DNA from: Phytoseiulus persimilis
Taxonomy: Eukaryota; Arthropoda; Arachnida; Mesostigmata; Phytoseiidae
Reading direction: 5' to 3'
DNA: 64,000 nucleotides
Assembly (NCBI GenBank): GCA_037576195.1
Contig: CM075103.1
Span: 38,818,959 to 38,882,958 of the forward strand
A program made the position numbers and the translations under genes. Below, piece by piece: positions 1-64,000 of the stretch. The notes under the pieces were generated by a model that saw only the letters and a program-made list of their open reading frames with translations, made no database searches and was not told the DNA's origin. How positions within the stretch are numbered: the stretch's first letter is position 1; the number at the start of each line of letters is the position of its first letter.

Positions 1-3000
1 AAGGCATGCTTCTGAAATTCAGTCTTAGCGTTGAGCTAATGTATGCTTGTGGAATTTAGTCTTAAGCTAAGGCATGCTTCTGAAAATTCGCCTTAAGCTA
101 AGGCATGCTCCTGAAATTTAGTCTTAGCTTTGAGCTAATGTATGCTTCTGAAATTTAGTCTTAGCTTTGAGCTAATGTATGCTTGTGGAATTCAGTCTTA
201 GCGTTGAGCTAATGTATGCTTCTGAAATTTAGTCTTAGCCTTAAGCTAATGTATGCTTGTGGAATTTAGTCTTAAGCTAAGGCATGCTTCTGAGAATTCG
301 CCTTAGGCTTGAGCTAAGGTTGGCTGTTTTTGAAATTTAGTCTTAGCCTTGAGCTAATGTATGCTTGTGGAATTTAGTCTCAAGCTGAGGCATGCTTCTG
401 AAAATTCACCTAAGGCTAAAGCATGCTTCTGAAATTTAGTCTTAGCTTTGAGCTAATGTATGCTTCTGAAATTTAGTGTTAGCGTTGAGCTAATGTATGC
501 TTGTGGAATTCAGTCTTGGGCTAAGGCATGCTTCTGAATATTCGTCTAAGGCTAAGGCATGCTTCTGAAATTTAGTCTTAGCTTTGAGCTAATGTATGCT
601 TCTGAAATTTAGTCTTAGGCTTGAGCTAATGTATGCTTGTGGAATTTAGTCTTGGGCTAATGTATGCTTGTGGAAGTTAGTCTCAAGCTAAGGCATGCTT
701 GTGGAATTTAGTCTTAAGCTAAGGCATGCTTCTGAAATTCAGTCTTAGCGTTGAGCTAATGTATGCTTGTGGAATTGAGTCTTGGGCTAAGGCATGCTTC
801 TGAAATCTAGTCTTAGCTTTGAGCTAATGTATGCTTGTGGAATTTAGTCTTAAGCTAAGGTATGCTTCTGAAATTTAGTCTTAGCGTTGAGCTATTGTAT
901 GCTTGTGGAATCTAGTCTTAAGCTAAGGCATGCTTCTGAAATTTAGTCTTAGCGTTGAGCTAATGTATGCTTGTGGAATTTAGTCTTAGGCTTGAGCTAA
1001 TGTATGCTTGTGGAATTTAGTCTTGGGCTAATGTATGCTTGTGGAAGTTAGTCTCAAGCTAAGGCATGCTTGTGGAATTTAGTCTTAAGCTAAGGCATGC
1101 TTGTGGAATTTAGTCTTAAGCTAAGGCATGCTTCTGAAATTCAGTCTTAGCGTTGAGCTAATGTATGCTTGTGGAATTTAGTCTTAAGCTAAGGCATGCT
1201 TCTGAAAATTCGCCTTAAGCTAAGGCATGCTCCTGAAATTTAGTCTTAGCTTTGAGCTAATGTATGCTTCTGAAATTTAGTCTTAGCTTTGAGCTAATGT
1301 ATGCTTGTGGAATTCAGTCTTAGCGTTGAGCTAATGTATGCTTGTGGAATTTAGTCTTAAGCTAATGTATGCTTCTGAAATTTAGTCTTAGCTTTGAGCT
1401 AAGATATGCTTGTGGAATTTAGTCTTAAGCTAAGGTATGCTTCTGAAAATTCGTCTCAAGCTAAGGCATGCTCCTGAAATTTAGTCTTAGCTTTGAGCTA
1501 ATGTATGCTTGTGGAATTCAGTCTTAGCGTTGAGCTAATGTATGCTCGTGGAATTTAGTCTTAAGCTAATGTATGCTTGTGGAATTTAGTCTTAAGCTTA
1601 TGTATGCTTCTGAAATTTAGTCTTAGCTTTGAGCTAAGATATGCTTGTGGAATTTAGTCTTAGCGTTGAGCTAATGTATGCTTGTGGAATTTAGTCTTGG
1701 GCTAATGTATGCTTCTGAAATTTAGTCTTAGCTTTGAGCTAAGATATGCTTGTGGAATTTAGTCTTAAGCTAAGGTATGCTTCTGAAAATTCGCCTTAAG
1801 CTAAGGCATGCTCCTGAAATTTAGTCTTAGCTTTGAGCTAATGTATGCTTGTGGAATTCAGTCTTAGCGTTGAGCTAATGTATGCTTGTGGAATTTAGTC
1901 TTAAGCTAATGTATGCTTCTGAAATTTAGTCTTAGCTTTGAGCTAAGATATGCTTGTGGAATTCAGTCTTAGCGTTGAGCTAATGTATGCTTGTGGAATT
2001 TAGTCTTAAGCTAATGTATGCTTCTGAAATTTAGTCTTAGCTTTGAGCTAATGTATGCTTGTGGAATTTAGTCTTAAGCTAATGTATGCTTCTGAAATTT
2101 AGTCTTAGCTTTGAGCTAAGATATGCTCGTGGAATTCAGTCTTAGCGTTGAGCTAATGTATGCTTGTGGAATTCAGTCTTAAGCTAATGTATGCTTCTGA
2201 AATTTAGTCTTAGCTTTGAGCTAATGTATGCTTGTGGAATTCAGTCTTAGCGTTGAGCTAATGTATGCTTGTGGAATTTAGTCTTAAGCTAATGTATGCT
2301 CCTGAAATTTAGTCTTAGCTTTGAGCTAATGTATGCTTCTGAAATTTAGTCTTAGCGTTGAGCTAATGTATGCTTGTGGAATTTAGTCTTAAGCTAATGT
2401 ATGCTTCTGAAATTTAGTCTTAGCTTTGAGCTAAGATATGCTTGTGGAATTTAGTCTTAAGCTAAGGCATGCTTCTGAAATTTAGTCTTAGCGTTGAGCT
2501 AATGTATGCTTGTGGAATTCAGTCTTGGGCTAAGGCATGCTTCTGAAAATTCGCCTTAGGCTAAGGCATGCTTCTGAAAATTCGCCTTAGGCTAGGGCAT
2601 ACTTCTGAAAATCCGCCTTAGCCTTGAGCTAAGGTTGGCTGTTTTTGAAATTCAGTGTTAGCGTTGAGCTAATGTATGCTTGTGGAATTTAGTCTTAAGC
2701 TAAGGCATGCTTCTGAAAATTCGCCTTAGGCTAAGGCATGCTTCTGAAAATTCGCCTTAGGCTAAGACTTGCTTCTGAAATTTAGTCTTAGCCTTGAGCT
2801 AATGTATGCTCGTGGAATTCAGTCTTAGCGTTGAGCTAATGTATGCTTGTGGAATTTAGTCTTAAGCTAAGGCATGCTTCTGAAAATTCGCCTTAGCTTT
2901 GAGCTAATGTATGCTTGTGGAATTTAGTCTTAAGCTAAGGCATGCTTCTGAAATTTAGTCTTAGCGTTGAGCTAATGTATGCTTGTGGAATTCAGTCTTA

Positions 3001-3792
3001 GGCTAAGGCTTGCTTCTGAAATTTAGTCTCAGGCTAAGGCTTGCTTCTGAAATTCAGCCTTAGCTTTGAGCTAATGTATGCTTGTGGAATTTAGTCTTAA
3101 GCTAAGGCATGCTTCTGAAAATTCGCCTTAGGCTGAGGCTTGCTTCTGAAATTTAGTCTTAGCTTTGAGCTAATGTATGCTTGTGGAATTTAGTCTTGGG
3201 CTAAGGCATGCTTCTGAAAATCCGCCTTAGCCTTGAGCTGATGTATGCTTGTGGAATTTAGTCTTAAGCTAAGGCATGCTTGTGGAATTTAGTCTTAAGC
3301 TAAGGCATGCTTGTGGAATTTAGTCTTAAGCTAAGGCATGCTTCTGAAAATTCGCCTTAGGCTAGGGCATGCGTCTGAAAATTAGCCTTAGCCTTGAGCT
3401 AAGGTTGGCTGTTTTTGAAATTCAGTCTTAGCGTTGAGCTAATGTATGTTTGTGGAATTTAGCTTTGAGCTAATGTATGCTTGTGGACTTCAGCTTTGAG
3501 CTAATGTATGCTTGTGGAATTTAGTCTTAAGCTAAGGCTTGCATCTGAAATTCAGTCTTAGCTTTGAGCTAATGTATGCTTGTGGAATTCAGTCTTGGGC
3601 TAAGGCATGCTTCTGAAAATTCGCCTTAGCCTTGAGCTAATGTATGCTTCTGAAATTTAGTCTTAGCCTTGAGCTAATGTATGCTTGTGGAATTTGGTCT
3701 TAGCCTTAAGCTAATGTATGCTTCTGAAATTTAGTCTTAGCGTTGAGCTAAGGCATGCTTCTGAAATTTAGTCTTAGCGTTGAGCTAATGTA
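1..3792 (+). repeat. Satellite array, block A (left part)
   Basis: Uninterrupted tandem array of related units of about 31-37 bp. Three unit types recur: one containing gctaatgtatgcttgtgg, one containing gctaaggcatgcttctgaaa, and a rarer one containing gctaaggttggctgttttt, each followed by a ttagtctta-type tail. No ORF longer than about 60 codons lies inside. Part of the array (for example near 381) recurs near 8112 beyond the Gypsy insertion, giving a higher-order period of about 3.7 kb once the insertion is discounted. The last five bases (3788-3792, atgta) are the left target duplication of the Gypsy element. I see no gene here. Confidence 0.97.
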
Positions 3793-3878
3793 AGTAAAGA
3801 CACGTAGGATGTCGGACAGTACACCTCGTTATCTCTAAGTGTTTTATTCACTGTGGTCCCTCAGCTTATATACCCACT
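3793..3878 (-). repeat. Gypsy 3' LTR (86 bp)
   Basis: Direct repeat of 7696-7781 with one mismatch. Read on the minus strand it begins AGTGGGTATATAAGC and ends GTGTCTTTACT, so the terminal inverted bases are AGT...ACT rather than the usual TG...CA. It holds a TATA-like TATATAA a few bases from its start and an AATAAA about 25 bases later, leaving a minimal U3 and R. Confidence 0.93.
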
Positions 3879-3891
3879 CCCCCCGCCTTTT
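3879..3891 (-). other. Gypsy polypurine tract
   Basis: On the minus strand the 13 bases directly before the 3' LTR read AAAAGGCGGGGGG, nearly all purine with one C. Its position touching the LTR fits the plus-strand primer site of an LTR element. Confidence 0.75.
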
Positions 3892-3894
3892 ATC

Positions 3895-4110
3895 TCATTC
3901 TCTCCGGGGAATGTACAAAACAGAATTCGGGGAGGCTGCTTGTTTCTCTTTACCGTCGACCACATAGTAAAACCTTTTCGGAACACCTTCAAACGACTCT
4001 ACCCTAGTCACCTCATACGGACCGTTGTATTTCTTGTTATTCGGTGGCAAACCAGTCCTGACCAAGATCCTGTCCCCCACACCAATCTTTGCAACCTCTT
4101 TCTTTCTCTA
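3895..4110 (-). pseudogene. Integrase C-terminal segment displaced by a frame break
   Basis: A second minus-strand frame here encodes a segment with GDRILVRTG followed by NGPYEVTRVE, the pattern expected of the beta-barrel C-terminal domain of Gypsy integrases, ending near 3895 just before the polypurine tract. The main pol frame runs instead into an unrelated arginine-rich tail ending at 4008. The two frames meet in a purine-rich simple tract around 4085-4110 (plus strand ctctttctttctctatcttt), which suggests a small indel. This is part of pol rather than a separate gene. Confidence 0.75.
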
Positions 4111-6713
4111 TCTTTGTCCGCCTGCAAACTTGGTGCCGTTCCTCGCAGAGCAAACTCCGGTGAGCAACCCAGACTAGAACAATACGAGCGATTATGGTGC
4201 CTCACCGCAGCCTCCAAGCTGCACTTCCAGCCACCAACAAAACCTGGATACATGCTCATAAACATCTTCAGGTCCCGAATCAATCTCTCAGCCAAACCAT
4301 TGGACGCGGGATGATATGGGCTCCCTGTTTGAATCTCAATTCCCCTTCCCTTTGCCCAAACTCGTAAGTCCCGACTCTCGAAAACCTTGGCCCGATCCGA
4401 GATGATCCGCTTCACCCCTTCGAAGCTCCTTTGAGAAAGGAATCGAATCAATTCACTCGCGTTTCCTCTGCAAGCTTTCGCGAACGCAAATCGAGTGTCC
4501 CGATCGATCGCCACGAGAAACGACTTCGTCCGATTCACCCCTTCCTTTTTTTTCTCCAGTTCAGCAAAGTCCAAATGCAGACTATGCATTGGCGGAACTA
4601 CTGGTTGAATGACCATGGCATCCGGCTTGGGCCGAAATTTTGCCTTATTCCTCTGACACACGTCACAGGACCTCACATACGTATCCACCTCCTTCCTCAT
4701 TGACGGCCACGTGAAACGTTTTGCTATCTTCAGATACGTCCGCCAAATCCCATCATGACCTCCCGAATGTGGAGAATCATGGTAGAGTTCCAGAACTCGC
4801 CTTCTATCACCCTCAGCCACCGATACCCGTTCCTCCTTCAACAACAAAACCGGTTCCGCTTCAACACCCACCGGAAGTCTGGACAAAGCGTCCACATGAG
4901 GAATCTTCTTGCCGGGAGTGTGCACGATATCATAATCCAGTTCACTCAGTTTGCCAATCCACCTTGCAATCCGACCCTTCGGCTGCTTTGCCGATAAAAT
5001 TCCTCTCAATGCGCTATGATCGGTCTTCAGTACAAACTTCCGCTCATCAAGAAACGAGTGGAAATATTCCACAGCCTTCAAGACGGCCAAAGCCTCTTTT
5101 TCCGAGGTTGTGTAATTCGCTTCGGCTGCAGTTAGAGTATAAGAGTAATAACCCACTACCCGTTCCCTGCCATCGTCGAAGATCTGGGACAACACCGCAC
5201 CAATCCCAACATCGGAAGCATCCGTCGTCAGGATAAACTTCTGACCGACATCCGGCAAGGACAAAATGGGGTTGCTCGTGATTACCGCCTTCACTTTCTC
5301 GAAGACTGCTTGATGCACCTCTCCCCAAACGAAAGGAACACCGTGACCAGTCAGCTCAGTCAACGGTTTAACCATTTTGGCGTAATCACGGATGAAAGCA
5401 CGAACGTGCCCACACAAACCGAGAAAAGTTCGCAGTTGATGAATGTTTTCCGGATGAAGTATGCTTCGCACTTTCTCGACCGATTCGTCTTTCGTACTCT
5501 TTGTCTTTCCATCGAACTTCCTTCCGAGGAATACAACAGACCGGCACAACAGCCTCGACTTTTTGACGTTGATTTTAAGTGAAGCGTTCTCCAATGCTTG
5601 CAATACCTTTTTCAAATGGGTCTGATGCTCTGGCTCGCTCTTTGAAAACACGATGATATCATCCACATAAGCTCTGGCATAAGCCCGATATGGACCTATT
5701 ACTGAATCCATCATCTTTTGGAAATACTTCGGTGCGTTCTTCCAGCCGAACGGATTCACATTATATTCATACGTTCCGAATGGAGTCACGAACGCCGAGA
5801 AACACCTCGTCTCCTCGGTGAGTGGTTGCTGCCAATACCCTTTCAACAAATCTATCGTCGAAAAAATTCTACAGCTACCAGTTTCGGCGATGATGTCATC
5901 AATTCGTGGGAGCGGCCAACTTAGTAGATCCGTTTTCTCGTTGACTCGTCGATAATCAGTGACAAATCGCCAAGAGCCGTCCGCTTTGGAAACCATCGTA
6001 CACGGACTGCCGGAACACGATGAAGACTCTCGGACTATTCCGTGCTTGATCATCTCCGCTAACTCCTTCTCCATGCACTCCAGTTTTGCCCGCGACAACG
6101 AGTACGGCTTCCTACATATCGGCGTCACATCGTTCAATAAAAACGGCACAGAGAACTTTTTCACCGGCTCCGGATACGGGGAGTCAGAAACCACTCCGGG
6201 GAAGAATTTTCTCACATCCTCCATGTTTCTGATCTCGAATGTGCTCAAATGTTGCTTCAAGCAGGCGGTCGCCTCCACCGGAAACCTGTCAACACAATTT
6301 TCTCCGAACGAAAAGGTGTCGTCGTAGTGCAGATTCAACTTGAACTCCTTCATAGACTTCCTTGAAATCAGTATGTCATACTTCAACTCACCGATGACCA
6401 AAAAACGTATGGTCCTGGCCTCATTGCCGATACGGATGAGCATCTCGCACCATTCGGAGTAAGATCGAACACTTCCACAATAGTCTTGCATATCGACACT
6501 GCGACCTTTCGTGACGTGAAACCCTTTTACCACTTTCCGATTGACTATCGACAAGGTGGCACCAGAGTCCAGAACCGCTCGCACCGAACGCTTCCCGTCT
6601 GTGGAGACTGCGATCGTAGGGAGAATACCGCCACTTGAGAGAACAATTTCGTTTGACGACTTCGGGGTCGAAACCGCACCCCCATTTAATAGTTTGAATG
6701 GTCCCCTTCGCAT
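4008..6713 (-). CDS. Gypsy Pol: protease, reverse transcriptase, RNase H, integrase
   Basis: The 901-codon frame encodes, in order: an aspartic protease with LDSGA at residues 48-52; RT with the conserved VTDYRRVNEKT block near 251-261 and catalytic YVDD at 349-352; RNase H beginning at TTDASDVGIGAVLSQ; an HHCC zinc-binding region ending CDVCQRNK; and an integrase core with catalytic Asp in LDFAEL, Asp in ISDRAKVF and Glu in GLAERLIRDLK. These activities process the polyprotein, copy element RNA and insert the cDNA. The frame starts inside the end of gag, shifted by -1, so it is probably made as a Gag-Pol fusion by ribosomal frameshifting in the 28-nt overlap. The extreme C-terminus is out of frame (see 3895-4110). 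Confidence 0.93.
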   Translation of the reverse strand: MRRGPFKLLNGGAVSTPKSSNEIVLSSGGILPTIAVSTDGKRSVRAVLDSGATLSIVNRKVVKGFHVTKGRSVDMQDYCGSVRSYSEWCEMLIRIGNEARTIRFLVIGELKYDILISRKSMKEFKLNLHYDDTFSFGENCVDRFPVEATACLKQHLSTFEIRNMEDVRKFFPGVVSDSPYPEPVKKFSVPFLLNDVTPICRKPYSLSRAKLECMEKELAEMIKHGIVRESSSCSGSPCTMVSKADGSWRFVTDYRRVNEKTDLLSWPLPRIDDIIAETGSCRIFSTIDLLKGYWQQPLTEETRCFSAFVTPFGTYEYNVNPFGWKNAPKYFQKMMDSVIGPYRAYARAYVDDIIVFSKSEPEHQTHLKKVLQALENASLKINVKKSRLLCRSVVFLGRKFDGKTKSTKDESVEKVRSILHPENIHQLRTFLGLCGHVRAFIRDYAKMVKPLTELTGHGVPFVWGEVHQAVFEKVKAVITSNPILSLPDVGQKFILTTDASDVGIGAVLSQIFDDGRERVVGYYSYTLTAAEANYTTSEKEALAVLKAVEYFHSFLDERKFVLKTDHSALRGILSAKQPKGRIARWIGKLSELDYDIVHTPGKKIPHVDALSRLPVGVEAEPVLLLKEERVSVAEGDRRRVLELYHDSPHSGGHDGIWRTYLKIAKRFTWPSMRKEVDTYVRSCDVCQRNKAKFRPKPDAMVIQPVVPPMHSLHLDFAELEKKKEGVNRTKSFLVAIDRDTRFAFAKACRGNASELIRFLSQRSFEGVKRIISDRAKVFESRDLRVWAKGRGIEIQTGSPYHPASNGLAERLIRDLKMFMSMYPGFVGGWKCSLEAAVRHHNRSYCSSLGCSPEFALRGTAPSLQADKDRERKRLQRLVWGTGSWSGLVCHRITRNTTVRMR

Positions 6714-7672
6714 TCACCATCGTCGTTGATTGTATCAACAGCATAGACTCTCGACGTGCGGCGATCGTTGGACGTCTTCGACGCCGAAGTAGATGGCCTT
6801 TCCTCTGCAGTCTTCATCCTCGGCTTCACCGAAACCATGTCGATTGTCGAAATAATATCACATATTGATTCTGGTCTCAAGATCTTGAACTGCTGCCGCA
6901 GATAAAATGGCAGCCCGAGTAGAACAGCTTGCATCAACGACCGGCCGGTCATGTCAGGATCAGCCCGCAGAAGCAAACGCTGCTTCTCGAAAATATATTC
7001 CGTCAAACTCATTTGGTCTTCCTTGAAGAAGTATCTTGTTGCAAGCTCTGCATCCCTCAGACCATCGACACGGAACGCCGAGAGAAAACTCTCCCTCCAC
7101 TGGGACCAATCTGTTTTCGAGCCGACGGCCGCCAGCGCCGAATTGTACCATACCAAGGCGACTCCCGTTACATACTCTCTCAAAATCAACACCATGTCGA
7201 ATGAATCGCGACCGCAAACAAAGTGTTCGAACTGAACGAGCCATGATTCTGGGGTCAACTTATCGGAAGTCCCGCGGAACACCGGGGGTTTAGCTTTCAC
7301 CCGATCGCTCGAGCCCGCAACAATTTCCTTGACAAGGAGCTTCGCGAACTGCTGTACAACCTCCGGAATAACTTCTCCCTTCTCCGCAAGAACTTCTCTG
7401 TTCGACCTCCCGATCGAGACCACCGCGGGTTGGATACTCAACGCCCTCTTCACCTCCCCAGACGGGACATTTATCCGGAACTCTCCCATGGCAACGATCT
7501 CTTCCGGGGTCTTGCTTGGAAGCTTCTCTTTCACAAACATCGTGAATTCGGCCCCAGCTGCAGCGTCTATCGCAACCCAGTCGACATCTCCATCTTTCTT
7601 CACTGCCGTCACAGAAAAATCTTGAGGCTCCACAGACTCGTCGTTACGGACTCGGACAGTAATCCAAACCAT
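6686..7672 (-). CDS. Gypsy Gag
   Basis: The 328-codon ORF is the structural (capsid) protein. The central part, from about residue 130 (PPVFRGTSDKLTPESWLVQF) through the 240s, matches the layout of the Retrotrans_gag capsid domain. The ATG at 7672 follows the 5' LTR by only about 23 nt, almost touching the primer-binding site. The C-terminus is hydrophilic and ends in an acidic stretch. I see no CCHC zinc knuckle in Gag or at the start of Pol, unlike most Gypsy Gags. The last 28 nt overlap pol in the -1 frame. A downstream start is possible, but the upstream ATG keeps the longest frame. Confidence 0.88.
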   Translation of the reverse strand: MVWITVRVRNDESVEPQDFSVTAVKKDGDVDWVAIDAAAGAEFTMFVKEKLPSKTPEEIVAMGEFRINVPSGEVKRALSIQPAVVSIGRSNREVLAEKGEVIPEVVQQFAKLLVKEIVAGSSDRVKAKPPVFRGTSDKLTPESWLVQFEHFVCGRDSFDMVLILREYVTGVALVWYNSALAAVGSKTDWSQWRESFLSAFRVDGLRDAELATRYFFKEDQMSLTEYIFEKQRLLLRADPDMTGRSLMQAVLLGLPFYLRQQFKILRPESICDIISTIDMVSVKPRMKTAEERPSTSASKTSNDRRTSRVYAVDTINDDGECEGDHSNY

Positions 7673-7677
7673 TTTCC

Positions 7678-7695
7678 TTCAGCTTCGACTGCGCC
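7678..7695 (-). other. Gypsy primer-binding site
   Basis: Immediately inside the 5' LTR the minus strand reads GGCGCAGTCGAAGC. With the last LTR base this begins TGGCGCAG, complementary to a tRNA 3' end (CCA). The tRNA identity is not assigned. Confidence 0.65.
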
Positions 7696-7781
7696 AGTAA
7701 AGACACTTAGGATGTCGGACAGTACACCTCGTTATCTCTAAGTGTTTTATTCACTGTGGTCCCTCAGCTTATATACCCACT
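7696..7781 (-). repeat. Gypsy 5' LTR (86 bp)
   Basis: Upstream LTR of the minus-strand element, 85/86 identical to the left copy. It contains the TATATAA promoter-like box and AATAAA within about 45 bases. It is followed on the plus strand by atgta (7782-7786), the second copy of the target duplication. Confidence 0.93.
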
Positions 7782-9209
7782 ATGTATGCTTGTGGAATTC
7801 AGTCTGAGGCTAAGGCATGCTTCTGAAATTTAGTCTTAGGCTAATGTATGCTTCTGAAAATTCGCCTTAGGCTAAGGCTTGCTTCTGAAAATTCGCCTTA
7901 GGCCAAGGCATGCTTCTGAAAATTCGCCTTAGCCTTGAGCTATTGTATGCTTCTGAAATTTAGTCTTAGCCTTAAGCTAATGTATGCTTGTGGAATTTAG
8001 TCTTAAGCTAAGGCATGCTTCTGAGAATTCGCCTTAGGCTTGAGCTAAGGTTGGCTGTTTTTGAAATTTAGTCTTAGCCTTGAGCTAATGTATGCTTGTG
8101 GAATTTAGTCTCAAGCTGAGGCATGCTTCTGAAAATTCACCTAAGGCTAAGGCATGCTTCTGAAATTTAGTCTTAGCTTTGAGCTAATGTATGCTTCTGA
8201 AATTTAGTGTTAGCGTTGAGCTAATGGATGCTTGTGGAATTCAGTCTTGGGCTGAGGCATGCTTCTGAATATTCGTCTAAGGCTAAGGCATGCTTCTGAA
8301 ATTTAGTCTTAGCTTTGAGCTAATGTATGCTTCTGAAATTTAGTCTTAGGCTTGAGCTAATGTATGCTTGTGGAATTTAGTCTTGGGCTAATGTATGCTT
8401 GTGGAAGTTAGTCTCAAGCTAAAACATGCTTGTGGAATTTAGTCTTAAGCTAAGGCATGCTTCTGAAATTCAGTCTTAGCGTTGAGCTAATGTATGCTTG
8501 TGGAATTGAGTCTTGGGCTAAGGCATGCTTCTGAAATCTAGTCTTAGCTTTGAGCTAATGTATGCTTCTGAAATTTGGTCTTAGCGTTGAGCTAATGTAT
8601 GCTTGTGGAATTTAGTCTTAGGCTAAGGTATGCTTCTGAAATTTAGTCTTAGCGTTGAGCTATTGTATGCTTGTGGAATTTAGTCTTAAGCTAAGGCATG
8701 CTTCAGAAATTTAGTCTTAGCGTTGAGCTAAGGTTGGCTGTTTTTGAAATTAAGTGTTAGCCTTCAGCTAATGTATGCTTGTTGAATTTAGTCTCAAGCT
8801 AAGTAATGCTTCTAAAATTTAGTCTAAGCGTTGAGATGATGTATGCTCGTGGAATTTAGTCTTAAGCTAAGGTATGCTTCTGAAACTTAGTCTTAGCGTT
8901 GAGCTAATGTATGCTTGTGGAATTTAGTCTTTAGCTGAGGCATGCTTCTGAGAATCCGCCTTAGCCTTGATCTAAGGTTGGCTGTTTTTGAAATTCAGTC
9001 TTAGCGTTGAGCTAATGTATGCTTGTGGAATTTAGTCTTAAGCTAAGGCATGCTCCTGGAAATTCGCCTTAGGCTAGGGCATGCTTCTGGAAATTCGCCT
9101 CAGGCTAATGTATGCTTGTGGAATTTAGTCTCAAGCTATGGCATGCTTCTGAAATTCAGTCTTAGCGTTGAGCTAATGTTTGCTTGTGGAATTTAGTCTT
9201 AAGCTAAGG
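7782..9209 (+). repeat. Satellite array, block A (right part)
   Basis: Continuation of the same satellite after the Gypsy insertion, same orientation. The stretch around 8000-8480 is near-identical to about 270-740, showing that a multi-kilobase block was duplicated before the Gypsy element landed. The end, agctaagg at 9202-9209, is repeated after the LINE at 20454-20461. I see no gene here. Confidence 0.95.
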
Positions 9210-9425
9210 TCTTAAGAAGGTGTTGTCTGCTACGCTAACAGGCTTGGCGCACTTTTTTGAGGCTCCGCTTCAAAAGTTAATTCCTCTTGATTTCCGGGTC
9301 CTTGTTCGGGAACCTTCGGCTACCTTTCAACCCGTGACTCAGTGCCCCGTTGGACGTGCCAATTCAATAATTTCACCACTGCGGCGAGCTTGTTCTCCCT
9401 CTTCACATTCCCATCAGGGCTAGCG
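9210..9425 (+). other. LINE 5' UTR
   Basis: GC-rich non-satellite sequence between the array edge and the first convincing ATG of ORF1 at 9426. The ORF1 frame is open from 9342, but only through non-ATG codons. Confidence 0.55.
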
Positions 9426-10540
9426 ATGAGCCAACCCGCCGTGGACGGTGGAGGAGGCCCAGTGGGCCCACGGCGGGCTCCGGCCAACGTAAGCCCCGAA
9501 GCCGCTTTGCAGGCCATGGCTGCACTGGCTCAGGGTGGTCGGACGAATGCTGGAGTCATCCTCACTGAACTCCGGGCCGGTGGACCATCTATGGCGCTGT
9601 CATCTTCAGCTGCTGCACCGTCAGCTGTTCCATCAGCTGCTGTGCCTGAGGTGATGATCTCTACTGCAGCAACATCGGTCAGGCACCCCACGAAGCGGGC
9701 TCGTGCCGCATCGGATTTGGTGGAATCGGCTCACGTTGACGACGACGGTTTCACCAAGGTGGTCAGCAGGACCACTTCCAGGAGGGTTCTTAGGGCTGAG
9801 GCCGAGCTCACGGACCTTCGAGCAGCAGTGGACAGTGGCTTGGCCACAGTATACCCGGTCCGATTCTCTCCGAAACGGTCTTCTGCCGGAGAGCCGCACC
9901 GAGTTTTCTCGAGTACTCATCTACTGGATGTCTTCAAGGACTTACACCATTTGGCTCCATTCGCCAAGCTCTCGGGTGGACCCGGTGGGGTAATAGCGTC
10001 TGTGGCGTCCATCTCACAGGTTGATCTTTTGCTTAAGCTCTCCGAACTCGGGGGAGTGCCCGTTGAAGCGACCTGCCCATCGAGAGGTCAGTTTTGGGGG
10101 CTCATCAAGGAGGTCAACCCCGCATTCTCGGACGAGAGCATTCTTTCCGAGCTATCAGTTCATGGTGTTATCAGAGTTCGGAGGGAGACTACAGCCGGGT
10201 GGTCGGCCGGAAAGCCGGCACGCATCGCTTCGTCCAGGGTACACTTGCTCTTCAATCGGACGCCGCCTGCCAGGCTTTTCTTGGTGTGGCGGGAACATGA
10301 CGTTGTCATCGAGGCTACGACCCCTCTGGTGTGTTTCAATTGCCAGCGCACTGGTCACAGCTCCGCGCGGTGCGCACGCCCCCGTGCTTGTCGAAGATGT
10401 GGCGGCTCGAATCACTTGGCTGCGTCCTGCTCCAACGCACCCCGATGCGTGGACTGCCGCGGTGCTCACCCTCGCGGGGATTCCTCGTGTGCCGTATTCG
10501 CTGCGGCGCGTGAAAAGAGTAAGATCTGCTCGGCTCCCGG
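9426..10540 (+). pseudogene. LINE ORF1, gag-like zinc-knuckle protein (5' part)
   Basis: From the ATG at 9426 the frame encodes an alanine/proline-rich N-terminus (MSQPAVDGGGGPVGPRR), a middle region of mixed charge, and three Cys-His knuckles starting near residue 303: CFNCQRTGHSSARC, CRRCGGSNHLAASC and CVDCRGAHPRGDSSC. Such ORF1 proteins bind LINE RNA and act as nucleocapsid-like chaperones. The frame nominally stays open to 10661, but after about 10525 the sensible coding appears to move to another frame that carries the C-terminus down to 11095. I infer a small indel at about 10523-10560. The conserved knuckles themselves are intact. Confidence 0.8.
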
Positions 10541-11095
10541 GTCCTTCAGCATGTGCGACTCACGGTGCGTACGGCAACTCTGGTTTGCGACCCACCTTCG
10601 ACGTCGGCGTTGCCGGCTGGGTATCCTCCGGGCTCTTACGCAGCGGCCGTTCGCCGTATAGTGATTCCGGCTGACTCTGCAGCTGGCACTCAACCAGCCG
10701 AACTGCTATTGCCTGCTTCCAAACCGATTCCGGCTCCCCGCAGGTCTCTCCTCCGTTGCTCGCAGGAATCATCGACAGTTGAGAAGACTGTGGAACACGT
10801 TGCTAAGCGCACGACCATCTCGAAGTCGTCAAGCCGCCGCCCACCTTCTGGACGGGTCAGAACTTTGGGTCTGAGCCGGAGATCCGTTCGCCAGCCCCCC
10901 CCCCGCAGCTCGAGATTTGACGGTGACGATTTCAATCTGGGGGCACTCTCGGAGGCAGCTTCGATGTTGTCTCGATCGCACCCGAGCCTGGCGGGTACGC
11001 TCCGCACGGTTGTTCGCGCACTGCGACCTCTCTTAGCTCTTGCCCCCTTACTTCAGGGCTTGGTGCCTTCCACCCGCAACTCCGCCTCAAAATGA
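10523..11095 (+). pseudogene. LINE ORF1, C-terminal part in a shifted frame
   Basis: This frame is open from 10523, just after a TAA at 10520-10522, to the TGA at 11093-11095. It encodes a proline/serine/arginine-rich tail with hydrophobic segments near the end. It has no recognisable domain. Its TGA overlaps the ATG of ORF2 as ATGA (11092-11095), the arrangement expected if this is the natural end of ORF1 and ORF2 is translated by termination-reinitiation. The displaced frame relative to the knuckle region implies a frameshift in this copy. Confidence 0.65.
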
Positions 11096-12681
11096 ATTCT
11101 CCCCCAGCTGCCCAGCCCACGGTGTTACCTGTCCCTCTGTCCACCCAATCCACTACGCCAGGACCCTCTGCTGGTTCCCATCCATCGTTGAGAGTCCCCT
11201 GCCCGTCGTGCGGCCGGGAATTCACTCGGAGGGGTTTGCCCATTCATATCGCAAGATCCCATAGGCTCGCACCAACCACGCTCCAGAATCCTCCCCAACA
11301 TTCGCAATCTCAGGCACGCGACCTTCCTCCGCCTTCCACCCGGACCCTGGTCGAGCTCATTCTCTCTGCGACCCAAGAGGCGCGTGTCATGCGCTTTGTG
11401 CCGCGTGCGGTCCGCTCCTTGGTAGCTGAGGCCTTGACCCAAGTTCTCGACCTAGTCTCGGCTAACAACGACAGAGGCGCCTGGGAATCGCTACTATCAT
11501 TCCCATTCGTCGTTCTGCAGCTGCCTGCGCGCTCTCCGACTTCTACCTCGCTCCCAACCACGGTTAGGGCCAACCTCCGTGCTTTCAGAGAGGGCTGGAG
11601 GTTTGAGTACCGCGTTGGGGCCGCCAAGCGAACGGGCTCAAGATCGGTGGATTCGCCGGCCGACACGGCTCGTCGTGTTTCTGCGAAATTGGCGGACGGG
11701 GATATTTCCGGAGCCGCCCGACTACTGTGCTCTACGGACTCTTTCGCTTCTGGAGACGGTGTCTTGGCCTCGTTGCGCCTCAAACATCCGCCTCCCCCAG
11801 CCGATTTGGACTTTCCGACTCCGCCGTCCTCGGGGATGATGACTCCTGTAGGCACATCGGTCGAAGAGGTGCTGTGGGCTGTTGCATCCTTCCCTGCGAG
11901 TTCCTCGGCGGGGCCGGACGCTTCACGTCCGAGGCACCTCAAGGACCTGTTTGCTCCCGCTCTCGGGCCCTCTGCGCGCAAACTCGCGGCTTCTTTGGCA
12001 AGGGTTGTTGACATCATCCGACAGGGAATCGTGCCCGAGGAGATCCGCTCGATCTTATTTGGTGCAAGGCTATTCGCGCTACGAAAGAAGGATTCTTCGG
12101 TTCGTCCTATCGCCTGCTCGTCCACTATTCGCAGGATCGCCGCCAAACTCGCATGTCGTGACAGTAAGAACCAGATTGTTGAGGCTCTTGGTCCTCATCA
12201 ACTTGGTTTCGGGAGGAAGGGCGGAGCGGAAGCGGCGATCCACGCGACTCGAGCAGCTGTGGTCTCTCGTCCACCCCGTTCTGCATTCCTCAAGCTGGAC
12301 TTCAAGAATGCTTTCAACTGCCTTCGTCGGGATCACCTTCTCCGAGTTGTGCGCGATGTCGCTCCGGACCTCTTCCACCTCGTTCAGCAGTCGTACGAGA
12401 ACCCGAGTTTGCTTTTGTTCGGATCTGATGTCCTTTCCTCATCAACTGGCGTTCAGCAAGGGGATCCTCTCGGACCGGCGCTGTTCAGTCTTGGCATACG
12501 GGACCTGGTCGACTCCATCGAGGCACCCTTCAATGCGTGGTACCTGGACGACGGGATCCTGGGTGGACCGATAGAGACCCTGGTCCGAGACGTCCGGCGT
12601 GTCCTCGACTTCCATGGTATCAGCGGACTTGATTTGAACCCGGCGAAGTGTGAACTGTTCGCACCTGGATTGGAAGGTGAC
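11092..12681 (+). pseudogene. LINE ORF2, N-terminal finger and reverse transcriptase (5' half)
   Basis: The 530 codons before the BEL/Pao insertion include a C2H2 finger (CPSC at 37-40, paired with His52 and His57), a linker, and an RT domain. RT blocks seen are VRPIACSSTIRRIAAKL, the polymerase A box KLDFKNAFN, the B box GVQQGDPLGP, and the catalytic C box YLDDG at 484-488 (usual form F/YADD). The product would copy LINE RNA at a nicked target. The insertion falls exactly after a codon end at 12681. The frame resumes at 19049, so ORF2 would be about 964 codons without the insertion. As it stands, translation runs into the LTR and stops at 12714. Confidence 0.9.
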
Positions 12682-12969
12682 TGTGAAGTATGGGAAGCTC
12701 TAGGAGCTGACTAGTAGAAGGGCGGGACCGAGATGTTTGTCCTTCGAGCACCGTTGGTTGGGAAAGCGATTATTTCGGGGAGTTTTACCGTAGATTAAGG
12801 ACGCTTGATGCTCACTCTTTAGGGCTCTACGCACTTCTCTTCTTTATTTTGGCGGCGCGCAGCGGCGCCGCGGTGGAGAGAGCCGGGAACGAGATGACGT
12901 TCGGGTTCGCCTAGCTAGCTAGCATTACAATTGGCCTCGCGGGAAATTATTGAATTGGAATATTTGACA
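12682..12969 (-). repeat. BEL/Pao 3' LTR (288 bp)
   Basis: Starts tgtgaagtatggg and ends atatttgaca on the plus strand. It is about 98% identical to 18756-19043. It contains a plus-strand cttctttatttt tract (minus AAATAAAGAAG), a possible poly(A) signal, and a palindromic ggcgcgcagcggcgcc region. Confidence 0.95.
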
Positions 12970-13132
12970 CTCCCGGCCCAAAACGGAGCGTTTTCACAAC
13001 AATTTTACGACGGTTGAGCAGGGAGATGCTTGAAATCAGTTGAGCAGCAGGAAGAAACTGCGAGGGAAAACAGTTTACAATCATTGAAACCAAATTCGAG
13101 AACAAATCGTCTTTTCCTCCGAGCACGCAGAC
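12970..13132 (-). other. BEL/Pao 3' untranslated region
   Basis: Short stretch between the pol stop and the 3' LTR. The minus strand next to the LTR reads GGGCCGGGAG, a weak candidate polypurine tract. No coding is evident. Confidence 0.5.
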
Positions 13133-16100
13133 TCAGGCATCGGGCAGAGATGTTGTTTGGATACTGCGTTCGTTGACGGTGGAAGAAACCTCGAGCGGAT
13201 ATAAGAGCTGGGCTGCGCTTCTCGAAGTGTTACCGTTGGCAAATTTGACGGTATAGACCCGGACTTCTCCATCGCGTCCGCGATGACTGTCGACAATGCG
13301 CACAAGATCCCATTTGATCCGTGGGCGGTTGTCTTCTCGAAGTATGCAGACTTCACCGACGGACAGCGGGGCGGCCGGGGCGCCCTTCGTCGACGCGGCC
13401 GACCGGAGCAGCAACAAATACTCTCGAGACCATCGAGCACACAAGCTGCGAAAGTAGTTCGTCCGGGCAGCGAGTCCTCGCTGAAGCTGGCGGGCAGTTG
13501 AAATTTCGTCACTGTGGAGCTGATCAACAGGAGCCAGCTGCGCTACTGGGGTGAAATTCGGCCCACCGCGTAAAAAATGAGCGGGGGTGAGAGGTTCGGC
13601 CGCGTCCGGCTCCGCGGAAACATACGTGATCGGGCGATTGTTGATGACGGCTGCAAGCTCGCACAATATTGTTCGGAACTCTTCGTAACCGACCAAGCCA
13701 CGACCCAGAGTTTTGCTCAAACAAGTTTTTAGGACGCCGACGAGGCGCTCCCAGAAGCCGCCGTGGTGGGCAGCCCTCGGGCAGATGAAGGTCCACTGGA
13801 TCGCTCGGGCGCTCAGGGTTTCCTTAACCTCTGGGTCATTGACAGAGTTGAACAGTCTTTTAAGGTCTGTGGCTGCCTTCGAGAAACTTCGGGCGTTGTC
13901 CGATACCAGGTGGGTGCAGGCCGGATACGCTGCAAGGAAACGTCGGAGCGCGAGAAGCGTCTGCGGACTTGTCAGGGACGGCACAGACTCCAAATGGACG
14001 GCTCTTGTCGCTGAGCAGGTAAAGAGTGCGACGTAGGTCTTCTGCGGGGTGTCGCGGTGTCGGGTAAGGAAAGGACCGCAGAAGTCCACACCGGCAGCGG
14101 CGAACGGCGCTCGCAGCTCAATCCTGAAGTCGGGGGGCTGTCCCTCGACCTGGGTAGCGTGTGATCCCTGGCGACGGCGGCAGGTGACACACTTGCGGAG
14201 CACAGATTTCACGATTTGTCGGGCTCTCGTTATCCAGAACTTCCTTCTGAGATGCGAGAGGATTGTGTTGGTTCCAAAGTGTGCGTTGATTCGGTGCGCG
14301 TCGGTAACAAGTAGACGGGCGAATCTGGATTCACCTGGAACGACCATCGGATTTTTCTCGTCGAATGTGAGGAACGCACCCATCGTGAGTCTGGTGCGGG
14401 CCCTCAGGACATCATTTTCGTCGATAAAGAGCCGAAACGAGTTTAGCTTAGACGATGAGGAGACCCGCCGTCCAGCCCTGGTGTCGGCGATCTCCTGACG
14501 GAAGAACTGTCGCTGGCACTCCCGGACCACTCGGGCCTCCGCGGCTCGATAGAGGTCAGCGAGCGCCGGCAGCCGCCGTCGCCGAGTCAGGTGGATGAAC
14601 CGCAACACGTACGCCATTGTTCTGATCGCCCGGCTGGCGGTACTGTGCCTCTCGAGATCGATCAACGGGGGCAGGACGACAGCGGGCGCCACAACCCTCC
14701 GAGCTTCGTCGCTTACTCGCTCGAAAGAGGAGCCTTCAGCCTTGGGTTGCGAAATCGGCTGTTCCGCAGGAGGCGATCTGAGCCACGACGGGCCGAACCA
14801 CCAATCGGTACTCTTGACCAGTGTCTCGGCAGACACACCGCGCGTGGCCAAATCGCTCACGTTCCTGCTTCCCTGAACATAGAACCATTCCGTCGGGCTG
14901 GAGTGACTCTGGATTTCCAGCACCCGATTGCTCACAAACGGTCTCCAAGCACCCGGACGCTCCGATGTCGCCCAGTGATAGGCGATTCTAGAGTCGGTGT
15001 AGTAACGAACACTGGAGAACTCGAGACCGAGCCGATCGCCGAGAAACCGTCTCAAACGAACAGAAATGAGCGCGGCCAGCAGCTCCAGTCTCGGTAGGGT
15101 CATCGGGTCACGTGGGGCCACCCGGGACTTGCACATCGCCAGGGCGATCTCGCTTGTGCCATCTGCATACCGGTATTCGACGTAGCCAGCGGCCGCGTAC
15201 GCCTTCTGGGAAGAATCGCCGAACATGTGGAGACAATGGGAAACAGCCCGTTCCTCTCGCACTGCGAATCGACGCGGGATCGAGTGAGCCTGAATCAACT
15301 GCAGCTCGCCGACCCAATCGCTGAGCTCACGATGGATGCTCTCGGGAATCGGATCGTTCCACCTGAGATCGGTTGTCCAGATCCTTTGGATGATCAACTT
15401 CCCTCGAACCGTGAGAGGAAGAAGCCACCCGAGTGGATCGTAAACAGCTGCGACGCCGCCAAGCGCACCTCGCTTCGTGACCGACCTAGAGATGTCCACC
15501 TGACTGCGCAAGTCGGGTATCGCAAAGTGGAATTCGTCGGTCTCCGGGTTCCATGAGACGCCAAGGACCTTGAGCAGTCCGGCAGATCCGGCGTCGAAAT
15601 CGGTCGCCTCGACCCCAGTGGCCCGAAGATGACCGATGACCTCCTTCGAACATGTCTTCCACTTCGCCAGCTGCATGCCGGCGCCAGCCAGCGTCCCTCG
15701 CACGAGATCGGTGAATGCCCTTGCCTGCTCCTCCGTGTGACAGCTGTACAGGAAATCATCTGCGTATAACTGCCGGCCCAGCTCCTCCGCCGCCGCGCCG
15801 GTCCGCCTGAAGTGCTCCCGAAGCGTCGCAGCCAAGAGGAATCCCGACGGTGCGGCTCCCCACGTCACCCTCGTCATCTGAAAGGTTCGCACTCGCGTGT
15901 CGCCGGGACCCCTCCAAACGAAGCGAAACCACGGCTGGTCTTCCTCGTGCACAGCTATTTTCATGTATGCTTTCGCGATGTCGGCGGAGATGGCGATGCG
16001 CCCCGTGCGGAATCGCAGCAACAGCGCAACGAGCTCGGGGTTCAGATTTGGCCCCTGGAGAAGGTGATCGTTCAACGAAGAGCCGACGCGCTCCCCGGAC

Positions 16101-16690
16101 GAGCAGTCAAAAACGATGCGCCACTTGCCCGATGAGCTGATAACCTCGTGATGAGGCATGTGATGAGTTCCTTCCAAGCTGGCCGAGTCGTCAGGAGGCA
16201 CCTCGACCGCGAAGCCGTCCCTCACGAAGCGGAGTAGCTCCTCGTCATAGCGATCGTAGCGCGCGGGATCCCCCGCGAGGGTGGCAACCTTACGGTCGAG
16301 TCTCCGGACCGCCAGGGCTCGGTTGTTCGGCAAGCCCTCGATCGAGGCCCGCTTGGGGAAGCGCACGGTGTATCTGTTTTTGTCAAACGAAAGGCCGGCG
16401 TGGAACTGTCGGATGGCATTCTCATCGTCCGCCGAGAGCCGAGATGTCGCGTTCGGCTGATCCACGATGCCAATGGTCTCGAGACTCCATAACGTCTGGA
16501 GTTCCTTGGCCGGTTGAGACAGCGCCGCACAGCAGAGCGCGTGTGCCACGGCGACGCTATTTCTCGGCGCTGTTGAAACTGATCCTGTGTCGCCACCAAC
16601 AAGCCAACCGAACTTGCTCGGATACGCTGCGATGTCCCCGATGACTTCTCGGGGAGCGGCGTTGATTTTGAGCTTGCCCCATTGGTTCAT
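13133..16690 (-). CDS. BEL/Pao Pol: reverse transcriptase, RNase H, integrase
   Basis: The 1185-codon frame has RT with KWRIVFDCSSGE near 189-200, TWGAAPSGFLLAATL near 276-290 and catalytic YADD at 309-312. RNase H follows with FGDSSQKAYAAAGYVE near 490-505, LPRLELLAA and YYTDSRIAYHW. Then come an integrase HHCC region ending CVTCRR, the catalytic core with Asp in GVDFCGPF, Asp in VSDNARSF and Glu in GFWERLVGVLK, and a C-terminal barrel (IKWDLVRIVD). It copies element RNA and integrates the cDNA. The ATG at 16690 is probably internal. The frame stays open upstream to about 16807, where the Gag-protease frame meets it at a run of nine G, and BEL/Pao elements normally encode one continuous polyprotein. 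Confidence 0.94.
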   Translation of the reverse strand: MNQWGKLKINAAPREVIGDIAAYPSKFGWLVGGDTGSVSTAPRNSVAVAHALCCAALSQPAKELQTLWSLETIGIVDQPNATSRLSADDENAIRQFHAGLSFDKNRYTVRFPKRASIEGLPNNRALAVRRLDRKVATLAGDPARYDRYDEELLRFVRDGFAVEVPPDDSASLEGTHHMPHHEVISSSGKWRIVFDCSSGERVGSSLNDHLLQGPNLNPELVALLLRFRTGRIAISADIAKAYMKIAVHEEDQPWFRFVWRGPGDTRVRTFQMTRVTWGAAPSGFLLAATLREHFRRTGAAAEELGRQLYADDFLYSCHTEEQARAFTDLVRGTLAGAGMQLAKWKTCSKEVIGHLRATGVEATDFDAGSAGLLKVLGVSWNPETDEFHFAIPDLRSQVDISRSVTKRGALGGVAAVYDPLGWLLPLTVRGKLIIQRIWTTDLRWNDPIPESIHRELSDWVGELQLIQAHSIPRRFAVREERAVSHCLHMFGDSSQKAYAAAGYVEYRYADGTSEIALAMCKSRVAPRDPMTLPRLELLAALISVRLRRFLGDRLGLEFSSVRYYTDSRIAYHWATSERPGAWRPFVSNRVLEIQSHSSPTEWFYVQGSRNVSDLATRGVSAETLVKSTDWWFGPSWLRSPPAEQPISQPKAEGSSFERVSDEARRVVAPAVVLPPLIDLERHSTASRAIRTMAYVLRFIHLTRRRRLPALADLYRAAEARVVRECQRQFFRQEIADTRAGRRVSSSSKLNSFRLFIDENDVLRARTRLTMGAFLTFDEKNPMVVPGESRFARLLVTDAHRINAHFGTNTILSHLRRKFWITRARQIVKSVLRKCVTCRRRQGSHATQVEGQPPDFRIELRAPFAAAGVDFCGPFLTRHRDTPQKTYVALFTCSATRAVHLESVPSLTSPQTLLALRRFLAAYPACTHLVSDNARSFSKAATDLKRLFNSVNDPEVKETLSARAIQWTFICPRAAHHGGFWERLVGVLKTCLSKTLGRGLVGYEEFRTILCELAAVINNRPITYVSAEPDAAEPLTPAHFLRGGPNFTPVAQLAPVDQLHSDEISTARQLQRGLAARTNYFRSLCARWSREYLLLLRSAASTKGAPAAPLSVGEVCILREDNRPRIKWDLVRIVDSHRGRDGEVRVYTVKFANGNTSRSAAQLLYPLEVSSTVNERSIQTTSLPDA

Positions 16691-16695
16691 GCCGA

Positions 16696-18681
16696 TCAGT
16701 ATGGCCGGAGGGGACGCGGTCCATTCGCCGAGGTAGGAGCGATCCGCCAGCGGGAAACGTTGATCAAAGGCTCGAAGGGCCTCGCTGATGTCTCGAGAAC
16801 CGAGATTGGGGGGGGGTCGACGCCGAATTCGGATTCATGCGCGATCAGCTCGACGCCGGGCCCATCTCTCGGGCCCACGAGGCGGATGTTGTACACCGGT
16901 ACACTCTTCTTGACTTGGAAGCTTTCGTAACCCTGGATGTTGAGGTCGTGTAGGCCGACCGGGGACTCTCGGATCATCGCCCGTAGGGACGGGGTCACGA
17001 ACGTGAGAGAACTTCCTGGGTCGATGAAGATCCGGACAGGTATCCTGAGTCCATGGTTGGTAACGTAAGCGCTCATGGTCCACAGCAGCGTGTTGGTAAC
17101 CGTCGAGCAAGAAGCACTCGACACGACCGCGACGACTGGCTCGGAGCTGCCGGGATGCATAGCAGTGTAGTGTTCGGGCGACTTACACTTGGCACATGCT
17201 GACCGCGGTCCCCGACACTCCGCACGGATCGCGTGAAGACTTCGGAAGCACCTGTCACACCGCTTGAGTTCACGGAGTATCTCGCGGCGTCGTTCAACCG
17301 AAATGTCGGCCGGACATCGAGAACTGTTGTGTTCCTTGACATTGCAGAACAGGCACGGCCTCGGTCGGAACGAGACGGGTTTTGTCTTGGACACCGAAGC
17401 AGCAACCGTGCTAGCCAACCGACGTTGCCTGCCGGGAAGTGAATTTGCAGAATTTCGAATCGAGGCAGAGTCTTTCACAGGGGGAGGCGCACTCGTCTCA
17501 TTGTTCCGGGCCGCCTCGAGCTGACGAACTCTCTTGCGGATGAATGCGATCAACTTGTTTACCTCGGTGGTCGGGTCATCGGCTGCTGACGGAAATGGCC
17601 ATAAACTCTCTCCGGCCTGTGCGGAGTCGTCTGCGTACCCCGCCAAGCGATGATCGAGCTCCCTGGCAGCCTCGAAGTCGTCGCGCAGGCGCTGTGGGAG
17701 GGCAGTACTGATCGCGGTGAAGACACTTATCGCATAGTGTGACAACGGGATTCCGTTGGCGGCAAGGGCGGCGACATTAGATTGGACGAGCGCGATCATC
17801 CTCTTCAGGGCTGGAAGGTCGTACGGTCTCGACACCCGGGGGAGCGCCTGAAGCTCCCTGAGCAATCGGAATTTTTCGTCACTGACCGCGGCATAGTTGT
17901 CCTCGAGTACCTTCAAGGCGACCTCATAGTTGACATCGACGAGCTCTAGGGCGCTGACTAGATCCAAAGGTTCTCCCCGCAAATACTTCTGAAGCACGAT
18001 CAAACGTTCCAGGGAAGTGATGCCGTGGAGCCGATCCGCGTAGCTGTGGAATCTGGTGATGAAAGCCCGATATTTTAGCCTGTCACCCTCGAATACGGGC
18101 GGAGCGAGCTCAGACTCGCGGACGGGTCGGCAGTAGGCGACTGCAGGCGGCGGAACCGAGGCGTCGGGAATGGAGGCCGCGGACGGCGAAACAAATGCGA
18201 TGTCCTGCGGCGGATCAAGGACCGTAGAGGTCGCAGAGATGCGGGGGGACTGTGTTCCGCGGCCATCGACGTACGGATTCGTGCGAGTCTCGTCGGGTGT
18301 ATGAGCCCTGGACTCGGCGGGCGGTAGGAGCTGAGACGGCATCACGGACGCCTTCAGCAAGGCGATCGCAGCACCGATCTGTCGGTCGAACTCCTCGGCC
18401 TCGTCGACCTCTCGATCCAGCTCAGCATCTTCCTCGATGTTGGCCTGAATCTCCGAATCTGCCGTCCTGATCTGTTGACGAAACTCAAGAAGTTGGGTCA
18501 GCACGCTTCGGGATTGTGTGACCGTTGGCGATGCGGAGGCGGTTGTGCCGGTTTCCAACACATCCCTGCTGAGGTCGGTGGCGGTTTTTCGCCAGATGGT
18601 TCTCCGTCGGCGAATCAGTCGAAGATCTCTGACGGTTTGCGCACCGAAAGGTGTGCTCTCCAGATTCATCGCTTGCTGCAT
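16696..18681 (-). CDS. BEL/Pao Gag and protease
   Basis: The open frame runs from inside the LTR (18825), but translation more likely starts at the Met codons at 18681 or 18669, downstream of the primer-binding site. Domains in order: a charged, coiled-coil-like N-terminus; a DUF1759-like capsid region beginning LAPPVFEGDRLKYRAFI; a Cys/His-rich nucleocapsid with CLFCNVKEHNSSRC, CDRCF and CAKCKSPEHYTAMH; and a DUF1758-like retropepsin with IDPGSSLTFV where D-S/T-G is expected. It forms the particle and processes the polyprotein. The last codons after about 16808 are out of frame with pol, so the natural Gag-Pol junction lies at the homopolymer. Confidence 0.9.
   Translation of the reverse strand: MQQAMNLESTPFGAQTVRDLRLIRRRRTIWRKTATDLSRDVLETGTTASASPTVTQSRSVLTQLLEFRQQIRTADSEIQANIEEDAELDREVDEAEEFDRQIGAAIALLKASVMPSQLLPPAESRAHTPDETRTNPYVDGRGTQSPRISATSTVLDPPQDIAFVSPSAASIPDASVPPPAVAYCRPVRESELAPPVFEGDRLKYRAFITRFHSYADRLHGITSLERLIVLQKYLRGEPLDLVSALELVDVNYEVALKVLEDNYAAVSDEKFRLLRELQALPRVSRPYDLPALKRMIALVQSNVAALAANGIPLSHYAISVFTAISTALPQRLRDDFEAARELDHRLAGYADDSAQAGESLWPFPSAADDPTTEVNKLIAFIRKRVRQLEAARNNETSAPPPVKDSASIRNSANSLPGRQRRLASTVAASVSKTKPVSFRPRPCLFCNVKEHNSSRCPADISVERRREILRELKRCDRCFRSLHAIRAECRGPRSACAKCKSPEHYTAMHPGSSEPVVAVVSSASCSTVTNTLLWTMSAYVTNHGLRIPVRIFIDPGSSLTFVTPSLRAMIRESPVGLHDLNIQGYESFQVKKSVPVYNIRLVGPRDGPGVELIAHESEFGVDPPPISVLETSARPFEPLINVSRWRIAPTSANGPRPLRPY
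16808..16816 (-). other. Nine-base homopolymer joining the Gag-protease and Pol frames
   Basis: The plus strand has nine consecutive G. On the coding strand the protease-side frame enters this C run and the Pol-side frame leaves it. A length change here is the simplest explanation of the split reading frame. Confidence 0.7.
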
Positions 18682-18736
18682 CGGTTGGGGGAAACGGCGA
18701 TGACGGGTGCTTTTTGGACTTGATGTTTGGCCCCGG

Positions 18737-18754
18737 ATCCTGGTCACGGCACCA
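18737..18754 (-). other. BEL/Pao primer-binding site
   Basis: Just inside the 5' LTR the minus strand reads TTGGTGCCGTGACCAGGAT. The TGG start is complementary to a tRNA CCA end. tRNA identity is not assigned. Confidence 0.7.
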
Positions 18755-18755
18755 A

Positions 18756-19043
18756 TGTGAAGTATGGGAAGCTCTAGGAGCTGACTAGTAGAAGGGCGGG
18801 ACCGAGATGTTTGTCCTTCGAGCACCGTTGGTTAGGAAAGCGATTATTTCGGGGAGTTTTACCGTAGATTAAGGACGCTTGATGCTCACTCTTTAGGGCT
18901 CCACGCACTTCTCTTCTTTATTTTGGCGGCGCGCAGCGGCGCCGCGGTGGAGAGAGCCGGGAACGAGATGACGTTCGGGTTCGTCTAGCTAGCTAGCATC
19001 ACAATTGGCCTCGCGGGAAATTATTGGATTGGAATATTTGACA
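18756..19043 (-). repeat. BEL/Pao 5' LTR (288 bp)
   Basis: Upstream LTR for the minus-strand element. It differs from the left copy at about five transitions (g/a in ttggttgggaaag, t/c in ggctctacg, c/t in ttcgcctag, t/c in agcattaca, a/g in attgaattgg). The duplicated target gtgac follows at 19044-19048. Confidence 0.95.
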
Positions 19044-19048
19044 GTGAC

Positions 19049-20353
19049 TCCTCTCTCCGAGAGTTGACGGAACCCCTCCCTGGCTGTGTTTCGATCACGG
19101 CGGCTTCCCTGAATCTCCTCGGCGCTCCGCTACTGTCCGACGCTCTGCCGGAGTCTCTCAGTACGCTGATGGAGAGAGTCTGGGCTATGCGGGAGCGTCT
19201 CCCGTTGGTGGGCGCTCACCGGGGCATTTTCTTGCTCCGGTCATCCTTCTCGGCCTGTCGCATTCAGCATCTGGTTAGGAGCACAGATTGTTCGGACTTC
19301 GGCAGCTTGATGCAACCATGGGATGACCAGCTCACTGAGTCCCTCGAGTCTCTGCTCAGCCTTCGGCTCCTGGCCCGGGAACGTTCTCAGGCTCATCTAC
19401 CAACCTCGAAGGGTGGCCTAGGCCTCACATCCGTGGTGAGTCTTGCGGGACCGGCCGCCGTCTCCTCCATGATCGGCGTTTCCGACCTGGTGCGAGAACT
19501 ACTTCTTCCCGAGGCCTGGGCGTCTTTCATCGCAAAACGGGATGCTCTCTCCGCGAAGTTATCCGCCTTTGCCCCGGAGGCCGGCAAGCTGGACTCGCAG
19601 CGGGCTTGGATGGAAAAGGTCCACGAAATCTCCTACGAGTCCTTGTTGGGTGACACTTCAGACAATCAGGACCGAGCTCGGCTGCTGGCGGTTTCCCGGC
19701 CGGGGGCTAGTGACTGGCTACACGCGATCCCAGCGGACTGCCTGGGTACGAGGCTCGATGACCGTTCTGTCAGGATTTGCGTCGGACTCCGATTGGGTGC
19801 TAACCTGGTTGAGCCACATCGGTGCGCATGTGGGGAGCCTGTTGGTTGCCTCGCCCGTCACGGCCTGTCTTGCGCCCTATCGGCTGGTCGTCGACCGCGT
19901 CACGCTGCTCTCAACGACACCCTCGGACGGGCTCTTCGTTCAGCCGGGATACCCTGCATGCTGGAGCCCTCTGGTCTCATGCCCGACGACGGAAGGCGGC
20001 CTGACGGCCTCACGCTCATTCCTTTCTCCAGGGGGAGGGCCCTCGTGTGGGATGCAACGGTGACCGACTCTCTGAGCCCTTCCCTGGTCGGTCCCGGTGC
20101 GTCCCGCGCAGGGTACGCCGTTGCGAGGGCGGAGGCAGCAAAAATCAACAAGTATGCCGCGTTGACAAGCGGGTACCACTTCTCGCCGTTCGCGTTCGAG
20201 ACTATGGGTGGTCCCGGCTCCCACACCAGGACCCTGATTGCCCAGGTTGGGGAGGCCCTCGAGCGGGCAACGGGAGACAAAAGACTGGGGCGCTTCTTGG
20301 CTAAGCGCCTCTCCTTGGATGTTCAGCGGGGACCTAGTTGGCGGGGGACCTGA
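19049..20353 (+). pseudogene. LINE ORF2, thumb and restriction-like endonuclease (3' half)
   Basis: Continuation of ORF2 after the insertion, in the same frame as 11092-12681 once the element and one target duplication are removed. It encodes the RT thumb/connection, a Cys-His cluster (CACGEPVGCLARHGLSC) and a C-terminal region with RRPDG, then LVWDATV, then AEAAKINKYAAL. The spacing of PD, D-x-T and K-x-x-K-Y resembles the PD-(D/E)XK restriction-like endonuclease of R2-type LINEs, which nicks the target to prime reverse transcription. No APE-type endonuclease was seen in the element. The ORF ends in TGA at 20351-20353. There is no start codon after the insertion, so this half is silent unless fused. 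Confidence 0.85.
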
Positions 20354-20453
20354 GATCCCCGACGTACACTGAGGGCTCATCTTTGGGCTGATTGATGCTA
20401 GTTCCAGAAAACTAGAGTCTCTGAATAAATGGTCATGCTCAGATTGGCCTCGG
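20354..20453 (+). other. LINE 3' UTR with poly(A) signal
   Basis: About 100 bases between the ORF2 stop and the satellite. AATAAA occurs at 20424-20429, but no A-tract follows. The LINE ends directly in satellite sequence. Confidence 0.65.
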
Positions 20454-23400
20454 AGCTAAGGCATGCTTCTGAAAATTCGCCTTAGCCTTGAGCTAAGGTT
20501 GGCTGTTTTTGAAATTTAGTCTTAGCCTTGAGCTAATGTATGCTTGTGGAATTTAGTCTTGGGCTAAGGTTGGCTGTTTTTGAAATTTAGTCTTAGCCTT
20601 GAGCTAATGTATGCTTGTGGAATTCAGTCTTAGGCTAAGGCATGCTTCTGAAAATTCGCCTTAGCCTTGAGCTACATAATGTATGCTTGTGGAATTTAGT
20701 CTTGGGCTGAGGCATGCTTCTGGAATTTAGTCTTAGCGTTGAGCTAATGTATGCTTGTGGAATTTAGTCTTAAGCTAAGGCATGCTTCTGAAAATTCGCC
20801 TTAGCGTTGAGCTGATGTATGCTTCTGAAATTTAGTCTTAGCGTTGAGCTAATGTATGCTTGTGGAATTTAGTCTTAGCGTTGAGCTAATGTATGCTTGT
20901 GGAATTTAGTCTTGGGCTAAGGCATGCTTCTGAAAATTCGCCTTAGCCTTGAGCTAAGGTTGGCTGTTTGTGAAATTTAGTGTTAGCCTTGAGCTGATGT
21001 ATGCTTGTGGGATTTAGTCTTAAGCTAAGGCATGCTTCTGAAAATTCGCCTCAGCCTTGAGCTAATGTATGCTTGCGGAATTTAGTCTAAAGCTAAGGTA
21101 TGCTTCTGAAATTCAGTCTCAGCTTCGAGCTAATGTATGCTTCTGAAATTTAGTCTTAGCGTTGAGCTGATGTATGCTTGTGGAATTTAGTCTTGGGCTA
21201 AGGCATGCTTCTGAAATTTAGTGTTCGCCTCGAGCTAATGTATGCTTGTGGAATTTAGTCTTAAGCTGAGGCATGTTCCTGAAAATTCGCCTTAGCCTTG
21301 AGCTAATGTATGCTTGTGGAATTTAGTCTTGGGCTAAGGCATGCTTCTGAAATTTAGTCTTAGCTTTGAGCTAATGTTTGCTTCTGAAAATTAGTCTCAG
21401 CGTTGAGCTAATGTATGCTTGTGGAATTCAGTCTTGGGCTGAGGCATGCTTCTGAAATTTAGTCTCAGCCTTGAGCTAATGTATGCTTGTGGAATTTGGT
21501 CTTAGGCTAAGGCATGCTTCTGAAAATTCGCCTTAGCCTTGAGCTAAGGTTGGCTGTTTTTGAAATTTAGTGTTAGCCTTCAGCTAATGTATGCTTGTGG
21601 AATTCAGTCTTAAGCTAAGGTATGCTTCTGAAATTTAGTCTCAGCGTTGAGCTAATGTATGCTTGAGGAATCTAGTCTTAAGCTGAGGCATGCTTCTGAA
21701 AATTCGCCTTAGGCTAGGGCATGCTTCTGAAATTTAGTCTTAGCGTTGAGCTAATGTATGCTTGTGGAATTTAGTCTTGGGCTAAGGCATACTTCTGAAA
21801 TTTAGTCTTGGCTTTGAGCTAATGTATGCTTGTTGAATTCAGTCTTGGGCTAAGGCATGCTCCTGAAAATTCGCCTTAGGCTAAGGCTTGCTTCTGAAAT
21901 TTAGTCTTAGCCTTGAGCTAATGTATGCTCGTGGAATTCAGTCTTAGCGTTGAGCTAATGTATGCTTGTGGAATTCAGTCTTAGCGTTGAGCTAATGTAT
22001 GCTTGAGGAATTTAGTCTTAAGCGAAGGTATGCTTCTGAAATTTAGTCTTAGCGTTGAGCTAATGTATGCTTCTGAAATTTAGTCTTAGCATTAAGCTAA
22101 TGTATGCTTGTGGAATTTAGTCTTGGGCTAAGGCATGCTCCTGAAATTTAGTCTTAGCTTTGAGCTAATGTATGCTTCTGAAATTAAGTCTTAGCATTGA
22201 GCTAATGTATGCTTGTGGAATTGAGTCTTAAGCTAAGGTATGCTTCTGAAATTTAGTCTTAGCGTTGAGCTAATGTATGCTTGTGGAATTTAACCTTAAG
22301 GTAATGTATGCTTGTGGAATTTAGTCTTAAGCTAATGTATGCTTCTGAAAATTCGCCTTAGGCTAATGTATGCTTGTGGAATTTAGTCTTAAGCTAAGGC
22401 ATGCTTCTGAAATTTAGTCTTAGCCCTGAGCTAATGTATGCTTGTGGAATTCAGTCTTAGGCTGAGGCATGCTTCTGAAAATTCGCCTCAGGCTAAGGCA
22501 TGCATCTTAAATTTAGTCTTAGCCTTGAGCTAATGTATGCTTGTGGAATTTAGTCTTAAGCTAAGGCATGCTTCTGAAATTTAGTCTTAGCCTTGAGCTA
22601 ATATATGCTTGTGGAATTCAGTCTTAGGCTAAGGCATGCTTCTGAAAGTTCGCCTCAGCCTTGAGCTAAGGTTGGCTGTTTTTGAGATTTAGTCTTAGCC
22701 TTGAGCTAATGTATGCTTGTGGAATTTAGTCTTGGGCTAAGGTTGGCTGTTTTTGAAATTTAGTCTTAGCCTTGAGCTAATGTATGCTTGTGGAATTCAG
22801 TCTTAGGCTAAGGCATGCTTCTGAAAATTCGCCTCAGCCTTGAGCTGATGTATGCTTGTGGAATTTAGTCTTGGCGTTGAGCTAATGTATGCTTGTGGAA
22901 TTTAGTCTTAAGCTAAGGCATGCTTCTGAAAATTCGCCTTAGCCTTGAGCTAAGGTTGGCTGTTTTTGAAATTTAGTCTTAGCCTTGAGCTAATGTATGC
23001 TTGTGGAATTTAGTCTTGGGCTAAGGTTGGCTGTTTTTGAAATTTAGTCTTAGCCTTGAGCTAATGTATGCTTGTGGAATTCAGTCTTAGGCTAAGGCAT
23101 GCTTCTGAAAATTCGCCTCAGCCTTGAGCTGATGTATGCTTGTGGAATTTAGTCTTGGGCTAAGGCATGCTTCTGAAATTTAGTCTTAGCGTTGAGCTAA
23201 TGTATGCTTGTGGAATTTAGTCTTAAGCTAAGGTATGCTTCTGAAATTTAGTCTCAGCGTTGAGCTAATGTATGCTTGAGGAATCTAGTCTTAAGCTAAG
23301 GCATGCTTCTGAAAATTCGCCTTCGGCTAGGGCATGCTTCTGAAATTTAGTCTTAGCGTTGAGCTAATGTATGCTTGTGGAATTTAGTCTTGGGCTAAGG

Positions 23401-26400
23401 CATGCTTCTGAAATTTAGTCTTAGCTTTGAGCTAATGTATGCTTGTGGAATTCAGTCTTGGGCTAAGGCATGCTTCTGAAAATTCGCCTTAGGCTAAGGC
23501 TTGCTTCTGAAATTTAGTCTTAGCCTTGAGCTAATGTATGCTTGTTTAATTCAGTCTTAGCGTTGAGCTGATGTATGCTTGTGGAATTTAGTCTTAAGCT
23601 AAGGTATGCTTCTGAAATTTAGTCTTAGCGTTGAGCTAATGTATGCTTCTGAAATTTAGTCTCAGCCTTAAGCTAATGTATGCTTGTGGAATTTAGTCTT
23701 GGGCTAAGGCATGCTCCTGAAATTTAGTCTTAGCTTTGAGCTAATGTATGCTTGTGGAATTGAGTCTTAAGCTAAGGTATGCTTCTGAAATTTAGTCTCA
23801 GCGATGAGCTAATGTATGCTTGTGGAATTTAGTCTTAAGCTAATGTATGCTTCTGAAAATTCGCCTTAGGCTAATGTATGCTTGTGGAATTTAGTCTTAA
23901 GCCAAGGCATGCTTCTGAAATTTAGTCTTAGCCCTGAGCTAATGTATGCTTGTGGAATTCAGTCTTAGGCTGAGGCATGCTTCTGAAAATTCGCCTCAGG
24001 CTAAGGCATGCTTCTGAAATTTAGTCTTAGCCTTGAGCTAATGTATGCTTGTGGAATTTAGTCTTAAGCTAAGGCATGCTTCTGAAATTTAGTCTTAGCC
24101 TTGACCTAATGTATGCTTGCGGAATTCAGTCTTAGGCTAAGGCATGCTTCTGAAAATTCGCCTTAGCCTTGAGCTAATGTATGCTTGTGGAATTTAGTCT
24201 TGGGCTAAGGCATGCTTCTGAGATTTAGTCTTAGCGTTGAGCTAATGTATGCTTGTGGAATTTAGTCTTAAGCTAAGGCATGCTTCTGAAAATTCGCCTT
24301 AGGCTAAGGCTTGCTTCTGGAATTTAGTCTTAGCCTTGAGCTAATGTATGCTTGTGGAATTCAGTCTTAGCGTTGAGCTAATGTATGCTTGTGGAATTTA
24401 GTCTTAAGCTAAGGTATGCTTCTGAAATTTAGTCTTAGCTTTGAGCTAAGATATGCTTGTGGAATTTAGTCTTAAGCTAAGGCATGCTTCTGAAAATTTG
24501 CCTTAGCTTTGAGCTAATGTATGCTTGTGGAATTCAGTCTTGGGCTAAGGCATGCTTCTGAAAATTCGCCTTAGGCTAGGGCATGCTTCTGAAAATCCGC
24601 CTTAGCCTTGAGCTAAGGTTGGCTGTTTTTGAAATTCAGTGTTAGCGTTGAGCTAATGTATGCTTGTGGAATTTAGTCTTAAGCTAAGGCATGCTTCTGA
24701 AAATTCGCCTTAGGCTAAGACTTGCTTCTGAAATTTAGTTTTAGCCTTGAGCTAATGTACGCTTGTGGAATTCAGTCTTAGCGTTGAGCTAATGTATGCT
24801 TGTGGAATTCAGTCTTAAGCTAAGGCATGCTTCTGAAAATTCGCCTTAGCTTTGAGCTAATGTATGCTTGTGGAATTTAGTCTTAAGCTAAGGCTTGCTT
24901 CTGAAAATTCGCCTTAGGCTAGGGCATGCTCCTGAAATCTAGTCTTAGCTTTGAGCTAATGTATGCTTGTGGAATTCAGTATTAAGCTAAGGCATGCTTC
25001 TGAAAATTCGCCTTAGCCTTGAGCTAAGGTTGGCTGTTTTTGAAATTCAGTGTTAGCGTTGAGCTAATGTATGCTTGTGGAATTTAGTCTTAAGCTAAGG
25101 CATGCTTCTGAAAATTCGCCTTAGGCTAAGACTTGCTTCTGAAATTTAGTCTTAGCCTTAAGCTAATGTATGCTTGTGGAATTCAGTCTTAGCGTTGAGC
25201 TAATGTATGCTTGTGGAATTTAGTCTTAAGCTAAGGCATGCTTCTGAAAATTCGCCTTAGCTTTGAGCTAATGTATGCTTGTGGAATTTAGTCTTAAGCT
25301 AAGGCTTGCTTCTGAAAATTCGCCTTAGGCTAGGGCATGCTCCTGAAATCTAGTCTTAGCTTTGAGCTAATGTATGCTTGTGGAATTCAGTATTAAGCTA
25401 AGGCATGCTTCTGAAAATTCGCCTTAGCCTTGAGCTAAGGTTGGCTGTTTTTGAAATTAAGTGTTAGCCTTCAGCTAATGTATGCTTGTGGAATTTAGTC
25501 TTGAGCTAAGGCATGCTTCTGAAATTTAGTCTTAGCCTTGAGCTTATGTATGCTTGTGGAATTTAGTCTTAAGCTAAGGCATGCTTCTGAAAATTCGCCT
25601 TAGGCTTGAGCTAAGGTTGGCTGTTTTCGGAATTTAGTCTTAGCCTTGAGCTAATGTATGCTTCTGAGAATTCGCCTTAGGCTAATGTATGCTTGTGGAA
25701 TTTAGTCTTAAGCTAAGGCATGCTTCTGGAATTCAGTCTTAGCGTTGAGCTAATGTATGCTTGTGGAATTTAGTCCTAAGCTAAGGCATGCTTCTGAAAA
25801 TTCGCCCCAGGCTAGGGCATGCTTCTGAAAATTCGCCTAAGCCTTGAGCTAAGGTTGACTGTTTTTGAAATTTAGTCTTAGCCTTGAGCTAATGTATGCT
25901 TGTGGAATTTAGTCTTGGGCTAAGGTTGGCTGTTTTTGAAATTTAGTCTTAGCCTTGAGCTAATGTATGCTTGTGGAATTCAGTCTTAGGCTAAGGCGTG
26001 CTTCTGAAATTTAGTCTTAGCGTTGAGCTAATGTATGCTTGTGGAATTTAGTCTTAAGCTAAGGCATGCTTCTGAAAATTCGCCTCAGGCTAAGGCATGC
26101 TTCTGAAATTTAGTCTTAACTTTGAGCTAATGTATGCTTGTGGAATTTAGTCTTGGGCTAAGGTTGGCTGTTTTTGAAATTTAGTCTTAGCGTTGAGCTA
26201 ATGTATGGTTGTGGAATTTAGTCTTAAGCTGAGGCATGCTTCTGAAAATTCGCCTTAGCTTTGAGCTAATGTATGCTTGTGGAATTTAGTCTTAAGCTAA
26301 GGCTTGCTTCTGAAAATTCGCCTTAGGCTAGGGCATGCTCCTGAAATCTAGTCTTAGCTTTGAGCTAATGTATGCTTGTGGAATTCAGTATTAAGCTAAG

Positions 26401-26501
26401 GCATGCTTCTGAAAATTCGCCTTAGCCTTGAGCTAAGGTTGGCTGTTTTTGAAATTCAGTGTTAGCCTTGAGCTGATGTATGCTTGTGGGATTTAGTCTT
26501 A
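20454..26501 (+). repeat. Higher-order satellite segment, copy 1 of a 6.05-kb duplication
   Basis: Matches the segment beginning at 26502 at a constant offset of 6048 bp until about 23.75 kb. After that the second copy carries one extra 37-bp unit and the offset becomes 6085 (gccaaggcat at 23901 and 29986). Only scattered substitutions separate the copies. Confidence 0.85.
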
Positions 26502-28380
26502 AGCTAAGGCATGCTTCTGAAAATTCGCCTTAGCCTTGAGCTAAGGTTGGCTGTTTTTGAAATTTAGTCTTAGCCTTGAGCTAATGTATGCTTGTGGAAT
26601 TTAGTCTTGGGCTAAGGTTGGCTGTTTTTGAAATTTAGTCTTAGCCTTGAGCTAATGTATGCTTGTGGAATTCAGTCTTAGGCTAAGGCATGCTTCTGAA
26701 AATTCGCCTTAGCCTTGAGCTACATAATGTATGCTTGTGGAATTTAGTCTTGGGCTGAGGCATGCTTCTGGAATTTAGTCTTAGCGTTGAGCTAATGTAT
26801 GCTTGTGGAATTTAGTCTTAAGCTAAGGCATGCTTCTGAAAATTCGCCTTAGCGTTGAGCTGATGTATGCTTCTGAAATTTAGTCTTAGCGTTGAGCTAA
26901 TGTATGCTTGTGGAATTTGGTCTTAGCGTTGAGCTAATGTATGCTTGTGGAATTTAGTCTTGGGCTAAGGCATGCTTCTGAAAATTCGCCTTAGCCTTGA
27001 GCTAAGGTTGGCTGTTTGTGAAATTTAGTGTTAGCCTTGAGCTGATGTATGCTTGTGGGATTTAGTCTTAAGCTAAGGCATGCTTCTGAAAATTCGCCTC
27101 AGCCTTGAGCTAATGTATGCTTGCGGAATTTAGTCTAAAGCTAAGGTATGCTTCTGAAATTCAGTCTCAGCTTCGAGCTAATGTATGCTTCTGAAATTTA
27201 GTCTTAGCGTTGAGCTGATGTATGCTTGTGGAATTTAGTCTTGGGCTAAGGCATGCTTCTGAAATTTAGTGTTCGCCTCGAGCTAATGTATGCTTGTGGA
27301 ATTTAGTCTTAAGCTGAGGCATGCTCCTGAAAATTCGCCTTAGCCTTGAGCTAATGTATGCTTGTGGAATTTAGTCTTGGGCTAAGGCATGCTTCTGAAA
27401 TTTAGTCTTAGCTTTGAGCTAATGTTTGCTTCTGAAAATTAGTCTCAGCGTTGAGCTAATGTATGCTTGTGGAATTCAGTCTTGGGCTGAGGCATGCTTC
27501 TGAAATTTAGTCTCAGCCTTGAGCTAATGTATGCTTGTGGAATTTGGTCTTAGGCTAAGGCATGCTTCTGAAAATTCGCCTTAGCCTTGAGCTAAGGTTG
27601 GCTGTTTTTGAAATTTAGTGTTAGCCTTCAGCTAATGTATGCTTGTGGAATTCAGTCTTAAGCTAAGGTATGCTTCTGAAATTTAGTCTCAGCGTTGAGC
27701 TAATGTATGCTTGAGGAATCTAGTCTTAAGCTGAGGCATGCTTCTGAAAATTCGCCTTAGGCTAGGGCATGCTTCTGAAATTTAGTCTTAGCGTTGAGCT
27801 AATGTATGCTTGTGGAATTTAGTCTTGGGCTAAGGCATACTTCTGAAATTTAGTCTTGGCTTTGAGCTAATGTATGCTTGTTGAATTCAGTCTTGGGCTA
27901 AGGCATGCTCCTGAAAATTCGCCTTAGGCTAAGGCTTGCTTCTGAAATTTAGTCTTAGCCTTGAGCTAATGTATGCTCGTGGAATTCAGTCTTAGCGTTG
28001 AGCTAATGTATGCTTGTGGAATTCAGTCTTAGCGTTGAGCTAATGTATGCTTGAGGAATTTAGTCTTAAGCGAAGGTATGCTTCTGAAATTTAGTCTTAG
28101 CGTTGAGCTAATGTATGCTTCTGAAATTTAGTCTTAGCATTAAGCTAATGTATGCTTGTGGAATTTAGTCTTGGGCTAAGGCATGCTCCTGAAATTTAGT
28201 CTTAGCTTTGAGCTAATGTATGCTTCTGAAATTAAGTCTTAGCGTTGAGCTAATGTATGCTTGTGGAATTGAGTCTTAAGCTAAGGTATGCTTCTGAAAT
28301 TTAGTCTTAGCGTTGAGCTAATGTATGCTTGTGGAATTTAACCTTAAGGTAATGTATGCTTGTGGAATTTAGTCTTAAGC

Positions 28381-31300
28381 TAATGTATGCTTCTGAAAAT
28401 TCGCCTTAGGCTAATGTATGCTTGTGGAATTTAGTCTTAAGCTAAGGCATGCTTCTGAAATTTAGTCTTAGCCCTGAGCTAATGTATGCTTGTGGAATTC
28501 AGTCTTAGGCTGAGGCATGCTTCTGAAAATTCGCCTCAGGCTAAGGCATGCATCTTAAATTTAGTCTTAGCCTTGAGCTAATGTATGCTTGTGGAATTTA
28601 GTCTTAAGCTAAGGCATGCTTCTGAAATTTAGTCTTAGCCTTGAGCTAATATATGCTTGTGGAATTCAGTCTTAGGCTAAGGCATGCTTCTGAAAGTTCG
28701 CCTCAGCCTTGAGCTAAGGTTGGCTGTTTTTGAGATTTAGTCTTAGCCTTGAGCTAATGTATGCTTGTGGAATTTAGTCTTGGGCTAAGGTTGGCTGTTT
28801 TTGAAATTTAGTCTTAGCCTTGAGCTAATGTATGCTTGTGGAATTCAGTCTTAGGCTAAGGCATGCTTCTGAAAATTCGCCTCAGCCTTGAGCTGATGTA
28901 TGCTTGTGGAATTTAGTCTTGGCGTTGAGCTAATGTATGCTTGTGGAATTTAGTCTTAAGCTAAGGCATGCTTCTGAAAATTCGCCTTAGCCTTGAGCTA
29001 AGGTTGGCTGTTTTTGAAATTTAGTCTTAGCCTTGAGCTAATGTATGCTTGTGGAATTTAGTCTTGGGCTAAGGTTGGCTGTTTTTGAAATTTAGTCTTA
29101 GCCTTGAGCTAATGTATGCTTGTGGAATTCAGTCTTAGGCTAAGGCATGCTTCTGAAAATTCGCCTCAGCCTTGAGCTGATGTATGCTTGTGGAATTTAG
29201 TCTTGGGCTAAGGCATGCTTCTGAAATTTAGTCTTAGCGTTGAGCTAATGTATGCTTGTGGAATTTAGTCTTAAGCCAAGGTATGCTTCTGAAATTTAGT
29301 CTCAGCGTTGAGCTAATGTATGCTTGAGGAATCTAGTCTTAAGCTAAGGCATGCTTCTGAAAATTCGCCTTCGGCTAGGGCATGCTTCTGAAATTTAGTC
29401 TTAGCGTTGAGCTAATGTATGCTTGTGGAATTTAGTCTTGGGCTAAGGCATGCTTCTGAAATTTAGTCTTAGCTTTGAGCTAATGTATGCTTGTGGAATT
29501 CAGTCTTGGGCTAAGGCATGCTTCTGAAAATTCGCCTTAGGCTAAGGCTTGCTTCTGAAATTTAGTCTTAGCCTTGAGCTAATGTATGCTTGTTTAATTC
29601 AGTCTTAGCGTTGAGCTGATGTATGCTTGTGGAATTTAGTCTTAAGCTAAGGTATGCTTCTGAAATTTAGTCTTAGCGTTGAGCTAATGTATGCTTCTGA
29701 AATTTAGTCTCAGCCTTAAGCTAATGTATGCTTGTGGAATTTAGTCTTGGGCTAAGGCATGCTCCTGAAATTTAGTCTTAGCTTTGAGCTAATGTATGCT
29801 TCTGAAATTTAGTCTCAGCGTTGAGCTAATGTATGCTTGTGGAATTGAGTCTTAAGCTAAGGTATGCTTCTGAAATTTAGTCTTAGCGATGAGCTAATGT
29901 ATGCTTGTGGAATTTAGTCTTAAGCTAATGTATGCTTCTGAAAATTCGCCTTAGGCTAATGTATGCTTGTGGAATTTAGTCTTAAGCCAAGGCATGCTTC
30001 TGAAATTTAGTCTTAGCCCTGAGCTAATGTATGCTTGTGGAATTCAGTCTTAGGCTGAGGCATGCTTCTGAAAATTCGCCTCAGGCTAAGGCATGCTTCT
30101 GAAATTTAGTCTTAGCCTTGAGCTAATGTATGCTTGTGGAATTTAGTCTTAAGCTAAGGCATGCTTCTGAAATTTAGTCTTAGCCTTGAGCTAATGTATG
30201 CTTGCGGAATTCAGTCTTAGGCTAAGGCATGCTTCTGAAAATTCGCCTTAGCCTTGAGCTAATGTATGCTTGTGGAATTTAGTCTTGGGCTAAGGCATGC
30301 TTCTGAGATTTAGTCTTAGCGTTGAGCTAATGTATGCTTGTGGAATTTAGTCTTAAGCTAAGGCATGCTTCTGAAAATTCGCCTTAGGCTAAGGCTTGCT
30401 TCTGGAATTTAGTCTTAGCCTTAAGCTAATGTATGCTTCTGAAAATTCGCCTTAGGCTAATGTATGCTTGTGGAATTTAGTCTTAAGCTAAGGCATGCTT
30501 CTGAAATTTAGTCTTAGCCCTGAGCTAATGTATGCTTGTGGAATTCAGTCTTAGGCTGAGGCATGCTTCTGAAAATTCGCCTCAGGCTAAGGCATGCATC
30601 TTAAATTTAGTCTTAGCCTTGAGCTAATGTATGCTTGTGGAATTTAGTCTTAAGCTAAGGCATGCTTCTGAAATTTAGTCTTAGCCTTGAGCTAATATAT
30701 GCTTGTGGAATTCAGTCTTAGGCTAAGGCATGCTTCTGAAAGTTCGCCTCAGCCTTGAGCTAAGGTTGGCTGTTTTTGAGATTTAGTCTTAGCCTTGAGC
30801 TAATGTATGCTTGTGGAATTTAGTCTTGGGCTAAGGTTGGCTGTTTTTGAAATTTAGTCTTAGCCTTGAGCTAATGTATGCTTGTGGAATTCAGTCTTAG
30901 GCTAAGGCATGCTTCTGAAAATTCGCCTCAGCCTTGAGCTGATGTATGCTTGTGGAATTTAGTCTTGGCGTTGAGCTAATGTATGCTTGTGGAATTTAGT
31001 CTTAAGCTAAGGCATGCTTCTGAAAATTCGCCTTAGCCTTGAGCTAAGGTTGGCTGTTTTTGAAATTTAGTCTTAGCCTTGAGCTAATGTATGCTTGTGG
31101 AATTTAGTCTTGGGCTAAGGTTGGCTGTTTTTGAAATTTAGTCTTAGCCTTGAGCTAATGTATGCTTGTGGAATTCAGTCTTAGGCTAAGGCATGCTTCT
31201 GAAAATTCGCCTCAGCCTTGAGCTGATGTATGCTTGTGGAATTTAGTCTTGGGCTAAGGCATGCTTCTGAAATTTAGTCTTAGCGTTGAGCTAATGTATG

Positions 31301-32472
31301 CTTGTGGAATTTAGTCTTAAGCTAAGGTATGCTTCTGAAATTTAGTCTCAGCGTTGAGCTAATGTATGCTTGAGGAATCTAGTCTTAAGCTAAGGCATGC
31401 TTCTGAAAATTCGCCTTCGGCTAGGGCATGCTTCTGAAATTTAGTCTTAGCGTTGAGCTAATGTATGCTTGTGGAATTTAGTCTTGGGCTAAGGCATGCT
31501 TCTGAAATTTAGTCTTAGCTTTGAGCTAATGTATGCTTGTGGAATTCAGTCTTGGGCTAAGGCATGCTTCTGAAAATTCGCCTTAGGCTAAGGCTTGCTT
31601 CTGAAATTTAGTCTTAGCCTTGAGCTAATGTATGCTTGTTTAATTCAGTCTTAGCGTTGAGCTGATGTATGCTTGTGGAATTTAGTCTTAAGCTAAGGTA
31701 TGCTTCTGAAATTTAGTCTTAGCGTTGAGCTAATGTATGCTTCTGAAATTTAGTCTCAGCCTTAAGCTAATGTATGCTTGTGGAATTTAGTCTTGGGCTA
31801 AGGCATGCTCCTGAAATTTAGTCTTAGCTTTGAGCTAATGTATGCTTCTGAAATTTAGTCTCAGCGTTGAGCTAATGTATGCTTGTGGAATTGAGTCTTA
31901 AGCTAAGGTATGCTTCTGAAATTTAGTCTTAGCGATGAGCTAATGTATGCTTGTGGAATTTAGTCTTAAGCTAATGTATGCTTCTGAAAATTCGCCTTAG
32001 GCTAATGTATGCTTGTGGAATTTAGTCTTAAGCCAAGGCATGCTTCTGAAATTTAGTCTTAGCCCTGAGCTAATGTATGCTTGTGGAATTCAGTCTTAGG
32101 CTGAGGCATGCTTCTGAAAATTCGCCTCAGGCTAAGGCATGCTTCTGAAATTTAGTCTTAGCCTTGAGCTAATGTATGCTTGTGGAATTTAGTCTTAAGC
32201 TAAGGCATGCTTCTGAAATTTAGTCTTAGCCTTGAGCTAATGTATGCTTGCGGAATTCAGTCTTAGGCTAAGGCATGCTTCTGAAAATTCGCCTTAGCCT
32301 TGAGCTAATGTATGCTTGTGGAATTTAGTCTTGGGCTAAGGCATGCTTCTGAGATTTAGTCTTAGCGTTGAGCTAATGTATGCTTGTGGAATTTAGTCTT
32401 AAGCTAAGGCATGCTTCTGAAAATTCGCCTTAGGCTAAGGCTTGCTTCTGGAATTTAGTCTTAGCCTTGAGC
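28381..32472 (+). repeat. Tandem 2046-bp higher-order repeat (two copies)
   Basis: From about 28381 the sequence repeats from 30427 with very few differences. The second copy begins abruptly after gtcttagcc at about 30420. It is nested within the second copy of the 6.05-kb duplication. Confidence 0.8.
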
Positions 32473-35400
32473 TAATGTATGCTTGTGGAATTCAGTCTTA
32501 GCGTTGAGCTAATGTATGCTTGTGGAATTTAGTCTTAAGCTAAGGTATGCTTCTGAAATTTAGTCTTAGCTTTGAGCTAAGATATGCTTGTGGAATTTAG
32601 TCTTAAGCTAAGGCATGCTTCTGAAAATTTGCCTTAGCTTTGAGCTAATGTATGCTTGTGGAATTCAGTCTTGGGCTAAGGCATGCTTCTGAAAATTCGC
32701 CTTAGGCTAGGGCATGCTTCTGAAAATCCGCCTTAGCCTTGAGCTAAGGTTGGCTGTTTTTGAAATTCAGTGTTAGCGTTGAGCTAATGTATGCTTGTGG
32801 AATTTAGTCTTAAGCTAAGGCATGCTTCTGAAAATTCGCCTTAGGCTAAGACTTGCTTCTGAAATTTAGTTTTAGCCTTGAGCTAATGTACGCTTGTGGA
32901 ATTCAGTCTTAGCGTTGAGCTAATGTATGCTTGTGGAATTTAGTCTTAAGCTGAGGCATGCTTCTGAAAATTCGCCTCAGGCTAAGGCATGCTTCTGAAA
33001 ATTCGCCTAAGCCTTGAGCTAAGGTTGGCTGTTTTTGAAATTTAGTCTTAGCCTTGAGCTAATGTATGCTTGTGGAATTTAGTCTTGGGCTAAGGTTGGC
33101 TGTTTTTGAAATTTAGTCTTAGCCTTGAGCTAATGTATGCTTGTGGAATTCAGTCTTAGGCTAAGGCATGCTTCTGAAAATTGGCCTTAGCCTTGAGCTA
33201 ATGTATGCTTGTGGAATTTAGTCTTGGGCTAAGGCATGCTTCTGAAATTTAGTCTTAGCCTTGAGCTAATGTATGCTTGTGGAATTTAGTCTTAAGCTAA
33301 GGCATGCTTCTGAAAATTCGGCTCAGGCTGGGGCATGCTTCTGAAAATTCGCCTCAGGCTAAGGCATGCTTCTGAAATTTAGTCTTAGCCTTGAGATTAT
33401 GTATGCTTCTGAGAATTCGCCTTAGGCTAATGTATGCTTGTGGAATTCAGTCTTAAGCTAAGGCATGCTTCTGGAATTCAGTCTTAGCGTTGAGCTAATG
33501 TATGCTTGTGGAATTTAGTCTTAAGCTAAGGCATGCTTCTGAAATTTAGTCTTAGCCTTGAGCTAATGTATGCTTGTGGAATTTAGTCTTGAGCCAAGGC
33601 ATGCTTCTGAAAATTCGCCTTAGGCTGGGGCATGCTTCTGAAAATAAGCCTCAGGCTAAGGCATGCTTCTGAAATTTAGTCTTAGCCTTGAGCTAATGTA
33701 TGCACGTGGAATTTAGTCTTAAGCTAAGGCATGCTTCTGAGAATTCGCCTTAGGCTGATGTATGCTTGTGGAATTTGGTCTTAAGCTAAAGCATGCTTCT
33801 GGAATTCAGTCTTAGCGTTGAGCTAATGTATGCTTGTGGAATTTAGTCTTAAGCTAAGGCATGCTTCTGAAAATTCGCCTTAGGCTAAGGCTTGCTTCTG
33901 GAATTTAGTCTTAGCCTTGAGCTAATGTATGCTTGTGGAATTCAGTCTTAGCGTTGAGCTAATGTATGCTTGTGGAATTTAGTCTTAAGCTGAGGCATGC
34001 TTCTGAAAATTCGCCTCAGGCTAAGGCATGCTTCTGAAAATTCGCCTAAGCCTTGAGCTAAGGTTGGCTGTTTTTGAAATTTAGTCTTAGCCTCGAGCTA
34101 ATGTATGCTTGTGGAATTTAGTCTTGGGCTAAGGTTGGCTGTCTTTGAAATTTAGTCTTAGCCTTGAGCTAATGTATGCTTGTGGAATTCAGTCTTAGGC
34201 TAAGGCATGCTTCTGAAAATTGGCCTTAGCCTTGAGCTAATGTATGCTTGTGGAATTTAGTCTTGGGCTAAGGCATGCTTCTGAAATTTAGTCTTAGCCT
34301 TGAGCTAATGTATGCTTGTGGAATTTAGTCTTAAGCTAAGGCATGCTTCTGAAAATTCGGCTCAGGCTGGGGCATGCTTCTGAAAATTCGCCTCAGGCTA
34401 AGGCATGCTTCTGAAATTTAGTCTTAGCCTTGAGATTATGTATGCTTCTGAGAATTCGCCTTAGGCTAATGTATGCTTGTGGAATTCAGTCTTAAGCTAA
34501 GGCATGCTTCTGGAATTCAGTCTTAGCGTTGAGCTAATGTATGCTTGTGGAATTTAGTCTTAAGCTAAGGCATGCTTCTGAAATTTAGTCTTAGCCTTGA
34601 GCTAATGTATGCTTGTGGAATTTAGTCTTGAGCCAAGGCATGCTTCTGAAAATTCGCCTTAGGCTGGGGCATGCTTCTGAAAATAAGCCTCAGGCTAAGG
34701 CATGCTTCTGAAATTTAGTCTTAGCCTTGAGCTAATGTATGCACGTGGAATTTAGTCTTAAGCTAAGGCATGCTTCTGAGAATTCGCCTTAGGCTGATGT
34801 ATGCTTGTGGAATTTGGTCTTAAGCTAAAGCATGCTTCTGGAATTCAGTCTTAGCGTTGAGCTAATGTATGCTTGTGGAATTTAGTCTTAAGCTGAGGCA
34901 TGCTTCTGAAAATTCGCCTCAGGCTAAGGCATGCTTCTGAAAATTCGCCTAAGCCTTGAGCTAAGGTTGGCTGTTTTTGAAATTTAGTCTTAGCCTTGAG
35001 CTAATGTATGCTTGTGGAATTCAGTCTTAAGCTAAGGCATGCTTCTGGAATTCAGTCTTAGCGTTGAGCTAATGTATGCTTGTGGAATTTAGTCTTAAGC
35101 TAAGGCATGCTTCTGAAATTTAGTCTTAGCCTTGAGCTAATGTATGCTTGTGGAATTTAGTCTTGAGCCAAGGCATGCTTCTGAAAATTCGCCTTAGGCT
35201 GGGGCATGCTTCTGAAAATAAGCCTCAGGCTAAGGCATGCTTCTGAAATTTAGTCTTAGCCTTGAGCTAATGTATGCACGTGGAATTTAGTCTTAAGCTA
35301 AGGCATGCTTCTGAGAATTCGCCTTAGGCTGATGTATGCTTGTGGAATTTGGTCTTAAGCTAAAGCATGCTTCTGGAATTCAGTCTTAGCGTTGAGCTAA

Positions 35401-37293
35401 TGTATGCTTGTGGAATTTAGTCTTAAGCTAAGGCATGCTTCTGAAAATTCGCCTTAGGCTAAGGCTTGCTTCTGGAATTTAGTCTTAGCCTTGAGCTAAT
35501 GTATGCTTGTGGAATTCAGTCTTAGCGTTGAGCTAATGTATGCTTGTGGAATTTAGTCTTAAGCTGAGGCATGCTTCTGAAAATTCGCCTCAGGCTAAGG
35601 CATGCTTCTGAAAATTCGCCTAAGCCTTGAGCTAAGGTTGGCTGTTTTTGAAATTTAGTCTTAGCCTCGAGCTAATGTATGCTTGTGGAATTTAGTCTTG
35701 GGCTAAGGTTGGCTGTCTTTGAAATTTAGTCTTAGCCTTGAGCTAATGTATGCTTGTGGAATTCAGTCTTAGGCTAAGGCATGCTTCTGAAAATTGGCCT
35801 TAGCCTTGAGCTAATGTATGCTTGTGGAATTTAGTCTTGGGCTAAGGCATGCTTCTGAAATTTAGTCTTAGCCTTGAGCTAATGTATGCTTGTGGAATTT
35901 AGTCTTAAGCTAAGGCATGCTTCTGAAAATTCGGCTCAGGCTGGGGCATGCTTCTGAAAATTCGCCTCAGGCTAAGGCATGCTTCTGAAATTTAGTCTTA
36001 GCCTTGAGATTATGTATGCTTCTGAGAATTCGCCTTAGGCTAATGTATGCTTGTGGAATTCAGTCTTAAGCTAAGGCATGCTTCTGGAATTCAGTCTTAG
36101 CGTTGAGCTAATGTATGCTTGTGGAATTTAGTCTTAAGCTAAGGCATGCTTCTGAAATTTAGTCTTAGCCTTGAGCTAATGTATGCTTGTGGAATTTAGT
36201 CTTGAGCCAAGGCATGCTTCTGAAAATTCGCCTTAGGCTGGGGCATGCTTCTGAAAATAAGCCTCAGGCTAAGGCATGCTTCTGAAATTTAGTCTTAGCC
36301 TTGAGCTAATGTATGCACGTGGAATTTAGTCTTAAGCTAAGGCATGCTTCTGAGAATTCGCCTTAGGCTGATGTATGCTTGTGGAATTTGGTCTTAAGCT
36401 AAAGCATGCTTCTGGAATTCAGTCTTAGCGTTGAGCTAATGTATGCTTGTGGAATTTAGTCTTAAGCTGAGGCATGCTTCTGAAAATTCGCCTCAGGCTA
36501 AGGCATGCTTCTGAAAATTCGCCTAAGCCTTGAGCTAAGGTTGGCTGTTTTTGAAATTTAGTCTTAGCCTTGAGCTAATGTATGCTTGTGGAATTTAGTC
36601 TTGGGCTAAGGTTGGCTGTTTTTGAAATTTAGTCTTAGCCTTGAGCTAATGTATGCTTGTGGAATTCAGTCTTAGGCTAAGGCATGCTTCTGAAAATTGG
36701 CCTTAGCCTTGAGCTAATGTATGCTTGTGGAATTTAGTCTTGGGCTAAGGCATGCTTCTGAAATTTAGTCTTAGCGTTGAGCTAATGTATGCTTGTGGAA
36801 TTTAGTCTTAAGCTAAGGCATGCTTCTGAAAATTCGCCTCAGGCTAAGGCATGCTTCTGAAATTTAGTCTTAGCTTTGAGCTAATGTATGCTTCTGAAAT
36901 TCAGTCTTAGCGTTGAGCTAATGTATGCTTGTGGAATTTAGTCTTAAGCTAAGGCATGCTTCTGAAAATTCGCCTTGGGCAAGGGCATGCTTCTGAAAAT
37001 CCGCCTTAGGCTAAGGCATGCTCCTGAAATTTAGTGTTAGCCTTGAGCTAATGTATGCTTGTGGAATTTAGTCTTGGGCTAAGGCATGCTTCTGAAAATC
37101 CGCCTTAGCCTCGAGCTAAGGTTGGCTGTCTTTGAAATTTAGTCTTAGCTTTGAGCTAATGTATGCTTGTGGAATTTAGTCTGAGGAATTTAAGCTGAGG
37201 TATGCTTCTGAAATTTAGTCTTAGCGTTGAGCTAATGTATGCTTGTGGAATTCAGTCTTAGCGTTGAGCTAATGTATGCTTGTGGAATTTAGT

Positions 37294-38944
37294 CTTGGCT
37301 AACACTAAATTTCAGAAGCATGCCTTAGCCTAAGACTGAATTCCACAAGCATACATTAGCTCGAGGCTAAGACTAAATTTCAGAAGCATGCCTCAGCCTA
37401 AGACTAAATTCCACAAGCATACATTAGCTGAAGGCTAAGACTAAATTTCAGAAGCATGCCTTAGCCTAAGACTGAATTCCACAAGCATACATTAGCTGAA
37501 GGCTAAGACTAAATTTCAGAAGCATGCCTTAGCCTAAGACTAAATTCCACAAGCATACATTAGCTCAAAGCTGAGACTAAATTTCAGAAGCATGCCTTAG
37601 CCTAAGACTAAATTCCACAAGCATACATTAGCTCAAAGCTGAGACTAAATTTCAGAAGCAAGCCTTAGCCTAAGACTGAATTCCACAAGCATACATTAGC
37701 TCGAGGCTAAGACTAAATTTCAGAAGCATGCCTCAGCCTAAGACTAAATTCCACAAGCAAACATTAGCTCAAAGCTAAGACTAAATTTCAGAACCAAGCC
37801 TTAGCCTAAGACTGAATTCCACAAGCATACATTAGCTGAAGGCTAAGACTAAATTTCAGAAGCATGCCTTAGCCTAAGACTAAATTCCACAAGCATACAT
37901 TAGCTCAAAGCTGAGACTAAATTTCAGAAGCATGCCTCAGCCTAAGACTAAATTCCACAAGCATACATTAGCTGAAGGCTAAGACTAAATTTCAGAAGCA
38001 TGCCTTAGCCTAAGACTGAATTCCACAAGCATACATTAGCTGAAGGCTGAGACTAAATTTCAGAAGCATGCCTCAGCCTAAGACTGAATTCCACAAGCAT
38101 ACATTAGCTGAAGGCTAAGACTAAATTTCAGAAGCATGCCTTAGCCTAAGACTAAATTCCACAAGCATACATTAGCTCAAAGCTGAGACTAAATTTCAGA
38201 AGCAAGCCTTAGCCCAAGACTGAATTCCACAAGCATACATTAGCTCGAGGCTAAGACTAAATTTCAGAAGCATGCCTCAGCCTAAGACTAAATTCCACAA
38301 GCAAACATTAGCTCAAAGCTAAGACTAAATTTCAGAACCAAGCCTTAGCCTAAGACTGAATTCCACAAGCATACATTAGCTGAAGGCTAAGACTAAATTT
38401 CAGAAGCATGCCTCAGCCTAAGACCGAATTCCACAAGCATACATTAGCTGAAGGCTAAGACTAATTTTCAGAAGCATGCCTTAGCCTAAGACTAAATTCC
38501 ACAAGCATACATTAGCTCAAAGCTAAGACTAAATTTCGAAAACAGCCAACCTTAGCTCGAGGCTAAGGCTAATTTTCAGAAGCATGCCTTAGCCTAAGAC
38601 TAAATTCCACAAGCATACATTAGCTCAAGGCTAAGACTAAATTTCAGAAGCATGCCTTAGCCCAAGACTGAATTCCACAAGCATACATTAGCTCAACGCT
38701 TAGACTAAATTCCAAAAACAGCCAACCTTAGCTCAAGGCTAACGCGAATTTTCAGAAGCATGCCTTAGCCTAAGACTAAATTCCACAAGCATACATTAGC
38801 CCAAAGCTAAGACTAAATTTCAGAAGCAAGCCTTAGCCTAAGACTGAATTCCACAAGCATACATTAGCTGGAGGCTAAGACTAAATTTCAAAAACAGCCA
38901 ACCTTAGCTCAAGGCTAAGGCAAATTTTCAGAAGCATGCCTTAG
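37294..38944 (-). repeat. Satellite array, block C (inverted orientation)
   Basis: From about 37294 the same satellite reads on the opposite strand (plus strand aatttcagaagcatgcc, tccacaagcatacattagc). The units here are unusually regular 68-bp dimers. A variant, gaaccaagcc, recurs at 37791 and 38335, giving a local higher-order period of 544 bp. It ends at the Copia LTR. I see no gene here. Confidence 0.95.
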
Positions 38945-39275
38945 TGTCGAAGATTCCGTGCACTTTAATCTTAATCTGAATGATGAGAGCCTCTGGTTCC
39001 GGATACTCGAAGAGTCGTAAGCACCGTTCTTCAGAAAGCGGACTGAGATCTGATACAGCGTCGGCGTAGGGTACGCGACGATTACGACGACTACAGCGAT
39101 AGATAGAATACGATCTTTATTGAAGTAAAAGAAGCTGCTTATATATCCTATGGATCGGGGTTACATGAGAGGGTAACTGTAGACGTGCGCTTCCGTCAGG
39201 GACGCCATACCATGGCCATCGGCTCGTCAGCCGATGTCGCTGTATGCTTGGCCGTCTGAGCGAAATATTACAACA
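38945..39275 (-). repeat. Copia 3' LTR (331 bp)
   Basis: On the plus strand it starts tgtcgaag and ends attacaaca, giving TG...CA. The inner end is inferred from the terminal TG/CA and the adjacent G-rich tract on the minus strand. It has a TATA-like TATATAA on the minus strand (about 39139-39146) and AATAAA (39116-39121). Only 38945-39138 is matched by the right LTR. Confidence 0.8.
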
Positions 39276-39288
39276 AAGCCCCCCATTT
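39276..39288 (-). other. Copia polypurine tract
   Basis: The minus strand reads GAAATGGGGGGCTT directly before the LTR start TGTTG. Its position fits the plus-strand primer site. A 12-base copy of its core (plus gccccccatttc) recurs at about 40040-40051 inside the cargo. Confidence 0.6.
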
Positions 39289-39551
39289 CAAGCAGGCGGG
39301 CAAGAATGCATATACGCGTAATTCGTAATAATCAAAATGAACCTTATCCGAAAATATGTCGCCCAGAATTCTATACTATGATTCTAGCCATACGTATCAT
39401 ATATTCACATTCTAGAGCGTGAGGCTGATTCGGGAGATTCCTTGAATGTTGGTTCTTGTTGTTCGATCTCCTCGCTTATGTCACCAGACTCCCTTAGTTC
39501 GATGTTGAGTCTGTCGAGTTTCATATTGTCTTGAAATCTCGAGCTCTGAAG
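39289..39551. other. Leader between the Copia polypurine tract and the cargo genes
   Basis: No convincing gene. The plus strand has an AT-rich stretch (catatattcac, about 39397-39407) that could be promoter-like for the cargo gene starting at 39552. Confidence 0.3.
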
Positions 39552-40870
39552 ATGTCTCCGTTGATTGCGCGTCTCACTCGATTTCGACGGTTTCGTGGTT
39601 CCTATGGTGTTGCTCAAGCTGAGGAATACGAAATGAGTGAGGTCAATCTTGACGGTGATCTGGAGCCTCGTTATGTTCCGGACGTGATTGTTTCCGGTCC
39701 TGTTTCCTGTTGTACACATCCGCTCCTTCTGTTGCTCGTCCTTTGCCTATTGTCATTGGTTGGGAATGTGGCAATGTTGGCCTGGATCACTGAGCGTTAG
39801 TATCGTCGATATTTTGATGCGTATATTTTTATGCCTTTCTGGTGTTCGATATATCGACCATATTTGCAGATCCTACTTATCCTCATGGTGATGGCGTATC
39901 GTCAGCTCATCCGTTGAAGGAACTCGGGTCTGCTCCAACGAATCTGTCCGTTTTGCTTTTTCCGGATGGATCTTGTTTGTGTTCGTTGGCGGCGACCGTT
40001 AATGTTTATAATGGCAGGGCTGTAGGGAACATCACACGGCCCCCCATTTCGAGGAATGTCTCGATTGGATTGTCGGCGTCCGGGGCAATTGAACTGGATG
40101 CTTCTGGGGAAACCACTCCAGAACACATCCCCGCACAAACGAACGCTTCTGTTGATGTTACGGAAACGACTTCCTCTCCTTCGCCGATTTTGTTGAATGC
40201 TGATGGCGCGTGGACGTCTGCTTCGGATCACTCTCTCCCCGTCGGTGGCGGAACACGTGTTGCAGAGCAGTCTGTAACGGTTCCGCAGTCGGCCGATCCA
40301 GCTTTGATTTCAGCTAGTGATCGTGTTGTTCCCATCGCGGTGCCTGCTTCTAATAGATCGATCGAGGTTCCAATCGTCGTGAATCAGGCAGGCAATTTTG
40401 TTGAGCGTCGTCTTGAGGATTCGCTAATTGACAACACTCGCTCGACTACAATTCGACCGGAGTCGGAGATTTCAACAATAATCGCCGACGTCATCCACCC
40501 GCATCGTTCTTCAACACAAGAAGTTACTGCTGCACAATCGGAGAGACCCATGATTGTTTCGACTATGCTCAAGATCAAGGAGCTGATGAAAGATCTGAAG
40601 AATCGTCCACACAAACACTACTATAGACCAAACAAATTTGTGTGCTGGCATAGATCTCATAATCTCTCCGTATGTGTTTTTACTGCAGACTTTATCTGCC
40701 TGATACAGCCTACTCGATATGACTCCAGCGGTCGACCCAATCCTCTTAGGGTCTCTGAGTCGCTGAAAGTAGCGAATCTATCTGAGTCAGATCGAGCGTC
40801 CTTTGAGAAGCTGTACGGGACGATACCGAGATGCAGAAATTTTTCTTGGTACATTGGAATATTTCTCTGA
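39552..40870 (+). CDS. Predicted spliced type II membrane glycoprotein (cargo gene 1)
   Basis: Exon 1 (39552-39795) starts at ATG and encodes a basic, Arg-rich cytoplasmic tail of about 57 residues, then a hydrophobic segment at about 58-79 (HPLLLLLVLCLLSLVGNVAM). A predicted intron at 39796-39869 (gttag...tttgcag, 74 bp) joins in frame to exon 2 (39870-40870). The product would be about 414 residues. The long ectodomain is rich in Ser/Thr/Pro/Val and has eight N-glycosylation sequons (NLS, NIT, NVS, NAS, NRS, NLS, NLS, NFS), with several Cys near the C-terminus. AATAAA follows at 40880-40885. It lies opposite to Copia transcription. I recognise no family. A surface or attachment role is inference. 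Without splicing, exon 1 ends in a short ORF at 39800. Confidence 0.6.
39796..39869 (+). other. Predicted 74-bp intron in cargo gene 1
   Basis: GT at 39796 and AG at 39868-39869, with a pyrimidine/AT-rich tract before the acceptor (atatttgcag). Removing it links two open frames across a stop codon. It is oriented on the plus strand, so it would not be spliced from the Copia genomic RNA. Confidence 0.55.
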
Positions 40871-40879
40871 TCGATTCTG

Positions 40880-40885
40880 AATAAA
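40880..40885 (+). terminator. Poly(A) signal of cargo gene 1
   Basis: AATAAA ten bases after the stop codon of the plus-strand ORF. Confidence 0.55.
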
Positions 40886-41184
40886 TCACTTCAATTGTAC
40901 TTATCATGCATCCTCTCTTTTATCGTGGTATATCGTCCTGTGTTTCTGCATACATTTTATGCTCCGTATGCTTTAAGAAATTGTGATTTCTTGTCCCTAT
41001 AAAATGGCCTGACTCTTCTCCATTGGTGTGCCGAGTCGTTTCTCTGCCAAACAAAGAAGCCTTTCGAGTAAAGAAAAAGGGAACTCTCTGATCCAGAAAT
41101 CGAATGTAAGTCTTGTCCGACCTGTTTTTCTCTTTGTCATATGGGCAAGTTCTAGGTTCTGAATTGATCCCTTTACACACATAG
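40886..41184. other. Intergenic stretch in the Copia cargo
   Basis: About 300 bases, AT-rich, with no supported gene. Minus-strand ORFs here are short and have no recognisable features. Confidence 0.4.
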
Positions 41185-41741
41185 ATGCGTTCCGGAAATC
41201 ACGGTGCCCTGGAGAGCTCGCAGTCAACGACTGCCGACGACCTCGCGTACCGTACGTTGTACGATTGCAGTGGCTCCTGGAGGTCGAGAAATCTCAGACG
41301 TGTGCGGGTGGCTGCCATTGCAGCTCTTTGTACGTGACCGTTTCAGGCGTCGCCTTTGAGGTCGCGCAACGCGTGGACCCGTTTGCTGATCGTGTACATA
41401 GCAAAGTCACCCGTCCTCTCCCACCGGCCCTACACACCATCGAGGGCCCGGTGGTGACGACGGGTGTGGAGACCTCATCATCCTCCGACATCTTTCATCA
41501 CATCATAACCGAAGGACGTTCGATTGACATTCACACCTCATATCTCATCTGTCGTTCATACTCGAAATTCAAAATTTGTGTGGATGGTGATCAGAATGTA
41601 TGTGTGGTCCGGCCAAATTCAAATTCCAGTCTCAAAATCATCACAGCTCATCAATTCATCATCAACATGGACATGTTTGGTCGGACAGTCCTGGCGACCG
41701 ACGCATGTGAGAATAAAAGGAAGCTCATAAGTTATTCTTAA
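41185..41741 (+). CDS. Unrecognised cargo ORF region 2, possibly spliced
   Basis: Two overlapping plus-strand frames are open. One starts at ATG 41185 and gives about 55 residues ending in a basic then hydrophobic run (RNLRRVRVAAIAALC), an arrangement like exon 1 of cargo gene 1, followed by gtacgt, a donor-like sequence. The other is open from about 41265 to the stop at 41741 and carries Cys residues (CAGGCHC, YLICRS, KFKICVDG) and one NSS sequon, but has no ATG near its start. I infer an interrupted or spliced gene but cannot fix the exons. An aataaa lies within its end at about 41713. No family is recognised. Confidence 0.35.
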
Positions 41742-42079
41742 GAGAACGTGTCGTCGATTTTCTTGTTTGTGTACTCAAGATCTAGATGCCATCCGATGCT
41801 CGGATGATGCTGCAGCTATTCTGGAGCTTTGAAGCGGTACAGCCATTCGGATTCCTAAGTGGGTTTCATGTTGCTTGTTAGCGATTGATTTCTTCGTCTA
41901 AACATTCTTTTAGTGAGCATCTGGGGTCAAGCTATCCCTGTTTCGTAGCTTTCCTTCTCTCGGATTCTTCCCCTCGCTTTATGGCTCGGGTCATGCCTTA
42001 AAAGATGTCTCCGACGTTTCGGAGTTCACAACGTTTTTGGTGTGTACCATCTCAGTGACTCTCAACTTCATCTACAACT
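41742..42079 (+). other. Possible exon or leader upstream of cargo ORF 3
   Basis: A pyrimidine-rich cttttag acceptor-like site lies at about 41906-41912. From there a plus-strand frame is open to about 42170 and includes a hydrophobic stretch (FTTFLVCTISVTLNFIY) that overlaps the start of the 42080 ORF in another frame. It may be an exon or chance. Confidence 0.25.
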
Positions 42080-42682
42080 ATGTCTGCGATCCGGCCCGAT
42101 GCATGCCCGTGTTGCGGGTACAAGGGCCCGTCCCCAACAATCAGACCAACGGTCACCTGGGATGATGTCGAAGATCCCAGCTGTGACATGGCTCTGTGGA
42201 AATCGCTGCCACGGATCTGCTACTGCTTGGTTGCAGATTGCTGGTGTGAACACCAGCACTCGTTGCTCAGGTTCAACCACCTGGGCCGAGATTTCGAGGG
42301 ACTGCGGTTCCTCGATGCTATGCAGATGCCGAGCAGTGTCCGCTCGGCCGTGGAGAGCGCCAGGGTCCATCTCCATCTGGATCGCTTTCCAGCTCCGTCG
42401 AGGCGCGGATTCGACGAGTTCAACAGTCTAATCCGCGACACCCTCGGCGACCACGAGCGCCGCATCCCAGCCTCGTTGATCGTCGCCGAGTGGGAGGCGA
42501 GGACCCCAGAATACCGGGGTCGCCTGGAAGATCTGGCGGCGAACCGCGTCATCGTGGAGGAGGTGAAGAAGATCCGCACCTACCTCTACGCAAATCCGGA
42601 TCTCTGGCCGAGAGGCCTAACGGAAAATGCTTTCACGAGCTGGTTCAACTCCGGCTGTGATTTTATTATTCCTCCTTGTTAA
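42080..42682 (+). CDS. Unrecognised Cys-rich cargo protein (ORF 3)
   Basis: An ATG-initiated, 200-codon ORF. The N-terminal third is rich in Cys and Trp (CPCCGYKG near residues 9-16, then CDMALWKSLPRICYCL, then CWCEHQH), suggesting metal binding or disulfides. The rest is charged and helical-looking, ending near a short hydrophobic C-terminus. There is no signal peptide. The stop codon TAA overlaps an AATAAA (42681-42686), consistent with a transcribed plus-strand gene. It lies back to back with the minus-strand envelope-like ORF, 145 bp away. I do not recognise the family. Confidence 0.5.
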   Translation: MSAIRPDACPCCGYKGPSPTIRPTVTWDDVEDPSCDMALWKSLPRICYCLVADCWCEHQHSLLRFNHLGRDFEGLRFLDAMQMPSSVRSAVESARVHLHLDRFPAPSRRGFDEFNSLIRDTLGDHERRIPASLIVAEWEARTPEYRGRLEDLAANRVIVEEVKKIRTYLYANPDLWPRGLTENAFTSWFNSGCDFIIPPC

Positions 42683-42686
42683 TAAA
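42681..42686 (+). terminator. Poly(A) signal overlapping the stop of cargo ORF 3
   Basis: TAATAAA places the stop codon and the AATAAA hexamer in overlap, leaving a minimal 3' UTR. Confidence 0.5.
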
Positions 42687-42826
42687 TTGTTATATGTATC
42701 TCATGTGATTCTTCTCTGAGTTAGTCTGGCAGGTATGTTACTTACTCATCTCATGTTTCTCTTTTTCTCTACGTGAGCCTGACTATTTACTTTGCTGACT
42801 AGTCAGTCTTCTCTCGCCTTCAAAGC

Positions 42827-43378
42827 TTATTCTGAAGGGGGAGACTGCTGTCGCTCGATCCCGCTGCCGGAGGCTTCGTCAATGCTTTGGACGGTTGTTC
42901 TGTACGGCATGGTCGGATCGTCTACTATAGAAGTGTCCACTGGCTCGTAAGACAAACGAGCTCTGAACTTTAGTAGTTTGAGCATCACAATTCCCGAAAG
43001 CGTACTGAGTGACACTACCCCTTGAATGGCGGATAGGTACTTCCAGAAATTGCAGTTCGGTGTTTGTGGAATTGGTGGACATGGCTCAACAGTCGGCTTC
43101 GGTGGCAGAGTTCGATTGCGATACTCGGGCCACAGTCTGAGTCCTCCTGAGGTTGGAGAAGACTCTTTGATACAGGGAGCGTAATCACTGGTGTGTAGTT
43201 CACACAATGCCAGTGGTGTACAAAATGATGAGAATCTACCAGAATCCAGTTTAACTAACATACATGGAGAGTTTCGTGTTATGCATTTGGCGTCGCAGTC
43301 TGAGTAGCTAAAATATTGGTTAGAGGGGATTATGAATATTGTTACTGCTACGAATACCTGCTGCATTACTGACGCCAT
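42827..43378 (-). CDS. Envelope-like type I membrane protein, third ORF of the Copia element
   Basis: The 183-codon ORF has a hydrophobic signal-like N-terminus (about residues 5-24), a Cys-rich ectodomain with about nine Cys and one NRT sequon, a hydrophobic segment (YLSAIQGVVSLSTLSGIVML, about 115-134) and a Ser/Asp/Glu-rich tail. The layout is that of a small type I membrane protein. Its start overlaps the end of pol: ATG at 43378, and a second in-frame ATG at 43366 that shares a base with the pol stop (TAATG). It is encoded on the same strand as gag-pol and could be expressed by reinitiation or a spliced subgenomic RNA. The family is not recognised. Envelope function is inferred from position and topology only. 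Confidence 0.65.
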   Translation of the reverse strand: MASVMQQVFVAVTIFIIPSNQYFSYSDCDAKCITRNSPCMLVKLDSGRFSSFCTPLALCELHTSDYAPCIKESSPTSGGLRLWPEYRNRTLPPKPTVEPCPPIPQTPNCNFWKYLSAIQGVVSLSTLSGIVMLKLLKFRARLSYEPVDTSIVDDPTMPYRTTVQSIDEASGSGIERQQSPPSE

Positions 43379-46300
43379 CTCTCAAGTCCTGACAGTTCTC
43401 TCTGATTGAGGAATACTGACTTTACACAGGGCTTGGTTAAGTAGTCCGCTCTTTGATTGGCGCTTCCAACGTGCTCGATCCCAATTTCTTGATTCGAGTA
43501 GAGCTGTCGAATGTAATGAAATCTGAGTTCCATATGCTTAGCTCTACGATAGTGTCTGGCATTCTTGAGCAATTGAATGGCTGACATCGAGTCTATCTGG
43601 ATGATCGGCTTTTCTGGGATACCCAATTCTCCCAGAAGGTTGCGAAGCCAGAGCGCTGACTTGATGCATTCTGTAGATGCCACGATCTCTGATTCCATGG
43701 AGGAAAGCGAAATGTTCGCTTGTTTTGTGGAGCTCCAAATAATTGGGCCCCCCTGTCTGAGTATCAGACATCCTGAAGTAGACTTGCGATCCTCAATGGA
43801 TCCAGCGAAGTCTGAATCGCTGAAGTACAGCGTGCCTTGGGTGTCATCACTTCTGTACGTGATGCCCAGATCTGAGGTTGTCTTCAAGTATCTCAGAACT
43901 CTCAAGCCAGCCTGGAAATGCTGAGGAGTTGATTTGTCCATATATCTTGATAGGTAGGAAGTGACAAAAGAAATGTCAACTCTCGTACCGCAAGCCAAAT
44001 ATAGGAGAGCTCCTATCAGAGAACGATATTCGGTATTAGAGCACGGACCGTTGGTCTCGATAGAGTATATCGAATTGTCACATGGTGTGACTGCTCCTTT
44101 CGAATCTGACATACCGAATCTCTGTACCAACTCGTCCACGAATTTCTTTTGATGAATGTGGACCGAGAAGTCGCTGCCTCTTTCGATCTGAAGACCTAGA
44201 AAGTATCTAAGACCAGAAGTAGTGATCTCGAATTCTTTCCTGAGGGAAGTTATGAATTCCTCCGCCTGTCTTTCAGTCTTCGTTGCAAGTATGGCGTCAT
44301 CGACCCATATGCACAAGAGCATGCGATTTTCTCCATTCTTGAAGAAGATACAGCTGTCAGTTTTGCTCTGTTGAAGTCCTCTGGACAGAAGGATCTTCGT
44401 TAGCTTATCAAAGAAATTTCGGCTTGACTGCTTGAGGCCATATATGCTTCTCAGTAGTTTCAATACCTTGTTGGCCTGTACTCCTCTTACGCCTTCAGGC
44501 ACCTCAAGATAGAGGTCTTCCTCGAGTTCTGCTTGAAGAAAAGCTGCGCGTACATCAAATTGATTTAGGAAAAGTTTTTCCTGCGCTGCTAGACTGAGGA
44601 TCGTTCTGATTCCTTCAGCTCGGGATACGGGGCTGTATATCTTGTCTGCAAAGAAGTCTATTTCTTTCTTCTGCGAATATCCCTTCGCAACTACTCGAGC
44701 CTTGTAACGTCCTGTGCCATCTGGGTTAGCCTTGTACTTGAATACCCATTTGGAGCCAATGGCCTTACGTCCAGGTGGTAGTGTTGCGGGAGTCCACACC
44801 TTCATGTCAGCCATTGCCTGAAGTTCTTCTTCAACGGCCTTCGTCCAATTGACGCGATCGGGGCTTGCCATTGCTTCTTGATAAGTCATTGGCGTTTGGC
44901 TTTTTGGCTGAGCGGTGTCGGCTGCTGCCCTTTCCTTTTTCGATATCCCACTAAGATGGTCGAGGTCAGCCACTATCTGCAGTCTTTCCGTACGTTTCTT
45001 GTTTGCCTTGGGATTAATGCGTACGAAACCTTCTTCGTCGCTTTCGTAATCGCTTGAGGCGCTTTTGTACATGGGTGCTGCTGGCTTTGGTGATTTTATT
45101 CTTGAACCTGTGACCTCCGTATCGTGATTGGCTTCTTTCGCAATGTGCGCTGCTTCCGCAGTATTTTCCGAAGCACTTGTTTTTCCACTTGCCTTGGTTC
45201 TGCCAGAACCTTGCCTTTTAGTGGAAGCGATCTTCGCGAATGTTACATCCTTCGATCGCATGATAATTCGTTTCTCTGGGATGTAGACACGAAATCCAAG
45301 ATCGTAGTCTAGATACCCAAAGAATATCCCCGCGATTCCGCGGTCATCCAGCTTCCCATTTGGGTTCTGATTGTGTACGTAGCACGGTGTGCCAAATGCG
45401 TACATTCTGCTGGTGAATGGCTTTCGCCTGTATATCATCTCGAAAGGCGACTGTAGAGTCTTTTCATTTATCAGTACTTGGTTCAAAACTTGAACACAGA
45501 AAAGGATCGCCTGGTCCCAAAGGAACTTCTCATTTTCGAGGCCTGCTCCGATCAACACTGATCGAGCTAGATTCACGAGAGTTCTGTTTCCTCTCTCTGC
45601 TTTTCCTGTCAAACGGGGTTGTCCTGGAGGGGCGAACGTTTGTTCTGCTCCGATCCTTTCCAGGATCTTCTTAACCTTTTGGTTTCTGAACTCCGTTCCG
45701 TTGTCACTGTGCAACCTCTGAATGTTTTCGCCAACTACGTTTCTGAACCATTTTACGTAGGAGGCAACGTATCGATAAGTGTCGCTCTTTTTCTGGAGAA
45801 ACTCGACCTTTCGATGGCTGGTTGCTTCGTCAGTGAATAGAAGGAAATGCTTTGCTTTTTCTATTGACTCTACATTGGGCGAACAAAGGTCTGCCGTTAT
45901 GATGCCCGGCTTCTGAGCTTTCGCCTGATCAGGGCGGCTCCTGTACGTGACTCGGGTGAGCTTCCCCTCCAGACAGGCATCACATTGGTCCAGATCATCA
46001 ATGTACTTGATACCCTGCTGGTTCAAATATTTAATCACGTACTGCCTATTAACATGGGCGAACGTTTCATGCAGGCTTCTAAGGCTCTGCGTCTGTGCAC
46101 TCATCGTCTTTTCTGAGCCAATGGCGCTCATCACTTGGCTTTCAGACGGAATATCATGATTCATGTCGTCAAGATCGCTGTCTGCGTCTTGGTTTACGGA
46201 TTCTTGATCGCTTGCCTGATCTTGTAGTAATCCGATCTCCGAGTCCATTCTTAATCTGTAGAGGCCTTCTATCTTGGGTACTCGGATCCTCATATCGTTT

Positions 46301-47733
46301 CTCGAAATTATGAGGTGATTCCTTTTGAACGTCACTTCGAAATCATCATCTGTCAATTGACTCACAGAGAGGAGATTCTTCCGAACTGAGGGGACAAGTA
46401 AAACATTTTTAAGCTCTAAAGCCATTCGCTGCTTAGACTCTCCGACAGTCAGCTCGGCTGTGCCAGAAGCGGTGACACGCAGTTTCTGGTTGCTTGCTAA
46501 GGTGACGGCGCGCATGTCGGTTTGTTGGTCAAAGCTAGTGAACCACTTTCTTGAACTACTGCAATGGTGCGAAGCGCCGGAATCTACGAGGAACTCATCG
46601 GTTTCGCTCGTGTCATACTTGACGTGAGCCAGGAGTGCGACGGCAGTGCTTGCTCGAGCATGCGATCTGTGCTGTCCGCTTCCTCCTTGATAACCTTGAT
46701 CTCGCCGAGGACGGGTACACTGGGACTTGAAATGTCCTGTTTCACCGCAGTTGTAACACTTTACTTGTCTTCTGTTTGGTCTATTACTCTGGTGGCGTGA
46801 ACGGTTCTGTTGACCATAGCCACTGCTGCTGGATCCTTGTGAATGATGGCTGGGGGCATTTCTTCGATGAGAACGATTTTGGAATCTACATTTTGGTGCA
46901 AACCTGCGACCAACTCTCATCTGAGAAAGCATAGCAGTCGCCTGATCCAATTCCTTGGATGGTCTTTGGCGAATTGCTTCATTCTTGATTATTTCCATCA
47001 GACTGGAGACATCCCTATCGCCTTCTGGTCGGGCTGAGAAAGCCATACGAAGGGGTTCCCAGCTATGTGGCAGAGCATTGAGCAGTTGTTCAACCTGAAC
47101 CTTCTGATCGATCTCAATTCCAGAATCCGTGAGTTCGGCTTGAAGATCGCGGAACCTATCCAGGTTCTGGTCAGCAGTCTTGCTCTTATTGAACTTGAAC
47201 TGCATCAATTTCGCGATCGCCGAACCTTGCCGCAGAGCGGCTCGGACTCCAAACTTGCTTGCGATCTGGGACCAGATATCCGCTGCTCTGACATCCTGAG
47301 TTTGTCCGTAAAACATTTGGACAATCAGTTTGTCGTTGATCGAAGAGAACAATTGAAGTCTTGCTTTTCGATTTGCTCTATCATAGCGAACCTTGACTTT
47401 CTTTTGATCATCATTAAGCTCGGTAGCTGGTTCGGTTGGGATTGGTTCAACTAGGTCTCCTTTCACGACTTCCCAAACATCTACGGTTTGTTGTAGGAAA
47501 ATGGGCATTAAGGATTTCCAGCTCAAATAGTTTTGACCAAACAGACCTAGGGTCACTGGGCATGGGGCAAGCCTGGTATAGTTCGAGTCGGGTGGACGGG
47601 GCTCTGAATCGTCCTTCTTTAGCGCGGCAGGTTCATCTTCCTGCGCAGCCAGATCGTATTGGTAGTCGTCGTCTGCCATGGCCCTAGGTAGGTCGCTCCA
47701 AGTGGGACCGATGTCAAAAGGAAGTATTTGCAC
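43366..47733 (-). CDS. Copia Gag-Pol polyprotein, intact
   Basis: One 1455-codon frame. From the N-terminus: Gag capsid region (LGLFGQNYLSWKSLMPIFLQ), a CCHC knuckle CYNCGETGHFKSQC at about residue 320, and protease FLVDSGASHH. Integrase follows with an HHCC region (HETFAHVN to CDACLEGK) and core Asp in ITADLC, Asp in LHSDNGTEF and Glu in GKAERGNR. RT has FDVRAAFLQAELEEDLYLEV and WVDD in place of YVDD. RNase H has YFSDSDFAGS, STSGCLI and SSMESEIVAS. Integrase before RT defines Ty1/Copia. No frameshift or stop is seen, and the length is typical. Translation may start at 47733 or, more likely, at the later ATG 47679 (MADDDYQYDL). Confidence 0.95.
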   Translation of the reverse strand: MQILPFDIGPTWSDLPRAMADDDYQYDLAAQEDEPAALKKDDSEPRPPDSNYTRLAPCPVTLGLFGQNYLSWKSLMPIFLQQTVDVWEVVKGDLVEPIPTEPATELNDDQKKVKVRYDRANRKARLQLFSSINDKLIVQMFYGQTQDVRAADIWSQIASKFGVRAALRQGSAIAKLMQFKFNKSKTADQNLDRFRDLQAELTDSGIEIDQKVQVEQLLNALPHSWEPLRMAFSARPEGDRDVSSLMEIIKNEAIRQRPSKELDQATAMLSQMRVGRRFAPKCRFQNRSHRRNAPSHHSQGSSSSGYGQQNRSRHQSNRPNRRQVKCYNCGETGHFKSQCTRPRRDQGYQGGSGQHRSHARASTAVALLAHVKYDTSETDEFLVDSGASHHCSSSRKWFTSFDQQTDMRAVTLASNQKLRVTASGTAELTVGESKQRMALELKNVLLVPSVRKNLLSVSQLTDDDFEVTFKRNHLIISRNDMRIRVPKIEGLYRLRMDSEIGLLQDQASDQESVNQDADSDLDDMNHDIPSESQVMSAIGSEKTMSAQTQSLRSLHETFAHVNRQYVIKYLNQQGIKYIDDLDQCDACLEGKLTRVTYRSRPDQAKAQKPGIITADLCSPNVESIEKAKHFLLFTDEATSHRKVEFLQKKSDTYRYVASYVKWFRNVVGENIQRLHSDNGTEFRNQKVKKILERIGAEQTFAPPGQPRLTGKAERGNRTLVNLARSVLIGAGLENEKFLWDQAILFCVQVLNQVLINEKTLQSPFEMIYRRKPFTSRMYAFGTPCYVHNQNPNGKLDDRGIAGIFFGYLDYDLGFRVYIPEKRIIMRSKDVTFAKIASTKRQGSGRTKASGKTSASENTAEAAHIAKEANHDTEVTGSRIKSPKPAAPMYKSASSDYESDEEGFVRINPKANKKRTERLQIVADLDHLSGISKKERAAADTAQPKSQTPMTYQEAMASPDRVNWTKAVEEELQAMADMKVWTPATLPPGRKAIGSKWVFKYKANPDGTGRYKARVVAKGYSQKKEIDFFADKIYSPVSRAEGIRTILSLAAQEKLFLNQFDVRAAFLQAELEEDLYLEVPEGVRGVQANKVLKLLRSIYGLKQSSRNFFDKLTKILLSRGLQQSKTDSCIFFKNGENRMLLCIWVDDAILATKTERQAEEFITSLRKEFEITTSGLRYFLGLQIERGSDFSVHIHQKKFVDELVQRFGMSDSKGAVTPCDNSIYSIETNGPCSNTEYRSLIGALLYLACGTRVDISFVTSYLSRYMDKSTPQHFQAGLRVLRYLKTTSDLGITYRSDDTQGTLYFSDSDFAGSIEDRKSTSGCLILRQGGPIIWSSTKQANISLSSMESEIVASTECIKSALWLRNLLGELGIPEKPIIQIDSMSAIQLLKNARHYRRAKHMELRFHYIRQLYSNQEIGIEHVGSANQRADYLTKPCVKSVFLNQRELSGLERWRQ

Positions 47734-47756
47734 TTATACTTACTCTCAGGTACTCT

Positions 47757-47776
47757 GGAGTATCGTGCTGATAACG
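47757..47776 (-). other. Copia primer-binding region
   Basis: Inside the right LTR the minus strand reads CGTTATCAGCACGATACTCC. The TTATCAG core is reminiscent of Copia primer sites that pair with initiator tRNA, but the match cannot be verified here. Confidence 0.4.
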
Positions 47777-47970
47777 TGTCGAAGATTCCGTGCACTTTAA
47801 TCTTAATCTGAATGATGAGAGCCTCTGGTTCCGGATACTCGAAGAGTCGTAAGCACCGTTCTTCAGAGAGCGGACTGAGATCTGATACAGCGTCGGCGTA
47901 GGGTACGCGACGATTACGACGACTACAGCGATAGATAGAATACGATCTTTATTGAAGTAAAAGAAGCTGC
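47777..47970 (-). repeat. Copia 5' LTR, truncated (194 bp)
   Basis: Identical to 38945-39138 except one base (a/g in ttcttcagaaagcgg). It stops at gaagctgc, just short of the TATA box present in the left LTR. LINE sequence follows at once. About 136 bp of the U3 end is absent. Confidence 0.88.
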
Positions 47971-48590
47971 CTGGAGTTCTCGACTTCTATTATGCTGGTT
48001 AGTTTCTGAACTGCTTGGATGGTTGATCTGCTTCTGCGGAAGCCGAACTGGTTGTCGCTTATGATTTCCCGTCTGTCGAGCTCTGCTACTAGTCTGTTGT
48101 TAATGATACTCTCGAATGATTTTCCCAGGGTGCTCAGCAGGCATATCGGCCTGTACGAGTTCGGGAGCTCTGCGGGTTTCCCTGGTTTGTGGATCAGTGC
48201 CACCTCTGCCTTCTTCCAGGCTTTTGGGAAGATCTCCGACTCCATAAGGTTGCTTATAGCTCGTTTGTATTCGTCTTTAAATTCGTTCATGATTGGTCTC
48301 GTTAACTTTGCGGGTATTTTATCAGGTCCCGGAGCCTTATTGGTCGCTAATTTTCTACTCACCTCTTTTTGCTCTTCGTTGCTTATTGGCTCATAGGCCA
48401 CCGAGTTTGCTCTATCGCTCCTGACGTGTCTGGCTGAGTGTGTATGGTCCGGGAACAGTGTGTCGAGAGCTTCTCTGATTAGCTCCTTGGTTAAGTCAGT
48501 TTTCTTGATATGTAGCTTCTCCATGACTATTTTGTACCCCGTGCTCCAGGGGTTTCTCGCCACTTCTCCGCATAGGTCCCTCCATATCTG
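47971..48590 (-). pseudogene. LINE reverse transcriptase, N-terminal fragment
   Basis: Frame with NKAPGPDKIPAKL, VALIHKPGKPAELPNSYRPICLLSTLGKSFE and FGFRRSRSTIQAVQKL, the standard first RT blocks of LINEs. It then runs across 47970 into the Copia LTR and stops at 47949. The catalytic xADD box is absent. The upstream endonuclease frame is displaced by one base at the T8 run. Confidence 0.85.
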
Positions 48591-48598
48591 TTTTTTTT

Positions 48599-49400
48599 GC
48601 GTTCATAATAGCTTTGTTTAACTCGTTTCTCGCTTGCCTGTAAAGGATTTTACTTTCTTCCCATCTTTCAGGTCTCGCCCGTTGACTCATGCGTCTAGTT
48701 TTCACGCAGTTCCTCCTGAGTGCAGCAATGCTCTCATTGAACCAGTAGGCCCGGTTTCTCCTCGTCGGAATCTCCACCATTGAAGCTTTGCAGGCTTTTT
48801 TTATTTCTTCCGTCAGCTGTCTGGCTCCTAACCGCTTTCCTCTTACCCGGTTCTCCAGTTCTCGTCGGCATTTATCCATGTCGAGCTCTCTCCTGGTTTC
48901 CTTCTGGCTGTAAGTGGGGCTTTCGTTGTTGTCCTGCAACTTACATAGGATGTAATTATGGTCACTCAGTGACTCTATGTCTAGAACCATCCAGTCTTTA
49001 ATTGTTTCTCTGACTCTGTCATTGCAGATCGTGAGGTCCAGAAAGCTTTGCTGCCTTCCTCTTTCGAACGTCGGTTTGAAGCCGTTGTTTACCACTGACA
49101 GTCCTAGTCGCTCTAGCCATTCCTCAAGTACGTTCCCTCTCGCAATCGTGCGTTTGCTACCCCAGAGGGCGGACGCGGCGTTGAAATCGCCGGTGATAAG
49201 GAGTCCCCGATCTCGATGTTGTTGCTGTGTTTCGCGGATGCTAGCTTCTAGCTGCTCAAGCCAGTTAATGAAATCTATTGTGCTTTCATTTGGGCTGAAA
49301 TAACATGAGTATACTCTAGTTTCGTCGTAATCGCACCAAGCATAGCCTACTCCTGACTCTTTTAGCGCAGAAATGCGCTTTTCTTCGGGCGTGTTTACTA
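48599..49400 (-). pseudogene. LINE endonuclease C-terminus and linker
   Basis: The open minus-strand frame includes VGYAWCDYDETRVYSCYF, then LLITGDFNAASALWGS (the GDFNA motif of APE-like endonucleases) and SLSDHNYILC (the catalytic SDH motif), followed by a basic linker. The endonuclease would nick target DNA for LINE integration. The N-terminal catalytic motifs are lost. The frame ends in a shift at a run of eight T on the plus strand (48591-48598). Confidence 0.8.
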
Positions 49401-49403
49401 GGG

Positions 49404-49745
49404 TGTAACTGGGAGTGGAACGAAAAAATCGGAACGAAAAAATCGCAGCGGGAGGCCTTTAAGGTTTTTGTGGAAGCGAGGGAAATTTGAATTCAAGTTG
49501 AATTTCGAGTGGTAAAGCTAGGTGTCTTGTCATTAGTCAATGACAATGAAGTGATAGTGGTTTTTGAAAGAATGCTCATCACGCGGCAACATTGCTTCCA
49601 TGGACAAAATCTCGAGAAGCAAAATCCAATTCAACCTGTGGCTGAACCGGGGCGCAGAAATAGTCGGTCCCATCCGCGACACCCGGTCAACATTTGATGA
49701 GCCAGCGAATACAGCGAGTGAAACCCCCACGATCCGGCAGTCTTA
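49404..49745 (+). repeat. LTR-like fragment 1
   Basis: Begins tgtaactgggagtggaacg, contains a tandem gaacgaaaaaatcg pair, and ends with a segment of about 75 bp (49668-49742) similar to 50664-50744 (cagcgagtgaaacccccacg, then atccggcag). It is probably an LTR relic related to fragment 2. No coding is evident. Confidence 0.45.
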
Positions 49746-50478
49746 AAATACCCATACTTGCTCATCAAAGTAACATTCTTTCCGTTCGTGCTAGAGCTCG
49801 TTTCGTGGGTGTGAATGGGGAAGAAACTCCTATGGAGAACAAGGAAAATGGCGAATGAGCGGATATGTTATTTATTTTGGGGGAGGGGTACCCGGGAGAT
49901 GAGTGTTGCTTCAACGGGTACCCCTCTGTTGTTGGCGATGGTGACGTGCCGTATCGTCCCGTCCCCCGGCGCTCGTTGTATGAGCTGTTCAATACCAGCG
50001 GTACTGCTGAACCGGGGCGCAGAAATAGTGAGGAACCGTACGTCAAGTCCGGATACAGATTAAATTCAGGCAAAGGAGTGGACATTGCCTCGACGGGCAC
50101 AGCCACGAGAAGCAAAATCCAATTGGTGGAACCGTGGTGGACGATGTCAGTTCCAGGGTGTGGAACTTCAACTCAGCCTCTTATGGAACGTTTGTATGGA
50201 AAGATGTTTCGATCATCTCAAAATACTCCTTCAGAGAATGATGATACACGGTGATACCATTGTCGTGTTCCAAACCGATCAATGTAGGGGAGGAGACCTG
50301 GAAGAGGCTTGGATTCAACGAGGACAGTACTTTAAAGATGATACTAGACACAAGGAAGGACTGGAGGAGTATGAGTAATGTCGCATAGATCAGCCACACC
50401 ACTGCCTCTTAGCTAGGGTCTCCCCCAAGATACTTGGAATGGGAAGATAGAGAGGAAATGATCATTAAATATTGTAGG
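49746..50478. other. Non-coding spacer with shuffled short repeats
   Basis: No supported gene. A 23-bp word, gctgaaccggggcgcagaaa plus tag, occurs at 49641 and 50006. Cgagaagcaaaatccaatt occurs at about 49611 and 50106. Short ORFs on both strands lack features and are left out. Confidence 0.4.
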
Positions 50479-50745
50479 TGTTGTAAACGATCTCGCCCCA
50501 TGTAGCTCCAACTCTAAGTATCGCTCATCGTTCTCGCCACCGCTAGAGAGCGCCCCGGCCATTTTGGAGAAGATGGTGCGAGGGCGGAATTGGAAAGGAG
50601 AATTAGAAGTTGATCATAGAGAGAGAACAGATAGTCACTTTTTCGGTACACTCCGTCGAGATCGGTCGCACCCGCGATACCCTGTCAAGATTCGAAGAGC
50701 CAGCGAGTAAAGCGAGTGAAACCCCCACGATCCGGCAGTTTTACA
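50479..50745 (+). repeat. LTR-like fragment 2
   Basis: Starts tgttgtaaacgatc and ends gcagttttaca, compatible with TG...CA ends, about 267 bp. It is followed at 50748 by tggtggagattgcgagttcg, which resembles a primer-binding site because of its TGG start and a T-loop-like complement. The end of the segment is shared with fragment 1. Confidence 0.5.
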
Positions 50746-51157
50746 AGTGGTGGAGATTGCGAGTTCGAGCCACCGTTCGGAATGACGACGTTCAAGTCGC
50801 CATCAAAGACCTCGCCGAAGAAACGCGCATGGTCCAGCGCAGGGATCCAGCCCAACCCGGATCCCACACAAAGTTACGAGGAAGACATCGCTCAGGCAGT
50901 GGCCGTGGCCGAGCATGGGTTCACCGATCCAGCTCAAGAACCGGCCTTCCAACAAGACCCAGCAGCACCGTACGACTAGCACGACCACGTGTTAGGGCTA
51001 GCAACAGGTATGGAACCCCAATACCAGGTCTCGCCTTATGACCAAGCCGCGGCGTACAAGAGACCAAGCATGCCCCAGCAATTCCGAAGACCATTCCAGC
51101 CCGGAGATCTGGTTTGGCTCCACGTACCGCTACGGAAGGTCGGCCAGTCGGACACGG
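50746..51157 (+). mobile_element. Internally deleted Gypsy-type remnant
   Basis: After the presumed primer site, an ATG at 50782 opens a 66-codon frame (MTTFKSPSKTSPKKRAWSS...) ending at 50979, a possible Gag N-terminus. Shortly after, around 51060-51150, the plus strand encodes FQPGDLVWLHVPLRKVGQS, the signature of the Gypsy integrase C-terminal barrel. Everything between Gag and that barrel is missing. Decayed BEL/Pao sequence on the other strand follows from about 51158. Confidence 0.5.
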
Positions 51158-52716
51158 TGTAATGCACAACGCGCTCGAGCGCAACACTGAGTCTCCGTTC
51201 GATGAACTCTCTCAACCGAGCCCCCAGGAGAGCAGCCATTAGCCAGCTCAAGGCGGGGTAGAGTATCTTCTCTCTCTCGGGAGCCACTCGCGACTTTGAC
51301 ATCACCAACGAACACGCGCTGCCTCCGTCGGCATACAAGGACTGCAAATAGGCGACTGCCGCATATGCCCTCTCACTGGCATCGCCGAAGACATGCAACT
51401 GGTGCCCAACGATTGTGCGGTCAGGAGCACCGTAGAGGCGAGGGATCCTGAGAGCCGAGAGCTTGGATATCTCGCCTGCCCAAGTCGTGAAGTCACAGAG
51501 GATCGACCCCGATACCGGGTCGTCCCAGCGAAGATCCTCCGACCACATTCGCTGCATGATCTTCCCACGAACTGTGAATGGGATCAACCAACCAATAGGA
51601 TCGAACACGACGACGCAACGATGCGAAGTACGTTCCTTTTCGTGATGACCCCTCAGCTCCGCGACATTTTCACGACGTGTGACAGCTGGAACGTGAAGGC
51701 ATCCCTCGACGGAGACCATGCAATGCCGAGAACCTTGAGCAGCTCAGTCTCGACGAGAGCGCGGGAGAGAGCCGAGTGCGAGTTGTCCAGATGATCGATG
51801 ACTGTGATGGAGTTTTTGACTTCCATTTGCCGAGAGTCATGTTGGCGCGACGCATAATTGCTGTGATTTTGTCGATGAACAAGATGGCCTCCGATTCCGA
51901 ATCGAAGCTGCGCAACATGTCATCGAAGTAGAATCAATGAGCCTCCGATTCCGAATCGAAGCTGCGCAACATGTCATCGAAGTAGAATGAGCCTCCGAGA
52001 TCCCAGTCGTTGTTCGGATCTACTCTCCGAAAGTGGTCCCGCAGAACTGCTGCGAGGAGGAACCCACTGGGGGTTGCGCCCCAAGTCACCCTTCGCATCT
52101 GGAAGCAGCGTAGCCGCCCCTCGCCTGGGCGTTGCCAAAGGTATCGGAAGTAAGTACGGTCCCCCCCACTGCAACGTTGATTGTCATATATGCGTGGGCC
52201 ACGTCGCGACAAGGCGACTGCTCTCAGACGAAAAATTCATGAGCAGCTTCAGAATATCTGGATTCAAATTTGGTCCGTTGAGAAGTGCGAATTCAAAGAT
52301 TTCTCGCCCGTAGCGGCTGCTGAACAATCGAATACGATGCGCCACTTCTCGCTGTCGGCTCTTTGCGTGATGATCTGGCGATGCGGCATGTAATAAGTGT
52401 GATCGTGAGCGCTCTCAGCAAGAATGTTGAAGTCCTGAATCTCCTCGGCGTATCCGGCTTCCACGAACTCCATGACCTCCCGATCGTAACGATGGAATGC
52501 AACCGGATTACGTACCAGGCTGCGAAGCTTAGTGGCCAAGCGTCTTCGAGCGACTTCCAAGTTGTTGGAGAGCGAATGGATGGATTGACGCTTCGGTATC
52601 TTGACCGTGTAGACCTGACCGTCATAAGAGACACCCTCTCGAAACTGTCTGATTGCCTCTCGCTCGTCGACGGTGTATTCCTCGGTCTTCGGCCCCGGAC
52701 CCTCGATAGAGTCCAA
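51158..52716 (-). pseudogene. BEL/Pao RT-RNase H remnant
   Basis: Pieces recognised from right to left: VKIPKRQSIHSLSNNLEVARRR and KWRIVFDCSAAATGEKSLN (52264-52716, RT N-terminus); FQMRRVTWGATPSGFLLAA and YFDD (51941-52212, RT core with YFDD instead of YADD); and LHVFGDASERAYAAVAYL with ALSWLMAALLGARLREF (51158-51719, RNase H). The frames are broken between pieces. A 48-bp direct repeat (51887-51934 and 51941-51988) duplicates the segment coding for the YFDD box. Confidence 0.85.
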
Positions 52717-54996
52717 CTTTACAAGTCTCGACGTCGCGAGCAGCCTGCGATAAGGTGGCGGAACAAAAAATCGGTTTTATACGAACGACGTCTCCCCGGG
52801 TGGTTCTCGGGCCGAACGACCCATGCACAATCCAGCCGAACCGGGACGACTTCCCAATCAATCCTCCGCCGATTTCGATTTCGAGTTCTTGATTCAGATC
52901 TAGAATTTTGTACATCTGATCGACTCCGACGAGCAACTCGGGTGCACCAGAGAGACTCTCGTCGACGAATGACGCATCGGCCAAGGGATGATTCTCGCCG
53001 AAATTTCGGATGAGTTGAAGCATTTTTTGCTGGAGCAATTAGAAGGTGGGTCGACGGCGAAATCATATTCGTGAACTTGAACGAGGACCTGCCTGCTCCG
53101 AGCCGTCGTGGAAGCCCTCCAGCCGTATGTCATACCGGTTGGCTACGACAACGTGTTCGCTGGCGAACCCTTGCAAATGCAGCTCGACGCGAGCTCGTGG
53201 ACTTATTCCGGTCAGCCGTTTGATGAGCAGGGCGTTGCAAAGGAAACCATTGAGCCGCTGTCAATGAAACAGCGAAACGCGGATTTTCTCATTGTTGTGC
53301 AGGAGGAGAGCGGACGCCGTCATGACGACTGAGCGGATTGTTGTTGCGGCTGCTGCTGTTTGGATGACACCCCGCTAGTTTTTGCTGGGGCGCCTGTCGT
53401 GATTGCTCGGGTGGAAGGGATGGCGATTCATGCATTACAGTGTAGTGAAGATTGCTCTTGCAAGTTCGGCACGGTTCCTTCGGCCCGGAGCACTGTCTGG
53501 AGTGTGCGTGTTCGAATTGAAACATGTGAGACATCGTCGACGCTGGGTTGAGAATTTCTTTACGCCTTCCGAGGGTGACTTCCGCGGTACACTCTGACGG
53601 CCAGTGGTCGAGACTCTTGCAGAAGATACAAGGGTTCCTGCGAGTCCTGGGGTTCCCCCGATGGCTGCTCTTCGCAGCAGCGGCGGCAGTTGTCACGACA
53701 GTCCGGCGCGGTGGGTGACTGCCTCCGTCCGTCTCGACCTCCGGGACGCCGACGGCCAGACGTGATCCCACCCCCCGGGTCTCTGGCCGCGTGTCTGAGG
53801 TCCGACTCGGGGGTCCTGAGGAGATAACTTCTCTCGGAGTGCAACATAGCGCGAAGGAACGCGAGCAACTTTTCGAGTCGGAGCTTGGCGGCGGCAGCCT
53901 GGTCGGGAACGTCATGCGGGACATTGGGAATGACCTCCTGTTGCAGTCGATCTTCGAAGCTGAGAAGCAAACTTGTCGGAAGAGCTCTTCGAATGGTCTG
54001 CTCGTACGGCAGGGCAATGCTCTGGATGGGCACGTCCACGGCTGCAAGCGAAAGCACGGTGCGCTGAACAACGTTTAACAAGTCCCGCAGACCGGCGGTG
54101 TCGTTGGCGTGTCGAACGTGAGGCACTTTGACTATGTTGGCCAGAACGTCCCGCTGCCGCAACTCCGGAACGTCATAGTTGTCATCCAGCAATTTAAGGG
54201 CGACTTCGAAAAATTCTCATCAGTTAGGGGAAGCTCACAGATCAAATCTCTTGGTGGTCCCCTCAGCAGCTTACAGAGAGCGACGAGCCTGTCGCTACCC
54301 GTTGACTCGGTCCTGCGACGCACGTAGTTTATGAACTGTGCCCTCCACAACTTGTAGCGGGAGATAGCTCCATCAAAAGGATCGGGCACCGTATCCAGAA
54401 ACAGCCTCGGATTGGCGCACGCACTCGCAGTTAAGTTATGAGGTGGAGTAACAACAGATGGTCCTCTCGGTTCAACGGCGGCGGCGGCGGCACCGTCTGT
54501 ATTGGTTTTTACGCGAGCCGTCTCTGAGCGCGCGCCGTCTGGAACGGTATCCGGCAACGCCCGGCTCTCACCCTCGCTCGAGGAGTGTCGCGTGGGCTTC
54601 GGGAACAGGGGATGAATCCGCGGGATCCGATGGGGGATTGGCGATGTGTAGCTGGGCAAGGAGCGCCGAGGCAAGCGCGCTTGCAGAACGAGCGACCTCC
54701 ATGGCGCTTTTCAGCCTCTTCTGCCTCGCGATCTGCCTCACCCTCCGGCAGCAGCGGATGAGCAGCGATTTGATCTTCGAGCCTCTGCAAGTCGGCGAGC
54801 TGACCGTCGATTCGAGACCTGGCGGCGAAAATATCGACGCGATTCTCTTCCGTGATGTGATGTGATCGACCTCCCTGAGCCTCACTAATTCGTCATTCAA
54901 TGCGTTCTTCTTCCGAGTTCGCCTCCCTCGGAGGACGGAGAGAGGTTGGGGATCGGATCCATGGAAGCGAGCGGCGGCACGGCTTCGGGAACACAA
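52622..54996 (-). pseudogene. BEL/Pao Gag-protease remnant
   Basis: Several overlapping frames. A DUF1759-like capsid piece (VPDPFDGAISRYKLWRAQFI, about 54200-54450) continues into MLDDNYDVPELR at 54192. A nucleocapsid-like Cys region follows (CIFCKSLDHWPSEC, then CRTCKSNLHYTVMH, about 53380-53660). A segment before RT (SSRFGWIVHGSFG, 52622-53038) resembles the protease/RT junction. No continuous frame survives. Confidence 0.75.
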
Positions 54997-55275
54997 TCCG
55001 ATATCGTAGAGTGGAATTTGACGAGAATCCTAGGGGCACGGCACACCAAACTGTTGAAGTCCACCCGTGGTGGAGGCCGAGAACTGCTTGGAAGAAGTAG
55101 AAGCGGGAGATTTGAGATCGACGATACGGGTTTCACGAGGTTCGCAACGACACTTCTTGATTTATTGTGATGCAGTGTAGCCGCCGACTCTCCACGGTTG
55201 GTGGAGAGCGGGAGAGTGGTACCGGACATTCATTTCGTTCTATTTGCACAATGTTGCTTGTTTTAATTTAATCTT

Positions 55276-58200
55276 AACAGGCTAAGGCATGCTTCTGAAA
55301 TTCAGTCTCAGCTTGAGCTAATGTATGCTTGTGGAATTTAGTCTTAGGCTAAGCATGCTTGCTTCTGAAATTAGTCTTAGCCTTGAGCTAATGTATGCTT
55401 GTGGAAATTTAGTCTTTGAGCTAGCATGCTTTGTGGAAATTTAGCTCTTAGCCTAAGGCTGAGGTAATTATGCTTAGCGGAAAATTTCGGATAAGGTTGA
55501 AGCATGCTGCTTGTGGAAATTCAGCCTTAGAAATTAGCTCTAAGGGATGCTCGCGGAAATTAGCCTCAGCTGAGGCTAAGGTATGCTCGCGGAAATTAGC
55601 CTTAGCCGTAGGGTAACCCCTGCTTGTTGAAATTAGTCTTAGTTTAAGGCCTGCTTCTGAAAATTAGCCTTAGGCTAGCTAATGGCATGCTTCTGAAAAT
55701 TAGCCTTAGGCTTAGGCATGCTTCTGAATCTTCTGAAGCTAAGGCATGCTTTCTGAAATTCAGTCTTAGCGTTGAGCTAAGTATGCTTGGCTTTAGTCTT
55801 AGCCATTTTGAAATTTAGTCTTGGAATTTTTGAGCTAATGCATGCTTCTTGTGAAATTCAGTCTTGGGCTAAGGCATGCTTCTGAAATTTCTCTTAGCTT
55901 TGAGCTAATGTATGCTTGTGAATTCAGTCTTAGGCTAAGGCATGCTTCTGAAAATTAGCCTCAGCCTTGAGCTAAGGTTGGCTTCTTTGAAATTTAGTCT
56001 TAGCCTTGAGCTAATGTATGCTTTTAGTTTAGTCTTAGCTAAGGCATGCTTCTGAAATTTAGTCTTAGCGTTGAGCTAATGTATGCTTGTGGAATTTAGT
56101 CTTAGCTAAGGCATGCTTCTGAAATTTAGTCTTAGCGTTGAGCTAATGTATGCTTGTGGAATTTAGTCTTAGCTTCGAGCTAATGTATGCTTGTGGAATT
56201 TAGTCTCAGGCTAAAGGCATGCTTCTGAAAATTAGCCTTAGCCTTGAGCTAAGGTTGCTTTTCTGAAATTTAGTCTTAGCGTTGAGCTAATGTATGCTTG
56301 TGGAATTCAGTCTTAGGCTAAGCTAAGGCATGCTTCTGAAATTTAGTCTTAGCCTTAAGATGCTTGTGGAAAGTTTGCTTGTGGAAATTAGCCTTTGACT
56401 AAGGCATGGTAGTTGTGGAATTTTGGAATATGCTTTCTGAAATTTAGTCTTAGCTGAGCTAATGTATGCTTGTTCGGGAATTTGGTCTTAGGTTGAAGGC
56501 ATGCTTCTGGAAATTCAGCCTGGAAATTTAGTCTTTGAAAATTTAGTCTTAGCTCGCGAGATAATTAGCTTCTGAGATTTAGTCTTAGCCTTGAGGCTGA
56601 AGGTATGCTTCGTGGAATTTAGCCTTAGCCGTTGGCTAAGGCCTGCTTGTTGAAATTAGCCTTAGCTAAGGCCTGCTTCTGAAAATTAGTCTTAGGCTTG
56701 AGCTAATGTTTGCTTCTGAAAATTCGCCTTAGGCTAAGTATGCTTCTGAAAATTCGTCTTAGGCTAAGGCATGCTTCTGAAAATTAGCCTTAGCCTTGAG
56801 CTGAGGTTGGCTTGCTTCGAAATTTAGTCTTAGCCTTGAGCTAATGTATGCTTGTGGAATTTAGTCTTAGGCTAAAGGCATGCTTCTGGAATTTAGTCTT
56901 AGCGTTGAGCTAATGTATGCTTGTGGAATTTAGTCTTGGGCTAAGGCATGCTCCTGAAATTTAGTCTTAGCTTTGAGCTAATGTATGCTTCTGAAATTTA
57001 GTCTTAGCGTTGAGCTAATGTATGCTTGTGGAATTCAGTCTTAAGCTGAGGCATGCTTCTGAAAATTTAGTCTTAGCGTTGAGCTGATGTATGCTTCTGA
57101 AAATTCGCCTTAGGCTAATGTATGCTTGTGGAATTCAGTCTTAAGCTAAGGCTTGTTTCTGAAATTCAGTCTCAGCTTTGAGCTAATGTATGCTTCTGAA
57201 ATTTGGTCTTAGCGTTGAGCTAATGTATGCTTGTGGAATTTAGTCTTGGGCTGAGCCATGCTTCTGAAATTTAGTCTTAGCTTTGAGCTCATGTATGCTT
57301 GTGGAATTTAGTCTTAAGCTGAGGCATGCTTCTGAAAATTTAGTCTTAGCGTTGAGCTAATGTATGCTTCTGAAAATTCGCCTTAGGCTAATGTATGCTT
57401 GTGGAATTCAGTCTCAAGCTGAGGCATGCTCCTGAAATTCAGTCTCAGCTTTGAGCTAATGTATGCTTCTGAAATTTGGTCTTAGCGTTAAGCTAATGTG
57501 TGCTTGTGGAATTTAGTCTTGGGCTAAGGCATGCTTCTGAAAATTTAGTCTTAGCGTTGAGCTAATGTATGCTTCTGAAAATTGGTCTTAGCCTCAAGCT
57601 AATTTATGCTTGTGGAATTTAGTCTTAAGCTAAGGCATGCTTCTGAAATTTAGTTTTAGGCTAAGGCATGCTTCTGAAATTTAGTCTTAGCGTTGAGCTA
57701 ATGTATGCTTGTGGAATTTAGTCTTGGGCTAAGGCATGCTCCTGAAATTTAGTCTTAGCTTTGAGCTAATGTATGCTTCTGAAATTTAGTCTTAGCGTTG
57801 AGCTAATGTATGCTTGTGGAATTCAGTCTTAAGCTGAGGCATGCTTCTGAAAATTTAGTCTTAGCGTTGAGCTGATGTATGCTTCTGAAAATTCGCCTTA
57901 GGCTAATGTATGCTTGTGGAATTCAGTCTTAAGCTAAGGCTTGTTTCTGAAATTCAGTCTCAGCTTTGAGCTAATGTATGCTTCTGAAATTTGGTCTTAG
58001 CGTTGAGCTAATGTATGCTTGTGGAATTTAGTCTTGGGCTAAGGCATGCTTCTGGAATTTAGTCTTAGCCTTGAGCTAATGTATGCTTGTGGAATTTAGT
58101 CTTAAGCTGAGGCATGCTTCTGAAAATTTAGTCTTAGCGTTGAGCTAATGTATGCTTCTGAAAATTCGCCTTAGGCTAATGTATGCTTGTGGAATTCAGT

Positions 58201-61200
58201 CTCAAGCTGAGGCATGCTCCTGAAATTCAGTCTCAGCTTTGAGCTAATGTATGCTTCTGAAATTTGGTCTTAGCGTTAAGCTAATGTGTGCTTGTGGAAT
58301 TTAGTCTTGGGCTAAGGCATGCTTCTGAAATTTAGTCTTAGCCTTGAGCTAAAGTATGCTTGTGGAATTTAGTCTTGGGCTGAGGCATGCTTCTGAAAAT
58401 TCGCCTCAGGCTAAGGCATGCTTCTGAAAATTTGGTCTTAGCGTTGAGCCAATGTATGCTTCTGAAAATTGGTCTTAGCCTTAAGCTGATGTATGCTTGT
58501 GGAATTTAGTCTTAAGCTAAGGCATGCTTCTGAAATTTAGTCTTAGGCTAAGGCATGCTTCTGAAATTTAGTCTTAGGCTAAGGCATGCTTCTGAAATTT
58601 AGTCTTAGCGTTGAGCTAATGTATGCTTGTGGAATTTAGTCTTGGTCTAAGGCATGCTCCTGAAATTTAGTCTTAGCTTTGAGCTAATGTATGCTTCTGA
58701 AATTTAGTCTTAGCGTTGAGCTAATGTATGCTTGTGGAATTTAGTCTTGGGCTAAGACATGCTTCTGAAATTCAGTCTTAGCTTTGAGCTAATGTATGCT
58801 TCTGAAATTTAGTCTTAGCCTGAAGCTAATGTATGCTTGTGGAATTTAGTCTTGGGCTAAGGCATGCTTCTGAAATTTAGTCTTAGCTTTGAGCTAATGT
58901 ATGCTTGTGGAATTTAGTCTTAGGCTGAGGCATGCTTCTGAAATTTGGTCTTAGCGTTGAGCTAATGTATGCTTGTGGAATTCAGTCTTGGGCTAAGGCA
59001 TGCTTCTGAAATTTAGTCTTAGCTTTGAGCTAATGTATGCTTCTGAAAATTCGCCTTAGGCTAATGTATGCTTGTGGAATTTGGTCTCAAGCTAAGGCAT
59101 GCTTCTGAAACTTAGTCTTAGGCTGAGGCATGCTTCTGAAATTTAGTCTCAGCTTTGAGCTAATGTATGCTTCTGGAATTTAGTCTTAGCTTTGAGCTAA
59201 TGTATGCTTGTGGAATTTAGTCCTAGGCTGAGGCATGCTTCTGAAAATTCGCCTCAGGCTAAGGCATGCTTCTGAAATTTAGTCTTAGCATTGAGCTAAT
59301 GTATGCTCGTGGAATTTAGTCTTAAGCTAAGGCATGCTTCTGAGAATTAGCCTCAGCCTTGAGCTAAGGTTGGCTGTTTTCGAAATTTAGTCTTAGCTTT
59401 GAGCTGATGTATGCTTCTGAAATTTAGTCTTAGCGTTGAGCTAATGTATGCTTGTGGAATTTAGTCTTAGGCTGAGGCATGCTTCTGAAATTTAGTCTTA
59501 GCTTTGATTTAACGTATGCTTCTGAAACTTAGTCTTAGCGTTGAGCTAATGTATGCTTGTGGAATTTAGTCTTAGGCTAAGGCATGCTTCTGAAAAATAG
59601 CCTCAGCCTTGAGCTAAGATTGGCTGTTTTCGAAATTTAGTCTTAGCCTTGAGCTAATGTATGCTTCTGAAAATTCGCCTTAGGCTAATGTATGCTTGTG
59701 GAATTTAGTCTTAAGCTAAGGCATGCTTCTGAAACTTAGTCTTAGGCTAAGGCATGCTTCTGAAATTTAGTCTCAGCTTTGAGCTAATGTATGCTTCTGA
59801 AATTTAGTCTCAGCTTTGAGCCAATGTATGCTTGTGGAATTTAGTCTTAGGCTGAGGCATGCTTCTGAAAATTCGCCTCAGGCTAAGGCATGCTTCTGAA
59901 ATTTAGTCTTAGCGTTGAGCTAATGTATGCTTGTGGAATTTAGTCTTAAGCTAAGGCATGCTTCTGAGAATTAGCCTCAGCCTTGAGCTAAGGTTGGCTG
60001 TTTTCGAAATTTAGTCTTAGCTTTGAGCTAATGTATGCTTCTGAAATTTGGTCTTAGCGTTGAGCTAATGTATGCTTGTGGAATTTAGTCTTAGGCTGAG
60101 GCATGCTTCTGAAATTTAGTCTTAGCTTTGATTTAACGTATGCTTCTGAAACTTAGTCTTAGCGTTGAGCTAATGTATGCTTGTGGAATTTAGTCTTGGG
60201 CTAAGGCATGCTTCTGAAAATTTAGTCTTAGCGTTGAGCTAATGTATGCTTCTGAAATTTAGTCTTAGGCTAAGGCATGCTTCTGAAATTTAGTCTTAGG
60301 CTAAGGCATGCTTCTGAAATTTAGTCTAAGCGTTGAGCTAATGTATGCTTGTGGAATTTAGTCTTGGGCTAAGGCATGCTCCTGAAATTTAGTCTTGGCG
60401 TTGAGCTAATGTATGCTTGTGGAATTTAGTCTTGAGCTAAGGCATGCTTCTGAAATTTAGTCTTGGGCTAAGGCATGCTTCTGAAATTTAGTCTTAGCCT
60501 TGAGCTAATGTATGCTTGTGGAATTTAGTCTTGGGCTAAGGCATGCCCCTGAAATTTAGTCTTAGCTTTGAGCTAATGTATGCTTCTGAAATTTAGTCTT
60601 GGGCTAAGGCATGCTTTTGAAATTTAGTCTTGGGCTAAGGCATGCTCCTGAAATTCAGTCTTAGCTTTGAGCTAATGTATGCTTCTGAAATTTAGTCTTA
60701 GCCTTAAGCTAATGTATGCTTGTGGAATTTAGTCTTGGGTCGAGGCATGCTTCTGAAATTTAGTCTTGGGCTAAGGCATGCTTCTGAAATTCAGTCTTAG
60801 CTTTGAGCTAATGTATGCTTCTGAAATTTAGTCTTAGCCTTAAGCTAATGTATGCTTGTGGAATTTAGTCTTGGGCTGAGGCATGCTTCTGAAATTCAGT
60901 CTTAGCTTTGAGCTAATGTATGCTTCTGAAATTTAGTCTCAGCCTTAAGCTAATGCATGCTTGTGGAATTTAGTCTTGGGCTAAGGCATGCTTCTGAAAT
61001 TTAGTCTTAGCTTCGAGCTAATGTATGCTTCTGAAATTTAGTCTTGGGCTAAGGCATGCTTCTGAAATTTAGTCTTAGCTTCGAGCTAATGTATGCTTCT
61101 GAAATTTAGTCTTGGGCTAAGGCATGCTTCTGAAATTTAGTCTTGGGCTAAGGCATGCTTCTGAAATCCAGTCTTAGCTTTGAGCTAATGTATGCTTCTG

Positions 61201-61279
61201 AAATTTAGTCTTAGCCTCAAGCTAATGTATGCTTGAGGAATTTAGTCTTGGGTTAAGGCATGCTTCTGAAATTTAATCT
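55276..61279 (+). repeat. Satellite array, block D
   Basis: Same satellite, plus orientation. The first 1.5 kb (to about 56870) is degenerate, with irregular spacing and indels. The remainder is regular. Local higher-order repeats are visible: gcttgtttct at 57151 and 57939 (788 bp apart) and gatttaacgt at 59506 and 60130 (624 bp apart). No ORF or insertion is seen until the LINE at about 61280. Confidence 0.95.
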
Positions 61280-64000
61280 TATGGTTATGGTTTTATTTGG
61301 ATCTGTGTGTGTACATAGCATAATATATAAGCACATCAGCCTTTCACTTCAGGCGCGAGCAAGCTCAGCGGATCCTATGTTCTCACGCTCCCATTTCTCG
61401 AGGAGTCGTTTTGTTGCTTCCACGGCGAATCGATTCATCTCACTGTTCAGTCCCAAGTTGGTTAGGAGGTCCTCCGTCGTGTGGTGTGCATCGTTACATT
61501 GGAATATCACATGTCCTAGTGTTTCCTCGCTGATGCCACATCTGCTGCAAGTCGGTTCCGGGTTGGCGGAGAAACGGGACCGATACTCCTTCGTAGGGAG
61601 ACCTCCAGCTCTGGCAAGTGCCAGGAGTGCGGACCCCCTACTATTGTCGTATATGTGTACGGCAGCTGTTCTCGACTCCTTGTGCATTCGGTACAATTCG
61701 AGTGAAGATTTACTAGCCATCCCGTTTACCCAGTCGTTGTCCTGTGTGGCTTTGATCTTTTCGTTCAGTAAACGATTATAGATGCCGAGGAGTGCTCTTC
61801 CAGTCTCATCTCGTTCTATTTGCAATGTGTCGCATCTGAACTTGACTTTGAGCTCTTCCACCCGTGCACAGGCTTTTGTATCAATGTTTTGCGCTTTCAG
61901 CATGTCCAGTATCATTCTCGGCCAGCGAGTGGCTGCCATGCAACTGATTCGAGCAAAATACTTGAGTTTACTCTTGGCCTCCCGCGCTTCGAAGGATGAC
62001 CAGTTGAGTTCGGACTCAAGGAATTCGTTGGCAACATTCCACCCTGTGATGCCGAGTGCCCATCGCGCTGCGCGCCGTTGGGTCTTCTCTAACTCGTCGC
62101 TTGTCTTCTTAGTCATCACCGTGACTGAATTAGCATAAGTTAGTTTGGGAACAGCCACTGCTTTCCAGAATGTCTTCGACAGCTCAAATTTGCTAGAGCT
62201 CCAGAGTACCTGAGCGTGCATCTGGTTCAGGGCTTTTTTGGATGTGTTGATCCAAATATCTTCCTGTTTCTTGAGATAGTTTGTTCCATCACATAATGTT
62301 ATTCCCAAGTATTTGTATTCCTCAGCCACCGGTATCGGCTCACCTTGAACTTTCAGTCCTGTGCAGTCGCCAACCTGGTGCCGAGAAAAGATCAAGATGG
62401 CACTCTTCTTTGGATTGAAATGCAGTTTCATTTCATCCCCAAATTTAGATGCGACCTGTAGGAGCTTTTGAATGTCTGCGGCGTTTCTTGCCATGAGCAC
62501 TAGATCATCGGCGAAGAGCAGACCTGGTACATTGGTGTACCTCTTTTCAGTTACGTTCCAGAAGTCGCCCTTCCTCCAAATTTCAAAACCGATCCCGGTT
62601 TTTATCAGGCGATTTCCTAGTTCTGAGATATATATGGAAAATAATATACTGCTGAGCGGACAGCCTTGTTTCACACCTTCAGTTGTGTACAACCAGTCTG
62701 AGTCGGTTCCATCATAGACAAGCTTTATTTTGTTGTCTATGTATAATCGCCTCAGCAGGTCTATCCACGTTGGATTCATTCCAACATCAGACAGTACTTT
62801 CCACAGTTTGACTCTGTCGATTTTGTCGAACGCTCGCGAGCAATCGAGGAAGCAGGCAATCAGGCCTTGCTTCTTTTTCCTAGACAGTTCTATGGCTGAC
62901 GTGATAATGAACAGATTGTCATCTCCACGCCTTCCCGGTCTGAATCCATTCTGGATTTCACCAAGTATCCCTCTGTCCTCTATCCACTTCTGAATCCTCG
63001 TTGCGAGTATTTTCGTGAATAGTCGATATAGAACCGGAGTGATAGTTATCGGTCTGAAGGTGTCGAGATGTCCTTTCTTGGACGAATCCTTACTCACGAG
63101 GGTGACTTTTCCTTCTTTCCAATCGTTTGGGATCTCTTCTTCCCCTGAGAAGATTCTATTTAGCAGGTCTGTCAGGATGGTGACTCCCTTCTCTCCCAAG
63201 CTTTTCAAGATGCTAGCAGGGATATCATCGAGTCCGCAACCAGTGCGTCCATTGATTTTCCCCAGCATCTCTATAGTCTCAGTCGTCTCAATGGAGATGT
63301 CTGTTTGTCCACCTCTGCGGCAGGCAGCGGATTTTCTGGGACTTGATTCAGTATCACCCTCTGTGCTGGCTACCAGCAGGTTCTGGGCCGTTGCAGTGAG
63401 GTGTTCACCTAATCTTTCATTTGGGACAATGGCTCCATCATTTCCCACGACTTTCGCTGGTTTCGAGTCCGACCTTTTCATGCGATTTATGTAACGCCAC
63501 ATCAGTCTCGCTCTGTTTCGTCTTGGTGCACTGAGGATCGCCTCACAGATTCTGCGATCTCTCGCTTTGATCTCTTTGTGCACTTCTTCCCGTACTTGCC
63601 GCTGGGCGGCGCGGTATCTCCGTTCGGCTTCCCTCTCATCAGGAGGGACATGTCTAGGAGACCTGTTTCCAGAGTCGTCTATTCCGTTAGCACAGCGGAA
63701 GGCACGACTGTTTGTGGTGCTTAACGTACCACGCTCTCTGTTGATGTTTTGATTCGCCATCCGAATCTTTCTCCACTCTCTGCAAAGCTCTTTTCGAGTC
63801 TTCGTCAGTTCACTGATTTTTCGTGAACTAACCAAGGCCATGTGAGAGTGTTTGACGGTTTTCGTTGATTCCCTCATTGCTGCCTGGATACTAGCTTTGA
63901 AGTCCGCATACGTTTCAAGTCGCTTCGAACTCGTGGTCAGATCCTGGTCAATCAGTTCGGCAGCTTTCAGGTAGTTCGTCAACGTTTTTCGCGCTCTTCG
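61280..64000 (-). mobile_element. LINE (APE-type expected), 5' end beyond the window
   Basis: The minus-strand element ends on its 3' side in the satellite. The 3' UTR is short (about 70 bp) and ends with AATAAAACC then CCATAACCATAAG, a short tandem instead of a poly(A) tail. Its single ORF runs out of the right edge. Confidence 0.85.
61349..64000 (-). CDS. LINE ORF2, linker, reverse transcriptase and C-terminal zinc knuckle (partial at 5' end)
   Basis: The frame is open to the window edge, so its start lies outside (a Leu codon at 63982 is not a real start). Counting from 63982: a basic, helical linker at 1-200; RT with FRPITITPVLYRLF near 309-322, NGFRPGRRGDDNL near 345-357, A box FLDCSRAFDKI near 378-388, B box EGVKQGCPLS near 435-444 and catalytic FADD at 490-493; a thumb; and a C-terminal knuckle CSRCGISEETLGHVIFQC (CX2CX8HX4C). 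This layout is typical of the Jockey/CR1 group, in which an APE endonuclease should precede the linker beyond 64000. There is no stop or frameshift in 884 codons, so this copy could be functional. It stops at 61349. Confidence 0.9.
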   Translation of the reverse strand, partial: RRARKTLTNYLKAAELIDQDLTTSSKRLETYADFKASIQAAMRESTKTVKHSHMALVSSRKISELTKTRKELCREWRKIRMANQNINRERGTLSTTNSRAFRCANGIDDSGNRSPRHVPPDEREAERRYRAAQRQVREEVHKEIKARDRRICEAILSAPRRNRARLMWRYINRMKRSDSKPAKVVGNDGAIVPNERLGEHLTATAQNLLVASTEGDTESSPRKSAACRRGGQTDISIETTETIEMLGKINGRTGCGLDDIPASILKSLGEKGVTILTDLLNRIFSGEEEIPNDWKEGKVTLVSKDSSKKGHLDTFRPITITPVLYRLFTKILATRIQKWIEDRGILGEIQNGFRPGRRGDDNLFIITSAIELSRKKKQGLIACFLDCSRAFDKIDRVKLWKVLSDVGMNPTWIDLLRRLYIDNKIKLVYDGTDSDWLYTTEGVKQGCPLSSILFSIYISELGNRLIKTGIGFEIWRKGDFWNVTEKRYTNVPGLLFADDLVLMARNAADIQKLLQVASKFGDEMKLHFNPKKSAILIFSRHQVGDCTGLKVQGEPIPVAEEYKYLGITLCDGTNYLKKQEDIWINTSKKALNQMHAQVLWSSSKFELSKTFWKAVAVPKLTYANSVTVMTKKTSDELEKTQRRAARWALGITGWNVANEFLESELNWSSFEAREAKSKLKYFARISCMAATRWPRMILDMLKAQNIDTKACARVEELKVKFRCDTLQIERDETGRALLGIYNRLLNEKIKATQDNDWVNGMASKSSLELYRMHKESRTAAVHIYDNSRGSALLALARAGGLPTKEYRSRFSANPEPTCSRCGISEETLGHVIFQCNDAHHTTEDLLTNLGLNSEMNRFAVEATKRLLEKWERENIGSAELARA

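What the first reader, a model, noticed from the sequence alone, without database searches (positions are those of the whole stretch)
38945..47970. Ambisense Copia element carrying an envelope-like ORF and opposite-strand cargo genes
Between matching LTRs there is an intact Copia gag-pol, a signal/TM-bearing ORF overlapping the pol stop, and then about 3.4 kb whose best coding evidence (ATG starts, predicted intron, three AATAAA signals) is on the opposite strand. Metazoan Copia elements normally contain only gag-pol. A Copia element with both an envelope-like gene and antisense membrane-protein cargo is not something I know to be described. The alternative is capture of host DNA, or a second insertion between pol and the 3' LTR.
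Basis: partly seen in the sequence, partly recalled or inferred. Interest (0 to 1): 0.88.

Follow-up and report, generated by a model that had tools for sequence, protein, structure and literature searches.

The report
Copia retrotransposon with antisense glycoprotein genes
A family of virus-like jumping genes carries, besides its usual genes, a small envelope-like gene and, on the opposite DNA strand, genes for two related membrane proteins; the layout recurs in many related families of this genome and the genes look selected, which hints that these elements may spread between cells like viruses.

Summary
The element at 38945-47970 (gag-pol on the minus strand) is one of many copies. All 15 near copies fetched carry the antisense region collinearly, at least in part. 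Five of seven LTR pairs tested have 5-bp target duplications and three have identical 331-bp LTRs, so the family was recently active.

The plus strand holds three genes. B is spliced and encodes a predicted type II membrane glycoprotein. C is a smaller type II relative, broken here but intact in nine other copies. D encodes 200 aa of unknown fold. All three and the sense env-like ORF show pooled pN/pS of 0.25-0.43.

B and C share a C-terminal four-cysteine head. Its motif occurs 18 times antisense and never sense in 17 diverged env-bearing loci (11 of 17 positive; 4 of 6 among loci fetched after the motif was set). So the module belongs to several Copia families and is not DNA captured by one copy.

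Best explanation: a surface-protein set for spread between cells. Expression and function are inferred. D is often decayed. Plant Gypsy elements have antisense ORFs at this place; I found no report for such a Copia.

The parts
38945..39275 (-). 3' LTR, 331 bp, TG...CA
   Evidence: 40 genomic hits scored of 71 candidates; 5-bp TSDs at 5 of 7 LTR pairs of sister copies
39552..39795 (+). B exon 1: cytosolic N-terminus and transmembrane segment
   Evidence: ATG at 39552, donor GTTAGT at 39796 in 10 of 10 copies; pN/pS 0.43, 13 of 14 open
39870..40870 (+). B exon 2: ectodomain with 8 N-glycosylation sequons and C-terminal four-cysteine head
   Evidence: Acceptor TTTGCAG before 39870 in 10 of 10 copies; pN/pS 0.29, 10 of 12 open
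40880..40885 (+). AATAAA after B
   Evidence: Present in 10 of 10 aligned copies
41185..41741 (+). C: type II membrane protein related to the B head; frame broken in this copy by a small deletion near 41329
   Evidence: Open in nine other copies; pN/pS 0.33, 8 of 9 open; hypervariable, 74-95% identity per bin
42080..42682 (+). D: 200-aa protein, unknown fold
   Evidence: Third-position excess p=4e-6; pN/pS 0.25 but only 6 of 16 copies open; relatives at 25-52% identity
42681..42686 (+). AATAAA overlapping the D stop
   Evidence: Present in 8 of 10 aligned copies
42827..43378 (-). env-like ORF, 183 aa: predicted signal peptide, cysteine-rich ectodomain, TM, tail
   Evidence: 16 of 16 aligned copies open, pN/pS 0.27; 143 genomic matches, fragments included; six ectodomain Cys invariant over 9 sequences
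43366..47733 (-). gag-pol, one open frame
   Evidence: Pfam Retrotran_gag_2, zf-CCHC, rve, RVT_2
47776..47970 (-). 5' LTR, truncated to its inner 195 bp
   Evidence: 99% identical to the matching part of the 3' LTR; joined to a LINE reverse-transcriptase fragment

Best explanation
This is an ambisense Copia (Pseudoviridae) retrotransposon family. It encodes gag-pol and a small type I membrane protein on the sense strand, and two related type II membrane glycoproteins (B, C) plus a helper (D) on the antisense strand between pol and the 3' LTR. Shown: the genes belong to the element, look selected, have conserved splice and (for B and D) poly(A) signals, and the B/C head recurs antisense in diverged families. 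Inferred: antisense mRNAs are made from integrated DNA, the proteins reach the cell surface, and with the env-like protein they move element particles between cells, such as soma to germline. C would be the variable, partner-binding part.
For: Copies. TSDs and identical LTRs. Selection. Splice and poly(A) signals. Head motif 18 antisense vs 0 sense in 17 loci; in the six loci fetched after the motif was set, 4 positive, none sense. Four invariant Cys in 13 heads. B-C profile match E=6e-5, probability only 64%. Env-like family. C is a hypervariable block between flanks of 96-100% identity.
Against: No transcript or protein evidence. No match to a known glycoprotein or fold; only weak hits. The env-like ectodomain is small. 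The three copies with identical LTRs (L012, L013, L014) all have a broken D, and L012 a frameshifted B exon 2, so D at least is not needed in each replicating copy, or such copies are complemented. Six of 17 diverged loci show no head motif. Without the C-terminal position filter there is one sense match, in L031. AATAAA-type signals were not found after every antisense gene, C of the near family included.
Confidence: 0.5

Rival explanations
1. The antisense glycoproteins serve conflict, not transmission: surface decoys, superinfection exclusion or interference with host immunity, made from integrated copies.
For: C is hypervariable; antisense placement lets integrated copies express them without genomic RNA, as for retroviral antisense genes (PMC10186651 passages).
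Against: They lie beside a sense env-like membrane protein in 11 of 17 diverged loci (all 17 were chosen for having the env-like ORF), which fits one surface apparatus.
Confidence: 0.25
2. The products act in regulation of the element (antisense RNA or nuclear protein), as proposed for plant antisense ORFs and shown for retroviral HBZ; the membrane features are incidental.
For: Precedents in PMC7264820, PMC11963269 and PMC10186651 (passages).
Against: TM segments, sequons and a conserved four-Cys head with pN/pS 0.29-0.33 fit membrane proteins better. D could still be a regulator.
Confidence: 0.12
3. Host DNA capture or a second mobile element inserted between pol and the 3' LTR of this copy.
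For: As an origin of D only: two D relatives at C3:37.32-37.33 Mb with no Copia sequence found nearby.
Against: All 15 near copies share the region, eight LTR pairs are spaced 8.7-8.9 kb, and diverged families carry the same module.
Confidence: 0.02
4. The glycoprotein genes were acquired as a block from a virus, and the clade then diversified; function as in the best explanation.
For: LTR elements of other lineages have captured viral glycoproteins (PMC12440569 passages).
Against: No clear similarity to a viral protein in Pfam or PDB, and protein searches returned only five relatives without names.
Confidence: 0.11

Closest known systems
Plant Gypsy elements with antisense ORFs between pol and 3' LTR (Grande gene23, RIRE2, Retand TRP28)
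   Same: Antisense additional genes in the same place; Retand has them in all clusters described, and Grande gene23 is transcribed from its own upstream promoter (PMC11963269, PMC7264820 passages)
   Different: Those are plant elements, Retand of the Gypsy superfamily, with nuclear or DNA-binding-type products; here Copia, with predicted type II membrane glycoproteins plus a sense env-like gene
Sirevirus (Copia) with env-like gene
   Same: Copia pol and often an envelope-like gene (PMC3599292 abstract start, listing)
   Different: Described there as plant-specific; no antisense glycoprotein genes known to me; the env-like ORF here is only 183 aa
MDG1-group sORF2 elements of Drosophila
   Same: A short transmembrane protein in an LTR element, reported there to enable transfer of capsids from somatic cells into the oocyte (PMC11952523 abstract)
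   Different: MDG1 elements are Gypsy (recalled); the abstract names no antisense genes; here the small protein has a conserved cysteine-rich ectodomain
Retroviral antisense genes (HTLV-1 hbz, HIV-1 asp)
   Same: Protein made from the antisense strand of an integrated LTR element (PMC10186651 passages)
   Different: One antisense gene driven from the 3' LTR; here three separate antisense genes, two of them related
Bdelloid rotifer LTR elements with captured ORF3
   Same: Extra ORFs, env among them, in LTR elements of an invertebrate (PMC5408684 abstract start and passages)
   Different: No antisense gene orientation in the passages seen

Membership tests
Copia / Pseudoviridae | Integrase before reverse transcriptase, RVT_2-type RT, Copia gag | tested here: met
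   Retrotran_gag_2 84-259, rve 609-706, RVT_2 978-1218 (E=1e-54)
Copia / Pseudoviridae | LTRs with TG...CA and 5-bp target-site duplication | tested here: met
   331-bp LTRs, TSD at 5 of 7 pairs of sister copies; not testable for the window copy, whose 5' LTR is truncated
Sirevirus | Plant host and Sirevirus branch of the RT tree | not tested
   Host unnamed; no RT tree was built
Elements with retroviral-type Env | Recognisable class I-III fusion glycoprotein | tested here: inconclusive
   No clear Pfam or PDB sequence match; fold model weak (mean pLDDT 50.8) with no clear match
sORF2/FAST-like small transmembrane fusogens | Short single-pass protein with fusogen hallmarks | tested here: inconclusive
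   183 aa with one predicted TM after the signal peptide, but a conserved cysteine-rich ectodomain; fusion activity not testable here
Retand/Grande-type antisense ORF elements | Gypsy pol and TRP28 domain (Retand) | tested here: not met
   Pol is Copia; no Pfam match at E<=1 in the window's B, C-region or D ORFs

The most novel reading that the evidence does not exclude
A clade of ambisense, enveloped Copia viruses (of an animal, if the host is one): Gag-Pol and one small glycoprotein from the sense strand, a two-protein attachment set from the antisense strand of the integrated copy, with the attachment gene C diversifying by recombination under host pressure.
Probability: 0.3. Interest if true: 0.93.

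Novelty: new variant of a known kind. Interest (0 to 1): 0.77.

Why it matters
Copia elements outside plants are generally taken to be gag-pol only and confined to one cell (recalled). A recently active Copia clade with three selected membrane-protein genes, two of them related and on the antisense strand, would mean that virus-like spread may have evolved in Pseudoviridae as well, and that an LTR element can split its genes between genomic RNA and integrated DNA. It makes the question of how such elements cross cells directly testable.

Tried and rejected

Papers: search listings, abstracts and found passages were seen, never whole texts: PMC11952523 abstract and outline; PMC11963269, PMC12440569, PMC5408684, PMC11673190, PMC7264820, PMC10186651 passages; others in listings only. 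That I found no such Copia element in print rests on searches of an open-access library, whose lists were capped (20 of 31, 20 of 58, 15 of 82 and 12 of 3,216 shown).

Full report
What is there. The window is the last 64 kb of contig C3 of a 181-Mb genome. The element lies at 38945-47970 with gag-pol on the minus strand. Pfam gives the Copia order: gag, zinc knuckle, integrase, RVT_2 reverse transcriptase. The 3' LTR is 331 bp with TG...CA ends. The 5' LTR keeps only 195 bp and runs straight into a LINE reverse-transcriptase fragment, so this copy has lost the outer part of its 5' LTR.

Copies. The LTR query had 71 candidates, of which 40 were scored and matched. Among them are nine pairs spaced 8.67-8.86 kb; one of these (C2:5592013/5600686) proved to be a rearranged tandem array, which leaves eight. 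I fetched 15 near copies (L012-L026). In one search all 15 carry C and D at least in part; 14 carry B at least in part (none found in the stretch of L019; L024 has an internal deletion; L025 and L026 have B split by an insertion); 14 carry the whole env-like ORF (L020 keeps only a piece). Of seven LTR pairs tested, five have perfect 5-bp target-site duplications; the two without are the tandem array and C2:6985199. LTR identity is 331/331 in three, 330/331 in two (one of them the tandem array), 0.95 and 0.92 in the others. The family was active recently.

Antisense genes. B: an exon from the ATG at 39552 to 39795 encodes a cytosolic part and a transmembrane segment; a 74-nt intron GTTAGT...TTTGCAG follows; exon 2 (39870-40870) encodes an ectodomain with eight N-glycosylation sequons. 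Both splice sites and the AATAAA after B are present in 10 of 10 aligned copies. C: 188 aa with a short cytosolic part, a transmembrane segment and an ectodomain, from the ATG at 41185. It is open in nine other copies but frame-shifted in the window by a small deletion. D: 200 aa with a cysteine-rich N-terminus; its stop overlaps an AATAAA present in 8 of 10 copies. Topologies rest on hydropathy and inspection, not on a trained predictor.

Selection. Pooled pN/pS among open copies is 0.29 for B exon 2 (10 of 12 open), 0.43 for B exon 1 (13 of 14), 0.33 for C (8 of 9), 0.25 for D (6 of 16; five with a stop, five off frame) and 0.27 for the env-like ORF (16 of 16). The input was 17 sequences (window, L012-L027); those that did not align end to end were left out of each count. 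The pairs are not independent, so these are summaries, not tests. Codon-position changes in ten copies are significant for D (p=4e-6), weak for C (p=0.013) and not significant for B (p=0.19).

A hypervariable cassette. Against the window copy, nine copies are 96-100% identical in the bins over B exon 2, env and the pol end, but 74-92% in the 41195-41444 bin over C. Synonymous distance in C is 0.41 between L018 and L021, while it is at most 0.07 in B exon 2 among ten open copies that include both. That mosaic is what recombination between diverged elements would give (inference).

Diverged families. The env-like ORF has 143 genomic matches (150 of 167 candidates scored, fragments counted apart), many at 26-42% identity, with six ectodomain cysteines invariant over nine sequences. 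I read 17 diverged env-bearing loci (L027, L028, L030-L038, L048-L053), chosen for their env-like match. B and C end in the same head: four cysteines invariant over 13 sequences, the first three spaced CX8-10CX7C. The motif was drawn from heads of nine loci and set. In one search (window and 11 diverged loci, no position filter) it gave 15 antisense matches and one sense match (L031), against 0.00-0.10 per strand in shuffles. Requiring it to lie 50-80 residues from the ORF end, a filter added later, the 71 kb downstream of env in the 17 loci hold 18 antisense and 0 sense matches; 11 of 17 loci are positive, seven with exactly two. Controls under the same filter: 1 match in 30 kb of arbitrary genomic DNA, 0 in the rest of the window, 0 in the pol part. 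The six loci fetched after the motif was set are the independent part: 4 of 6 positive, no sense match. The six negative loci are L028, L031, L033, L035, L052 and L053; L028, L031 and L033 carry D, and L031 a piece of C. By eye, L033 and L052 hold other retroelement sequence and L035 a tandem array. In L037, L038, L050 and L051 the second antisense gene has a long part before its transmembrane segment. The profile comparison of B and C heads gave E=6e-5 but a probability of only 64%, so their common descent rests mainly on the shared cysteine pattern, topology and position.

Outside this genome. D found one relative (92%), the env-like profile three (98%, 27%, 23%), the head profile one. None has a name, and whether any comes from another species is not shown.

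How it most likely works. Genomic RNA from the 5' LTR would give Gag-Pol; the env-like ORF, whose ATG lies inside the end of pol, needs splicing or translational coupling. B, C and D need antisense mRNAs from integrated DNA. I propose that the env-like protein and B/C form a surface set that lets particles cross cell borders. The closest functional precedent is the short transmembrane sORF2 of Drosophila MDG1 elements (PMC11952523, abstract). Rivals are immune decoys or exclusion factors, and a regulatory role as in plant antisense ORFs. No expression data were available. The decay of D in the three copies with identical LTRs speaks against D being needed in each copy.

Novelty. Antisense ORFs between pol and the 3' LTR are known in plant elements, env-like genes in plant Copia (listing), and antisense proteins in retroviruses. 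In my searches (capped lists) I saw no Copia element with antisense membrane-protein genes. Hence 'new variant of a known kind'.

Noticed in passing
window 6-3792, 7784-9209, 20453-38890 and 55279-61281: Large arrays of a 31/37/68-bp satellite, with inverted copies between about 36.0 and 38.7 kb; the element's 3' LTR sits directly against such an array.
   Followed up: partly
window 47949-49095: Minus-strand LINE fragments (RVT_1, Exo_endo_phos_2) fused to the truncated 5' LTR of the element.
   Followed up: partly
L029:2369-3118 and L056 (C3:37.32 and 37.33 Mb): Two stretches, 97.6% identical over 2.1 kb, each with an intact 250-codon D-like frame; no Copia sequence found in the 7 kb of L029: a host or domesticated D gene, or an old remnant.
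   Followed up: partly
G000 C2:5594926-5599610 and C2:5663044-5677872: D-like matches repeated about every 1.39 kb, most with frames of 413-415 codons: local tandem amplification of the D segment.
   Followed up: no
window 47740-47780 (minus): Just inside the 5' LTR, a stretch resembling the complement of a tRNA-Ile anticodon arm (recalled), so a half-tRNA primer as in copia is possible.
   Followed up: no
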